Part shown: one piece after another, positions 1-36,668 of the stretch | Layout: each line of letters begins with the position of its first letter | How positions within the stretch are numbered: the stretch's first letter is position 1 | From: Deltaproteobacteria bacterium RBG_16_49_23 | Lineage (GTDB): Bacteria > Desulfobacterota > BSN033 > UBA1163 | DNA: 36,668 bases | Direction: 5' to 3' | Assembly (NCBI GenBank): GCA_001798855.1 | Contig: MGQQ01000073.1 | Coordinates: forward strand, 1 to 36,668 | The notes under the pieces: generated by a model | The model's database searches: none | Told to the model about the DNA's origin: nothing | The model's input: the letters and a program-made list of their open reading frames with translations, nothing else | Translations under genes and position numbers: made by a program

Positions 1-134
1 AAGCTTGCGGCTACAAAAACCTTTTCGTCCCCAGTAATTGGGGACGCTACAACTATAATCTACCTCTAAGCTTGCGGCTACAAAAACCTTTTCGTCCCCA
101 GTAATTGGGGACGCTACAACTATAATCTACCTCT
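1..134. repeat. Two exact tandem copies of a 67-bp unit
   Basis: Bases 1-67 are repeated exactly at 68-134. Each unit begins with AAGCTTGCGGCTAC and contains a short hairpin, GTCCCC-AGTAATT-GGGGAC. The GCGGCTAC core recurs at about 1477 and 18755, so the unit is probably a local duplication of a dispersed REP-like element. No coding capacity is seen. Confidence 0.9.
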
Positions 135-378
135 CTCCCCCCTCACCCTACCCTCTCCCGCCAGGGGAGAGGATATTTTTTTAATGAAAAGGGTTAAGAT
201 ATTATCAGAATGATTGTAAGGGGGGTCGGCTTCTGTATTCAAAAAGAAACTTACTAAATTTGGTGTGGGGTGTCAATGGAAAAAGCTTATTGTGCCATGG
301 AGTCGGAAACTTACCTAATTGGATACTTTATTGGGGGTGCCAGAAACAGCGATCTTTACCTCCAAGCGTGTAGAATAA
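135..378. other. Gene-free stretch with one palindromic repeat
   Basis: It starts with a CTCACCCTACCCTCTCCC / GGGGAGAGG palindrome (about 137-172), a family seen again near 20390, 24020 and 29160. The rest is AT-rich, with no convincing ORF or promoter. The motif AAACTTAC(T/C)TAA occurs twice (about 246 and 307), which may be a relic of another repeat. Confidence 0.5.
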
Positions 379-1044
379 TTAGGAAGTGATCTCCTTCAAA
401 ATATCTTTTCTCCAGAGGCGAAAAAATTCCTTAATTTCCTTCATTGAGCAAGGGCGGGTAAGAAGAAGCATATCCGGCGAATCATCGGGAAGGTGATCAA
501 TCCTTTCCATGGCCACACCGAGCCAGTAAAGATCAAAGCCGGGATCTTTTTGAGCTGATTTTTCCATGAGGTATCCTTTTGCATAATGCTCTTTAATAAG
601 AAAATAGACATCGATGAAATCTCTCAGCTCCGCTCTTCCAAAGAGTGTCAGAAGTTTGTTCGTAGCAATATCGATCAGGCTGTCAACTTTGACTCCGGGA
701 ATCTCCTCAAATTCCGAAGGTTGTTCGAACCTGAAGGGGGAATCTAATCCGAAATGAACCGCCGTCGTGTCGTCTTCCGAATTGACCGAAAGTTCAACGA
801 ATGAACGGAATCCTCTTAACCTTTGGACCCTCAAGCTCGCTTTGATCAAGTATGCCTCGAGTCTCTGGCTGAATGGCAGGATAAGGTCTTCCACGGGCGT
901 GAAAAAGTCGAGGTCGCGGCTCCTTCGATGATGGAGGAAAAATGCCGAAAGGGCTGTCCCGCCCGTAAGGTAGAAAGCCTCCCTGTCCGGCAGAAAGCTA
1001 AGACAGTGTAGTATTTTTTTCTGGATGCTGGTCAGTATCTCCAA
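379..1044 (-). CDS. AbiEii/AbiGii-family nucleotidyltransferase (putative toxin)
   Basis: The 221-residue protein has the N-terminal nucleotidyltransferase signature of the AbiEii/DUF1814 family: LTGGTALSAFFLHHRRSRDL followed by DFF, giving the GG..AL motif and the D-x-D metal ligands (about residues 27-48). Family members act as NTP transferases in type IV toxin-antitoxin or abortive-infection modules. The start chosen is a TTG at 1044 preceded by GGAGGATTGGG, inside the 3' end of the upstream minus-strand ORF (about 47 bp overlap), so the two are probably translationally coupled. Whether it is a toxin in this host cannot be read from sequence. A housekeeping nucleotidyltransferase role is the alternative. 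Confidence 0.8.
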   Translation of the reverse strand: MEILTSIQKKILHCLSFLPDREAFYLTGGTALSAFFLHHRRSRDLDFFTPVEDLILPFSQRLEAYLIKASLRVQRLRGFRSFVELSVNSEDDTTAVHFGLDSPFRFEQPSEFEEIPGVKVDSLIDIATNKLLTLFGRAELRDFIDVYFLIKEHYAKGYLMEKSAQKDPGFDLYWLGVAMERIDHLPDDSPDMLLLTRPCSMKEIKEFFRLWRKDILKEITS

Positions 1045-1276
1045 CCCAATCCTCCCAGAACCTCCTGACTTCTTCAGGAAGAAAGTTTTTTACGCGTCCA
1101 AAAGATTCAGCAAAATCCGAAGGTTTCACGGTGTGGATGAGTCTCTTAATATCAGAAGTTCTTCCTTTCACCAGGGTTTGCTGAACATACATATCCAAAT
1201 GGGTCTTATTAGAAAGATCAAGTTCAGTATCCTCTTTCAAGAACCAGAATAATCTTTTATCCACAGCGATCTTCAT
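998..1276 (-). CDS. Small partner protein upstream of the AbiEii-type gene
   Basis: This 92-residue protein is encoded directly upstream of the nucleotidyltransferase and overlaps its start. It is rich in charged residues and has no membrane segment or recognisable catalytic motif. Small ORFs of about 90 residues commonly precede AbiEii/DUF1814 genes and are presumed antitoxins or partners; I infer the same here from position. It does not show an obvious winged-helix AbiEi domain. The ATG at 1276 is the first in frame. Function is not recognised from sequence alone. Confidence 0.6.
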   Translation of the reverse strand: MKIAVDKRLFWFLKEDTELDLSNKTHLDMYVQQTLVKGRTSDIKRLIHTVKPSDFAESFGRVKNFLPEEVRRFWEDWVGDTDQHPEKNTTLS

Positions 1277-1531
1277 TCGTAAAACGGCATCCCTGCTAAG
1301 AGGCTAATGGAAGGCCTTCGTTTCGATCCAAATTTACTAAATCTACGTAAGAGTGTCAATAAAATTAAAGGGGTGCAATCCCTTTCTCAATCAGGCAAAC
1401 TTTACAGAGGCGTAAATACAAGGAAAGGAATCAAGGTGGGTATTAATACGCAAAGGATTTTCGCAGGCTAAAGCCTGCGGCTACCCATTTCTAACAGGCT
1501 AAGTGCTATGCTCAAAGCGTAATAGTTGATG
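1277..1531. other. Intergenic region with a REP-like palindrome
   Basis: It contains GCAGGCTAAAGCCTGCGGCTAC at about 1468-1489, split here as GCAGGCTAAA + GCCTGCGGCTAC, a hairpin element of the GCGGCTAC family. No gene is evident. Confidence 0.5.
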
Positions 1532-2539
1532 TCATTGGGAAGACCATAGCTTGAAAATCTGGTTTACCATCTCTTTCTTCTTCTTCAGCATTTCCTGCTT
1601 CGACCTGCATCGCGCCTGTCCCGCGGCCGCCCCGGGATGGCCATCGCCGATGTTGAGGCTTCGCATGATCTCGCCGATATTCTTCTTATGATTCTGCCTG
1701 TTTCCCCGAATGGAGAGGGACATGGAGAAACCGAGGTGGTTGCTCTTCACCCCTTGCTCGGTCAGATTATAAACCTCCAGCACTCCTGACGCCTCAGGAT
1801 GGACCAGGAAGGCCAGGTTTTTAATGAGGTGGGGCCTCCGCTGATAGGAGGTGAGATCGATCACAGGCACTTCTCTCTTCTCATCCTGCTCGATGAAATA
1901 GGAGGAATCCCGGATAACCTTGAGCATCCGCCCCTCTTCCTCCCAATACTGTTTCAGCCTCCTCTGAACAAAATCGAATTGAGAGACCTTCTCAATCGGA
2001 TGGTCCCGGAGCTCACGAACCAGGTTTCTCATATGGGAGGCATGATCTTCCGCAGATGAAAAGTGAACCTTCAGGGTCAGGTCAATGATCTTCCCGGGGG
2101 TCTCTCTCCGCCAGTCCTCCATGGAGGCGTACGTAAAACCATCGATGATATCCGCTTCATCCACCATCTGGACAAAGTGCGGCGGAAGCTCCATTCTCTC
2201 GGAGAAATATTCGAAAACAACCCGGCTGCAGCTCAGTTTCAGATCGAACCGCCCGGGGATGGATCCGGGGTCGATTTTCCGGTATTCGAGCTCCTGAAGG
2301 TTTCCCTCATGGTGGTCAAACCAGAGTCCGCACTGAAGGGGATAAGGGAGGTCGCAGACCACGTCTTTTTCGGTCAGGGTGATCTGGGATCGGATGACCG
2401 TCAAGGGCCCTGCAAAGAGAACCTTTCCTACGCCCAATGCCCGCGCACAGAGGGCCCCGCTCACGATTCCATCGAAATCGTTGTGGGTAATGATCCGCTC
2501 AAAAGCCATTGGTGAAATAGAAGGGACTGTCTGTTCCAT
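1532..2539 (-). CDS. DHH-family phosphoesterase
   Basis: The protein (335 residues) opens with ITHNDFDGIVSGALCARAL (residues 17-35), corresponding to the first DHH metal-binding motif (here H-N-D-x-D-G), followed by LWFDHHEGN around residue 72, the DHH triad itself. The C-terminus contains GDGHPGAAAGQ, the glycine-rich GGGH-like substrate loop of the DHHA1 domain. The family includes exopolyphosphatases, nanoRNases and cyclic dinucleotide phosphodiesterases; sequence does not decide between them. It appears monocistronic, with a palindrome-rich upstream region. The start ATG at 2539 is the first in frame. Confidence 0.8.
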   Translation of the reverse strand: MEQTVPSISPMAFERIITHNDFDGIVSGALCARALGVGKVLFAGPLTVIRSQITLTEKDVVCDLPYPLQCGLWFDHHEGNLQELEYRKIDPGSIPGRFDLKLSCSRVVFEYFSERMELPPHFVQMVDEADIIDGFTYASMEDWRRETPGKIIDLTLKVHFSSAEDHASHMRNLVRELRDHPIEKVSQFDFVQRRLKQYWEEEGRMLKVIRDSSYFIEQDEKREVPVIDLTSYQRRPHLIKNLAFLVHPEASGVLEVYNLTEQGVKSNHLGFSMSLSIRGNRQNHKKNIGEIMRSLNIGDGHPGAAAGQARCRSKQEMLKKKKEMVNQIFKLWSSQ

Positions 2540-2914
2540 GACTCATATTTAACCTAAAATGTTTAAAAATTCCCCTCCCCTTCACCCTGTTACTAAGGAG
2601 TCCATAATTTAAAAGATATATCATTCTAAAAATCTCCCCTGACCCCTGGTTTGCCAAACTGATCCTTACCCATAAATAGGGGCGCTGGACACAAGGATGG
2701 AACGTACGACTGGTGCAATTGAGGCTTTGACATACCCCACCCCCACCCCAACCCTCCTCCTGAAGGGGAGGGTAATCGTTATGGTCCTCCTCCTGAAAGG
2801 GAAGGTATTCATCACGTGCAGCGCGGGATTCACCCTTCGAGAGCCTCAGGGCGAACGGTTTTTTCCGAATGTCCTGAGCGAAGTCGAAGGAAGGGCGGGG
2901 CAAGGGTCCGGGTA
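2540..2914. repeat. Gene-free region of dispersed palindromic repeats
   Basis: It holds CCACCCCAACCCTCCTCC...GAAGGGGAGGG (about 2734-2771), then a second CTCCTCCTGAAAGGGAAGG copy, and at 2833-2891 a pair of CCTTCGAGAGCCTCAGGG / CCTGAGCGAAGTCGAAGG arms that form an imperfect palindrome. The latter family recurs at 13936-14060. No gene is supported here. Confidence 0.7.
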
Positions 2915-2943
2915 TTGACAAAGGAGGATGGACCCTTTAAAAT
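2915..2943 (+). promoter_or_regulatory. Sigma-70-type promoter of the fur-feoB operon
   Basis: The -35 box TTGACA (2915-2920) and the -10 box TAAAAT (2938-2943) are separated by 17 bp, close to consensus. The gene start is 34 bases after the -10. Confidence 0.8.
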
Positions 2944-2963
2944 GAAATTGAAATTCAATTTCA
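2943..2963. promoter_or_regulatory. Fur-box-like operator
   Basis: A perfect inverted repeat with 10-bp arms around one base, TGAAATTGAA-A-TTCAATTTCA, begins at the last base of the -10 box. AT-rich palindromes of this kind are typical Fur operators. Binding by iron-loaded Fur would block RNA polymerase, giving iron repression of fur itself and of feoB. Confidence 0.8.
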
Positions 2964-2976
2964 AAAAGGGGGAGAC

Positions 2977-3426
2977 ATGGAGCCCGTTCAGTTTAAGACG
3001 ATGATTTCTGAAGAAGGACTCAAGTCCACACGGCAGCGGGCGGAGATCCTCGATATCTTCCTCAACACCACCGGGCATAAAAACCTTGCTCAAATCTACG
3101 CCCAGGTGGCCAAGATGGACCCGAAGATCGGCTATACCACCGTCTATCGCACGCTTAAACTTCTCACCCGGCTGGGCCTCGCCGCCCAGCGGAAATTTGC
3201 GGATGGAAAGACCCGGTACGAGCCCACCCCCGAGGGAACCCACCATGACCATCTCATCTGCCTGAAGTGCGGGAAGATTGTCGAATTTGAAGACGATGCC
3301 CTCGAATCCCTCCAGACGCGAATCGCAAGGCGCCATGCCTTCAAAATCTTCCACCATCGCATGGAACTTTACGGCTATTGCGGCCGGTGCGCTCGTAAGA
3401 ACCCCCCTGCCGGGAGTAAGGGATGA
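2977..3426 (+). CDS. fur: Fur-family ferric uptake regulator
   Basis: A full-length 149-residue Fur-family repressor. The N-terminal winged helix contains STRQRAEILDIFL (17-29) and YTTVYRTLKLL (53-63, recognition helix). The dimerisation domain carries THHDHLICLKCGKIVEF (88-104), the usual histidine-rich metal site, and two CxxC pairs at C95/C98 and C135/C138 for structural zinc. The start ATG at 2977 follows AAAGGGGGAG. Its stop overlaps the feoB start as ATGA. A Fur-box palindrome lies in its promoter, so autoregulation is expected. Fur is favoured over Zur or PerR because of the feoB partner, but metal specificity is not proven by sequence. Confidence 0.9.
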   Translation: MEPVQFKTMISEEGLKSTRQRAEILDIFLNTTGHKNLAQIYAQVAKMDPKIGYTTVYRTLKLLTRLGLAAQRKFADGKTRYEPTPEGTHHDHLICLKCGKIVEFEDDALESLQTRIARRHAFKIFHHRMELYGYCGRCARKNPPAGSKG

Positions 3427-5396
3427 TGGAGTCCTGCAAAAAAGAGAGAAGGCCCAAAGACTCTCCCGAAGAGAGAATCATCCTCATCGGTAATCCCAAT
3501 GTGGGGAAATCGGTCATCTTCAACTATCTCACCGGGAAATATGTCACCGTCTCAAATTACCCGGGAACAACCGTTGAGGTGGCCACCGGCGCCATGGCAG
3601 CCCACGGGAAGAAGTATCAGGTGGTCGACACCCCGGGGATCAATTCCCTCATTCCCATGTCAGAGGATGAGAAGGTGACCCGTGACATCCTTCTCAAAGA
3701 GCCTTTTACCCATCTGGTTCAGGTGATTGATGCGAAAAACCTTCGACGGGGTCTCCTCATCTCCCTGCAACTCCTCGAGATGGAGCTTCCCTTTCTCACC
3801 CTCCTCAATATGTGGGATGAAGCCAAAAGCAGGGGAATTGAAATCAACCTTCAGAATCTATCGAAGCATCTCGGAATGCCTGTCCTCAGGGCAGTGGCCA
3901 CAAGACGAAAAGGGCTGGAGAAGATCCATGAAAACCTCCGGGACCAAGCCCCTGCCCCGTTCTCCATCAGCTACCCGGAAGCCATTGAGGCCGGAGTCTC
4001 CCGGATTGTCTCTCTCCTTCCCGAATCCCCTCTCTCCGGACGATCTCTCGCCTTGATGCTCCTTTCAGGAGATCAAAGTCTGGCCGGGTGGCTTCACCGG
4101 AACCTCCCGGAAGAGATGATCTCACGGATCGAAGCCATCTGCCGGGAGACCCAGGTCCATTTCATCGATCCGGTCGGTTATCTGATCAATCAGGTCCGTC
4201 TCAGGAAGGTCGATGAGATCCTCTCTCAAGTGATGAAATCTGCAAAAGGGCTTCCAATAACTTTTTCCGTCACCCTTGGAAACCTGATGATCCACCCTTT
4301 CTGGGGGATCCCGATCCTTCTTTCCATCCTCTTTCTCACTTATGAGTTTGTAGGCGTCTTCGGCGCCCAGATCAGTGTCGATTTTTTGGAAGAAACAGTC
4401 TTCGGGGAATGGCTTCTTCCCCCGGTCACCGAATTCTTTCATCGGGTTCTCCCTATTCCCTTTCTTCAGGAATTACTCATAGGCCCTTACGGAGTCCTCA
4501 CCATGGCCCTCACCTATGCCATTGCCATCGTCCTGCCCATTGTCGGCTGTTTCTTTCTCATCTTCGGATTGATGGAAGATTCCGGGTACCTGCCAAGACT
4601 GGCCGTGATGACCAATGAAATTTTTAAAAAGATGGGACTCAACGGCAAGGCCGTGCTGCCCATGGTCCTGGGACTCGGATGCGACACCATGGCAACGATG
4701 ACAACCCGGATATTGGACACGGAGAAAGACAGAACGATTGTCACGCTTCTCCTGGCCCTGGGCGTTCCCTGCTCCGCTCAGCTGGGGGTCATCCTCGGCA
4801 TGTTTGCCGGACTTCCGATCCTTTACCTCTTGATCTGGGCGACCCTGATCGCCGGCATCATCGTGATCGTAGGCTATTTGGCAGCCAGAATTCTACCCGG
4901 GGAAAGTTCAGATTTCATCCTGGAGATCCCGCCCCTGCGGATTCCCCAGCTCTCCAATATCGCGGTGAAAACCCTTGCCCGGCTCGAATGGTATCTCAAG
5001 GAAGCGGTCCCCCTCTTCATCCTCGGGACCCTCTTCCTCTTCACTCTTCATCAGACCAAGACCCTGACGCTCCTCGAACGGGCCGCCACCCCTCTCATTG
5101 TCCATCTCCTGGGGCTCCCTGTAAAAGCGACCGAAGCTTTCATCGTTGGATTTCTTCGAAGAGATTATGGAGCCGCCGGCCTCTTCGTCCTTGCGAAGGA
5201 AGGGGCCCTCGATTCCCGGCAAGTCCTCGTCAGTCTGGTGACCATCACCCTTTTCATACCCTGCATTGCCCAGTTTTTTATGATGATCAAAGAAAGGGGA
5301 TGGAAAAAGACCTTCTACATCGCAGCGGTTGTCTTTCCCATTGCCTTTGGTGTGGGAGGGATTCTAAATATCTTATTAAGGTTTTTAGGGCTCTGA
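3423..5396 (+). CDS. feoB: Ferrous iron transport protein B (GTPase-coupled permease)
   Basis: The 657-residue protein imports Fe(II) across the inner membrane. The N-terminal G domain shows G1 GNPNVGKS (23-30), G2 in YPGTT, G3 DTPG (69-72) and a G4 motif of NMWD (129-132). About eight to ten hydrophobic membrane segments follow from residue 280, including paired Gate regions. The first Gate motif reads GLGCDTMATMTTR, not the GCNVPAIMATR-type sequence of well-studied FeoB proteins, though the core Cys and the second Cys in GVPCSAQL remain. It overlaps fur by 4 bp and is followed 1 bp later by the zinc-ribbon gene. No separate feoA gene is seen; a FeoA-like domain lies at the end of the DtxR-type regulator downstream. 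Confidence 0.93.
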   Translation: MMESCKKERRPKDSPEERIILIGNPNVGKSVIFNYLTGKYVTVSNYPGTTVEVATGAMAAHGKKYQVVDTPGINSLIPMSEDEKVTRDILLKEPFTHLVQVIDAKNLRRGLLISLQLLEMELPFLTLLNMWDEAKSRGIEINLQNLSKHLGMPVLRAVATRRKGLEKIHENLRDQAPAPFSISYPEAIEAGVSRIVSLLPESPLSGRSLALMLLSGDQSLAGWLHRNLPEEMISRIEAICRETQVHFIDPVGYLINQVRLRKVDEILSQVMKSAKGLPITFSVTLGNLMIHPFWGIPILLSILFLTYEFVGVFGAQISVDFLEETVFGEWLLPPVTEFFHRVLPIPFLQELLIGPYGVLTMALTYAIAIVLPIVGCFFLIFGLMEDSGYLPRLAVMTNEIFKKMGLNGKAVLPMVLGLGCDTMATMTTRILDTEKDRTIVTLLLALGVPCSAQLGVILGMFAGLPILYLLIWATLIAGIIVIVGYLAARILPGESSDFILEIPPLRIPQLSNIAVKTLARLEWYLKEAVPLFILGTLFLFTLHQTKTLTLLERAATPLIVHLLGLPVKATEAFIVGFLRRDYGAAGLFVLAKEGALDSRQVLVSLVTITLFIPCIAQFFMMIKERGWKKTFYIAAVVFPIAFGVGGILNILLRFLGL

Positions 5397-5397
5397 A

Positions 5398-5589
5398 ATG
5401 GAAAAAACTTCACTGAATCGATGTCCTCTCTGCGGAGGGGAGTTCTCCCAATCGGCGATGAAATGCAAGGGATGTCTCCTCTCGAAGGATTGCGGGCTCC
5501 TCTGCTGTCCCCATTGCGGATATTCCTATAAGGAGCGCTCCGCCATCGTCGATTTTTTCAAATCTTTATGGAGGAAGGTGAAACGATGA
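5398..5589 (+). CDS. Small cysteine-rich zinc-ribbon protein of the feo operon
   Basis: The 63-residue protein has eight cysteines (C9, C12, C23, C26, C32, C36, C37, C40) in CPLC, CKGC and CCPHC clusters, then a basic amphipathic tail ending SLWRKVKR. This looks like one or two zinc ribbons, or possibly an iron-binding site. It starts one base after the feoB stop and its stop overlaps the next gene as ATGA, so it is clearly part of the operon. Small Cys-rich proteins (for example FeoC types) accompany feoB in other bacteria, but this one lacks a visible winged helix. I infer a role in Feo assembly or iron sensing; no function is established. Confidence 0.75.
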   Translation: MEKTSLNRCPLCGGEFSQSAMKCKGCLLSKDCGLLCCPHCGYSYKERSAIVDFFKSLWRKVKR

Positions 5590-6296
5590 ACCGGAATTCG
5601 GATTTGCCCGGAGGGCCCCATCGAATGAGATGGGGAGACAGAAGAGATATTGAGGAAGAACGGATCGATGAAATCCTCGAACTGATCTGGACGTTGAGGG
5701 AGAGAGGCGTCTCCGATCTGGACCAGCTTCTCGAGGAGACGAAGGGGCTGGAGGCAAAATCGATTCTCCGCACGATGATCAGGGACGGCCTCTTTGAAGT
5801 GGAGGGCAACCGGGTGATCCTTAAAGAACGGGGGGAAGAGAAGGCCAGGGAGATCATCCGCCGTCACCGTCTGACCGAAAGACTCCTCTCGGAGATCTTT
5901 GAGATATCCGAAGAGGAGGTGGAACAAGAAGCCTGCAAACTGGAGCATATCCTGAGCCCGGGAGTGACGGATAGCGTCTGTACCTTCCTCGGCCATCCGC
6001 CCACCTGCATCCATGGGAAGCCGATCCCGAGGGGAGAGTGCTGCTCCAAATTCAAAAAAGAGATGAAACCTCTCGTTATTCCTCTTGAGGAGCTGGGGCT
6101 GGGCGAGGAGGGACGGATCGTCTTTATCGCTCCCCGATCACATCAGCGGCTTGACAGGCTGAGCGCCCTGGGAATCGTCCCCGGAAGCATCCTCCGGATG
6201 CATCAGAAAAATCCTTCCTATGTGCTGCAGATCGGAGAAACGACACTCGCTCTGGATAGCGAGGTGGTGAGGGATATCTACGTGAAGAAGGTATAA
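5586..6296 (+). CDS. DtxR/MntR-family metal-dependent regulator with C-terminal FeoA domain
   Basis: A helix-turn-helix segment (about residues 20-65, counting from the chosen start) is followed by the DtxR dimerisation/metal region, including RRHRLTERLLSEIF and EQEACKLEHILSPGV. Next come a Cys/His-rich loop, CTFLGHPPTCIHG...GECC, and a FeoA/SH3-like domain (about 160-236; LDRLSALGIVPGSILRM). The start chosen is the ATG at 5586, preceded by GGAGGAAGG and overlapping the previous stop as ATGA; an ATG at 5568 is possible but has no good ribosome site. It would sense Fe(II) or Mn(II). Its placement behind fur-feoB gives the operon two different metal regulators, and its FeoA domain may also serve as the missing FeoA partner of FeoB (inference). 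Confidence 0.83.
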   Translation: MNRNSDLPGGPHRMRWGDRRDIEEERIDEILELIWTLRERGVSDLDQLLEETKGLEAKSILRTMIRDGLFEVEGNRVILKERGEEKAREIIRRHRLTERLLSEIFEISEEEVEQEACKLEHILSPGVTDSVCTFLGHPPTCIHGKPIPRGECCSKFKKEMKPLVIPLEELGLGEEGRIVFIAPRSHQRLDRLSALGIVPGSILRMHQKNPSYVLQIGETTLALDSEVVRDIYVKKV

Positions 6297-6380
6297 TCAA
6301 TGAGCAATTATCAATTAGCATTTAGCAATTTTCATTCCTCATTGAGAATTGCCAATTGTTAATTGGTCATTGCTCATTGA
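6297..6380. terminator. Inverted repeat between convergent genes
   Basis: Perfect arms TCAATGAGCAA (6297-6307) and TTGCTCATTGA (6370-6380) enclose further AT-rich complementary sequence (CAATTAGCATT.../...AATTGCCAATTG). It lies between the DtxR-type gene and the convergent rpsA, where a two-way terminator would be expected. The composition also matches a mobile palindromic repeat. Confidence 0.6.
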
Positions 6381-6386
6381 TTAATA

Positions 6387-8186
6387 TCAATGCTCTCCTT
6401 TTTTATTGGAAGCTTCTCCGGAGCGGCGGGCCATCTCTTCCCGGATGAGCGCTCCGAGGCTGTTTGAAGTGGATCCCTGATTCGACATATACTTTTCAAT
6501 CTCTGATTTTTCCATCTTCTCCTTCAACCCCTTCAGGCTGAGGCCGATTCTTCGTTCCTGCGGATCGACGTGAAGGACGGTGGCAGAGACCGTTTCACCC
6601 ACTTTCAACACATCCGAAGGCCTCTCCACCTTCTCCCGGCTGATTTCCGAGACATGGACCAGCCCCTCAATCCCTTCTTCGAGCTCGATGAAGGCGCCGA
6701 AATCGGTTACATTGGTCACCCTTCCGGCAACCATCTCTCCCTTTTTGTATCGCCGGGCCGCCTCTTTCCAGGGGTCCGGGGTCAACTGTTTGATCCCGAG
6801 GGAGAAGCGTTCCGTCTTCGGATCGATGCTTAACACCACGGCTTCCACCTCCTGCCCTTTTTTAAAGAGATCGGCCGGATGTTTGATCTTCTTTGTCCAC
6901 GACATCTCGGAGACATGGACCAGTCCGTCCACGCCCTCGCCGAATCCGATGAAGATCCCGAAATCGGTGATGGTCTTCACCTTTCCCTTCACCCGGAGGC
7001 CGGGAGGATACTTTTCTGCAATGAGGTCCCAGGGGTTGGGTTCAACCTGTTTCATTCCCAGGGAGATCCTCCGTTTTACCGGATCGCAATCAAGGACCAT
7101 CACCTCCACAAGGTCGCCAACGCGGGCGACCTTGGAAGGATGTTTCATCTTCTTTCCCCAGGTCATTTCAGAGACATGGACCAGACCTTCGATTCCTTCC
7201 TCAAGCTCGACGAAAACGCCGTAATCGGTGATGTTGGCCACCTTTCCTTGAACACGCGCTCCCACCGGATAATTCTCCAGGGCCGAATTCCATGGATCAG
7301 GGAGGATCTGCTTCAATCCCAGCGAAACCTTCTCCTTCTCCCGGTCGAAGTGAAGGACCTTCACTCTGATCCGGTCTCCGACAGAGAGTTTCTCCGATGG
7401 GTGTCCGAGCCTTCCCCAGCCGATGTCTGTAATGTGAAGAAGGCCATCCATTCCTCCTAAATCGACGAACGCTCCATAATCCGTCAGGTTCTTGATCGTT
7501 CCTTCAACAATCTCTCCTTCTTTGAGATACTTAAGCGTCTCCTCCCTCTGGCCTTTTCTTTCCTCTTCTAAAAGAATCCGGCGGGAAAGAACGATATTAT
7601 TCCGCTTCCGGTTGAACTTGATCACCTTAAAAGTCATTCTCTGGCCAATCAGTTCATCCAGATTGCGAACCGGTTTCAGATCGATTTGAGATCCGGGGAG
7701 AAAAGCATGGATGCCGCCGATTTCGACGGAGAGCCCGCCTTTTACTTTAGAAATGATCTCTCCCTCCATCACCTCGCCCTCACGAGAGGAGCGGCCGATA
7801 TCTTTCCAGATATTGACTTTATCCGCTTTCTCCTTCGAGAGGATGAGCAATCCTCCCTCCCTATTCTTCTTCTCCAGGAGGACATCGACCTGATCCCCCA
7901 CTTTCACATCCAGCTTCCGGTTCCTCTTCAAGAACTCCTCCATGGGAATCTGGCCTTCACACTTGTAGCCAACATCCACAGTGACATGATCGGGCGTAAT
8001 CTCGATGACCGTTCCCCTGAGGATCTGGCCCTCTGCGATCTCCTTAAAGCTCTCCTCATAGAGCGTTTGAAAGTTTTCTGCTTCTTCCCTGCGCGGGAGT
8101 TCCTTCGCCCTCTCTTCCTTTTCTCCTTCTCCAGGAGGCGCCTTTTTTAACTCTTCCGCACCAGGAGTCAATTCGTCCTTAACCAT
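6387..8186 (-). CDS. rpsA: 30S ribosomal protein S1
   Basis: The 599-residue protein contains six consecutive S1 RNA-binding domains. The first two are divergent (GQILRGTVIEITPDHVTVDV and GEVMEGEIISKVKGGLSVEI). The last four are close copies, each with a TDYGAFVDL/TDFGAFIEL strand followed by GLVHVSE or GLLHITD. This six-domain layout is that of Gram-negative S1, which unwinds mRNA and docks it to the 30S subunit. N-terminal (about 1-45) and C-terminal tails are charged and low in complexity. It follows ispH on the same strand after 69 bp, the conserved cmk-ispH-rpsA order. A GGGGG ribosome site precedes the ATG. Confidence 0.95.
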   Translation of the reverse strand: MVKDELTPGAEELKKAPPGEGEKEERAKELPRREEAENFQTLYEESFKEIAEGQILRGTVIEITPDHVTVDVGYKCEGQIPMEEFLKRNRKLDVKVGDQVDVLLEKKNREGGLLILSKEKADKVNIWKDIGRSSREGEVMEGEIISKVKGGLSVEIGGIHAFLPGSQIDLKPVRNLDELIGQRMTFKVIKFNRKRNNIVLSRRILLEEERKGQREETLKYLKEGEIVEGTIKNLTDYGAFVDLGGMDGLLHITDIGWGRLGHPSEKLSVGDRIRVKVLHFDREKEKVSLGLKQILPDPWNSALENYPVGARVQGKVANITDYGVFVELEEGIEGLVHVSEMTWGKKMKHPSKVARVGDLVEVMVLDCDPVKRRISLGMKQVEPNPWDLIAEKYPPGLRVKGKVKTITDFGIFIGFGEGVDGLVHVSEMSWTKKIKHPADLFKKGQEVEAVVLSIDPKTERFSLGIKQLTPDPWKEAARRYKKGEMVAGRVTNVTDFGAFIELEEGIEGLVHVSEISREKVERPSDVLKVGETVSATVLHVDPQERRIGLSLKGLKEKMEKSEIEKYMSNQGSTSNSLGALIREEMARRSGEASNKKGEH

Positions 8187-8255
8187 TCAATGAAACCCCC
8201 TTTGCCAAGTGATTCAAAATGTATATACCATACCCATTAAAAAAATACAAATCCT

Positions 8256-9104
8256 TTAACTCTGCCGGCCTTTAAAACGCTTGATCTCCCTTTCCACCTC
8301 CCGGATGATCCATGCGGGTGTGGAAGCGCCGGCGGTGAGACCGATTCTCTCCTTGTTTTTCAGCCACTTAGGGTTTAATTCCTGTGCTGTTTCAATATGA
8401 TAAGTCCGGGGCTGCACCTCCCGGCAGACCCCTGCTAATCTTTGAGTATTGCCGCTATTATAGCCACCGGCAACGATCATGCACTCGACCTTCTTCGCAA
8501 TCTCCACCGCTTCCTTCTGGCGAACTATTGTCTCATGACAGATGGTATTGAATACCCTCACCTCTTTTGCCCTGTCCATGCTGGCCGCTACGATCTCTTT
8601 GAAAAGGCCAATCGATTGTGTGGTCTGGGCGATGATGCCAAGCTTCTTCCAGGGTCCCAGCCGCTTCAATGTTTCCGGCCTCTCAACCACCTCCACATTT
8701 CTATCAAGGTAACTCCGGATGGCTTCAACCTCGGGATGATCCGGATCTCCCACGATTAACAGAGCATAGCCGCTCCGCCGGAGGAATTTTGCAAAAAAAA
8801 GGGCCCTTTTTACAGTGGGACAGGTGGCATCGATGATCCTCAGCCCCTTCTTTTTTGCCTTCTCAAGGTCTCTGAATGAAACGCCATGGGAGCGTAAGAT
8901 CACTGTTCCCCGGGAGATCTGTTCTATCCTGTCTTTCACTTTAACACCCAGCCGGTCCAGGTACTCCACGGCCTGAGGATTATGGATGAGGGGTCCATAC
9001 GTGTAGAGAGGATGGGGATACTTTTGGGCTGCTTCGAGGGCAATCTCCATAGCACGTTTGACGCCAAAACAAAATCCTGCTGATTTAGCGGTAATCAATT
9101 TCAC
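8256..9104 (-). CDS. ispH: 4-hydroxy-3-methylbut-2-enyl diphosphate reductase
   Basis: This is the last enzyme of the MEP isoprenoid pathway, a [4Fe-4S] enzyme making IPP and DMAPP. The N-terminus reads AKSAGFCFGVKRA, with the first cluster cysteine, then YTYGPLIHNPQAV. The second and third cysteines lie in IDATCPTVKRA and FNTICHETIVRQ, and GYNSGNTQRL is the substrate-binding loop. The start chosen is GTG at 9104, preceded by AGAGGAG at good spacing; an ATG further upstream (9128) would add eight unusual residues. The 5' end overlaps the end of cmk by about 20 bp, indicating coupled translation. Length (282 residues) is normal. Confidence 0.94.
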   Translation of the reverse strand: MKLITAKSAGFCFGVKRAMEIALEAAQKYPHPLYTYGPLIHNPQAVEYLDRLGVKVKDRIEQISRGTVILRSHGVSFRDLEKAKKKGLRIIDATCPTVKRALFFAKFLRRSGYALLIVGDPDHPEVEAIRSYLDRNVEVVERPETLKRLGPWKKLGIIAQTTQSIGLFKEIVAASMDRAKEVRVFNTICHETIVRQKEAVEIAKKVECMIVAGGYNSGNTQRLAGVCREVQPRTYHIETAQELNPKWLKNKERIGLTAGASTPAWIIREVEREIKRFKGRQS

Positions 9105-9768
9105 TCCATCTCCTCTTCTCATGGGCAATACGGCACATCTCTCTCACGACCTCCTCAACCGACCGGCAGGTCGAGTCAATCAGGATGGCATCCTCAGCTC
9201 TTTTGAGGGGCGAAAGGGACCGGCTCATATCATTTCGGTCTCTCTCGACCACCTCCTTAAGGGTCTCATTGAACTCCACCTTCATGCCTTTTTCGGAAAA
9301 TTCTCTATATCTCCTCCTTCCCCTCTCCTCCGGGTCCGCATCCAGATAGAATTTAAGATCGGCATCGGGGAAGACGACCGTTCCGATATCCCTTCCCTCC
9401 AGCACCACCCCTCCCTCCTTCCCCATCTTCCTCTGCATCTCCACCAGCCCTTCCCTCACCCTCTTACTCTTCGAAATATCCGAAGCCAAACGACTGATCT
9501 CAGGGGAACGGATGGCATGGGTGATATCCTCTCCATCGCAAAGGACGCGGGTTTCGTCTCCTCTGGTGACGAAAGAGATCTGAATCGAAGAGACTAACTG
9601 AGAGAGAGCCATCTCATCTTCCGGTTCGATGCCCCTTTCTTTCGCCTTCAGGGCAACGGCCCGGTACATTGCTCCTGTGTCGATGTAGAGATAACCTAAC
9701 CGCTTTGCCAGATTTTTTCCGACCGTGCTCTTTCCGGCGCCCGAAGGGCCGTCAATGGCGATAATCAA
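9085..9768 (-). CDS. cmk: Cytidylate kinase
   Basis: The enzyme phosphorylates CMP/dCMP with ATP. From the chosen start the protein reads LIIAIDGPSGAGKSTVGKNL (P-loop), then IDTGAMYRAVALKA, LEGRDIGTVVFPDAD and the lid/R-rich segment ADPEERGRRRYRE, all typical of Cmk. The best start is a TTG at 9768, six bases after GGAGGAG, giving 227 residues, the usual size. The longer reading frame to 9909 runs through a dispersed palindromic repeat (9827-9916), giving a low-complexity N-terminus that is unlikely to be protein. It is the first gene of the cmk-ispH-rpsA group. Confidence 0.93.
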   Translation of the reverse strand: MIIAIDGPSGAGKSTVGKNLAKRLGYLYIDTGAMYRAVALKAKERGIEPEDEMALSQLVSSIQISFVTRGDETRVLCDGEDITHAIRSPEISRLASDISKSKRVREGLVEMQRKMGKEGGVVLEGRDIGTVVFPDADLKFYLDADPEERGRRRYREFSEKGMKVEFNETLKEVVERDRNDMSRSLSPLKRAEDAILIDSTCRSVEEVVREMCRIAHEKRRWSEIDYR

Positions 9769-9826
9769 CTTCTTCTCCTCCAGATGCCTACCCCTCGTCT
9801 GTAGGGACGATTCATGCTTGCACGCC

Positions 9827-9916
9827 GAAGTGCGGCCTGCCTTCGCCGGAACGTCTGCCCTCCGCAAGCCTTCTGGAGGCGGGCTTCGTGCAGGCAGGCG
9901 TTTCACCACGCAGGCA
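9827..9916. repeat. Dispersed palindromic repeat, GGCGAAGGCAGG family
   Basis: Complementary CCTGCCTTCGCCGG (about 9837) and related GCCTGC/GCAGGC arms recur at 18229-18297 and 34430-34470 with the same CGCCTCCAGAAG(G/C)CTTGCGGAGGGCAG core (first two copies). It is intergenic in all three places, directly upstream of cmk here. Confidence 0.75.
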
Positions 9917-9977
9917 TGAATCGCCCCCCGAACTGTGAAAATTATTATTTGCCGAATATCTTATGTTTTCAACAGAT

Positions 9978-10005
9978 TACTGACACGAGCACTGACACAC
10001 CAATT
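9978..10005. repeat. TGACAC short repeat cluster
   Basis: ACTGACACGAGCACTGACAC: two ACTGACAC copies. The same word recurs in clusters at 11160-11222 and 20596-20633, always outside genes, so it is a dispersed repeat that has grown or shrunk at each site. Confidence 0.5.
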
Positions 10006-10029
10006 TTTTATCACATTGGAGGGGGATTT

Positions 10030-11148
10030 TCAAGGATGGGGAGAGAAAGGGTTGGCCATGCAAGCCATATCAAAACTTTGAGCCACTCCCCCGCAGACAA
10101 TATTTCCATCAAGGAGGTTAAGCCCCCTCCTCAATGCCTCGTTTCCTATCATCGCCTTCTCATAGCCGTGATCTGCAATCTGGAGGATATAGGAAAAGGT
10201 GGCATTCGTGAGGGCAAGGGTGGAGGTCCTTGGATAAATTCCGGGAATATTGGCCACACAATAATGAACCACTCTTTCTTCGATATAGGTGGGATGTTCA
10301 TGGGTGGTGGGCCTCGTCGTTTCGAAACAGCCGCCCTGATCAACCGATACATCCACGATCGCAGAGCCGGGCCGCATCCTCTTGAGCATCGGACGGGTTA
10401 CCAGTCTCGGCGCCTGGGCCCCCGGGATGAGAACCGCGCCGATCACCAGATCGGCATCCGAAATCTCCTCGCTGATCGTCATCCGGTTCGAGATCAAAGT
10501 GGTGATATGGCCCTGAGTAATATCATGAAGATAACCCAGTCTTTCAGGCCGGACATCGAGGATAGAAACCCTGGTTCCTAAGCCCACCGCCACCTTGCAG
10601 GCATTGGCCCCCACCACCCCTGCTCCGAGGATAACCACTTTGGCTGAAGGAACGCCTGAGGCGCCGCAGAGCAGAACCCCTCTCCCGCCATGCCTTGCCT
10701 CCAGACACATTCCGCCGGCAAGAATAGATGCCCTGCCCGCAATCTCGCTCATGGGACGAAGCAAAGGGAGCGAACCATCCTTCTCCTGCACGGTCTCATA
10801 CCCGATGCCGACAATCCGGGATTCCAATAATTTCTGGGTGAGCGCTCTGTTAGCCGCAAGGTGGAGATAGGTAAACAGGATCTGGCTCCTTCTCAGCCAA
10901 TCGAACTCCTCTTCGAGAGGCTCCTTCACCTTGACGACCATATCCGATTCCTTCCATACCTCCCCTGCGCTCCCGATGAGGATGGCTCCGGCCCTTTCAA
11001 ACTCCGTATCGGAGAAACCGCTCCCCTCCCCTGCGCCTTTCTCAACTAGAACCCTGTGATGATGGGAGGCCAGGGCATCCACGCCCTGGGGGGTCATTGC
11101 CACCCTCTTCTCTCCGGCCTTGATCTCTTTTGGAATGCCAATGATCAT
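10030..11148 (-). CDS. ald: Alanine dehydrogenase
   Basis: The enzyme interconverts L-alanine and pyruvate + NH3 with NAD. The N-terminus IIGIPKEIKAGEKRVAMTPQ is diagnostic of the AlaDH/PNT family (catalytic Lys and His follow). The Rossmann motif KVVILGAGVVGANACKVAVG lies near residue 170, and the downstream VTRPMLKRMRPGSAIVDVSV and DQGGCFETTRPTTHEHP complete the signature. Length (372 residues) is standard. The start is set at ATG 11148; a TTG two codons earlier is possible. It lies apart from the aminotransferase cluster, separated by repeats, and could regenerate alanine or pyruvate for aminotransferases, but no shared operator is seen. Confidence 0.93.
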   Translation of the reverse strand: MIIGIPKEIKAGEKRVAMTPQGVDALASHHHRVLVEKGAGEGSGFSDTEFERAGAILIGSAGEVWKESDMVVKVKEPLEEEFDWLRRSQILFTYLHLAANRALTQKLLESRIVGIGYETVQEKDGSLPLLRPMSEIAGRASILAGGMCLEARHGGRGVLLCGASGVPSAKVVILGAGVVGANACKVAVGLGTRVSILDVRPERLGYLHDITQGHITTLISNRMTISEEISDADLVIGAVLIPGAQAPRLVTRPMLKRMRPGSAIVDVSVDQGGCFETTRPTTHEHPTYIEERVVHYCVANIPGIYPRTSTLALTNATFSYILQIADHGYEKAMIGNEALRRGLNLLDGNIVCGGVAQSFDMACMANPFSPHP

Positions 11149-11159
11149 TATCAACCCGT

Positions 11160-11345
11160 TGTGTCAGTGAATAGTGTCAGTGTCAGCAATAGTTTTTTCT
11201 GACACTAACCACTGACACATCGATTTGTAAAATCCCTCCTGACCTCCCTTTGCCTGTCTTTGACAGGGAAAAGATTACCTAAGGGATGAATTACCCCTCT
11301 TTGGCCGCCGGCCCATAGGGGTTCTGGCCCGGAGGGCAAAGAGGG
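11160..11345. repeat. Intergenic repeats upstream of ald
   Basis: A cluster of GTGTCAGTG/CACTGACAC words (11160-11222) is followed by a GGCCGCCGGCCCATAGGG...TCTGGCCCGGAGGG segment (about 11300-11333) belonging to the CTCCGGCTC...CTCGGAG hairpin family also seen near 18160, 28390 and 29215. No gene is visible between 11155 and 11398. Confidence 0.5.
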
Positions 11346-11398
11346 GTGTGGGGAGATTTTCCAATGCTTATGTCAATTCAATTTTGAGACTATTATCA

Positions 11399-12592
11399 TT
11401 ACCCGCACTTTGTGGCTAAGCGTTTTGCTACAAAATCGACCATCTCTCCCGTGGCTTTTGAAAACTCCTTTGCAGTGACCATCATGGCGGTATGAGAGAT
11501 AAACTCCTCAGGGGCCAATCCATCTTCTTGATAAGCCTTTTCGAAATAAGGAATTCGCAATAACCGGTCGAGGACAGCCCTGGGAACTTCCTCGTCGATC
11601 TGGGGTCTGAACTCCGTCCCGTCTAAATATTCAAAAACCCCCTCGATAAAAGAGGGAGGGCAGGTGAAGACGATATCCCCGCCTGCCAGCTTCTCTAAAT
11701 GCCAGCAGCGCTTCTTTCCATCCATCTCCGGGCTGATCCTCAACGAACAGATGAGCATCTTGCTCGGGTAACCCCTCTCCTTCAGAAGCCGATAGGCCTT
11801 TTTGAAGATGGCGATCTCAGCCCACCGGACATCCGCCTCGGAAAGGTTGATCTTCAGCGATTCTGCCTCGTTTCGAAGATCTCCGAGGTCGCCGTAGCGT
11901 GCGGTCATATGGGTGATCACGGACCTCCATCGCGTCAAATCAACCCCATTCTGTTTCGCTATCTCCAGCCCCTCCCTGACCGCCTTTGCGCAGGCCATCA
12001 ACTGAGGAAGGACAAAGGTCAGGGTATTATTCGTCGAGATTCCTCTTGAGGTCAGAAACCGGATGACCTCATACCCTTCCCTGCTTCCCGGAACCTTGAT
12101 CATCACATTGGGACTGAGGCTTGCCAGCTCCAGGGCCTGCGAGATCATCTTCTCCTTATCGGTAAGGACTCTCGGGTCCACCTGACCTGAAAGGTATCCA
12201 TACCGGTACTGGGATTGCTCAAAAACGCCTTGAAACATCTCTGCCCCTCTCCGGACAATCTCTTTATAGGTCATCCAGAAGAGGGCCTCTTTGTCGATGC
12301 AGGGATTCTGTTCAATCAGGCCATCAATGATCTCTGTCACATATGATTCCCGCGCCTTGATCACGCCGAGAGAGAGAGGAGGGTTGGTCGTGACTCCCCG
12401 GAAGAGCGTTTTCTCCGGATGTTCCGGATCATAGAGTCTCTTCAGTTGTTCCCGGACCTCTTCTGTCCGGCCGGGAGCGGCTTTCTTCAGAACTCCCTCC
12501 GCCCATGAAGCATAGATCAGAGGCGAAGAATCCCACCAGATCTCCAGCCCGGGATGGGTCTTCATCAACTTTTCAAAGGGGCTCTTCTTCAT
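11399..12592 (-). CDS. Transaldolase-family aldolase (divergent, FSA-like active site)
   Basis: A class I (Schiff-base) aldolase of the transaldolase family, 397 residues. Visible landmarks are D21 in IWWDSSPL, TTNPP (68-72), GQVDPRV (136-142), MIKVPGSREG (164-173; K166 the predicted Schiff-base lysine) and GISTNNTLTF (184-193). Classical transaldolases have Glu in the position before VD(P/A)R; here it is Gln137, the residue found in fructose-6-phosphate aldolases. I therefore infer an aldolase rather than transferase reaction on a dihydroxyacetone- or hydroxyacetone-like donor. It overlaps the aminotransferase by ATGA, so the two act in one pathway. It is too divergent and long at the C-terminus for ordinary TalA/B. 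Confidence 0.8.
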   Translation of the reverse strand: MKKSPFEKLMKTHPGLEIWWDSSPLIYASWAEGVLKKAAPGRTEEVREQLKRLYDPEHPEKTLFRGVTTNPPLSLGVIKARESYVTEIIDGLIEQNPCIDKEALFWMTYKEIVRRGAEMFQGVFEQSQYRYGYLSGQVDPRVLTDKEKMISQALELASLSPNVMIKVPGSREGYEVIRFLTSRGISTNNTLTFVLPQLMACAKAVREGLEIAKQNGVDLTRWRSVITHMTARYGDLGDLRNEAESLKINLSEADVRWAEIAIFKKAYRLLKERGYPSKMLICSLRISPEMDGKKRCWHLEKLAGGDIVFTCPPSFIEGVFEYLDGTEFRPQIDEEVPRAVLDRLLRIPYFEKAYQEDGLAPEEFISHTAMMVTAKEFSKATGEMVDFVAKRLATKCG

Positions 12593-13701
12593 ACTCGTTT
12601 CTCCTTCTCCCTCTTCTCAAAGAACTTTTTGATCGCCTGGACACAGAGAGAATTCTCCTCGTGTGTGCCAAGACTGATGCGGAAGAAGCCACTCCGTCCC
12701 CGGAAGGGAGCAAAGTATTTCAGCATGGCCCCTGCCCTCTCAAAAACATAATCGACCACATCCTTGCCTGTGACTCCGGCATCCGTGGCATCGATGAGCA
12801 CATAATTTCCGTGAGAATAGTAAGGTTTGACGCCCGGGATCTTCAGCAGTTCCTTGCACACATATGCGACGCCCGCATTGTTGTAAGCGGCCTTCCGCTT
12901 CAATTCCTCTTCCTCCTCGAGAGCGGCTTCTGCGGCAGCGATGGAGAGAAGGCTCGTATTCCAGGGCACCTGCATTTTGCGAAAGTAGCCGATCAGGGTC
13001 TCATCGGCCAGGGCATATCCGAATCGGATTCCCGCCATCCCGTAGGCTTTGGAGAAGGTGTGGGCGACGATGATATGATTATATTTTCGGATCAGAGGCG
13101 CCTTTGATTCGTGTTCGGGATGATATTCGAGATAGGCCTCATCGATCAGGGTGGGAATGCCGAGCTCCACGAGCTTCATCAGGTCCTCATCCGGAATAAA
13201 ATCTCCTGTAGGGTTATTGGGGGTGCAGACGATGATCAGTTTGGTGCGGGGCGTCACGGCGCGGAGCATCGCCGGGAGATCGTACCGGAGGTCAGGAGTC
13301 AGATCCACAGCCACCACGCTTCCTCCTACGGTTTTGGCCCGAATGCCATAAAGGGAGAAGGTGGGATTGGGAAGGAGCACCTCGTCTCCCGGAGTGACAA
13401 AGAGCCTCATGATCAGGTCGATGATCTCCGAGGAGCCATGACTGATATAGACGTTCTCCGGCCCGAGGTCGTACTGTTTGCCTATCTTTGTCCGGATGCG
13501 GGGCCCGCTGTCAGGATACCGGTTTCCCATTCTCGCTGCCTCCAGGATGGCCTGCACGACCTTCTCCGAAGGAGGGAGGGGATTTTCGTTGATCATCATC
13601 CGCTTGAGCTCCGGCCTGGACCAGGCCACCACCAGGTCCTCGGTATCATAGGGTTTGACCTGATCAATCCACGGCACCAAAAAACGTTTAAGATCAGCCA
13701 T
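12589..13701 (-). CDS. HisC-like class I/II aminotransferase (PLP)
   Basis: A fold-type I PLP enzyme resembling histidinol-phosphate aminotransferase. Landmarks are NENPLPPS near the N-terminus, SHGSSEIIDLI (cofactor loop), CTPNNPTG (159-166), IDEAYLEY (D187 pairs with the pyridine nitrogen) and TFSKAYGMAGIRFGYA (K218, Schiff base). The start at 13701 is preceded by AGGAGG; upstream in-frame codons are non-coding leader. No other his genes are in the window, its partner is a transaldolase-type aldolase, and its promoter carries the regulon operator, so a catabolic amino-phosphate or amino-phosphonate substrate is more likely than histidine synthesis. Threonine-phosphate-type or 2-aminoethylphosphonate-type substrates are possible, not shown. 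Confidence 0.85.
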   Translation of the reverse strand: MADLKRFLVPWIDQVKPYDTEDLVVAWSRPELKRMMINENPLPPSEKVVQAILEAARMGNRYPDSGPRIRTKIGKQYDLGPENVYISHGSSEIIDLIMRLFVTPGDEVLLPNPTFSLYGIRAKTVGGSVVAVDLTPDLRYDLPAMLRAVTPRTKLIIVCTPNNPTGDFIPDEDLMKLVELGIPTLIDEAYLEYHPEHESKAPLIRKYNHIIVAHTFSKAYGMAGIRFGYALADETLIGYFRKMQVPWNTSLLSIAAAEAALEEEEELKRKAAYNNAGVAYVCKELLKIPGVKPYYSHGNYVLIDATDAGVTGKDVVDYVFERAGAMLKYFAPFRGRSGFFRISLGTHEENSLCVQAIKKFFEKREKEKRV

Positions 13702-13841
13702 AAAACCTCCTGTTTTTTGATATAAGGTTTGAGGATCGCTTCGCTTGAGGTTCCTGCCGCAGGGGCAAATGACTTTAGCCTTATACCTCAAGCCCCGTGA
13801 AACGGGGCGTTCTTCCTGCCTTGATCGTCATCTTACCTAAC
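13702..13841 (-). promoter_or_regulatory. Structured leader of the aminotransferase operon
   Basis: About 140 bases separate the operator from the start. They contain a perfect GCCCCGT-GAA-ACGGGGC hairpin (13792-13808), an inverted pair CTTGAGGT (13744-13751) / ACCTCAAG (13785-13792) enclosing CCTGC-CGCAGG, and TATAAGG (13721-13727) which can pair with CCTTATA (13779-13785) only if the second stem opens. This may be a regulatory leader or simply a dispersed repeat. Confidence 0.45.
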
Positions 13842-13859
13842 TACCTATCTATACAGGTA
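13842..13859. promoter_or_regulatory. Regulon operator A (aminotransferase-aldolase operon)
   Basis: TACCTATCTATACAGGTA is an 18-bp palindrome matching the copies at 18334, 20526 and 27242. It overlaps the -10 region of the minus-strand promoter. Confidence 0.85.
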
Positions 13860-13882
13860 ACAAGGATAAAATATTTTGTCAA
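13854..13882 (-). promoter_or_regulatory. Promoter of the aminotransferase-aldolase operon
   Basis: On the minus strand, TTGACA (13882-13877) is followed 17 bp later by TACCTG (13859-13854), which lies within the operator. The weak -10 suggests dependence on release or activation by the regulator. Confidence 0.6.
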
Positions 13883-13935
13883 GATTTTTTTAAGGGAAGC
13901 TCTACCGTCTTTTGTGTGGGATCTACATTACCGAT

Positions 13936-14060
13936 CGCCCTGAGGCTCTCGAAGCCTGTAGTGAGCGTGTCGAACTGGGTGAAACATTGAACCGTTCATG
14001 CTTCGACAAGCCCGTCCTGAGCAAACCGTTTACCCTTCGACAGGCTCAGGGCGAACGGAT
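13936..14060. repeat. CTTCGACAGGCTCAGGG palindromic repeat cluster
   Basis: Several arms (CCCTGAGGCTCTCGAAG, GCTTCGACAAGCCCGTCCTGAGC, CTTCGACAGGCTCAGGGCGAA, the last two written here in shortened form at 13999 and 14036) form nested imperfect palindromes between gntR and the aminotransferase operon. The family also occurs at 2833-2891. Confidence 0.7.
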
Positions 14061-14084
14061 TTGGTCATTTCTTGGGAACTCTCC

Positions 14085-14846
14085 CTACTCTTTCAGATCG
14101 TACCGGTATCTCCCCGATTCCACCTCGAAGATATATTTATCCCCCCGGTGGAAGGCATGGAGGACCTCCACGGGAATGTTCTTTGAGTCGTAAATGACGC
14201 TTTCGAGAAAGATGCCCGGAGAGCGGGGAGGGACTCCCAACAACCTGGCATCCTCATTGGAGAAGAGCATGGCACGGAAGGTCTGGATCGACCGGTGGAG
14301 CGCCACATGGAACTTCCGGGTCAGGAGATGGTAGAGGGAACCGGTCAGTCGCATCTTTAAAATGGCTTTGTACTCCTTATAGGGAAGGTAGCTCCGCTCA
14401 ATGACGAGGGGGATGCGGTTTCCGAACCGGAGCCGCTCGGTGAGGATGACCAGTCTCTCCTTTCCCAGCATCAGCTTCTCCGCCACATCAGCGGGCGCTT
14501 CGACCACGGACTTGCTGATGAGCCTGTTCTGCGGGGAAACCCCCATGTGAATCATATCATCCGTAAAGCTGGAGATGTGCTGAAGGGTATATTTGACAGG
14601 CTGGACAGCCCGGCCGATGACAAAGGATCCCACGCCGTTCCTCTTCTGGACGATCCCTTTGGTCACCAGATCGGAGATGGCCTGACGGACCGTGTTCCGG
14701 TTGACCCGGAAAAGTTCCGCTAATTTCGACTCCGAAGGCAGTTTATCGTTCACCGCATACCGGCCCTTCTGGATCATCTCCATCAGCCAGTGGCTGATCT
14801 GCAAATACTTGGGAACTCCCGGATCAAGATGTAATGTCTCTGCCAT
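14085..14846 (-). CDS. GntR-family (HutC/UTRA type) transcriptional regulator
   Basis: The 253-residue protein has an N-terminal GntR winged helix (about 11-78; KLPSESKLAELFRVNRNTV, RQAISDLVTKGIVQKRNGVG) and a C-terminal UTRA effector domain (about 95-245), ending in EVLHAFHRGDKYIFEVESGR typical of HutC/PhnF-type regulators. HutC-type proteins bind palindromes of the form GTCTATAC, which matches the core of the operators found at four promoters here, so it is the natural candidate regulator of the whole locus (inference). The effector is probably the transported substrate or a phosphorylated product. ATG at 14846 is preceded by AGGAAAGAGAG. It lies downstream of the permease gene after 256 bp of repeat DNA. 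Confidence 0.88.
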   Translation of the reverse strand: MAETLHLDPGVPKYLQISHWLMEMIQKGRYAVNDKLPSESKLAELFRVNRNTVRQAISDLVTKGIVQKRNGVGSFVIGRAVQPVKYTLQHISSFTDDMIHMGVSPQNRLISKSVVEAPADVAEKLMLGKERLVILTERLRFGNRIPLVIERSYLPYKEYKAILKMRLTGSLYHLLTRKFHVALHRSIQTFRAMLFSNEDARLLGVPPRSPGIFLESVIYDSKNIPVEVLHAFHRGDKYIFEVESGRYRYDLKE

Positions 14847-14879
14847 AACTCTCTTTCCTTAATGGATCCTTTCTTTCTT

Positions 14880-15040
14880 TCTTTCTCCCCTTTCTTAAAG
14901 GGGAGGTGAGGAGGGGTTATGGATTACCTTTATCGCCAGGCAGTAAAAGTCTAACCCCCCTTCGTCCCCCCCTTAAACTAAGGGGGGAATAGAAGGGGGT
15001 TACAATAGGGGGATATACCCACATAAAAGCCGGAAACCAA
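14880..15040. repeat. Direct repeat X1 flanking the ATPase-permease module
   Basis: The segment reads CTCCCCTTTCTTAAAGGGGA...GGTTATGGATTACCTTTATC...AACCCCCCTTCGTCCCCC... GGGGGATATACCCACA...AAAAGCCGGA. The same order of blocks is found at 18517-18952 (X2), interrupted there by two insertions. Both copies lie downstream of a transporter gene stop on the minus strand. Confidence 0.8.
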
Positions 15041-15102
15041 AATATTTCTCCAAACGGATATAGGTGAAACGGTCCGTTTATGCATCCATTCAACTACAAG
15101 GC

Positions 15103-16869
15103 TCACCTCGATGTGACCATTCCGGCCAACCCGGACCTGCCGGTCGCCAGGCGCATGACCAGGAGCGCTCCGATCACAATGGCCACCACAACCGTGCACA
15201 TCGCATTGGCGCTGGCCGTCCGGCCGTCCACATCCAGGAAGATGATTTCGATGGCCGCAAGTTTGATCGTTGCGGAGATGAGAAAGATCACCGCGCTGAT
15301 TGTTGTCATGGCCCTCATGAAGAAGAAGGTGGCGGTGGAGAGGAAGGCCACCCTCGACAGGGGAAAAATAACCTTCGTAAACGTGGAGACAGGCCCGGAG
15401 CCCAGGCTGACGGCCGCCTCTTCGATCGATTTGTCGATCTGTTTCAGATTGGCGATGCTGGTCAGCACCCCCAGGGTGAAATTGCAGATGACGATATTGA
15501 TGATGATGATCCAGATCGTCCCGTAGATAAAAAAGTAGGGCTTGTTAAAAGCCAGCACGTATCCCAGCCCCATCACCACCCCGGGGATGGCCGCCGGCAA
15601 AACACTCAGCGTATAGAGGATCTGCTCTCCCTTCGGCTTCTTCTTCTCGATGATATAGCCTGCGAGGAGGGTCAGGGAGGCGCCGGCAATGGCGACGACG
15701 ATGGCAACCAGAAGGCTGGTCCAGATGGGAGCATATTTGTAAGCGATCATCGTCCGAAACGCCCCCTCGGGCAGAGCCGAAATCCAGAAACTTGTCCAGA
15801 GAGGGGCATGAGCTCCCAGCGAAGGAAAGTCGAAATGTTTGAGGGTCAGTGAAAAATCGTAAGGCCAGGTCTTGACAAAAGACCCCAGGAAGACCGTCGC
15901 AAAAACGAGAAGGATACAGAGGCAGATCAATCCGCAATAAATCGTAAACCCCCATTTCTTAAGAGGCCGGGAGGGCTGCAGAAAAGGCCTTGCCTGACCG
16001 CTGATCAGGGCGTAACTCTTCCTCGTCAGATAATAGTTGAGGACAAAGGCTCCGATGGAGGGACCGAGGAGGATGACGCTGATCGTGGCTCCCAAATCGA
16101 AGCGTTGAAGCCCGAAGACCTGCGAGACAATCTCGGTCGCAAGCACTGAATAATTCCCGCCGATCACCACGGGGATGCCGAAATCGGTGATGGTGAGGTT
16201 GAAGGTCAGCGCGGCGGCGCTTGCAATTCCATACTTCGCCGAAGGGAGCGTCACCTTCCAGAAAGTCTTCAGGGCCGAGGCCCCCAGGCTTTGGGCCGCC
16301 TCATCCAACCGGGTGTCTACCGCGGAGAGAGTGGTGTAGAGAATGAAGAGGGCATTGGGAAAGCAGTAGAGGCATTCCCCGACGATGATCCCTGTGGCTC
16401 CATAGATGTTCCAGTTTGTGCCCAGGAGATAACGGGTGATCAAACCGTTTCTGCCGAAGAGGAGGATGAGAGCCAGGGCTTGAATGATCGTCGGAGCGAT
16501 GAGAGGAAAGGTCGAAATGGAATAGAAGACCCCCTTGCCCGGCATCGTCGTCCGGGTCAATCCATAGGCAAAGAAAAAGGCGGTCACCGTGGTGATGATC
16601 ATCGTGAGGAGGGAAATATAGATGCTGTTGGTAAACGACCTGAAGATCCTCGGACTCGAAAAATAGGCCACATAGTTTTCGAAGGTAAGGGCCCCTTCTT
16701 TTAAAAAACTGAGCCGGCAGATATCTACCACCGGATAGAGAAGAAAAAAAACAAGAACGGCCAGGAAGAACGCAGAGGCCACTCCTGTGATAAATCTGTC
16801 CGGGCTGAAGGCAAGCGATGAAAAGAAGGATGAAACGGGGTGCGAACGATCCATCTCAGGTCGGTTCAT
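15103..16869 (-). CDS. ABC transporter permease, duplicated (PhnU2/AepW-like, 2-aminoethylphosphonate type)
   Basis: A 588-residue inner-membrane protein made of two fused permease halves, each with about six membrane segments. Each half has an EAA-type loop for ATPase contact: DEAAQSLGASALKTFWKVTL in the first and EEAAVSLGSGPVSTFTKVIF in the second. This double-permease architecture belongs to the iron(III)/2-aminoethylphosphonate importer group, including the PhnU2 family. It overlaps the ATPase gene by ATGA and completes an importer with the substrate-binding protein at 19009. Family membership is confident; the phosphonate substrate is inferred mainly from the binding protein and context, with ferric iron or another anion as the alternative. 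Confidence 0.85.
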   Translation of the reverse strand: MNRPEMDRSHPVSSFFSSLAFSPDRFITGVASAFFLAVLVFFLLYPVVDICRLSFLKEGALTFENYVAYFSSPRIFRSFTNSIYISLLTMIITTVTAFFFAYGLTRTTMPGKGVFYSISTFPLIAPTIIQALALILLFGRNGLITRYLLGTNWNIYGATGIIVGECLYCFPNALFILYTTLSAVDTRLDEAAQSLGASALKTFWKVTLPSAKYGIASAAALTFNLTITDFGIPVVIGGNYSVLATEIVSQVFGLQRFDLGATISVILLGPSIGAFVLNYYLTRKSYALISGQARPFLQPSRPLKKWGFTIYCGLICLCILLVFATVFLGSFVKTWPYDFSLTLKHFDFPSLGAHAPLWTSFWISALPEGAFRTMIAYKYAPIWTSLLVAIVVAIAGASLTLLAGYIIEKKKPKGEQILYTLSVLPAAIPGVVMGLGYVLAFNKPYFFIYGTIWIIIINIVICNFTLGVLTSIANLKQIDKSIEEAAVSLGSGPVSTFTKVIFPLSRVAFLSTATFFFMRAMTTISAVIFLISATIKLAAIEIIFLDVDGRTASANAMCTVVVAIVIGALLVMRLATGRSGLAGMVTSR

Positions 16870-17948
16870 GCCGCACCTTCTTCCGGATAGACGAGAAAAC
16901 TTTCCGGAGGGAAATAGAGGAGGATCTCATCGCCCTGTTTGAATCCCCTCTGCTCAAACGCCTTCTCGATCACATCCGAGATCACTTCCTCTCCATCGAT
17001 ATTGACGACCAATCGAACCGCCGCTCCCAGAAAGGTGACCACATCGATTCTCCCGGGGATCAGGTTGGAGAGGACCAGATGGTGTGTCGGCTCTCCGGGT
17101 CTGAAGACCTCGATCTTCTCCGGTCGGATGGCGAGGACCACTTTCTCACGAAAGGACGAGCCTGTTTGAGCAACCGCAAATTCCCATTGTTCGGTCTGGA
17201 CGCGATCCTCTGTGCGCAAGCCCTTAAAAAAGTTGGAGGTCCCCACAAAATCCGCAACAAAATCGGAGTTCGGGCACTTATAAATGTCGATGGGCTTCCC
17301 CACCTGCCGGAACTGCCCTTTCTCCATCACGACCACTCGATCGGCAATCGAAAGCGCTTCCTCCTGATCATGGGTGACATAGATCATTGTCTTCTTCAAT
17401 TCCTGTTGCAATCGTTTGATCTCCGCCCGTAGACGAACCCTGATCTTGGCATCGAGTGCGCTCAAGGGTTCATCCAAAAGCAGGACCTGGGGATTGGGCG
17501 CCAAAGCCCGAACCAGGGCGATTCTCTGCTGCTGGCCTCCGCTTAACTGGGCCGGGAAGAGCCTTCTCCAGTCCCGAAGCCCGACGAGGTCCAGCATCTG
17601 ATCGACCCTCTGGGCGATGGCCTGTTTATTCACCTTTCTCATCTTCAGGCCGAAGGCGATATTCTCCTCCACCGTCATATTCGGAAAGAGAGCATAAGAT
17701 TGAAAAACGATTCCGAATTCCCTCTTCTTGGGGATGAGATGATTGATCGCCTTTCCATCGAAGAAGATCTTTCCCTCTGTAACAGTCTCAAAACCGGTGA
17801 TCATCCTGAGGACGGTGGTCTTCCCGCAGCCGCTCGGCCCGAGGAAACAGATAAATTCACCCTCTTCGATCTCCAGATTGACCTGGTCCACGGCAGTCAG
17901 CGTTCCGTAGCGCTTGGTGAGATTCTCCAGTCTGAGGTTTCTGCTCAT
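16866..17948 (-). CDS. ABC transporter ATPase (PhnT2/AepV-like)
   Basis: A 360-residue importer ATPase. Walker A GPSGCGKT (37-44), Q-loop in VFQSYALFP, signature LSGGQQQR (135-142), Walker B LLLDEP (156-161) and the switch histidine in YVTHDQEEAL are all present. A C-terminal TOBE-like domain (about 245-355) follows, as in the CUT1/iron(III)/aminoethylphosphonate ATPases. ATG at 17948 follows GGCAGGATG. It heads the ATPase-permease operon, whose promoter and operator B lie some 390 bases upstream, leaving a long leader of repeats. Confidence 0.9.
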   Translation of the reverse strand: MSRNLRLENLTKRYGTLTAVDQVNLEIEEGEFICFLGPSGCGKTTVLRMITGFETVTEGKIFFDGKAINHLIPKKREFGIVFQSYALFPNMTVEENIAFGLKMRKVNKQAIAQRVDQMLDLVGLRDWRRLFPAQLSGGQQQRIALVRALAPNPQVLLLDEPLSALDAKIRVRLRAEIKRLQQELKKTMIYVTHDQEEALSIADRVVVMEKGQFRQVGKPIDIYKCPNSDFVADFVGTSNFFKGLRTEDRVQTEQWEFAVAQTGSSFREKVVLAIRPEKIEVFRPGEPTHHLVLSNLIPGRIDVVTFLGAAVRLVVNIDGEEVISDVIEKAFEQRGFKQGDEILLYFPPESFLVYPEEGAA

Positions 17949-18333
17949 CTTTTCATCCTGCCTTTAGAAAAATTCTTTTCCTTTATTCCCCCCCCTGGCC
18001 TCGCCAAGGGGAAACCGAAAGCAAGCTGGCGAGAGGGGGGAGTGATTTTAATTTTAAGGTAATTGCCCATGGCCGGTAGGCCACTCACAAACCATAAAAA
18101 TCCCCCTCAGTCCCCCTTTTTCAAAGGGGGATAATTACACCTCCCTTTGGTCTCCGACCCAGCCTCCGGCTCAGAAGAGCCTCTGGCTCGGAGAGAGCGG
18201 TCTCTGACCCGGAGGGCAAAGGGAGGCGGCCTGCCTGCGCGAAGCCCCGCCTCCAGAAGCCTTGCGGAGGGCAGGCGCTTCGGCGAAGGCAGGGGAGGGA
18301 TTTTAAGAAGCTATTTTCTAACTAAAACCTGAT
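17949..18333. repeat. Long repeat-rich leader between promoter B and the ATPase gene
   Basis: The interval holds CCCCCCCTGGCCTCGCCAAG... GGCGAGAGGGGGG (about 17989-18041), a CCCCCTCAGTCCCCC / AAAGGGGGAT palindrome (18100-18131), a CCTCCGGCTCAGAAGAGCC / CTCTGGCTCGGAG hairpin (about 18164-18195) and a copy of the GGCGAAGGCAGG family (18229-18297). No gene is supported. These are probably inserted elements that lengthened the leader. Confidence 0.65.
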
Positions 18334-18351
18334 TACCTGTCTATAAAGGTT
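18334..18351. promoter_or_regulatory. Regulon operator B (ATPase-permease operon)
   Basis: TACCTGTCTATAAAGGTT matches the 18-bp regulon palindrome with one arm slightly decayed. It abuts the minus-strand -10 box (TAAAAA, 18355-18350). Confidence 0.8.
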
Positions 18352-18378
18352 TTTAATCAAATTTAAAAAATATGTCAA
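18350..18378 (-). promoter_or_regulatory. Promoter of the ATPase-permease operon
   Basis: On the minus strand TTGACA (18378-18373) is followed after 17 bp by TAAAAA (18355-18350). The operator begins within the last two bases of the -10. Confidence 0.7.
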
Positions 18379-18474
18379 CCCTGTGGAGTATAAAACATAA
18401 CAAACACCATGTATCCAATTCCGTTCTTATGATCCTCCCCCACATTAGGCTATGAATGGATTACTCCACAGGGT
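18378..18474. repeat. 13-bp inverted repeat upstream of promoter B
   Basis: ACCCTGTGGAGTA (18378-18390) and its exact reverse complement TACTCCACAGGGT (18462-18474) flank 71 bp of AT-rich sequence. The left arm adjoins the -35 box. It may be a small mobile element or a second regulator site. Confidence 0.65.
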
Positions 18475-18960
18475 CAACAAAAAAGGGCATCCGGTTTTTT
18501 AATGGGTCCTGCCTTTATCTCTCCCCTTTGCTAAAGGGGAGGTAAGGAGGGGTTATGGGTTACCTTTATCGTCGGACAGTAAGAATTTACACCCCGTCCG
18601 GGACTTCGCCCGGAAGTCGGTAAAACCCGACCACGGGAGGTTGCCCCTTCGGGGCAGTTATTCCCTGGTAGCCGCAACCTTTAGGTTGCGTTTCAGGGTC
18701 GGTATTACATTGGAGGCCGATACGCAGGCTAATTCCGCCCTTGGCGGGACTGCGGCTACCAGTTGATTTTAACAAATCATCGACAATCTTTTGTCGATAT
18801 TGATTCCCTAAGGGCCTAACCCCCCTTCATCCCCCCCAATCTAACGCCCCCTCCTCTCTCCCCCTCTTAAATAAGAGGGGGAAGGGGGAGTTATTAAGGG
18901 GGGAATAGAGGGGGGGTACAAGAGGGGGATATACCCACACAAAAGCCGGAAGAAGCAACA
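18475..18960. repeat. Direct repeat X2 with nested insertions
   Basis: Blocks shared with X1 (14880-15040) occur in the same order at 18517-18592 and 18817-18952. They are interrupted by about 225 bp (18593-18816, a GTAGCCGCAACC... GGTTGCG and GCGGCTACCAG palindrome) and about 57 bp (18839-18895, CTCCCCCTCTTAAATAAGAG...). A copy of CAACAAAAAAGGGCATCC at 18475-18492 also occurs at 18956-18973 in the terminator arm. No gene is present. Confidence 0.75.
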
Positions 18961-18993
18961 AAAAAGGGCATCCCGCATTTGCAGGATGCCCTT
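18960..18993 (-). terminator. Rho-independent terminator of the substrate-binding protein gene
   Basis: Stem GGGCATCC (18966-18973) / GGATGCCC (18984-18991), extended by A:T pairs, is followed on the minus strand by six or more T. It lies 16 bases beyond the stop codon, so the binding-protein transcript is separate from the ATPase-permease operon. Confidence 0.85.
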
Positions 18994-19008
18994 CGAGGAA
19001 CTGCCCTT

Positions 19009-20019
19009 TCATTTCATGAAGAGGGTCTCCCATTTTTTCAGGATCTCATCCCGGTTCTTTGCCTGCCAGGCAAAGTCCATGGGATAAAGTTTAATCTCAG
19101 ATAATTTGGGCAGGTCAGGGCGTGTTGGAATGCCGGGTAGGGTCACTCCATATTTAAATTTGGAATATTCCTTCATTGCGCCTTCGCTGATGGCCCAATC
19201 CAGGAATTTCTTGGCTGCTCCCGCATTCTTTGCTCCTTTAAGGAGGGCATTGGCCTCCACCTCGTAGCCCGCCCCTTCGATCGGGAAAACGAATTCAACC
19301 GGGAATCCCTGTTTTTTCTGTTCTGCAACCACAAAGTCGAAAGAAGCGCCCACCGCAAACTCTCCGGATGCCGTCATCTTGGCAGGCCTTGATCCGCTCT
19401 TGATATATTGGCCCATATTTTTATCCAGTTTTTTCAAAAATTCCCAGCCGTCCTCCTTCCCTTCTTTGGCCCCATACATCTGGAGGATGCTTGAAATCTG
19501 CAGAAACCCCGTTCCCGAGGCAGCTGGATTTGGCATGGCGATCAACCCTTTAAATTTCGGATCGAGCAGGTCGTTCCACCCCTTGGGCATCGGGAGTCCT
19601 TTTTCCTTCATGACCTTGGTGTTGACACAGAAGGCGGCAATATACATATCGATGCCGACATAACTAAATCCGGGATGGACGAATTTCTTGTCTAATTTCT
19701 CAACCCCCTTCGGCTTATAGGGTTCCACCATTCCTTTTGTGACGAAGTCTTCCAAATTGGTCACGGCCCATCCCCAGATGAGATCGGCCTGGGGGTTGGC
19801 CCTCTCCGCCAACATTCTGGCGCCGAGTTCTCCTGTGGAAAGCCGGATGATATGGATTTCAAGATCCGGAAGATCCTTGAGATAGGCTTCCCGGTACTTA
19901 TCAATTTCATCCGTCTCTAACGAGGTATAGACCACCACTTTGTCCTTGGCCAACGCGCTTCCTGAAAGAAAGGCCACCATTAAAAAACCGACTATCAATG
20001 CCCACCATTTTCTCTTCAT
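19009..20019 (-). CDS. ABC transporter substrate-binding protein (AepX/PhnS2-like, 2-aminoethylphosphonate type)
   Basis: A periplasmic binding protein of 336 residues. The signal peptide is MKRKWWALIVGFLMVAFLSG plus SALA, with cleavage expected before KDKVVVYTSLETDE. The sequence resembles the putative 2-aminoethylphosphonate binding proteins (PhnS2/AepX) and the wider iron(III)-binding FbpA group: LERANPQADL-like ERANPQADLIWGWA, then KGWNDLLDPKFKGLIAMPNP and ASGTGFLQISSIL, a conserved anion-binding region. ATG at 20019 is preceded by AAGGAGG; an earlier in-frame start would put a charged stretch before the signal peptide. It has its own terminator. Ligand identity is inferred from family resemblance, not shown. 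Confidence 0.85.
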   Translation of the reverse strand: MKRKWWALIVGFLMVAFLSGSALAKDKVVVYTSLETDEIDKYREAYLKDLPDLEIHIIRLSTGELGARMLAERANPQADLIWGWAVTNLEDFVTKGMVEPYKPKGVEKLDKKFVHPGFSYVGIDMYIAAFCVNTKVMKEKGLPMPKGWNDLLDPKFKGLIAMPNPAASGTGFLQISSILQMYGAKEGKEDGWEFLKKLDKNMGQYIKSGSRPAKMTASGEFAVGASFDFVVAEQKKQGFPVEFVFPIEGAGYEVEANALLKGAKNAGAAKKFLDWAISEGAMKEYSKFKYGVTLPGIPTRPDLPKLSEIKLYPMDFAWQAKNRDEILKKWETLFMK

Positions 20020-20049
20020 ACGCTTAACCTCCTTCTTTATTTGCATCAT

Positions 20050-20250
20050 TTCGTTTAATAACCTCCATCAATCATTTAGGGGAACCTCTAATAATTCCCA
20101 ATTTGTCACTCCCGCGAAAGCGGGAGTCCAGTAATGTCAAAAACTTGCGAATTCCTGCTTTCGCAGAAGGAATGACATTTTTTGAGGTACCCTTAAGATT
20201 TAGATATTTCACCTCCCCTCTTCTATTGGTTTTACTTTTTAACGACTCAT
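20050..20250. repeat. Upstream region of the binding protein with an inverted palindrome
   Basis: At about 20105-20180 CACTCCCGCGAAAGCGGGAG and TTCCTGCTTTCGCAG...GGAATGACATT form a large imperfect palindrome of a type widespread as a mobile repeat. No gene is present. Confidence 0.6.
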
Positions 20251-20268
20251 TAAATATATAGATACTTA
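20251..20268. promoter_or_regulatory. Possible degenerate operator E (binding protein gene)
   Basis: On the minus strand TAAGTATCTATATATTTA matches the regulon palindrome (TACCTGTCTATAYAGGTA) at the central TCTATA, the flanking purine/pyrimidine and the outer TA pairs, but not at the CC/GG positions. The AT-rich setting makes chance likely enough to keep confidence low. Confidence 0.35.
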
Positions 20269-20309
20269 CATATTGAATTCTGAGAATTTATCTTTAACAT
20301 TTTAGAGAT

Positions 20310-20425
20310 ACCCTCCAGATCTCTCCCCTCCCCTGGAGGGAGGGGATGAAGGGGAGGGGGAACTAAATTTACTCACCCCCACCCTCACCCTCCCCCGTCA
20401 AGGGGGAGGGAATTAAACTGGAGAA
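20310..20425. repeat. Two G/C-run palindromes
   Basis: CTCCCCTCCCCTGGAGGGAG (about 20321) and CACCCTCCCCCGTCAAGGGG (about 20389) are neighbouring hairpin repeats of the CCCTC...GAGGG families seen throughout the intergenic DNA. Confidence 0.6.
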
Positions 20426-20500
20426 ATTTCAAATATCTTTGAATATAACTTTATATCGAAACCGAATATTTTTGTCAATCTTTTTCCTTCCCGAAAAGGA

Positions 20501-20529
20501 TTGACAAAACTCCCTTTTTCAATTAGTCC
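20501..20529 (+). promoter_or_regulatory. Promoter of the FAD/GcvT dehydrogenase gene
   Basis: TTGACA (20501-20506), 17 bp, then TAGTCC (20524-20529), a poor -10 that overlaps the operator. The geometry repeats that of operators A and D. Confidence 0.6.
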
Positions 20530-20543
20530 TGTCTACATAGGTA
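20526..20543. promoter_or_regulatory. Regulon operator C (FAD/GcvT dehydrogenase gene)
   Basis: GTCCTGTCTACATAGGTA, an 18-bp copy of the regulon palindrome, differing from the consensus at the first three bases and otherwise close. Confidence 0.8.
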
Positions 20544-20548
20544 GGTAA

Positions 20549-20633
20549 CCCCCCTCTGTCCCCCCTTAAATTAAGGGGGGATAAAGGGGGGTTATGTCTT
20601 TCTGACACTGACACTTACACTGACACTGAACTG
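20549..20633. repeat. CCCCCCT...AGGGGGG palindrome and TGACAC cluster in the leader
   Basis: CCCCCCTCTGTCCCCCCTTA and AAATTAAGGGGGGATAAAGG with GGGTT form a palindrome (20549-20594), followed by ACTGACACTTACACTGACAC (20605-20624), a member of the TGACAC cluster family. Both lie between operator C and the gene. Confidence 0.6.
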
Positions 20634-20648
20634 CAGAGGAGATGAAAC

Positions 20649-23066
20649 ATGAAAGATCAGGCTCGGGTGGTCATTATTGGAGGCGGTATTACAGGATGCA
20701 GCATAGCATACCACCTTACTCAAATGGGATGCGAGGATGTGATTGTTATTGATAAAGGGGAGCTCACCAGTGGCGCCACCTTCCATGCCGCAGGCCTGGT
20801 CGGCCAACTCCGGGCATCCGTCAACATCACCAGGATGTTGAAATACAGCGTTGAGCTTTACTCGCGCCTGGAAGAAGAGACAGGACAACATACGGCATGG
20901 AGTGCCGTTGGGGGCCTCCGGATCGCCTTGTCAAAAGATCGCATGGAGGAGTTGCGTCGCTCCGCCGCTATGGCCAAAACCTTCGGATTGCCCATGGAGC
21001 TGATCAGTCCGAAAGAGGCATGGGACCTCTTCCCAGTGATGGAGAAGAAAGGCATTGTTGGAGCCGCTTTTCTCCCTACGGATGGCCAGATCGACCCCAG
21101 TGGCGTCACGTATGCCCTTGCTCAAGGAGCCCGGAATAGAGGGGCGACAATCTATACCGATACCCGTGTCACAGGGATCAAGCTGAAGAATGGAGCCGTT
21201 GAGGAAGTCTTAACAGAAAAGGGAAATATAAAAACGGAAATCGTAGTGAACGCCGCTGGAATCTGGGCGCCCAAGATAGGAGAAATGGTAGGCGTCGCTA
21301 TTCCTCTCATCCCCATGGAGCACCAATATATCATCACCAAGCCCATCAAGGGGGTAAAGAAAGGAATGCCCACGATGCGGGACCCCGACCTTCTTGTCTA
21401 TTTCCGCGAGGAGGTGGGCGGACTTATGATGGGAGGCTATGAACATAATCCGATTCCCTGGGCGCTTGACGGAATTCCGCGAGACTTCACCAAAACACTG
21501 CTAAAATCCAACTATGAACATTTCGAACCTCTCTCTGTTCTGGCAATGAAGAGAGTCCCTTCCATTGGCAACGCTGAAATTGTCACCCTCCTCAATGGCC
21601 CCGAGGCTTTCACTTCGGATGGGGATTTCATCATGGGCGAGGCCGCAGAGGTGAAAAACTTCTTCATTGCGGCAGGTTTCTGCGCCCATGGAATTGCTGC
21701 CGCAGGAGGAGTGGGCAAAATGATGGCCGAGTGGATCATCGAGGGAGAACCCAGCCTTGACCTGTGGCGTCTCGATATTCGGCGTCTCGGAGCACATCAT
21801 AGAAGTCAGCCCTATACCATCAAAAGAGCGACCGAAGTCTATGCCCATCACTATTCCATGAGCTGGCCCTATGAAGAAATGGCTTCGGCAAGACCTCTTC
21901 GAACAAGCCCCCTTTACTCCCTTTTAAAAAAGAGGGGCGCGGTCTTCGGAGAGAAATATGGCTGGGAACGGCCAAACTGGTTTGCCCCAAAAGGGGTGGC
22001 GCCGAAAGATAAGTTGACATGGGGGCTCCCAAACTGGTTCGAGTATGTTGCAAAAGAACATGAAGCCGTGAGGACAAAGGCAGCCCTGATTGACCAGACC
22101 TCGTTCGGAAAGATCGAGATCAAGGGGAAAGGGTCATTATCGCTTCTTCAAAAAATGACCGACAATCAGATGGACAAGCCCATCGGCTCAACCACCTATA
22201 CCCAAATGCTGAACGAAAAAGGAGGAATTGAGTGTGATCTCACGGTGACCCGGTTAGCTGAAGAACAGTTCTATCTGGTAACAGGAACAGCATTTATTAA
22301 ACACGATCTGAGCTGGATCCGGAAACATCTTCCCACGGATGGCTCTATCTCGGTCGCGGATGTCACCTCTTCTAATGCCTGCATCACCCTTTGCGGCCCT
22401 GAATCCCGTAATATCCTCAACCGGCTGATCGGAGAGGATCTCTCCAATCAGGGATTCCCCTATATGGCCTGCAAGGAGATTACCCTGGGGTGCGCTCCTG
22501 CCCTTGCCCTCCGTATCACCTATGTGGGTGAACTCGGATATGAACTCCATATACCCATCGAATATGCTCTTTATGTATATGAAGCCCTGTGGGAGGCAGG
22601 AAACCCTTTCGGCTTAATCAATGCAGGTTACCGTTGCGTCGATTCCCTCCGACTGGAGAAAGGATACAGATACTGGAGTGGAGATATCTCTCCTGAATAT
22701 ACCCCTTTTGAAGCAGGCCTCGATTTCTGCGTGCGGTTAGATAAGGGAGATTTTATCGGCCGCAAAGTTTTATTAACTCAGAAAGAAAAAGGCTTAACCA
22801 GAAAGCTCTGCTGTCTGACCGTCGATTCAGGCCCATTGATGCCCGTGGGTAAGGAGGCCATCCTCGAAGGAGATAAAGTGGTTGGCATTGTCACCAGCGG
22901 AGGATATGGACATACAATTAAGAAACCCATAGCTTATGGATATCTGCCCATCGATTATTCAAAACCCGGAATCCGGTTGCAAATCGAAGTGGCTGCCAAA
23001 CGGTACGAAGCCACCGTCGAAAAAGAACCGCTCTACGACCCGGAAAATCTGAAGGTAAGAGGTTAA
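20649..23066 (+). CDS. FAD-dependent dimethylglycine/sarcosine dehydrogenase-like enzyme with GcvT domains
   Basis: The 805-residue protein has an N-terminal DAO-type FAD domain: GGGITG (11-16), then LTSGATFHAAGLVGQ with His46 at the position covalently flavinylated in dimethylglycine dehydrogenase. A FAO-type linker domain (about 370-430) precedes a folate-binding GcvT domain and C-terminal barrel (about 440-805; YTQMLNEKGGIECDLTVTR, GELGYELHIP). Such enzymes oxidise N-methyl amines and pass the one-carbon unit to tetrahydrofolate. ATG at 20649 follows GAGGAGATG. Operator C puts it in the importer regulon, suggesting that the imported compound, or a derivative, is N-methylated. The true substrate could be another secondary amine. 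Confidence 0.87.
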   Translation: MKDQARVVIIGGGITGCSIAYHLTQMGCEDVIVIDKGELTSGATFHAAGLVGQLRASVNITRMLKYSVELYSRLEEETGQHTAWSAVGGLRIALSKDRMEELRRSAAMAKTFGLPMELISPKEAWDLFPVMEKKGIVGAAFLPTDGQIDPSGVTYALAQGARNRGATIYTDTRVTGIKLKNGAVEEVLTEKGNIKTEIVVNAAGIWAPKIGEMVGVAIPLIPMEHQYIITKPIKGVKKGMPTMRDPDLLVYFREEVGGLMMGGYEHNPIPWALDGIPRDFTKTLLKSNYEHFEPLSVLAMKRVPSIGNAEIVTLLNGPEAFTSDGDFIMGEAAEVKNFFIAAGFCAHGIAAAGGVGKMMAEWIIEGEPSLDLWRLDIRRLGAHHRSQPYTIKRATEVYAHHYSMSWPYEEMASARPLRTSPLYSLLKKRGAVFGEKYGWERPNWFAPKGVAPKDKLTWGLPNWFEYVAKEHEAVRTKAALIDQTSFGKIEIKGKGSLSLLQKMTDNQMDKPIGSTTYTQMLNEKGGIECDLTVTRLAEEQFYLVTGTAFIKHDLSWIRKHLPTDGSISVADVTSSNACITLCGPESRNILNRLIGEDLSNQGFPYMACKEITLGCAPALALRITYVGELGYELHIPIEYALYVYEALWEAGNPFGLINAGYRCVDSLRLEKGYRYWSGDISPEYTPFEAGLDFCVRLDKGDFIGRKVLLTQKEKGLTRKLCCLTVDSGPLMPVGKEAILEGDKVVGIVTSGGYGHTIKKPIAYGYLPIDYSKPGIRLQIEVAAKRYEATVEKEPLYDPENLKVRG

Positions 23067-23072
23067 GTCCAT

Positions 23073-23100
23073 GTAGGGGCAATTCATGAATTGCCCCTAC
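23073..23100. terminator. Perfect 28-bp palindrome between convergent genes
   Basis: GTAGGGGCAATTCA and its exact complement TGAATTGCCCCTAC are joined without a loop base. It stands between the FAD enzyme (plus) and the HAD gene (minus), fit for two-way termination. It is also the shape of a common mobile repeat. Confidence 0.75.
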
Positions 23101-23123
23101 GGAGCCCCCAGAAAATCCTGTAT

Positions 23124-23879
23124 TTAGTAAAATTTCAGTTCCCGGATCGATTTGACGACGAGGTCTGCCACCTTTTCCAATTCCTCCCTTGGAGTTACCC
23201 CTCCCTCGAGAATCCCGATGGTCAGCGCCACGCCGGCGCTCTTTCCCATCGTCATGTCCGTTATTGAATCTCCCACCATCACAGCCTCTTGGGGAGGGAC
23301 AGAGAGCTTCCGGCAAATAGTAAGAATGGTTTCGGGGTGAGGTTTGGCCGGGGTTACTTCTCCTGAACAGAGGATTAAATCAAATAATTTATCCATGCCA
23401 AGATGATGGAGAATGGCTTCCGTGTCTTTTCGCTCGTCATTCGTTGCCAGAGCCGTATAGAACCCGCTCCCTTTCAGATGGGAGAGGAAAGACTGAACGC
23501 CTTTGATTGGGACAACATTCTGTCGCCAATCACCATCTGAGTCAGCCTCGTCAAAAGCCTGGGCTACCCACTGCTTCGATTCATCCCAATGATATCCATT
23601 CTGGTAAAGCGCCATCGTGCCGATGATGATCTCATCGGACCGGGGTGAGACAGGACAGGGCCCTCTCGGATCGACTTTTCCGCTAACAGGATCGATTCCC
23701 CAGGATCTCAAAAGGAAGGCCTCCAATTCTCCATTCTTCCCCAATCGTTTTAAAAGGAAGGAAACCCGCTTTCGAATCAAAGGGACCCATGTTGCTGAAA
23801 AGTCGATCAGTGTTCCGTCCTTGTCAAAGATGATCAAACGGCAGGGGATGCGTTTCCCTTGATATTCAATCCCTGTCAT
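23124..23879 (-). CDS. HAD-superfamily hydrolase (phosphoglycolate phosphatase-like)
   Basis: A 251-residue HAD phosphatase. Motif I FDKDGTLID (nucleophile Asp), motif II ALATND, motif III lysine in AKPHPETI and motif IV MVGDSITDMTMG are all intact. The large cap (about 35-105) resembles subfamily IA phosphoglycolate phosphatases. It would hydrolyse a small phosphate ester in the cytoplasm. In this setting it may remove phosphate from an intermediate of the pathway, or act on phosphonoacetaldehyde-like compounds, but the catalytic Lys signature of true phosphonatase (PhnX) is not recognisable. ATG at 23879 follows GGAGG. It converges on the FAD gene; no operator copy is seen upstream. Confidence 0.85.
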   Translation of the reverse strand: MTGIEYQGKRIPCRLIIFDKDGTLIDFSATWVPLIRKRVSFLLKRLGKNGELEAFLLRSWGIDPVSGKVDPRGPCPVSPRSDEIIIGTMALYQNGYHWDESKQWVAQAFDEADSDGDWRQNVVPIKGVQSFLSHLKGSGFYTALATNDERKDTEAILHHLGMDKLFDLILCSGEVTPAKPHPETILTICRKLSVPPQEAVMVGDSITDMTMGKSAGVALTIGILEGGVTPREELEKVADLVVKSIRELKFY

Positions 23880-23959
23880 TTATAATATCCTCCATCAATG
23901 AAACATATCTTAAAAGAGGCTTGCAATGAATTCAATTCATATTATAAAGTAATCTGCCA

Positions 23960-24115
23960 TAATAGTTTCGTCACCTGCTGCCTGTCGCAGGCAGACATAA
24001 ACCGGTAAAATACGCCCCTCACCCTAACCCTCTCCCGCCCGGGGAGAGGGAGATTATTTAAGGAGCCTTTTTGATAACCCCTCCCCCTTTGACGGGGGAG
24101 GGTGAGGGTGGGGGT
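23960..24115. repeat. Intergenic repeats before the transketolase-like gene
   Basis: TGCCTG-TCG-CAGGCA (about 23980), a CTCACCCTAACCCTCTCCC / GGGGAGAGGG palindrome (24018-24050) and CCCCTCCCCCTTTGACGG / GGGAGGGTGAGGGTGGGG (24078-24113). No regulon operator is found in this interval. Confidence 0.6.
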
Positions 24116-24146
24116 GAAAAGGATTAACAATATTATGGAGGTGAAA

Positions 24147-26078
24147 ATGGACGGAAAAAGATTTGGGGCTGAAAGACTCGACGAATCTACTCTTTTAAGA
24201 TTGACCGAACTCTCAAAACTGGCGAGAGGCGATATCTTGAAGATGACGACTCTGGCCGGCTCCGGACATCCCGGAGGATCGATGTCATCCATTGACTTCT
24301 ATCTTGTCCTCTACTCCTTTGCCAATGTTTCCCCCCGGTCTCCTCATGATCCAAACCGGGACAGGATTGTGATCAGCCATGGCCACACTTCTCCCGGTGT
24401 TTACGCCGCTCTGGGCAGAATCGGTTTTTTTCCGATCGATGCGGCCATTGCCAATTTCAGAAAGGCAGGGTCTGCCTTTGAGGGACACGTGGAGAAAGGA
24501 GTGCCGGGAGTCGAATGGAACACCGGCAACTTAGGACAGGGCCTTTCAGCCGGATGCGGGTTCGCTCTCGCAGGGAAGTTATTGAAAAGGGAATCCCGTG
24601 TTTTTGTCACAATGGGCTGCGGGGAACAGCAGAAAGGACAGATTTCAGAGGCCAGGAGATTTGCAATCAAATATGATCTCAATAATCTGACTGTCATCAT
24701 CGACTACAATTGCAGACAGATTAGCGGAGTGACCCAGGAGATCATGCCGCAGAATATTATCAAAAATTTTGAATCGGATGGATGGCATGTCCTTGAGGTG
24801 AATGGCCACGAATTTCAGGAGATCTATGGAGCCCTTCGCAAGGCTGCCCTCTCCCCGCATCCCACCATGATCCTTGCCCACACCATCATGGGAAAAGGAG
24901 TCTCTTTTATGGAAGGGAAAGAGGAGTTTCACGGAAGGGGCCTTAATCTCGAAGAGTATAAAAAGGCCGTTCTGGAATTGGGCGTCGAAGAGAATCTGGA
25001 CAGTTATCGCCAGATGCGTCAAAAAAGTGAATCTCCCTACTCACCCCCAAAATATCCGGTTGAGATCCCTTCTGTTCAAACAGGAAATCCAAGAACGTAT
25101 GAAAAGGACCAGAAGCTGGATAACCGGTCCGCCTTTGGAAATGCCCTGGTTGATCTTGGCAAAGCCAACCTAAGGAACGACGGCTCTCTTCCGATCGCTG
25201 TCTTTGATTGTGATTTGGCTCCTTCAACGAAGACCACGGCCTTCGCCAGGCAATTTCCAGACTATTTTTTCCAGGGCGGAATCCAGGAGCATAACACGGC
25301 AACGATCGCAGGAGCCGTTTCGACCGTCAACCTCCTTTCCTTCTTTGCCGATTTCGGAGTGTTCGGGATCGATGAGACTTATAATCAGCACCGTCTGAAT
25401 GATATCAATGGAACCAACCTCAAACTCATCTGCACCCACGTAGGCCTGGATGTCGGGGAGGATGGAAATACTCACCAATGCATCGACTATGTCGGTGTGA
25501 TCCGAAACCTCTTCGGATATAAAGTCATCATTCCTGCAGATCCGAATCAGACTGATCGTGTGATTCGATATGTGGCCAGGACCCCGGGGAATTTTCTTGT
25601 GGCCATGGGACGCTCCCCGATCCCGATCATTCTCTCCGAAGAGGGGAGCCCTTACTTCGGTGCTTCTTATGAGTTTCGATATGGTCAGGCCGACCTTCTC
25701 CGGAAGGGGAAGGATGCGACCGTCATCACCGCCGGAGGCATGGTCTATCGGGCCATCCGGGCCTGGGAGATATTGAAGGAAAAAGGGATTGAAGTTCAGA
25801 TACTGAATCTCTCATGCTTCAGTGATCTCGATACCGAAGCCATCATGAGATCCGCCAGGACAGGGACGATCATTACCTATGAAGATCATCATGTCCAAAC
25901 CGGCCTGGGAAGTCTTGTCGGGAATGTTCTGGCAGAGCATGGCTTGCCCATTCGTTTCCGGAAGATGGGGATCACCCGGTATGGCAGCTCCGGGAAACCC
26001 GACGACCTCTACCGTATGCAGGAGCTCGATGTGGATAGCCTTGTGAAAACAGTGATGGATGAGGTTAATGGAATATAA
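24147..26078 (+). CDS. Transketolase-like enzyme with altered ThDP motif
   Basis: A 643-residue single-chain transketolase homologue. From the chosen start, SGHPGG (39-44), HGH (78-80), the pyrimidine-binding region with QEHN (380-383; E381 as activating Glu) and GEDGNTHQ (437-444) are recognisable. The ThDP/Mg motif, normally GDGE, reads GCGE at 157-160, Cys for the metal-ligand Asp, while the later Asn in DYNCRQ (186-191) is kept. The ATG at 24147 follows GGAGGTGA; the longer frame to 24102 starts inside a palindromic repeat. It could transfer a two-carbon unit in the pathway served by the transaldolase-type enzyme. The motif change leaves actual activity uncertain. Confidence 0.82.
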   Translation: MDGKRFGAERLDESTLLRLTELSKLARGDILKMTTLAGSGHPGGSMSSIDFYLVLYSFANVSPRSPHDPNRDRIVISHGHTSPGVYAALGRIGFFPIDAAIANFRKAGSAFEGHVEKGVPGVEWNTGNLGQGLSAGCGFALAGKLLKRESRVFVTMGCGEQQKGQISEARRFAIKYDLNNLTVIIDYNCRQISGVTQEIMPQNIIKNFESDGWHVLEVNGHEFQEIYGALRKAALSPHPTMILAHTIMGKGVSFMEGKEEFHGRGLNLEEYKKAVLELGVEENLDSYRQMRQKSESPYSPPKYPVEIPSVQTGNPRTYEKDQKLDNRSAFGNALVDLGKANLRNDGSLPIAVFDCDLAPSTKTTAFARQFPDYFFQGGIQEHNTATIAGAVSTVNLLSFFADFGVFGIDETYNQHRLNDINGTNLKLICTHVGLDVGEDGNTHQCIDYVGVIRNLFGYKVIIPADPNQTDRVIRYVARTPGNFLVAMGRSPIPIILSEEGSPYFGASYEFRYGQADLLRKGKDATVITAGGMVYRAIRAWEILKEKGIEVQILNLSCFSDLDTEAIMRSARTGTIITYEDHHVQTGLGSLVGNVLAEHGLPIRFRKMGITRYGSSGKPDDLYRMQELDVDSLVKTVMDEVNGI

Positions 26079-26170
26079 TTTCAAATTGTAAATTGAAAAT
26101 TGAAAAATTCAAAATTAGGTCAAGAACAAATTGATCATTTTCCAGTTTACATTTTGCATTTTGCAGTGAA
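26079..26170. repeat. AT-rich imperfect inverted repeat
   Basis: TCAAATTGTAAATTGAAAAT at 26080 and related complementary TTTACATTTTGCATTTTGCA at 26147 form a weak long hairpin between the transketolase-like gene and the second HAD gene. Confidence 0.5.
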
Positions 26171-27205
26171 ATGGTGCCCATGATGGATCTTCTCATCTTC
26201 GATATGGATGGTGTCCTCATCGATGTTTCGCGGTCCTATCGCAAGACCATTCAGCAGACCATTCATATCTATCTCCAGGACTGCTTGGGGATGAAGTCAA
26301 CTTTAGTATCCTCTGAGGAGATCTCTCTCTTTAAATCGGTAGGGGGGTTCAATAACGATTGGGATCTGACCGCGGGGTTCCTTCTCTATCTTCTCTCCGT
26401 TTCAAAAATCCCTCCCCTTCCAAAGCAGAAGAAACTTTCTTCTCTTGATGAAATTGTACTTTATCTCCGGCAACATTTATCCAATTTTTATCAGAGAAGG
26501 CCCCTTGGCCTCAAAAGGAATCTCTTCTCCTCATTCTTAGAACAGGTCAAAGCCTCGGGAGGAGGATTGAGGGGGGTTCGGTCTGTTCTTGGAGGCTCGT
26601 GGGCTAATTGGATATATCGGTCCGGAGACCTCGAAAAAGAGAACCTCGTAAAAAGGATCTTCCAGGAGATTTATTTGGGCGAGAAGTTTTCGCCTCACTA
26701 TCATCTTCAGCCTCTCTTTTATAGGGGAAAGGGGTTATACCTCAGGGAAAAGCTTTTGATTGAAAGAGAAATCCTTGCGTCCCTTCGGAAAAAGGTGAGA
26801 TTGGGGATTGCCAGCGGCCGTCCAAGATTCGAAGCGGAACTGGCCCTGAAGCGGTTCCGGATCCTTCACTATTTCGATAGTGTGGTCACCCTCGATGAAT
26901 GCGAAACAGAAGAGGCTAGCCTTCTTAAGGTTTCAAAAAAAGAGATGAAACTCACCAAACCCCACCCCTTTTCCATTCTTAAGGTCATCGAAGAAATAGG
27001 CATTCCCAATCCCCGATGCGGATATATTGGTGATGTAGTGGACGATATGAAGGCTGCACAAGCCGCAAAAAAAAAATTCCCCATGCTGGCGATCGGCTTT
27101 CTCCGATCAGGAAAAACAGAACCCGTGATGATGGAAGCGTTGCTCCGAGCCGGGGCAGACTGCATCATTAAAAACCCGAAGGAGTTACTCCAGCTTGCCG
27201 GCTGA
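26171..27205 (+). CDS. HAD-superfamily subfamily IA hydrolase with large cap
   Basis: The 344-residue protein opens MVPMMDLLIFDMDGVLIDVS: motif I DMDGVL with the nucleophile Asp. Motif II is IASGRP, motif III a lysine in KLTKPHPFSIL, and motif IV GYIGDVVDDMKAA. A cap of about 190 residues separates motifs I and II, longer than usual. The opening DVSRSYRKTIQQT resembles the small HAD clade known in cyanobacteria and archaea (as I recall, TIGR01548), in which some members are joined to histidine-pathway genes. A HisC-like aminotransferase is encoded in this locus, which makes that link notable. The start may be 26171, 26180 or 26183. It lies 92 bp after the transketolase-like gene, probably in one transcript. 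Confidence 0.78.
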   Translation: MVPMMDLLIFDMDGVLIDVSRSYRKTIQQTIHIYLQDCLGMKSTLVSSEEISLFKSVGGFNNDWDLTAGFLLYLLSVSKIPPLPKQKKLSSLDEIVLYLRQHLSNFYQRRPLGLKRNLFSSFLEQVKASGGGLRGVRSVLGGSWANWIYRSGDLEKENLVKRIFQEIYLGEKFSPHYHLQPLFYRGKGLYLREKLLIEREILASLRKKVRLGIASGRPRFEAELALKRFRILHYFDSVVTLDECETEEASLLKVSKKEMKLTKPHPFSILKVIEEIGIPNPRCGYIGDVVDDMKAAQAAKKKFPMLAIGFLRSGKTEPVMMEALLRAGADCIIKNPKELLQLAG

Positions 27206-27215
27206 AGATTAAATA

Positions 27216-27244
27216 TTGACAAGCCTCATTATTTCCTTTATAAC
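27216..27244 (+). promoter_or_regulatory. Promoter of the PiT gene
   Basis: TTGACA (27216-27221), 17-bp spacer, TATAAC (27239-27244): the strongest promoter of the regulon. The operator starts inside the -10. Confidence 0.8.
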
Positions 27245-27259
27245 CTGTCTACACAGGTA
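27242..27259. promoter_or_regulatory. Regulon operator D (PiT gene)
   Basis: AACCTGTCTACACAGGTA contains ACCTGTctacACAGGT, the most regular copy of the 18-bp regulon palindrome. It would block the -10 and transcription start when bound. Confidence 0.88.
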
Positions 27260-27278
27260 GTTAGCTTAAATCGGAGGG

Positions 27279-28310
27279 ATGCTCATCGAAGGCTTGATTC
27301 TTTTACTCGCCATCTTCGTCGTCGGGTTGGCCCTCTTCTTTGATTACTCCAACGGCTTCCACGATGCGGCCAATGTAGTGGCGACCATTATCGCCACGGG
27401 AGCCATGAGCCCTCGAAGCGCTCTGGGCCTTGCCGCCATTGCCCATTTCGTAGGCCCTTTCCTCTTCGGCACGGCAGTGGCTCAAACCATCGGAAAAGGG
27501 ATTGTTGATATCTCCGCTTTTGATCCAAGCCAAACCGGGCTCTCCGTCTCTCTGGTCATTGCTGCCCTGATTGGCGCCATCGCCTGGAATCTCATCACCT
27601 GGGCATGGGGGCTCCCGTCCAGCTCGTCCCATGCCCTGGTAGGCGGAATGATTGGCGCAGTTTTAATCGCTTACGGATCTGATAAGGTCCTCTGGAAGGG
27701 GCTTCTCTATGTGATCTCGTTTCTGATTCTCACCCCTGTGCTGAGTTTGATCTTCGGCAACCTCGTTCTGAAGGTTACTTTCCGTCTCTCAAGGAAGGCG
27801 CCGCCCCAGATCTCCCATTTTTTCAACCGGGTGCAGATCCTCTCCTCCGTGGCCCTCTCCCTTAGCCATGGGGCCAATGATGCCCAAAAAACCATGGGCA
27901 TTATCACCATGTCCCTGGTCATCCTCGGTGTCTTTCCGGATTTTCATATTCCGTTCTGGGTGGTTGCCAGTTGTGCGACCGCGATCGCGCTTGGGACGGC
28001 AAGCGGAGGATGGCGAATCATTAAGACCCTGGGCTCGAAGATCTACCGTCTGAGGTCGGTTCACGCCTTTTGCGCCCAGACCGCTTCTGCCACGGTTATC
28101 CTCGGTGCGGCGCTCCTCGGAGGGCCTGTTTCAACGACCCATGTTGTTTCCTCCAGCATCATGGGCGTGGGGGCGGGGCAGAGGGTCTCCGCTGTCCGGT
28201 GGGGGGTTGCAAAGAATATCATCCTGGCCTGGTTCATCACCATCCCTGCCTCTGCCATAATGGCAGGGCTCAGTTTCCTTCTGATACGGATGGCCCATCC
28301 AAATTTTTAA
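27279..28310 (+). CDS. pit: PiT-family inorganic phosphate transporter
   Basis: A 343-residue inner-membrane protein with about ten membrane segments. The duplicated PiT signatures are visible as DYSNGFHDAANVVATIIATG (23-42) and SHGANDAQKTMGI in the second half, plus SSSHALVGGMIGA and STTHVVSSSIMGVGAG. These transporters move metal-phosphate or phosphate with protons or sodium. Its promoter carries operator D, so it is controlled together with the importer and enzymes; a role in taking up or exporting phosphate released by the pathway is inferred. The ribosome site GGAGG is only one base from the ATG at 27279, so a TTG at 27294 is an alternative start. Confidence 0.93.
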   Translation: MLIEGLILLLAIFVVGLALFFDYSNGFHDAANVVATIIATGAMSPRSALGLAAIAHFVGPFLFGTAVAQTIGKGIVDISAFDPSQTGLSVSLVIAALIGAIAWNLITWAWGLPSSSSHALVGGMIGAVLIAYGSDKVLWKGLLYVISFLILTPVLSLIFGNLVLKVTFRLSRKAPPQISHFFNRVQILSSVALSLSHGANDAQKTMGIITMSLVILGVFPDFHIPFWVVASCATAIALGTASGGWRIIKTLGSKIYRLRSVHAFCAQTASATVILGAALLGGPVSTTHVVSSSIMGVGAGQRVSAVRWGVAKNIILAWFITIPASAIMAGLSFLLIRMAHPNF

Positions 28311-28315
28311 AGTAA

Positions 28316-28510
28316 ACCCCGTTAGAAATTCCAGCGGGGCTTTAAAACCCGCCGGAATTATTTTATAATTCAACCCCGGTGCAGCCTCCGGCCCAGGCTC
28401 CGCCCCAGAGGGGCTTCTGCCCCGGAGGGAGGGCTTCTCTCCGAGCCAGGAGGCTCTCTGAGCCGGTGGCTGGCCCGAAGGGAACAGCGGCCCATTATTT
28501 CTAACGGGGT
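28316..28510. mobile_element. MITE-like element with 14-bp terminal inverted repeats
   Basis: ACCCCGTTAGAAAT (28316-28329) and ATTTCTAACGGGGT (28497-28510) are exact inverted copies bounding 195 bp. The interior holds GC-rich hairpins (CCTCCGGCCCAGGCTCCG, CCCCAGAGGGGCTTCTGCCC, GGCTTCTCTCCGAGCC) and no ORF. It sits between pit and the DUF47 gene, which are normally adjacent, so it is probably an insertion within that operon. Confidence 0.7.
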
Positions 28511-28524
28511 AAAGGAGCAAAATC

Positions 28525-29154
28525 ATGGTATTCGATTTCCTCAGAAGAAAGAAGTCCTTTTCAGGCAGTGAGAATCGTTTCTTCGATCTGCTCTCCCGTC
28601 AATCCTTAAAGAGCATCGAGGGGCTGGACGCCCTCTGGAACTTCGCTGAAAACGGGAGCATGGAGAATGCCAATCTCGTCCGGAATATTGAACGGGAAGC
28701 GGATGAGCTGAGACGGATTTTGATCCAGGAGTTGGATCAGACTTTTATCACGCCCATAGACCGGGAGGATATCTTTGACCTCTCCCGTGCTATTGACGAT
28801 GTGGTGGACTATGCGAATACGACCGTGGATGAAATGGAGATTTATGAGGTTAAGGGAGACCATCATATCAAAGAGATGGTCAACATCCTCCGTAAGGCCA
28901 CCCGGGAATTATATGATGCGGTCAAAATCCTGAAAGATTATCCCAAAATCGCCTCAGAGCATGCGGTCAAAACCAAAGCGTATGAAAACCAAATAGAAAA
29001 GGCCTATCACATGGCGTTGGCTGACCTCTTTAAAGGAACAGACACAGTCTATATGCTGAAGATGCGGGAGATCTACCGCCACCTCAGCAATGCGGCCGAC
29101 CGGGGAGATGAAGCCGCCAACATCATCTCCAGCATCGTCATGAAACACACTTAA
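28525..29154 (+). CDS. DUF47 family PhoU-like PiT accessory protein
   Basis: The 209-residue protein is all helical and begins MVFDFLRRKKSFSGSENRFF, with FITPIDREDIFDLSRAIDD and DYANTTVDEM, the conserved metal-coordinating signature of the DUF47/TIGR00153 group. Such proteins are encoded next to PiT transporters and are thought to regulate or partner them. Here it follows pit, interrupted by the 195-bp element. ATG at 28525 is preceded by AAAGGAGCAAAATC. It would act at the cytoplasmic face of the membrane. Confidence 0.92.
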   Translation: MVFDFLRRKKSFSGSENRFFDLLSRQSLKSIEGLDALWNFAENGSMENANLVRNIEREADELRRILIQELDQTFITPIDREDIFDLSRAIDDVVDYANTTVDEMEIYEVKGDHHIKEMVNILRKATRELYDAVKILKDYPKIASEHAVKTKAYENQIEKAYHMALADLFKGTDTVYMLKMREIYRHLSNAADRGDEAANIISSIVMKHT

Positions 29155-29157
29155 CCC

Positions 29158-29262
29158 ACCTCACCCCGTCCCTCTCCCCCGTGGGGAGAGGGGAAGGGTG
29201 AGGGGCGGAATTCGGCCTCCGGCTCAGAGAGCCCTCTGGCTCGGAGAGATTGCGGAGTTCGG
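29158..29262. repeat. Palindromic repeats after the DUF47 gene
   Basis: CACCCCGTCCCTCTCCCC / GGGGAGAGGGGAAGGG (29162-29197), then CCTCCGGCTCAGAGAGCC / CTCTGGCTCGGAGAG (29215-29249). The first could terminate the pit operon. Confidence 0.6.
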
Positions 29263-29292
29263 GGATGGGAAAGGGGTTGTATGTCACCTCAA

Positions 29293-29625
29293 TCACTTTT
29301 CTATAAATCCCTGACATAATGGTCGTTTGACAAATAACAAAAACAGGCCCTTTTCAGGAACAAGAACCTCGAATGCCCGCTCTTGAGTGTCCGGCATTTC
29401 CCGTATTTGAACTTGAAGTCCTCTATCCCTCATCAGCCTTTCAAAAGACGCAGGCGTATCAATTCCATCCAAATTCGGTATTTTCCTCTCCAGTGACTTA
29501 ATCTTTGCGCACTCACCATGTCTCGCCATTAAAAACCACTCATCCCCCTCAGCTTTACTCATGATCGGAAAGACTAACACCATCACAAGAACCATCATCG
29601 CATAATAAACGCTGTTCCAATGCAT
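29293..29625 (-). CDS. Small secreted protein of unknown function
   Basis: The 110-residue protein begins with a signal peptide: MHWNSVYYAMMVLVMVLVFP, with a likely cleavage site after ISMSKA-like IMSKA-EGDEW. The mature part of about 85 residues is polar, with two cysteines (ECAK and PLCQG) that could form a disulfide. No family is recognised. It is not linked to a visible operon. The ORF is supported by the clear signal peptide rather than by conservation. Confidence 0.6.
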   Translation of the reverse strand: MHWNSVYYAMMVLVMVLVFPIMSKAEGDEWFLMARHGECAKIKSLERKIPNLDGIDTPASFERLMRDRGLQVQIREMPDTQERAFEVLVPEKGLFLLFVKRPLCQGFIEK

Positions 29626-29742
29626 CGTATGGTCCTCGGAACAAACAACTCGGAAAGTCTGTCCAACCAGCAGGGAGCCGCTCTGGCTGGGTTTAGCGCC
29701 TTGATGTGAGCTTCCTCTTTATTTTCTGCTTTTTGTAAAAGG

Positions 29743-30129
29743 TTAAAACTTTTTAGGAGAAAATACTTTTATTCCCTGGCATAATTCGATGGGGAAATGG
29801 TCCTGATTTCCAGTGACAAGACAAACAGCTTTAACTGCGAGGGCAACTTCGAGAAATGGTTCATCTTTAGAGTCAGGAAGCGAATTGTTCAAAGGAGAAG
29901 GCGCTATTGTCTGCCCGCGATACACAATATAGTCAAGCAGTGCATCTACCTTTTCTTTTGCAAACTTAAACTTCGGTCGGTTCAGGACTTCATCATATTC
30001 CGAAAGAATACGGGCATCAAAAGAAAGGATTAGCTCTCCGGATGAAACCATGCGGGCAATCTCCCCGCATGTCCCGAAGGGCGTCAAAAGGCCTGCAACG
30101 AGAACATTGGTATCGAGGACAATGTTCAT
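29743..30129 (-). CDS. PIN-domain toxin (COG1569-like)
   Basis: A 128-residue PIN-domain ribonuclease. The first catalytic aspartate is in IVLDTNVLVAGL (residues 3-14), acidic residues follow at SEYDEVL and SKDEPFLEVA, and the last motif is VTGNQDHF. Start overlaps the antitoxin stop as ATGA, the standard type II toxin-antitoxin layout. It would cleave RNA when freed of its antitoxin. Confidence 0.88.
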   Translation of the reverse strand: MNIVLDTNVLVAGLLTPFGTCGEIARMVSSGELILSFDARILSEYDEVLNRPKFKFAKEKVDALLDYIVYRGQTIAPSPLNNSLPDSKDEPFLEVALAVKAVCLVTGNQDHFPIELCQGIKVFSPKKF

Positions 30130-30413
30130 TGCGCGCGTTTCTTACGAACAGCTCTTATTTCAGCGTTGATTTCATCCATCGAGATTCTGTCAGTCCCCTG
30201 TTCAATGGACCGGCGTTGAAGGGACGCCACCGCATCAACCGCACGGGCTTGACGGAATGCTGATAAAGATTCCTCAAGGTTTGCATCATTGATCGCTGCA
30301 AGAATGGCTATGGGCCGTCCATTACTGGTAACAACCATCTCTCTTTCTTTGGGGAGTTCTTTCCAGATTTGTCCAGATTTGCCCCTTAAATCTCGAACCG
30401 TCAAAAATTTCAT
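30126..30413 (-). CDS. Phd/YefM-type antitoxin
   Basis: A 95-residue protein whose N-terminal part matches the Phd/YefM fold: KFLTVRDLRGKSGQIWKEL followed by VVTSNGRPIAILAAI. The C-terminal part is basic and helical, fit to bind the PIN toxin. ATG at 30413 follows GGAGG; longer readings to 30470 would include the promoter. The palindrome upstream suggests that it represses its own operon together with the toxin. Confidence 0.87.
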   Translation of the reverse strand: MKFLTVRDLRGKSGQIWKELPKEREMVVTSNGRPIAILAAINDANLEESLSAFRQARAVDAVASLQRRSIEQGTDRISMDEINAEIRAVRKKRAQ

Positions 30414-30430
30414 GCTTTTAGTCCTCCAAC

Positions 30431-30470
30431 TGTGTATTATATTATGTACACAATTGTCACCCAATGTCAA
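30431..30470 (-). promoter_or_regulatory. Promoter and palindromic operator of the toxin-antitoxin pair
   Basis: On the minus strand TTGACA (30470-30465) precedes CATAAT after 18 bp (with TATAAT five bases further). The palindrome TGTGTA...TACACA (30431-30452) overlaps the -10, as expected of antitoxin autoregulation. Confidence 0.72.
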
Positions 30471-30528
30471 CCAGATTTTGAAGGGAGATGATTTCTGAAA
30501 TTCAATCTGGAATGACTCTGTTCCAAAT

Positions 30529-31851
30529 TCAATCTGTAAGTATTTCTCCCCTCAATGAGTGAGGGTAGGCTTTGACGATGCGAACGGGGACAAGCTTTCC
30601 TGTTAATTCCAAATCCCCTTCGAAATTGACGATCTTGTTTGTTCGGGTTCTGCCGGCGACATCTTGATCCCTCTGTTTGCTATGGCCTTCAACCAATACC
30701 TCTTCCACCCGACCTTCTAATCCCTGATTTTTTTGAAGAGTGATTTCTCTCTGGATTCCCTGTAGAAGCACAAGTCCTTCCTGTTTCACCTGCTCTTCCA
30801 CCTGATCACTGATCTCGGAAGCCCTTGTTCCTTTTCTTATAGAGTATTTAAAGGAGAAGAGGTCATCGAACCGGACCTTCTCCATCAAGTCGAGGGTCTC
30901 TTCAAAGTCCTTTTCCTCCTCACCCGGAAAACCAACAATCACATCCGAGGTAATCGCAATGGAGGGGCAAACCTCTCTCAACCGATCGATCTTTTCAAAG
31001 TATGACTCTCTGGTGTAGCCCCGATTCATCGCCTTCAGGATTCTATTTGAACCGGATTGGAATGGAAGATGAATATGCTCGCAGAGTTTCTTCAGGCCCC
31101 CATGCGCCTGGATCAGTTCCTCGGATAAGTCCTTCGGATGAGAGGTGGTGAAACGAATTCGCTTGACCCCCTCGATTTCATCAAGCCTTGAGAGAAGCTC
31201 CGGAAATTTGATCTCTTCTTTCAGTCCCTTTCCGTAAGAATTGACATTCTGGCCAAGGAGGCAGATCTCTTTCACACCCCTTTGTGTTAAATGGTTGACC
31301 TCATCCACAATCTCCTGACTCAGCCGACTTCTCTCCCTTCCCCGCACATAGGGGACAATGCAGTAGGAGCAGAAGTGATTGCACCCCTGCATGATCGTGA
31401 CATAGGATTTGACCACGGATACCGGGCCCTGAGGGAGAAAGGCGTCGAGGCGCTTTCCTCCCCTATCAAAACCCGTTTCACAGACCTTCTCTCCTATAAC
31501 TTCCACCCTCTCCAGCATTTGCGGAATCAGGGCAATGGCGTGGGTTCCGATCACCATATCGAGGTAGGGAATCCGGTTCAACAATCTTTGGCCTTCCTGT
31601 TGGGCCACACAGCCGGCCACCCCGATGATCGTTCCTCTCTCCTCTTTCAATCCCTTAAATCTTCCAAGGGCGCTGTAGACCTTCTGCTCCGGCTTTTCCC
31701 TGACGCTGCAGGTGTTGACGAGGATGAGGTCGGCCTGCTGCGCATCCTTTGTCTCAAGATAATGAGACCTCTCGAGGAGCCGAAGGATCTGCTCTGAGTC
31801 ATGCTCATTCATCTGGCAGCCATAGGTTTCGATGTAGACACGCTTTTGCAT
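30529..31851 (-). CDS. miaB: tRNA-2-methylthio-N6-dimethylallyladenosine synthase
   Basis: MiaB adds a methylthio group to position 37 of certain tRNAs using two [4Fe-4S] clusters and SAM. Three domains are seen. The N-terminal MTTase domain has IETYGCQMNEHDSE and NTCSVREKPEQK plus the third cluster cysteine in GVAGCVAQQEG. The radical-SAM motif is CNHFCSYCIVPYVRGRE (CxxxCxxC). The C-terminal TRAM domain ends in LVPVRIVKAYPHSLRGE. The MCEHD-type start of the canonical protein is matched best by the ATG at 31851; an ATG seven codons earlier is possible. Its substrate i6A links it functionally to IPP made by IspH, but the genes are not adjacent. Confidence 0.94.
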   Translation of the reverse strand: MQKRVYIETYGCQMNEHDSEQILRLLERSHYLETKDAQQADLILVNTCSVREKPEQKVYSALGRFKGLKEERGTIIGVAGCVAQQEGQRLLNRIPYLDMVIGTHAIALIPQMLERVEVIGEKVCETGFDRGGKRLDAFLPQGPVSVVKSYVTIMQGCNHFCSYCIVPYVRGRERSRLSQEIVDEVNHLTQRGVKEICLLGQNVNSYGKGLKEEIKFPELLSRLDEIEGVKRIRFTTSHPKDLSEELIQAHGGLKKLCEHIHLPFQSGSNRILKAMNRGYTRESYFEKIDRLREVCPSIAITSDVIVGFPGEEEKDFEETLDLMEKVRFDDLFSFKYSIRKGTRASEISDQVEEQVKQEGLVLLQGIQREITLQKNQGLEGRVEEVLVEGHSKQRDQDVAGRTRTNKIVNFEGDLELTGKLVPVRIVKAYPHSLRGEILTD

Positions 31852-31875
31852 TGATCCATTCGTTGAACGCATTCT

Positions 31876-32032
31876 GGGAGTACAACTTACTTCAATCGTC
31901 GAATTTGCCTGGTTTCTTTTTTCCTGGATTCCTGGCTTCCTTATTTCGGGGAGTGCAACCTGCTTCAGTCGTCGAATGTGCCTGGCTTCTTTTTTCCTGG
32001 ATTCCTGGCTTCCTTATTCAGTCGTCGAATTT
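31876..32032. repeat. 73-bp imperfect tandem repeat between miaB and the aldolase gene
   Basis: A unit beginning GGGAGT(A/G)CAAC and ending GGATTCCTGGCTTCCTTATT occurs at 31876-31948 and 31949-32018, with a third partial copy of its CAGTCGTCGAATTT core at about 32019-32032. It runs into the last codons of the aldolase gene. Confidence 0.75.
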
Positions 32033-33309
32033 TCCGGCGGGTCCCTTATCGCTCGCAAGGCGGGCGGCCCGTTCGATGATCTTGCTTCCGTCCATTGCGC
32101 CGGGTCTTCCATCCGGCTCACTTTTGGTCCAAGATCGTAGGAGTCTGCCTTCAAAATAGCCTCGATGGCAAAAGGGGCCGTATCCTTGGAATTGAAGACT
32201 TCTGTCATCATTTTATAAGCGAAGGCCTCTACCTGCTTGACGATCCGATCCCGGATCTCTTTGGGTTGGGCGAGCAGTTTATTTTCAAACGGAAGGTTAA
32301 GATTTTTATAGTCTCCCTTTTTCCAGTTTTTCGATTGGGCATAGGCCGCCATCTCTGTCCAGAGCTCCTCGGAAACACCCTCCTCTTTGACTTTGTTGAA
32401 ATTTCCATTCGCATCCAGAATGGCATTTCCATAATCATTGACCTGAACACCCCATGAGATCATCTGGAGGGCTGTGGCGACATTCGCTTTGGTGGTATGG
32501 GTTTTAGCAAGGATTTGACGAAGTCTCTCGGAGCTGTTTCCGGAAGTGCCATGCTGGGCGCCGGAGACTATATATTTTTCTATCGCCTTGTGAATATCTG
32601 CGGTCAATTGCACCTGAATCCCTGAGTCCTTCTCTTCGATGCCATGGGTCGTTCCATTGTTCAACGCGATCCAATCCGGGAAGATGTCATGCGCATTCAG
32701 CCCCCGGATGAGAAAGAGCGCCTCTTCCACCGTGGAAAGCCCTTCGTCACCTTTGATTTCCCCCACTTCTGTTTCAAGCCCCGCCCATTTAGGGATATAG
32801 GGATTGATGGAAATATTGGCTAATAGGTTCTGGTCATCAGGAAGATGAGACGCATCAATAGCTATCGAGGTCATTCCTGCTTCAAAGAAGGTGGGAATCT
32901 CCATCTTAGCCGCGGCGAGGTCCTTCTCGTTCTTAATTCCATAATGGTCGGCATGGATCGCCACCGGGATGGTAATTCCAAGTTCGTTGCAGATGGTATC
33001 GACCAGCATCGCCATATTCCAGTAGGTCACTGCACAATAGGCTTTTGCGCCCCCTTCCGATTTTGCGATCTCGATGATGACAGGCGTGTTGGCTCGCTGG
33101 GCGGCCTGAAGGACTCCCCGGATGACAAATTGATTCCGGCCGTTTGCAGCCATTGCGATCGCCCTCCCTTTGGCGATCATGGCCCGATCCACCACTTTCC
33201 CGCTCACGATTAAGGCCTTTGAATTGGGGAAAAGCTTTTTGATATTGGGCGGCCGTCCAATCTCAAGGGCTTTTTTGAAATCAGCTTTTGAAACCTTTCT
33301 TTTTGCCAT
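32014..33309 (-). CDS. fba: Class II fructose-bisphosphate aldolase
   Basis: A zinc-dependent aldolase of about 431 residues. The metal ligands lie in IHADHYG and VGEIKGDE, with GTTHG, the substrate loop SGAQHGTSGNSS and VNDYGNA. It cleaves or forms fructose-1,6-bisphosphate; the next gene upstream is fbp, so the pair serves gluconeogenesis. ATG at 33309 is preceded by GGAGAGAAGG; upstream in-frame codons contain a simple repeat. The last 30 or so residues (PPALRAIRDPPENSTTE) are low in complexity and encoded partly by the 73-bp tandem repeat, so the original C-terminus may have been changed. Confidence 0.9.
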   Translation of the reverse strand: MAKRKVSKADFKKALEIGRPPNIKKLFPNSKALIVSGKVVDRAMIAKGRAIAMAANGRNQFVIRGVLQAAQRANTPVIIEIAKSEGGAKAYCAVTYWNMAMLVDTICNELGITIPVAIHADHYGIKNEKDLAAAKMEIPTFFEAGMTSIAIDASHLPDDQNLLANISINPYIPKWAGLETEVGEIKGDEGLSTVEEALFLIRGLNAHDIFPDWIALNNGTTHGIEEKDSGIQVQLTADIHKAIEKYIVSGAQHGTSGNSSERLRQILAKTHTTKANVATALQMISWGVQVNDYGNAILDANGNFNKVKEEGVSEELWTEMAAYAQSKNWKKGDYKNLNLPFENKLLAQPKEIRDRIVKQVEAFAYKMMTEVFNSKDTAPFAIEAILKADSYDLGPKVSRMEDPAQWTEARSSNGPPALRAIRDPPENSTTE

Positions 33310-33341
33310 GGCCTTCTCTCCTTTCATTGGGTTAAGTTTTA

Positions 33342-33382
33342 CTTCCCTTCTTAACCTCAACCTTAGCCTTAACCTTAGCCTT
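33342..33382. repeat. 12-bp simple tandem repeat
   Basis: (AACCTTAGCCTT)-type units occur about three times between fba and fbp and overlap the last codons of fbp. Confidence 0.6.
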
Positions 33383-34364
33383 TTTCTCTTAAGACCCCGG
33401 CAATATCTTCCACCACCTTCTTTGAACCCACGTAGAGCGCTGTGCGCTGGTGATGTTTGCCCGGCTGAATCTCAAGAATCGGGATTCCCGCCTCATTGAC
33501 GGCCATTCCGCCTGCTTCGCGGCACATGAAGGCCACTACCGACGCTTCATACATGAGGCGCAATTTCCCTTCGGGACGATTCTTTTTTGGATTGGGATGA
33601 TTGACGATGGCCGGATACATGAACATACCGCCATTTGTCAGGAGCCTGTGAAAATCTCCGGCTAATGCGCCCAGGTACCTGAACGCATACTTGCTTTCAT
33701 TAGCCATGATCCACTTCTGAACGCGCTCAGCATAAGTGCAACGATTTGCGGCATTGAATGACAACTCCCAACTTTTGGGGTCTTCGGGAAGGACCATTCG
33801 GGTAGGCCTGACAAAATTCATGGTTTCGTCGATATGGAACTGCCAGGTGCCCGCATCCTTCAGCCCAAGAGTGAAGGTTCCTGTCGGAATGACAAACATG
33901 CCGGCGGCGATATAATCTTTTCCGGCCCTCAGGTGGCCGTCCTCAGGCCCTTCCAGATTACGCTTCGCAATGCCGAATAGAAAACCAATCGGCAGTCCAT
34001 GGGGGATATTGGAGGAGCCGTCCATGGGGTCGAAATAGACAAAATAACGCCCCCCCTCGGGATTGATCTGGATGATCTCCTCCGATTCCTCGCTGACCGC
34101 ATGAATGACCCGGCCCGAGGTCTTCAGATAATGAAGGGTGATCTCCTGGGCGATCTGATCCATACGCATGACATCCTCACCCTGCACATTGACGTCACCT
34201 GCTGAACCGAGATTTCCCTTCAAGGCACCGGTGAGATAGTAGTGCTGGATATACTTTCCCGCACTGATGATGGCGTCCATGAGGACCAGAAAGTGATAGG
34301 TGCGATTATGCTTCTCCTGATGCTGGAGAAGAAAATTCATAAAAGTTTGCTCGAATCGAATCAT
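33375..34364 (-). CDS. fbp: Fructose-1,6-bisphosphatase, class I
   Basis: The 329-residue enzyme removes the 1-phosphate of fructose-1,6-bisphosphate. Signatures of class I are AVSEESEE (Mg ligands), FDPMDGSSNI (metal/phosphate site), RYLGALAGDFHRLL and LRLMYEASVVAFMCREAGG with the C-terminal substrate loop. ATG at 34364 follows AGAGAGGCCCC. It is cotranscribed or closely spaced with fba downstream. It lies next to the relic of a class V FBPase, so it probably replaced it. Confidence 0.95.
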   Translation of the reverse strand: MIRFEQTFMNFLLQHQEKHNRTYHFLVLMDAIISAGKYIQHYYLTGALKGNLGSAGDVNVQGEDVMRMDQIAQEITLHYLKTSGRVIHAVSEESEEIIQINPEGGRYFVYFDPMDGSSNIPHGLPIGFLFGIAKRNLEGPEDGHLRAGKDYIAAGMFVIPTGTFTLGLKDAGTWQFHIDETMNFVRPTRMVLPEDPKSWELSFNAANRCTYAERVQKWIMANESKYAFRYLGALAGDFHRLLTNGGMFMYPAIVNHPNPKKNRPEGKLRLMYEASVVAFMCREAGGMAVNEAGIPILEIQPGKHHQRTALYVGSKKVVEDIAGVLREKG

Positions 34365-34386
34365 AGGGGCCTCTCTTTCTAACTTT

Positions 34387-34611
34387 GTAACACTTTAGCG
34401 CTTTGAAGAAGGCTTCATAAACTCCCTCCCCTGCCTTCGCCGAAGCGGCTTCGCGCAGGCAGGCCACCTCCCTTTGCTCGCCGCGAAAGCGCTGGCGCAG
34501 CGGGCCAAAGGGAGGAGAAATACTTCCCCCTTTGTAAAAGGGGGATTGAGGGGGATTTGGGATATTACGATATCTTGATCAGACCTCTTTTTTATAAAAC
34601 TAAAGTGTTAC
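34387..34611. mobile_element. MITE-like element with 12-bp terminal inverted repeats
   Basis: GTAACACTTTAG (34387-34398) and CTAAAGTGTTAC (34600-34611) are exact inverted copies. The 225-bp interior contains a copy of the GGCGAAGGCAGG repeat (34430-34470), a CTCCCTTTGCTC...GGGCCAAAGGGAGG hairpin and a CCCCCTTTGT / AAAAGGGGGATTGAGGGGG palindrome; no ORF. It lies between fbp and the class V FBPase relic, whose stop codon falls in its right end. Confidence 0.65.
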
Positions 34612-34740
34612 CTTACCTTGAACTTCTTATCCAGGATTCCCATCTTCTCAACGATGCCGCCATATTCAAGCTCATAGTGGGGCAGCATGGCCGCCAATGC
34701 TCCCGATGTCCGCTTTGATGATGCTGAGCGTTGTCTTTAT
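34608..34740 (-). pseudogene. Relic of class V fructose-1,6-bisphosphate aldolase/phosphatase
   Basis: Read on the minus strand, 34740 downwards gives I-KTTLSIIKADIGSIGGH, the known N-terminus of the bifunctional archaeal-type FBP aldolase/phosphatase. After AAPL the frame stops. In a second frame MLPHYELEYGGIVEKMGILD and KKFK follow, resembling the C-terminus of the same family (canonically PTEMEYTTLPLILEKLKDRF). About 330 residues are missing, and the two ends are joined with a frameshift. A strong GAGGAGG ribosome site stands before an ATA in place of the start codon. I infer deletion of an ancestral gene now replaced by fbp and fba. Confidence 0.75.
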
Positions 34741-34774
34741 AGGCTCCTCCTCTTCCTCCACCCGTCCTTTGGCC

Positions 34775-35530
34775 TCAAATTTTCCATCTTCTTAAGAGGT
34801 TAATCGAACCATAATTGGTCAGGTCGAGATGGAGGGGCGTAACCGAGATATGGCCCTTGGATACCGCCTCAAAATCAGTATCCTTCTTCTGATCAAAAAC
34901 AAACTGCCCGCTTCCAATCCAGTAATATTTCTTTCCCCGCGGATCGGTCTTCTCGATAACGCCGCTTCCATTGTGGACCCACCTTCCCTGAAGGGTGATC
35001 TTATAGGACTTGATCTCTTTCTCATTCAGGTTGGGAACATTGATATTGAGGAGCGTATCCTTCGGGAGTCCATGTTTGATCACATGTTTGGCCATCCTCA
35101 CCGCAAACCGTGTCGCCGCATTAAATTTAAAATGACTCCGCGAGACCAGGGAGATGGCAAAAGAAGGGATGCCCAGCAGGGTCCCTTCAAAAGCTGCCGA
35201 GACGGTTCCGGAATAGGTGACATCATCCCCCAGGTTTCCTCCTTTGTTAATCCCTGCGACGATCAGCCCGGGCCGGCCGGGAAGGAGGACGTTAACCCCC
35301 AGGTGAACGCAATCCGCAGGAGTTCCATCCACAGCGTAATAATTCTTCTTGATCTTTTCTACACGAAGGGGCCGATGGAGGGTAAGGGAGTGAGCGATGG
35401 CGCTTTCCTCCCGGTCAGGAGCGACGACGAAAACATCGCCGACCTCACGGAGAGCCTTTGCCAGCACAAGGATGCCTTTCGAATGGATGCCATCGTCATT
35501 GGTCACCAGAATCTTTAATCGCTCCGCCAT
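34775..35530 (-). CDS. surE: 5'-nucleotidase SurE
   Basis: The protein (251 residues from ATG 35530) has the SurE metal site ILVTNDDGIHSKG at its N-terminus, then PDREESAIAHSLTLHRPLR and the phosphate-binding loop VAGINKGGNLGDDVTYSGTV. It hydrolyses nucleoside monophosphates and other phosphate esters and is linked to survival in stationary phase. The TTG two codons earlier is a possible start. It runs toward the class V FBPase relic: the SurE stop lies 35 bases before it. Confidence 0.95.
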   Translation of the reverse strand: MAERLKILVTNDDGIHSKGILVLAKALREVGDVFVVAPDREESAIAHSLTLHRPLRVEKIKKNYYAVDGTPADCVHLGVNVLLPGRPGLIVAGINKGGNLGDDVTYSGTVSAAFEGTLLGIPSFAISLVSRSHFKFNAATRFAVRMAKHVIKHGLPKDTLLNINVPNLNEKEIKSYKITLQGRWVHNGSGVIEKTDPRGKKYYWIGSGQFVFDQKKDTDFEAVSKGHISVTPLHLDLTNYGSINLLRRWKI

Positions 35531-35536
35531 ACCCAA

Positions 35537-35893
35537 TAAGAGGATTTTAACCTTGCCCCCCTTGTAGGAAATTATTCAGCTTCCTCCATCCCCCTTTGTC
35601 CCATTGTCTGCGAGGAAAAGGTTTCCGTAGGAAAAATTATTTCTCCTCCCTTTGGAAAAGGGAGGCGGGGAGGGATTTTATGAAGCTTTTTCAAACCACT
35701 AATGTTTTATAACCATATCAGATCAGGATTTAGAAATCAAGAACAGTAGCGGAGAAGAAAGTTTTTCAATAATAAGTTAAGCGATGGACAGGTTGACCAC
35801 CCAATAATCAATGAAGGTGTGGGAAATTACGAAGTTGTACCGTCCGAAATCTATAAAATACGAACTTAAGAGGTTATGAAGTTGAACCTCACA
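35537..35893. other. Gene-free region upstream of surE
   Basis: It contains a CTCCCTTTGGAAAAGGGAGG hairpin with GCGGGGAGGG (about 35645-35675) and an otherwise AT-rich sequence. A few short inverted words are seen (GAAGTTG...CAACTTC near 35829 and 35879), no ORF or promoter of note. Confidence 0.5.
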
Positions 35894-36124
35894 TCATCTA
35901 CAGTATCTTCTTTCAAATCGAATATCCTCAGCCCTTGACCTTAACAATTTCTCCGTCAGACCTTCCCCTCTTCCAGCCCCTCTCAAAAGCTTTCTTGCTA
36001 CCTCCGGAGCCATTCTTCCTCCCTCATCCGGGAAGATTACACGGACTTCAGTTTTCTTTTTTGTTTTTATAGGTTCGACGGGCTTAATAACATTCCCATC
36101 GAATATAGCTCTTATGATCGGCAT
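35894..36124 (-). CDS. AF2212/DUF104-like antitoxin, apparently orphan
   Basis: The 76-residue protein begins IRAIFDGNVIKPVEPIKTKK, followed by EVRVIFPDE: the small beta-barrel signature of the DUF104/AF2212-type antitoxins, usually found just upstream of a PIN toxin. The C-terminal half is basic and helical. No PIN gene follows at 35894 and below, so the pair is broken or the partner lies elsewhere. Confidence 0.72.
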   Translation of the reverse strand: MPIIRAIFDGNVIKPVEPIKTKKKTEVRVIFPDEGGRMAPEVARKLLRGAGRGEGLTEKLLRSRAEDIRFERRYCR

Positions 36125-36372
36125 CTGTCTATCCCTCCCCTTCTAAGCTCTTTAGGTCCCAAGTATCTTTAGTCTCATTTTCCTAAATTACAGGTTTGCC
36201 ATTGCGTCCCCGCCCCCACCATGTCCAGGCGTCATCTGGTATTGTCATTATAACCATAATCGAGTCAGTTGTTCAACAGCGCTGAACTCCCGGATCTTTC
36301 CTGGGGATCTGACCTCCGACCTTTGATTACTTCTTCCACTTACGAAGTGGAAAAGTGGAACCTTCCTTGCCT

Positions 36373-36612
36373 TTATTCAAATAATAGATGCTTGATCTCG
36401 CTGAGTTTCCTCTGGTAATCCCGCCGCTCCTCCACAAATATCTTGTATTGTTTTGGCTCAATGCACAGGTAGGAGGAAAATTTGCATATTTTTTTTCTGC
36501 TATTCCCCATATATTCATGATAGGAGGAGTAAGGCCAGTCAGCAGTCCTTTCAACAACATTATCAGATGTTGGATTAAGGTGGACCCAATTGTCAAGACA
36601 ATAATTTGACAA
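36373..36612 (-). pseudogene. C-terminal fragment of a REP-associated (IS200-like) transposase
   Basis: The reading frame contains LDNWVHLNPTSDNVVER, then TADWPYSSYHEYMG, the typical C-terminal motif (HxNP..DWPYSS) of Y1 transposases associated with REP repeats. The catalytic HUH motif and tyrosine of the N-terminal two thirds are absent: a stop codon lies upstream in frame at about 36635. It is a decayed fragment, but its presence fits the large number of palindromic repeats in the window. Confidence 0.72.
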
Positions 36613-36668
36613 AGTTAAGTTACACTTTGGAGTCTGAAGTTACTTATTCTGGAAGAGAGAGATGAGAG

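Follow-up and report, generated by a model that had tools for sequence, protein, structure and literature searches.

Which reaction does a transaldolase-family enzyme serve when glutamine stands at its acid-base position? A gene in the window, as we call the whole 36,668-nucleotide stretch of deltaproteobacterial DNA analysed here, raises this question, and an earlier note on the sequence had predicted an aldolase that uses a free donor such as dihydroxyacetone instead of a transferase. The argument below draws on the protein, its homologues and the following genes of the window.

10030..11154, minus strand: alanine dehydrogenase (490 bits against the TIGR00518 cut-off of 391.85)
11399..12592, minus strand: transaldolase-family enzyme, 397 aa, ATG start (ORF call and PF00923 match)
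12589..13701, minus strand: HisC-like aminotransferase, class I/II PLP enzyme (start read at 13701; longest ORF to 13791)
14085..14846, minus strand: GntR/UTRA regulator, PhnF-like, below curated cut-offs
15103..16869, minus strand: ABC permease, fused double domain, PhnU2-like
16866..17948, minus strand: ABC ATPase, PhnT2-like
19009..20049, minus strand: periplasmic binding protein, AfuA/P5PA/PhnS2-type
20649..23066, plus strand: dimethylglycine-dehydrogenase-like (DMGDH-like) protein, FAD oxidoreductase and GcvT domains
23124..23879, minus strand: HAD-family phosphatase (part of the operon in loci L077, L080 and L082)
24102..26078, plus strand: transketolase
26171..27205, plus strand: HAD-family protein (HAD2), which comes after the transketolase in locus L058

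Family placement and active site

We found that the 397-residue protein matches PF00923 (TAL_FSA) in a profile search with E=6.2e-30 and a score of 105 bits (cut-off 27). Its AlphaFold model is a TIM-barrel with a pLDDT of 95.6, and the closest PDB matches of the model in Foldseek are all transaldolases, with 3r5e on top (about 21% identity in the structural alignment). Profile score, fold and the Schiff-base lysine Lys166 place the protein in the transaldolase/fructose-6-phosphate aldolase (TAL/FSA) superfamily. Against the NCBIfam equivalog and subfamily models of both types, the protein stays below every cut-off: the curated TAL models give 96.9 bits against 367, 70.7 against 233.75 and 34.4 against 396.2, and the FSA equivalog TIGR00875 gives 44.5 against 245.95. 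Sequence and model together set the protein apart as a subfamily of its own among class I aldolases with the transaldolase fold. As judged from its sequence, the protein is not simply an FSA, whose subunit has about 220 residues, and its size and family-model scores suit neither known subfamily.

Residues were matched by sequence and profile alignment together with motif spacing (F-x-x-R, Y-x-x-R and M-x-x-R). The earlier note had read GQVDPRV as the equivalent of the EVD(P/A)R segment, with Gln137 at the acid-base position and Lys166 retained, and all of this held: the segment reads SGQVDPRV, the numbering of both residues is correct, and TalB Glu96 and FsaA Gln59 both align on Gln137. In the profile alignment, TalB 'RISTEVDARLSYD' (Glu96) falls on 'YLSGQVDPRVLTD' of the transaldolase-like protein, the FsaA segment 'RLFAQV' (Gln59) falls on the same glutamine, and TalB Lys132 aligns on Lys166. 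The minus-strand codons lie at 12182-12184 (Gln137), 12095-12097 (Lys166) and 11906-11908 (Met229).

Homologues were gathered by peptide patterns around WWDSS and FRGVTTNP. Since these patterns exclude the glutamine motif, invariance of the glutamine is not built into the sampling. All 83 homologues have Asn70, Gln137, Asp139, Pro140, Arg141, Lys166, Asn188, Thr190, Thr227, Met229 and Arg232, and the 82 that cover the position of Asp21 all have this residue; Ser283 is present in 82 of 82 covering homologues and Arg285 in 73 of 83. Where transaldolase (EC 2.2.1.2) has its acid-base glutamate, every one of the 83 sequences has glutamine, which rules out a misread or a one-off mutation.

The position of TalB Phe178 and FSA Tyr131 is taken by Met229, which is like neither, and the spacing M-x-x-R232 equals F178-x-x-R181 of TalB and Y131-x-x-R134 of FSA. 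Thr227 provides a TAL-like hydroxyl at the position of TalB Ser176 and FSA Ala129. The TalB phosphate site of Arg181, Ser226 and Arg228 corresponds to Arg232, Ser283 and Arg285, and thus the TAL-like pair of arginines with a serine is present. In TalB, mutants and a sulphate bound in the site showed that these residues hold phosphate (PMC3962226), and since they are kept here, a phosphorylated substrate is expected. In FSA, according to PMC13259622, the catalytic water is held by Gln59, Thr109 and Tyr131; two of these three water-organising residues are present in our protein, and the third is the invariant methionine.

The mycobacterial/corynebacterial-type transaldolases (TIGR00876, PRK03343; PDB 3r5e) share the fold, the catalytic lysine, the SxxVDPR segment and the phosphate-site arginine with this protein, which nonetheless has Gln for Glu and Met for Phe and scores far below their curated cut-offs. 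FsaA (TIGR00875; PDB 1l6w) shares the acid-base glutamine and the active-site lysine and threonine, whereas the protein studied here lacks Tyr131, has Thr for Ala129 and Arg for Lys168, is 397 instead of 220 residues long and occurs in another genomic setting. With respect to the engineered TalB variants E96Q and E96Q/F178Y (PDB 4rz5, 4rz6, 9qpk), the Gln137 enzyme is the natural equivalent of E96Q; it differs in having Met at position 178, neither Phe nor Tyr, and in being natural, invariant and part of a dedicated operon.

The free-donor aldolase of the earlier note would be a functional analogue of fructose-6-phosphate aldolase: it would either cleave fructose-6-phosphate or attach a free ketone, dihydroxyacetone or another, to an aldehyde phosphate. 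The invariant glutamine fits this proposal, as do the deposited TalB variants and the statement in PMC13259622, there credited to Stellmacher 2015, that FSA and TalB activities can be turned into one another by exchanging the residues that organise the water. Met229 for Tyr131, Thr227 for Ala129, the length and the low FSA model score argue against it. We detected no Dak1 dihydroxyacetone kinase in the window's genome, and Dak1 was present in only one of the 23 genomes searched; its absence from the other 22 weakens the case for a free-dihydroxyacetone aldolase, although other enzymes could use dihydroxyacetone. In addition, the operon offers no obvious source of free dihydroxyacetone, and transketolase, which uses xylulose-5-phosphate, is a recurrent neighbour. 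The glutamine on which the prediction was built thus stands, while the predicted function gains partial support only, and we regard the free donor as unlikely, if worth weighing.

A conserved gene neighbourhood

The operon around the gene, which the earlier note did not consider, is the more telling part of the evidence. On the minus strand, the gene order of the window runs from the binding protein through the ABC ATPase, fused permease, GntR/UTRA regulator, aminotransferase and transaldolase-like protein to the alanine dehydrogenase, and the aminotransferase gene overlaps the transaldolase-like gene by 4 bp. Upstream of this operon, mostly on the opposite strand, lie the DMGDH-like, HAD, transketolase and second HAD genes. 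The DMGDH and transketolase genes of the window are on the strand opposite to the transaldolase-like gene; in locus L058 (78% identity), aminotransferase, transaldolase-like (TAL), alanine dehydrogenase (AlaDH), DMGDH, transketolase and HAD2 genes stand in line on a single strand. Downstream of transketolase and HAD2, at 27279-29154, are a PHO4-type phosphate permease gene and a PhoU-like gene, a pair that might handle phosphate freed from an organophosphate substrate. Further along the window, at 32014-34364, a class II aldolase-family gene adjoins a fructose-1,6-bisphosphatase gene.

We next considered neighbours within 8 kb in 80 loci from Desulfobacterota, Thermoleophilia, Chloroflexi and some Rhodobacterales. 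By tblastn, an aminotransferase gene (AT) lies near the transaldolase-like gene in 52 of the 80, in Desulfobacterota, Thermoleophilia and Chloroflexi, and on the same strand in 52 of 52; ORF clustering gives 46, since antisense ORFs in GC-rich loci mask genes. The other neighbours are GntR regulators (33 loci), AlaDH (29), transketolase (21, from divergent lineages), DMGDH (19), the binding protein (16), electron-transfer flavoprotein (ETF; 8-9), choline/ethanolamine-kinase-like proteins (7) and MtmB-like proteins (3), counts that are not independent events since the loci are related by descent. Gene order is variable and includes AT-TAL, TAL-AT, TAL-AlaDH-AT and TAL-FBA-AT. The last of these occurs in Chloroflexi, where a class II fructose-bisphosphate-aldolase-like gene stands between the other two (L124:11267-12142, L125:11305-12180, L126:11228-12142) and could help supply hexose phosphate.

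Among 57 genomes of near relatives, 18 have both TAL and AT, 37 have neither, two have TAL only and none has AT only. This co-occurrence is confounded by relatedness, yet within one genus the genomes G012-G014 and G015-G016 differ in both genes together. The remaining 28 of the 80 loci have no aminotransferase nearby, and some of them, among them L061, L070, L093, L115 and L127, adjoin FGGY sugar kinases, a DHDPS-family gene or dehydrogenase-complex genes. The aminotransferase-free loci may represent a second functional setting, and the reaction of the family is not necessarily tied to amino alcohols. Class-level relatives (L026, L027 and L028) contain ORFs of 887-953 aa with a transaldolase-like region, possibly of the bifunctional transaldolase/phosphoglucose isomerase type.

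Clues to the substrate

The operon aminotransferase passes the TIGR01141 (HisC) cut-off at 284 bits against 276.55, and a second HisC of the same genome scores 347 bits. Given this better-scoring HisC elsewhere, the adjacent aminotransferase is unlikely to be the histidine-pathway enzyme. The operon aminotransferases form their own clade (48 of 48, support 0.93), separate from the genome's better-scoring HisC. They keep the PLP residues and, in 48 of 48, the equivalent of HisC Arg335, which we take to be phosphate-binding; Tyr20, presumably an active-site residue of HisC, is lost in the aligned operon proteins and kept in the genome's own HisC. The substrate of HisC bears CH(NH2)-CH2-OPO3, which is also the motif of phosphoethanolamine. 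The alanine dehydrogenase in the operon suggests that pyruvate is the amino acceptor.

By similarity, the binding protein stands nearest to AfuA, which binds hexose phosphates, and to P5PA, which binds pyridoxal phosphate. It keeps the phosphate-site residues of both, while the AfuA sugar contacts His205, Asp206, Tyr103 and Gly59 are replaced by Phe, Val, Asp and Trp in nearly all operon binding proteins. A kept phosphate site with replaced sugar contacts suits a ligand with a phosphate and a cationic amine. Kinase-like ORFs occur in seven loci, L072 (two), L090, L091, L099, L100, L124 and L126; the PDB matches of the two proteins examined are choline/ethanolamine kinases only, and among NCBIfam models the ORFs match a guanitoxin-pathway kinase best, with a score under the cut-off. 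L072 also encodes an OpuAC-type (choline/betaine-type) binding protein.

The closest PDB entries of the DMGDH-like protein are dimethylglycine dehydrogenase and oxidase, ETF genes lie alongside it in several loci, and the protein is likely an N-demethylase. Other loci contain genes for an MtmB-like and a corrinoid protein, a putative alternative system for N-demethylation. Full-length MtmB-like genes without an in-frame stop adjoin a corrinoid protein gene at L077:6346-7836, L080:3789-5246 and L082:3605-5047; these are possibly non-pyrrolysine relatives of MtmB (monomethylamine methyltransferase) acting on an N-methylated amine. Taken together, the binding protein, kinases, demethylation genes, aminotransferase and alanine dehydrogenase suggest that the substrate is a small, positively charged amine bearing a phosphate ester, the simplest such compound being phosphoethanolamine.

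We asked whether the operon might instead degrade 2-aminoethylphosphonate or N-methylated aminophosphonates, with the aminotransferase making phosphonoacetaldehyde. 2-Aminoethylphosphonate is the annotated substrate of the importer family, the importer genes are closest to putative transporter models for this compound, the regulator is PhnF-like and one HAD protein is weakly PhnX-like. However, the importer, PhnF-like and PhnX-like matches are all below curated cut-offs, the recurrent choline/ethanolamine-kinase-like genes make no sense for a phosphonate, and an aldolase step on phosphonoacetaldehyde would lead to a dead-end sugar phosphonate. We consider a phosphonate substrate improbable. 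A normal transaldolase of the pentose-phosphate pathway with a chance glutamine would match the fold, the phosphate site and the nearby transketolase. This reading is very improbable: the same genome encodes, elsewhere, two ordinary transaldolases of small size that have Glu and Phe (L001, L002), the TAL equivalog models all miss their cut-offs, and the gene is tightly linked to an aminotransferase operon.

A proposed route to pentose phosphates

Our data suggest that the operon serves the catabolism of amino-alcohol phosphates, with (N-methyl-)phosphoethanolamine or phosphocholine as the most likely substrate, a reading from sequence and gene context to which we give a probability of about 0.5. 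In this route, the amino-alcohol phosphate would enter through an AfuA/PhnS2-type ABC importer or arise in the cell by the action of a choline/ethanolamine kinase. Its N-methyl groups would be stripped off by the DMGDH-like/ETF enzymes in some loci and by the MtmB-like corrinoid system in others. The HisC-like aminotransferase would then transfer the amino group of phosphoethanolamine to pyruvate; glycolaldehyde phosphate would result, and the alanine formed alongside would be returned to pyruvate by alanine dehydrogenase. A dihydroxyacetone unit, most likely from fructose-6-phosphate (sedoheptulose-7-phosphate and free dihydroxyacetone being further candidates), would be bound to Lys166 as a Schiff base, and the Gln137/Lys166 enzyme would join this unit to glycolaldehyde phosphate. 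Since TAL and FSA share (3S,4R) stereochemistry, the predicted product is D-xylulose-5-phosphate, the standard donor of transketolase. Transketolase and the normal pentose-phosphate enzymes would turn it into triose and hexose phosphates with carbon conserved, and by a hand calculation the net stoichiometry would be 3 glycolaldehyde phosphate to 2 triose phosphate and Pi.

Some known systems come close to parts of this route. Modules for taurine or 2-aminoethylphosphonate transamination pair a pyruvate-linked aminotransferase with alanine dehydrogenase. The logic is common, with pyruvate accepting the amino group and alanine dehydrogenase recycling it, whereas here the aminotransferase is HisC-like and would be followed by a transaldolase and a transketolase, not by Xsc or PhnX. 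Ethanolamine-phosphate phospholyase (ETNPPL), for which our literature search brought up a study of astrocytes, would share the substrate phosphoethanolamine. ETNPPL eliminates the phosphate to give acetaldehyde, in contrast to the proposed route, which would keep the phosphate on the two-carbon aldehyde and build it into a pentose.

In the open-access literature (PMC), we found no description of this route from phosphoethanolamine, phosphocholine, 2-aminoethylphosphonate or glycolaldehyde phosphate, and a catabolism in which glycolaldehyde phosphate is a central intermediate would, to our knowledge, be new. We therefore propose, as a tentative claim that we hold to be quite possible though short of probable, an undescribed catabolic pathway in Desulfobacterota, Actinomycetota and Chloroflexi that leads from phosphoethanolamine, phosphocholine and their N-methylated relatives to pentose phosphates through transamination and carbon-conserving capture by a Gln/Met transaldolase subfamily. 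If this is true, the very substitution by which transaldolase was engineered into an aldolase would exist in nature, in an enzyme whose physiological setting reveals the reaction it serves. Anaerobic and soil bacteria would also have a way to use a two-carbon phosphate derived from phospholipid head groups with its carbon conserved.

Follow-up and report, generated by a model that had tools for sequence, protein, structure and literature searches.

The solved proteins closest in sequence to the regulator described here are NagR and DasR, UTRA regulators whose dre operators place their two half-sites on either side of a 6-nt centre. The structure of NagR with DNA is reported to show Arg38 reading G-5, Arg48 reading G-4 and Gly69 touching G-7, and the NagR regulon is described as comprising several operons of one catabolic pathway (PMC4333415). 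For a set of 389 HutC regulators, Suvorova et al. report that an arginine at the first contact place goes with G/C and avoids A/T, and they give the operator form as NyGTMTAKACNy, with GT and AC 4 nt apart (PMC4494728). A second described system is PhnF, a HutC-type regulator that adjoins an ABC importer and phosphorus genes and that, in M. smegmatis, is reported to repress a phosphate ABC importer (PMC7866108). The PhnS2-PhnT2-PhnU2 proteins, a three-part ABC importer for putative 2-aminoethylphosphonate uptake, form a third point of reference.

The DNA analyzed here (the window) is a stretch of 36,668 nt from Deltaproteobacteria bacterium RBG_16_49_23 (contig MGQQ01000073.1). At 14085..14846 on the minus strand it encodes a protein with the two domains of the HutC subfamily, an N-terminal GntR winged helix (Pfam, 69 bits) and a C-terminal UTRA domain (109 bits), both over the gathering score. 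We consider it probable, at roughly 0.87, that an 18-bp palindrome repeated in the window is the operator of this protein, the proposed repressor of four promoters serving uptake and breakdown genes together with PiT and PhoU genes. The sites, their promoter geometry, their conservation and their co-occurrence with the regulator were established by computation.

The locus resembles the NagR/DasR systems in that the predicted regulator is of the UTRA type, in that the sites have two half-sites around a 6-nt centre, and in that several operons of what appears to be one catabolic pathway are joined. It differs from them in half-site and contact residues. In dre, the half-site GTGG has its GG read by Arg38 and Arg48, whereas here the half-site is CCTG and the residues at these places are Ser40 and Arg50; both the base-reading arginine pair and the GTGG half-sites of the dre group are absent. 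NagR and DasR target amino-sugar genes, whereas the targets here, as far as the models show, are not of this kind. With PhnF the regulator shares its position next to an ABC importer and phosphorus genes. Among the NCBIfam models it scored highest with the LSA1692 subfamily (130.9 bits, cut-off 275) and then with PhnF (TIGR02325, 122.5 bits, below the curated cut-off of 156.8), and a scan of 20 window proteins with profile models showed no C-P lyase gene. The importer is of the same three-part type as PhnS2-PhnT2-PhnU2, with scores below the curated cut-offs for the binding protein (TIGR03261, 343 bits against 393), the ATPase (TIGR03265, 435 against 458) and the permease (TIGR03262, 486 against 593). 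In contrast to 2-aminoethylphosphonate systems, the aminotransferase resembles HisC, and none of the window proteins scanned reached the cut-off of a phosphonoacetaldehyde hydrolase model; on this evidence, a 2-aminoethylphosphonate pathway is one candidate. The kind of switch is ordinary, and the joined gene set looks like an undescribed pathway; within HutC-type regulation, this is a new regulon with a new operator variant. We found no description of this gene set in the open-licence papers searched, and it may have appeared in print elsewhere.

A preliminary description of the window had listed four 18-bp copies of the palindrome, at 13842, 18334, 20526 and 27242, and a sequence check found each of them there, letter for letter. 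The palindromes are imperfect, with 6, 6, 5 and 7 of the 8 core positions, respectively, being self-complementary. The operator consensus is about ACCTGTMTAYANAGGT, and on the letters it can be read as ACCT/AGGT arms flanking a HutC-type core, GTNTANAC. Operator 1 (13842..13859, minus strand) lies at the aminotransferase promoter, and this site is present in 13 genomes including this one and the relative G001. Operator 2 (18334..18351, minus strand) lies at the promoter of the ATPase, permease and GntR genes, operator 3 (20526..20543, plus strand) at that of the FAD/GcvT flavoprotein, and operator 4 (27242..27259, plus strand) at the PiT-PhoU promoter.

Operator 1 is followed, on the minus strand, by genes for a HisC-like aminotransferase (12589..13791; TIGR01141, 284 bits; homology to relatives starts at the ATG at 13701), a transaldolase-like protein (11399..12592; PF00923, 105 bits, and below the cut-offs of all nine NCBIfam models matched) and an alanine dehydrogenase (10030..11154; TIGR00518, 490 bits, over the cut-off). 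The alanine dehydrogenase gene comes after the transaldolase-like gene in relatives and is probably the third gene of the aminotransferase operon. An aminotransferase and an alanine dehydrogenase together form a common deamination route using pyruvate. A role of the aminotransferase as the main histidine enzyme of the genome was rejected because a better HisC is encoded elsewhere (347 versus 284 bits). Operator 2 precedes the genes for the PhnT2-like ATPase (16866..17948, minus strand) and the PhnU2-like permease (15103..16869, minus strand). The gap from the permease gene to the GntR gene is at most 49 nt in 9 of the 11 relatives with both on one contig; larger gaps occur in G009 (147 nt), in G004 (256 nt) and in the window (256 nt). 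Given this short gap, operator 2 likely governs transcription of the regulator gene too, so that the regulator would control itself.

The gene behind operator 3 (20649..23066, plus strand) encodes a dimethylglycine dehydrogenase-like flavoprotein with the Pfam domains DAO, FAO_M, GCV_T and GCV_T_C, which matches dimethylglycine dehydrogenase and oxidase structures over its full length. The HAAG/HAPG, HQY and GGY/GSY stretches, which we take to hold the flavin and substrate residues, are kept in the alignment. Operator 4 precedes a PiT-type transporter gene (27279..28310, plus strand; PitA model 136 bits and CysP sulfate permease 74 bits, both far below cut-off) and a PhoU-like gene of the TIGR00153 family (28525..29154, plus strand; 40 bits, cut-off 104), and this order is kept in several relatives. 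The regulon extends to the downstream genes, i.e., the transaldolase-like, permease, regulator and PhoU-like genes, and probably to alanine dehydrogenase.

The binding-protein gene of the importer (PhnS2-like, 19009..20049, minus strand) is probably outside the repression, though operator 3 lies in the divergent spacer that it shares. Its promoter, as read by eye, consists of TTGACA at 20473-20478 and TATAAA at 20450-20455, both on the minus strand, and there was no operator match on this promoter. In all 11 relatives shown, TTGACA lies 106-135 nt upstream of the binding-protein gene, and in 10 of the 11 it is followed after 17 nt by TATAA or TATAC; the promoter pair of the window is located further upstream than those of the relatives.

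Since the consensus was built from the window's own sites, relatives provided an independent test. The comparison set consisted of 23 genomes of the class from three families, the window's own included, and the record titles of the relatives read Deltaproteobacteria, Thermodesulfobacteriota or Syntrophaceae. Forty genome stretches were mapped with the window's proteins, and core matches with up to 2 mismatches were listed. The sites in relatives precede the same operons, in front of the aminotransferase, ATPase, flavoprotein and PiT genes (PhoU in G013 and G016), with the restriction that same-operon sites in related genomes are not independent of one another. Two matches with 2 mismatches, unrelated to the target genes, were left out (G017 L158:604 and G001 L161:3309). 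The former has no mapped gene nearby and was not counted as a regulon site, and a 2-mismatch match on contig C113 of G001 was dropped as a flavoprotein promoter because it lies inside an ABC-ATPase-like coding frame.

A composite pattern joining promoter and palindrome, TTGACA-N(17,24)-CCTNTNTANANAGGT, gave 37 matches in 12 of the 23 genomes; the reversed pattern gave none, and uniform chance would predict about 0.07 in 78.6 Mb. Directly upstream of target-gene orthologues lie 35 of these matches; the other two (G003 C175, and G010 C181, which duplicates another G010 site) are found at contig ends beside the GntR gene, where the aminotransferase is expected. Drifted sites that the strict pattern missed have the same TTGACA distance and stand before the flavoprotein genes of G016 and G010 and before the ATPase and PiT genes of G001. 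In G008 and G011, the PiT gene is on a different contig from the regulator, at least 12 kb from the contig ends, and has kept its site. The flavoprotein gene of G011 is also on another contig, which may be an assembly break.

No site with up to 2 mismatches was found before the ATPase gene of G008, before the PiT genes of G004 (a distant copy), G012, G013, G014, G015, G016 and G002, or before the second PiT copies of G012, G013, G015 and G016. Of these genomes, G004, G008, G013 and G016 have the regulator, and G002, G012, G014 and G015 gave no regulator match. The PiT gene of G002 is preceded by a match with 3 mismatches, 21 nt after a TTGACA, which is perhaps a relic. For G009, the stretch examined upstream of the ATPase gene was 166 bases long. 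The earlier proposal that the four promoters form one regulon is supported by this phylogenetic footprinting.

The regulator and the sites also occur together. A close GntR orthologue (at least 77% identity) was found in 13 of the 23 genomes, and the strict composite pattern was present in 12 of these 13 and in none of the remaining 10. In the thirteenth genome (G001), three sites have drifted, each preceded by TTGACA at a distance of 18-21 nt. Among the remaining 10 genomes, six gave no regulator match at E 1e-30, including G022 with a fragment at a contig end, and G018-G021 carry regulator orthologues of 53-69% identity and had no strict-pattern match. Genus g4 splits into two genomes with both regulator and sites (G013 and G016) and three with neither (G012, G014 and G015); hence, shared ancestry alone is insufficient as an explanation. 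Taken as a comparative-genomics test of a regulon, the motif stands before orthologous operons and is absent without the regulator, with some exceptions.

The residues of the regulator are in line with the bases of the palindrome. In the alignment (with three tag residues subtracted), Ser40, Arg50 and Gly71 of the window regulator occupy the places of NagR Arg38, Arg48 and Gly69. The base at -5 is T in 39 of 39 sites, and G is found at -4 in at least one half of 38 sites (both halves in 12, one half in 26), the ATPase site of G007 being the only one without it in either half. The protein and the palindrome thus fit, as Ser40 and Arg50 match T at -5 and G at -4. The consensus has the HutC operator form, though with G in both halves in only the 12 sites mentioned. 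The outer CCT/AGG positions are nearly invariant and the most conserved of all, and the NagR-type contacts do not fully explain them. The map of residue-base rules is thinly populated here, with one deltaproteobacterial HutC regulator among the 389 that Suvorova et al. analyzed (PMC4494728), and the present pair extends it.

Palindromes of related sequence were detected with more distant orthologues. In families f2 and f3, they stand before the regulator or the aminotransferase gene and have TTGACA upstream (TATTGTATAGACAGGT in G018 and AGGTGTATAGACAGCT in G021); a scan of the examined stretches of G017, G019, G020 and G022 did not find one. Five loci with GntR proteins of 44-48% identity (three from Desulfobacteraceae, one from Desulfobacterales, and UASB270) contain TGTATATACATCTA six times in total. 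It is present in all five, of which L176 and L179 look closely related and so are not independent. The copies lie before a regulator, importer, alanine dehydrogenase or aldolase gene, and two of them have TTGACA 16 nt upstream.

The protein encoded at 14085, which the preliminary description had singled out as the candidate regulator, holds up as the putative binder when set against an unlikely alternative, namely a real regulon bound by another transcription factor, with the GntR gene merely a neighbour. Binding by the GntR protein is so far predicted from sequence, and conservation is higher in the outer CCT/AGG arms than at the G of the HutC core, both of which leave some room for such a factor. 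Against it stand the occurrence of a single UTRA match in the genome at E 0.001 (the genome being 93% complete), the co-occurrence of sites and regulator including their joint absence from three genomes of genus g4, the fit of the HutC-form core to Arg50 and Ser40, and the related palindromes of the distant orthologues.

The arrangement of the promoters bears on the direction of control. As had been proposed, an exact TTGACA lies upstream of each site on the strand of the gene served, at 13877-13882 (minus strand) for operator 1, 18373-18378 (minus strand) for operator 2, 20501-20506 (plus strand) for operator 3 and 27216-27221 (plus strand) for operator 4, with gaps to the 16-mer core of 18, 22, 20 and 21 nt, respectively. 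The accompanying claim that each copy overlaps or abuts a -10 box was only partly right. At 17 nt after TTGACA, the sequences TAAAAA (18350-18355, ATPase) and TATAAC (27239-27244, PiT) match TATAAT at 4 and 5 of 6 positions, whereas TACCTG (13854-13859, aminotransferase) and TAGTCC (20524-20529, FAD/GcvT) match at 2 of 6 each. The -10 box is therefore fair or good at two promoters and poor at the other two, and the relatives are alike in this respect.

Over the window and the relatives together, an exact TTGACA was found 18-23 nt upstream in 40 of 40 site rows, which had been listed without regard to TTGACA. These comprise 4 rows from the window and 36 others and correspond to 39 distinct sites, as one G010 site appears twice, on two overlapping contig ends. 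The gap is characteristic of the operon: 18 nt for the aminotransferase (19 in one case), 21-23 nt for the ATPase, 20 nt for the flavoprotein, 21-22 nt for PiT and 20 nt for PhoU. The palindrome is retained at gaps that vary by operon, which makes it an operator and not a part of the promoter. Its centre falls on the -10 and start region, 26-30 nt past the -35 element. Activation of transcription by the GntR protein from these same sites is very unlikely. Two of the promoters do combine a perfect -35 element with a poor -10 box, as activated promoters may, but a dimer centred 26-30 nt past the -35 element should block the promoter, the site, with its distance differing between operons, is not a fixed promoter part, and the relatives NagR and PhnF are reported to be repressors (PMC4333415, PMC7866108).

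Searches with the palindrome alone were also performed. In the window, the 16-base core pattern ACCTGTCTAYANAGGT with up to 3 mismatches gave nine matches at six places, three of which matched on both strands; dinucleotide shuffles of the window gave 0.64 matches on average and 3 at most, and 0 of 100 reached nine. In the window's own genome assembly (3.83 Mb, 171 contigs, 93% complete), the four sites were the only matches to the consensus with up to 1 mismatch, a uniqueness that is partly circular because the consensus was built from these sites. At the level of 2 mismatches there were 16 matches, of which two were the opposite strands of the same sites (opposite-strand matches of one palindrome were counted once) and one was at 14925 in the window. 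When 3 mismatches were allowed, the pattern (213 matches) was outnumbered by its reversed control (398), and the genome matches elsewhere at 2-3 mismatches were therefore discarded. Upstream of the regulator gene, the match at 14925 (2 or 3 mismatches depending on the pattern) was discarded because it is weak and lies in a repeat-like stretch that recurs near 18556, and also because of the short permease-GntR gap in 9 of 11 relatives. The genome-wide search suggested earlier did not reveal copies at random across the genome, and the composite pattern in the 23 genomes agrees. With a shorter pattern of 15 bases, all 21 exact matches in the 23 genomes were at target operons; with up to 1 mismatch the count rose to 58, and the reversed control gave 43. 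At this level, the short motif by itself therefore does not settle the matter, and many of the single 1-mismatch matches, also in genomes without the regulator, are chance. Chance or dispersed intergenic repeats are hardly credible as the source of the copies: the spacers are rich in repeats, including that at 14925, and the 1-mismatch count of the short motif is close to that of its control, but the flanks differ between operons, TTGACA is at a fixed distance in every site row, and the composite pattern had no match in its reversed control.

If the palindrome is the operator of the HutC-type repressor, a regulator dimer would bind over the -10 and start region and block RNA polymerase at the four promoters. 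This would shut off the aminotransferase-transaldolase-like-alanine dehydrogenase operon, the ATPase-permease-regulator operon, through which the regulator would repress itself, the dimethylglycine dehydrogenase-like flavoprotein gene and the PiT-PhoU operon. A ligand bound in the UTRA domain would release the dimer; the imported compound itself or a phosphorylated product of it is the presumed candidate. Judged from gene content, the substrate is probably an N-methylated amino compound that undergoes aldol cleavage and is either phosphorylated or a phosphonate; the imported compound would probably carry or acquire phosphorus. In the order that we infer, demethylation onto folate would be followed by transamination, with alanine recycled by alanine dehydrogenase, and by aldolase cleavage; surplus phosphate would be handled by PiT, the direction of its transport likewise following from our reading of the genes. 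That a catabolic regulator would govern PiT-PhoU suggests a pathway that frees phosphate, which makes the question of the substrate testable. The analysis yields a well-supported, predicted pair of regulator and operator, and it delimits the gene set of a pathway in uncultured Thermodesulfobacteriota.

A candidate third half-site, AGGT at 13835-13838 (minus strand), is found on the gene side of operator 1, 4 nt past its core. It corresponds to AGGT at 18327-18330 (minus strand) and AGCT at 27263-27266 (plus strand); three operons show the element clearly, and it is poor at the flavoprotein (operator 3). For the 39 sites, the mean match to AGGT at 4 nt after the core was 3.05 of 4, compared with 2.28 directly after the core, 1.82 at the upstream mirror place and 0.3-1.3 at the other offsets tried. 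Extra weak half-sites next to GntR operators are reported by Suvorova et al. (PMC4494728), and the signal could also be caused by a conserved transcript start. A wider interpretation, which we offer tentatively and hold to be somewhat doubtful, is that of an undescribed anaerobic catabolic regulon under a single HutC-type repressor whose operator specificity would be new (half-sites of CCTG, plus a third half-site on the gene side). This repressor would jointly control a phosphate-disposing PiT-PhoU pair and a route in which an N-methylated amino phospho- or phosphono-compound would be imported, N-demethylated in a folate-linked step, transaminated and cleaved by an aldolase; the binding protein alone would escape the operator as a standing scout.

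The gene content of the distant orthologues' clusters also enters into this reading of the compound. They have a class II aldolase gene and a HAD phosphatase gene after the aminotransferase gene, and that of UASB270 adds a choline/ethanolamine kinase-like gene. In G018 (family f2), the gene row includes a gene for a methylamine methyltransferase of the MtmB family.

In two genomes of the class, G013 and G016, the operator was located immediately 5' of the PhoU-like gene (L149:6660 and L146:6546, respectively). No PiT gene adjoined the PhoU-like gene at either locus, and the PiT copies located elsewhere in these two genomes were without the operator. In G002, a genome that does not encode the regulator, an operator-like match with three mismatches was present 5' of PiT (L160), 21 nt after a TTGACA; this match is perhaps a relic.

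The gene for the PhnS2-like substrate-binding protein was found to have a conserved promoter of its own, TTGACA ... TTTCGATATAA, at window positions 20450–20478 (-). Since the operator is absent from this promoter, the substrate-binding protein may be produced constantly. Read by eye, dispersed short repeats rich in CCCCTT/AAGGGG enlarge the intergenic spacers of the window (14880–15020, 18090–18300, 18500–18970, and 20300–20420), and some of these spacers are far shorter in several relatives.

The window aminotransferase (12589–13791) scored 284 bits, above the curated HisC cut-off of 277 bits, and a higher-scoring HisC (347 bits) is encoded at another place in the same genome. Automatic annotation may give the window gene a wrong name. 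Among the distant loci, L176, L177, L178 and L180 carry a pair of conserved frames, one of 291 codons and the other of about 254, 3' of an aminotransferase or alanine dehydrogenase gene. In L178 and L180, the two loci whose frames were scanned, the pair consists of a class II aldolase gene and a gene for a HAD phosphatase. The L180 cluster contains an extra gene, choline/ethanolamine kinase-like.

Known MtmB-family (monomethylamine methyltransferase) enzymes have an in-frame UAG that encodes pyrrolysine. An MtmB-family gene in G018, of the more distant family f2 (L152:6895–8385 (-)), nevertheless reads as a single open frame of 496 codons (table 11), flanked by a transaldolase-like gene and a HAD gene.
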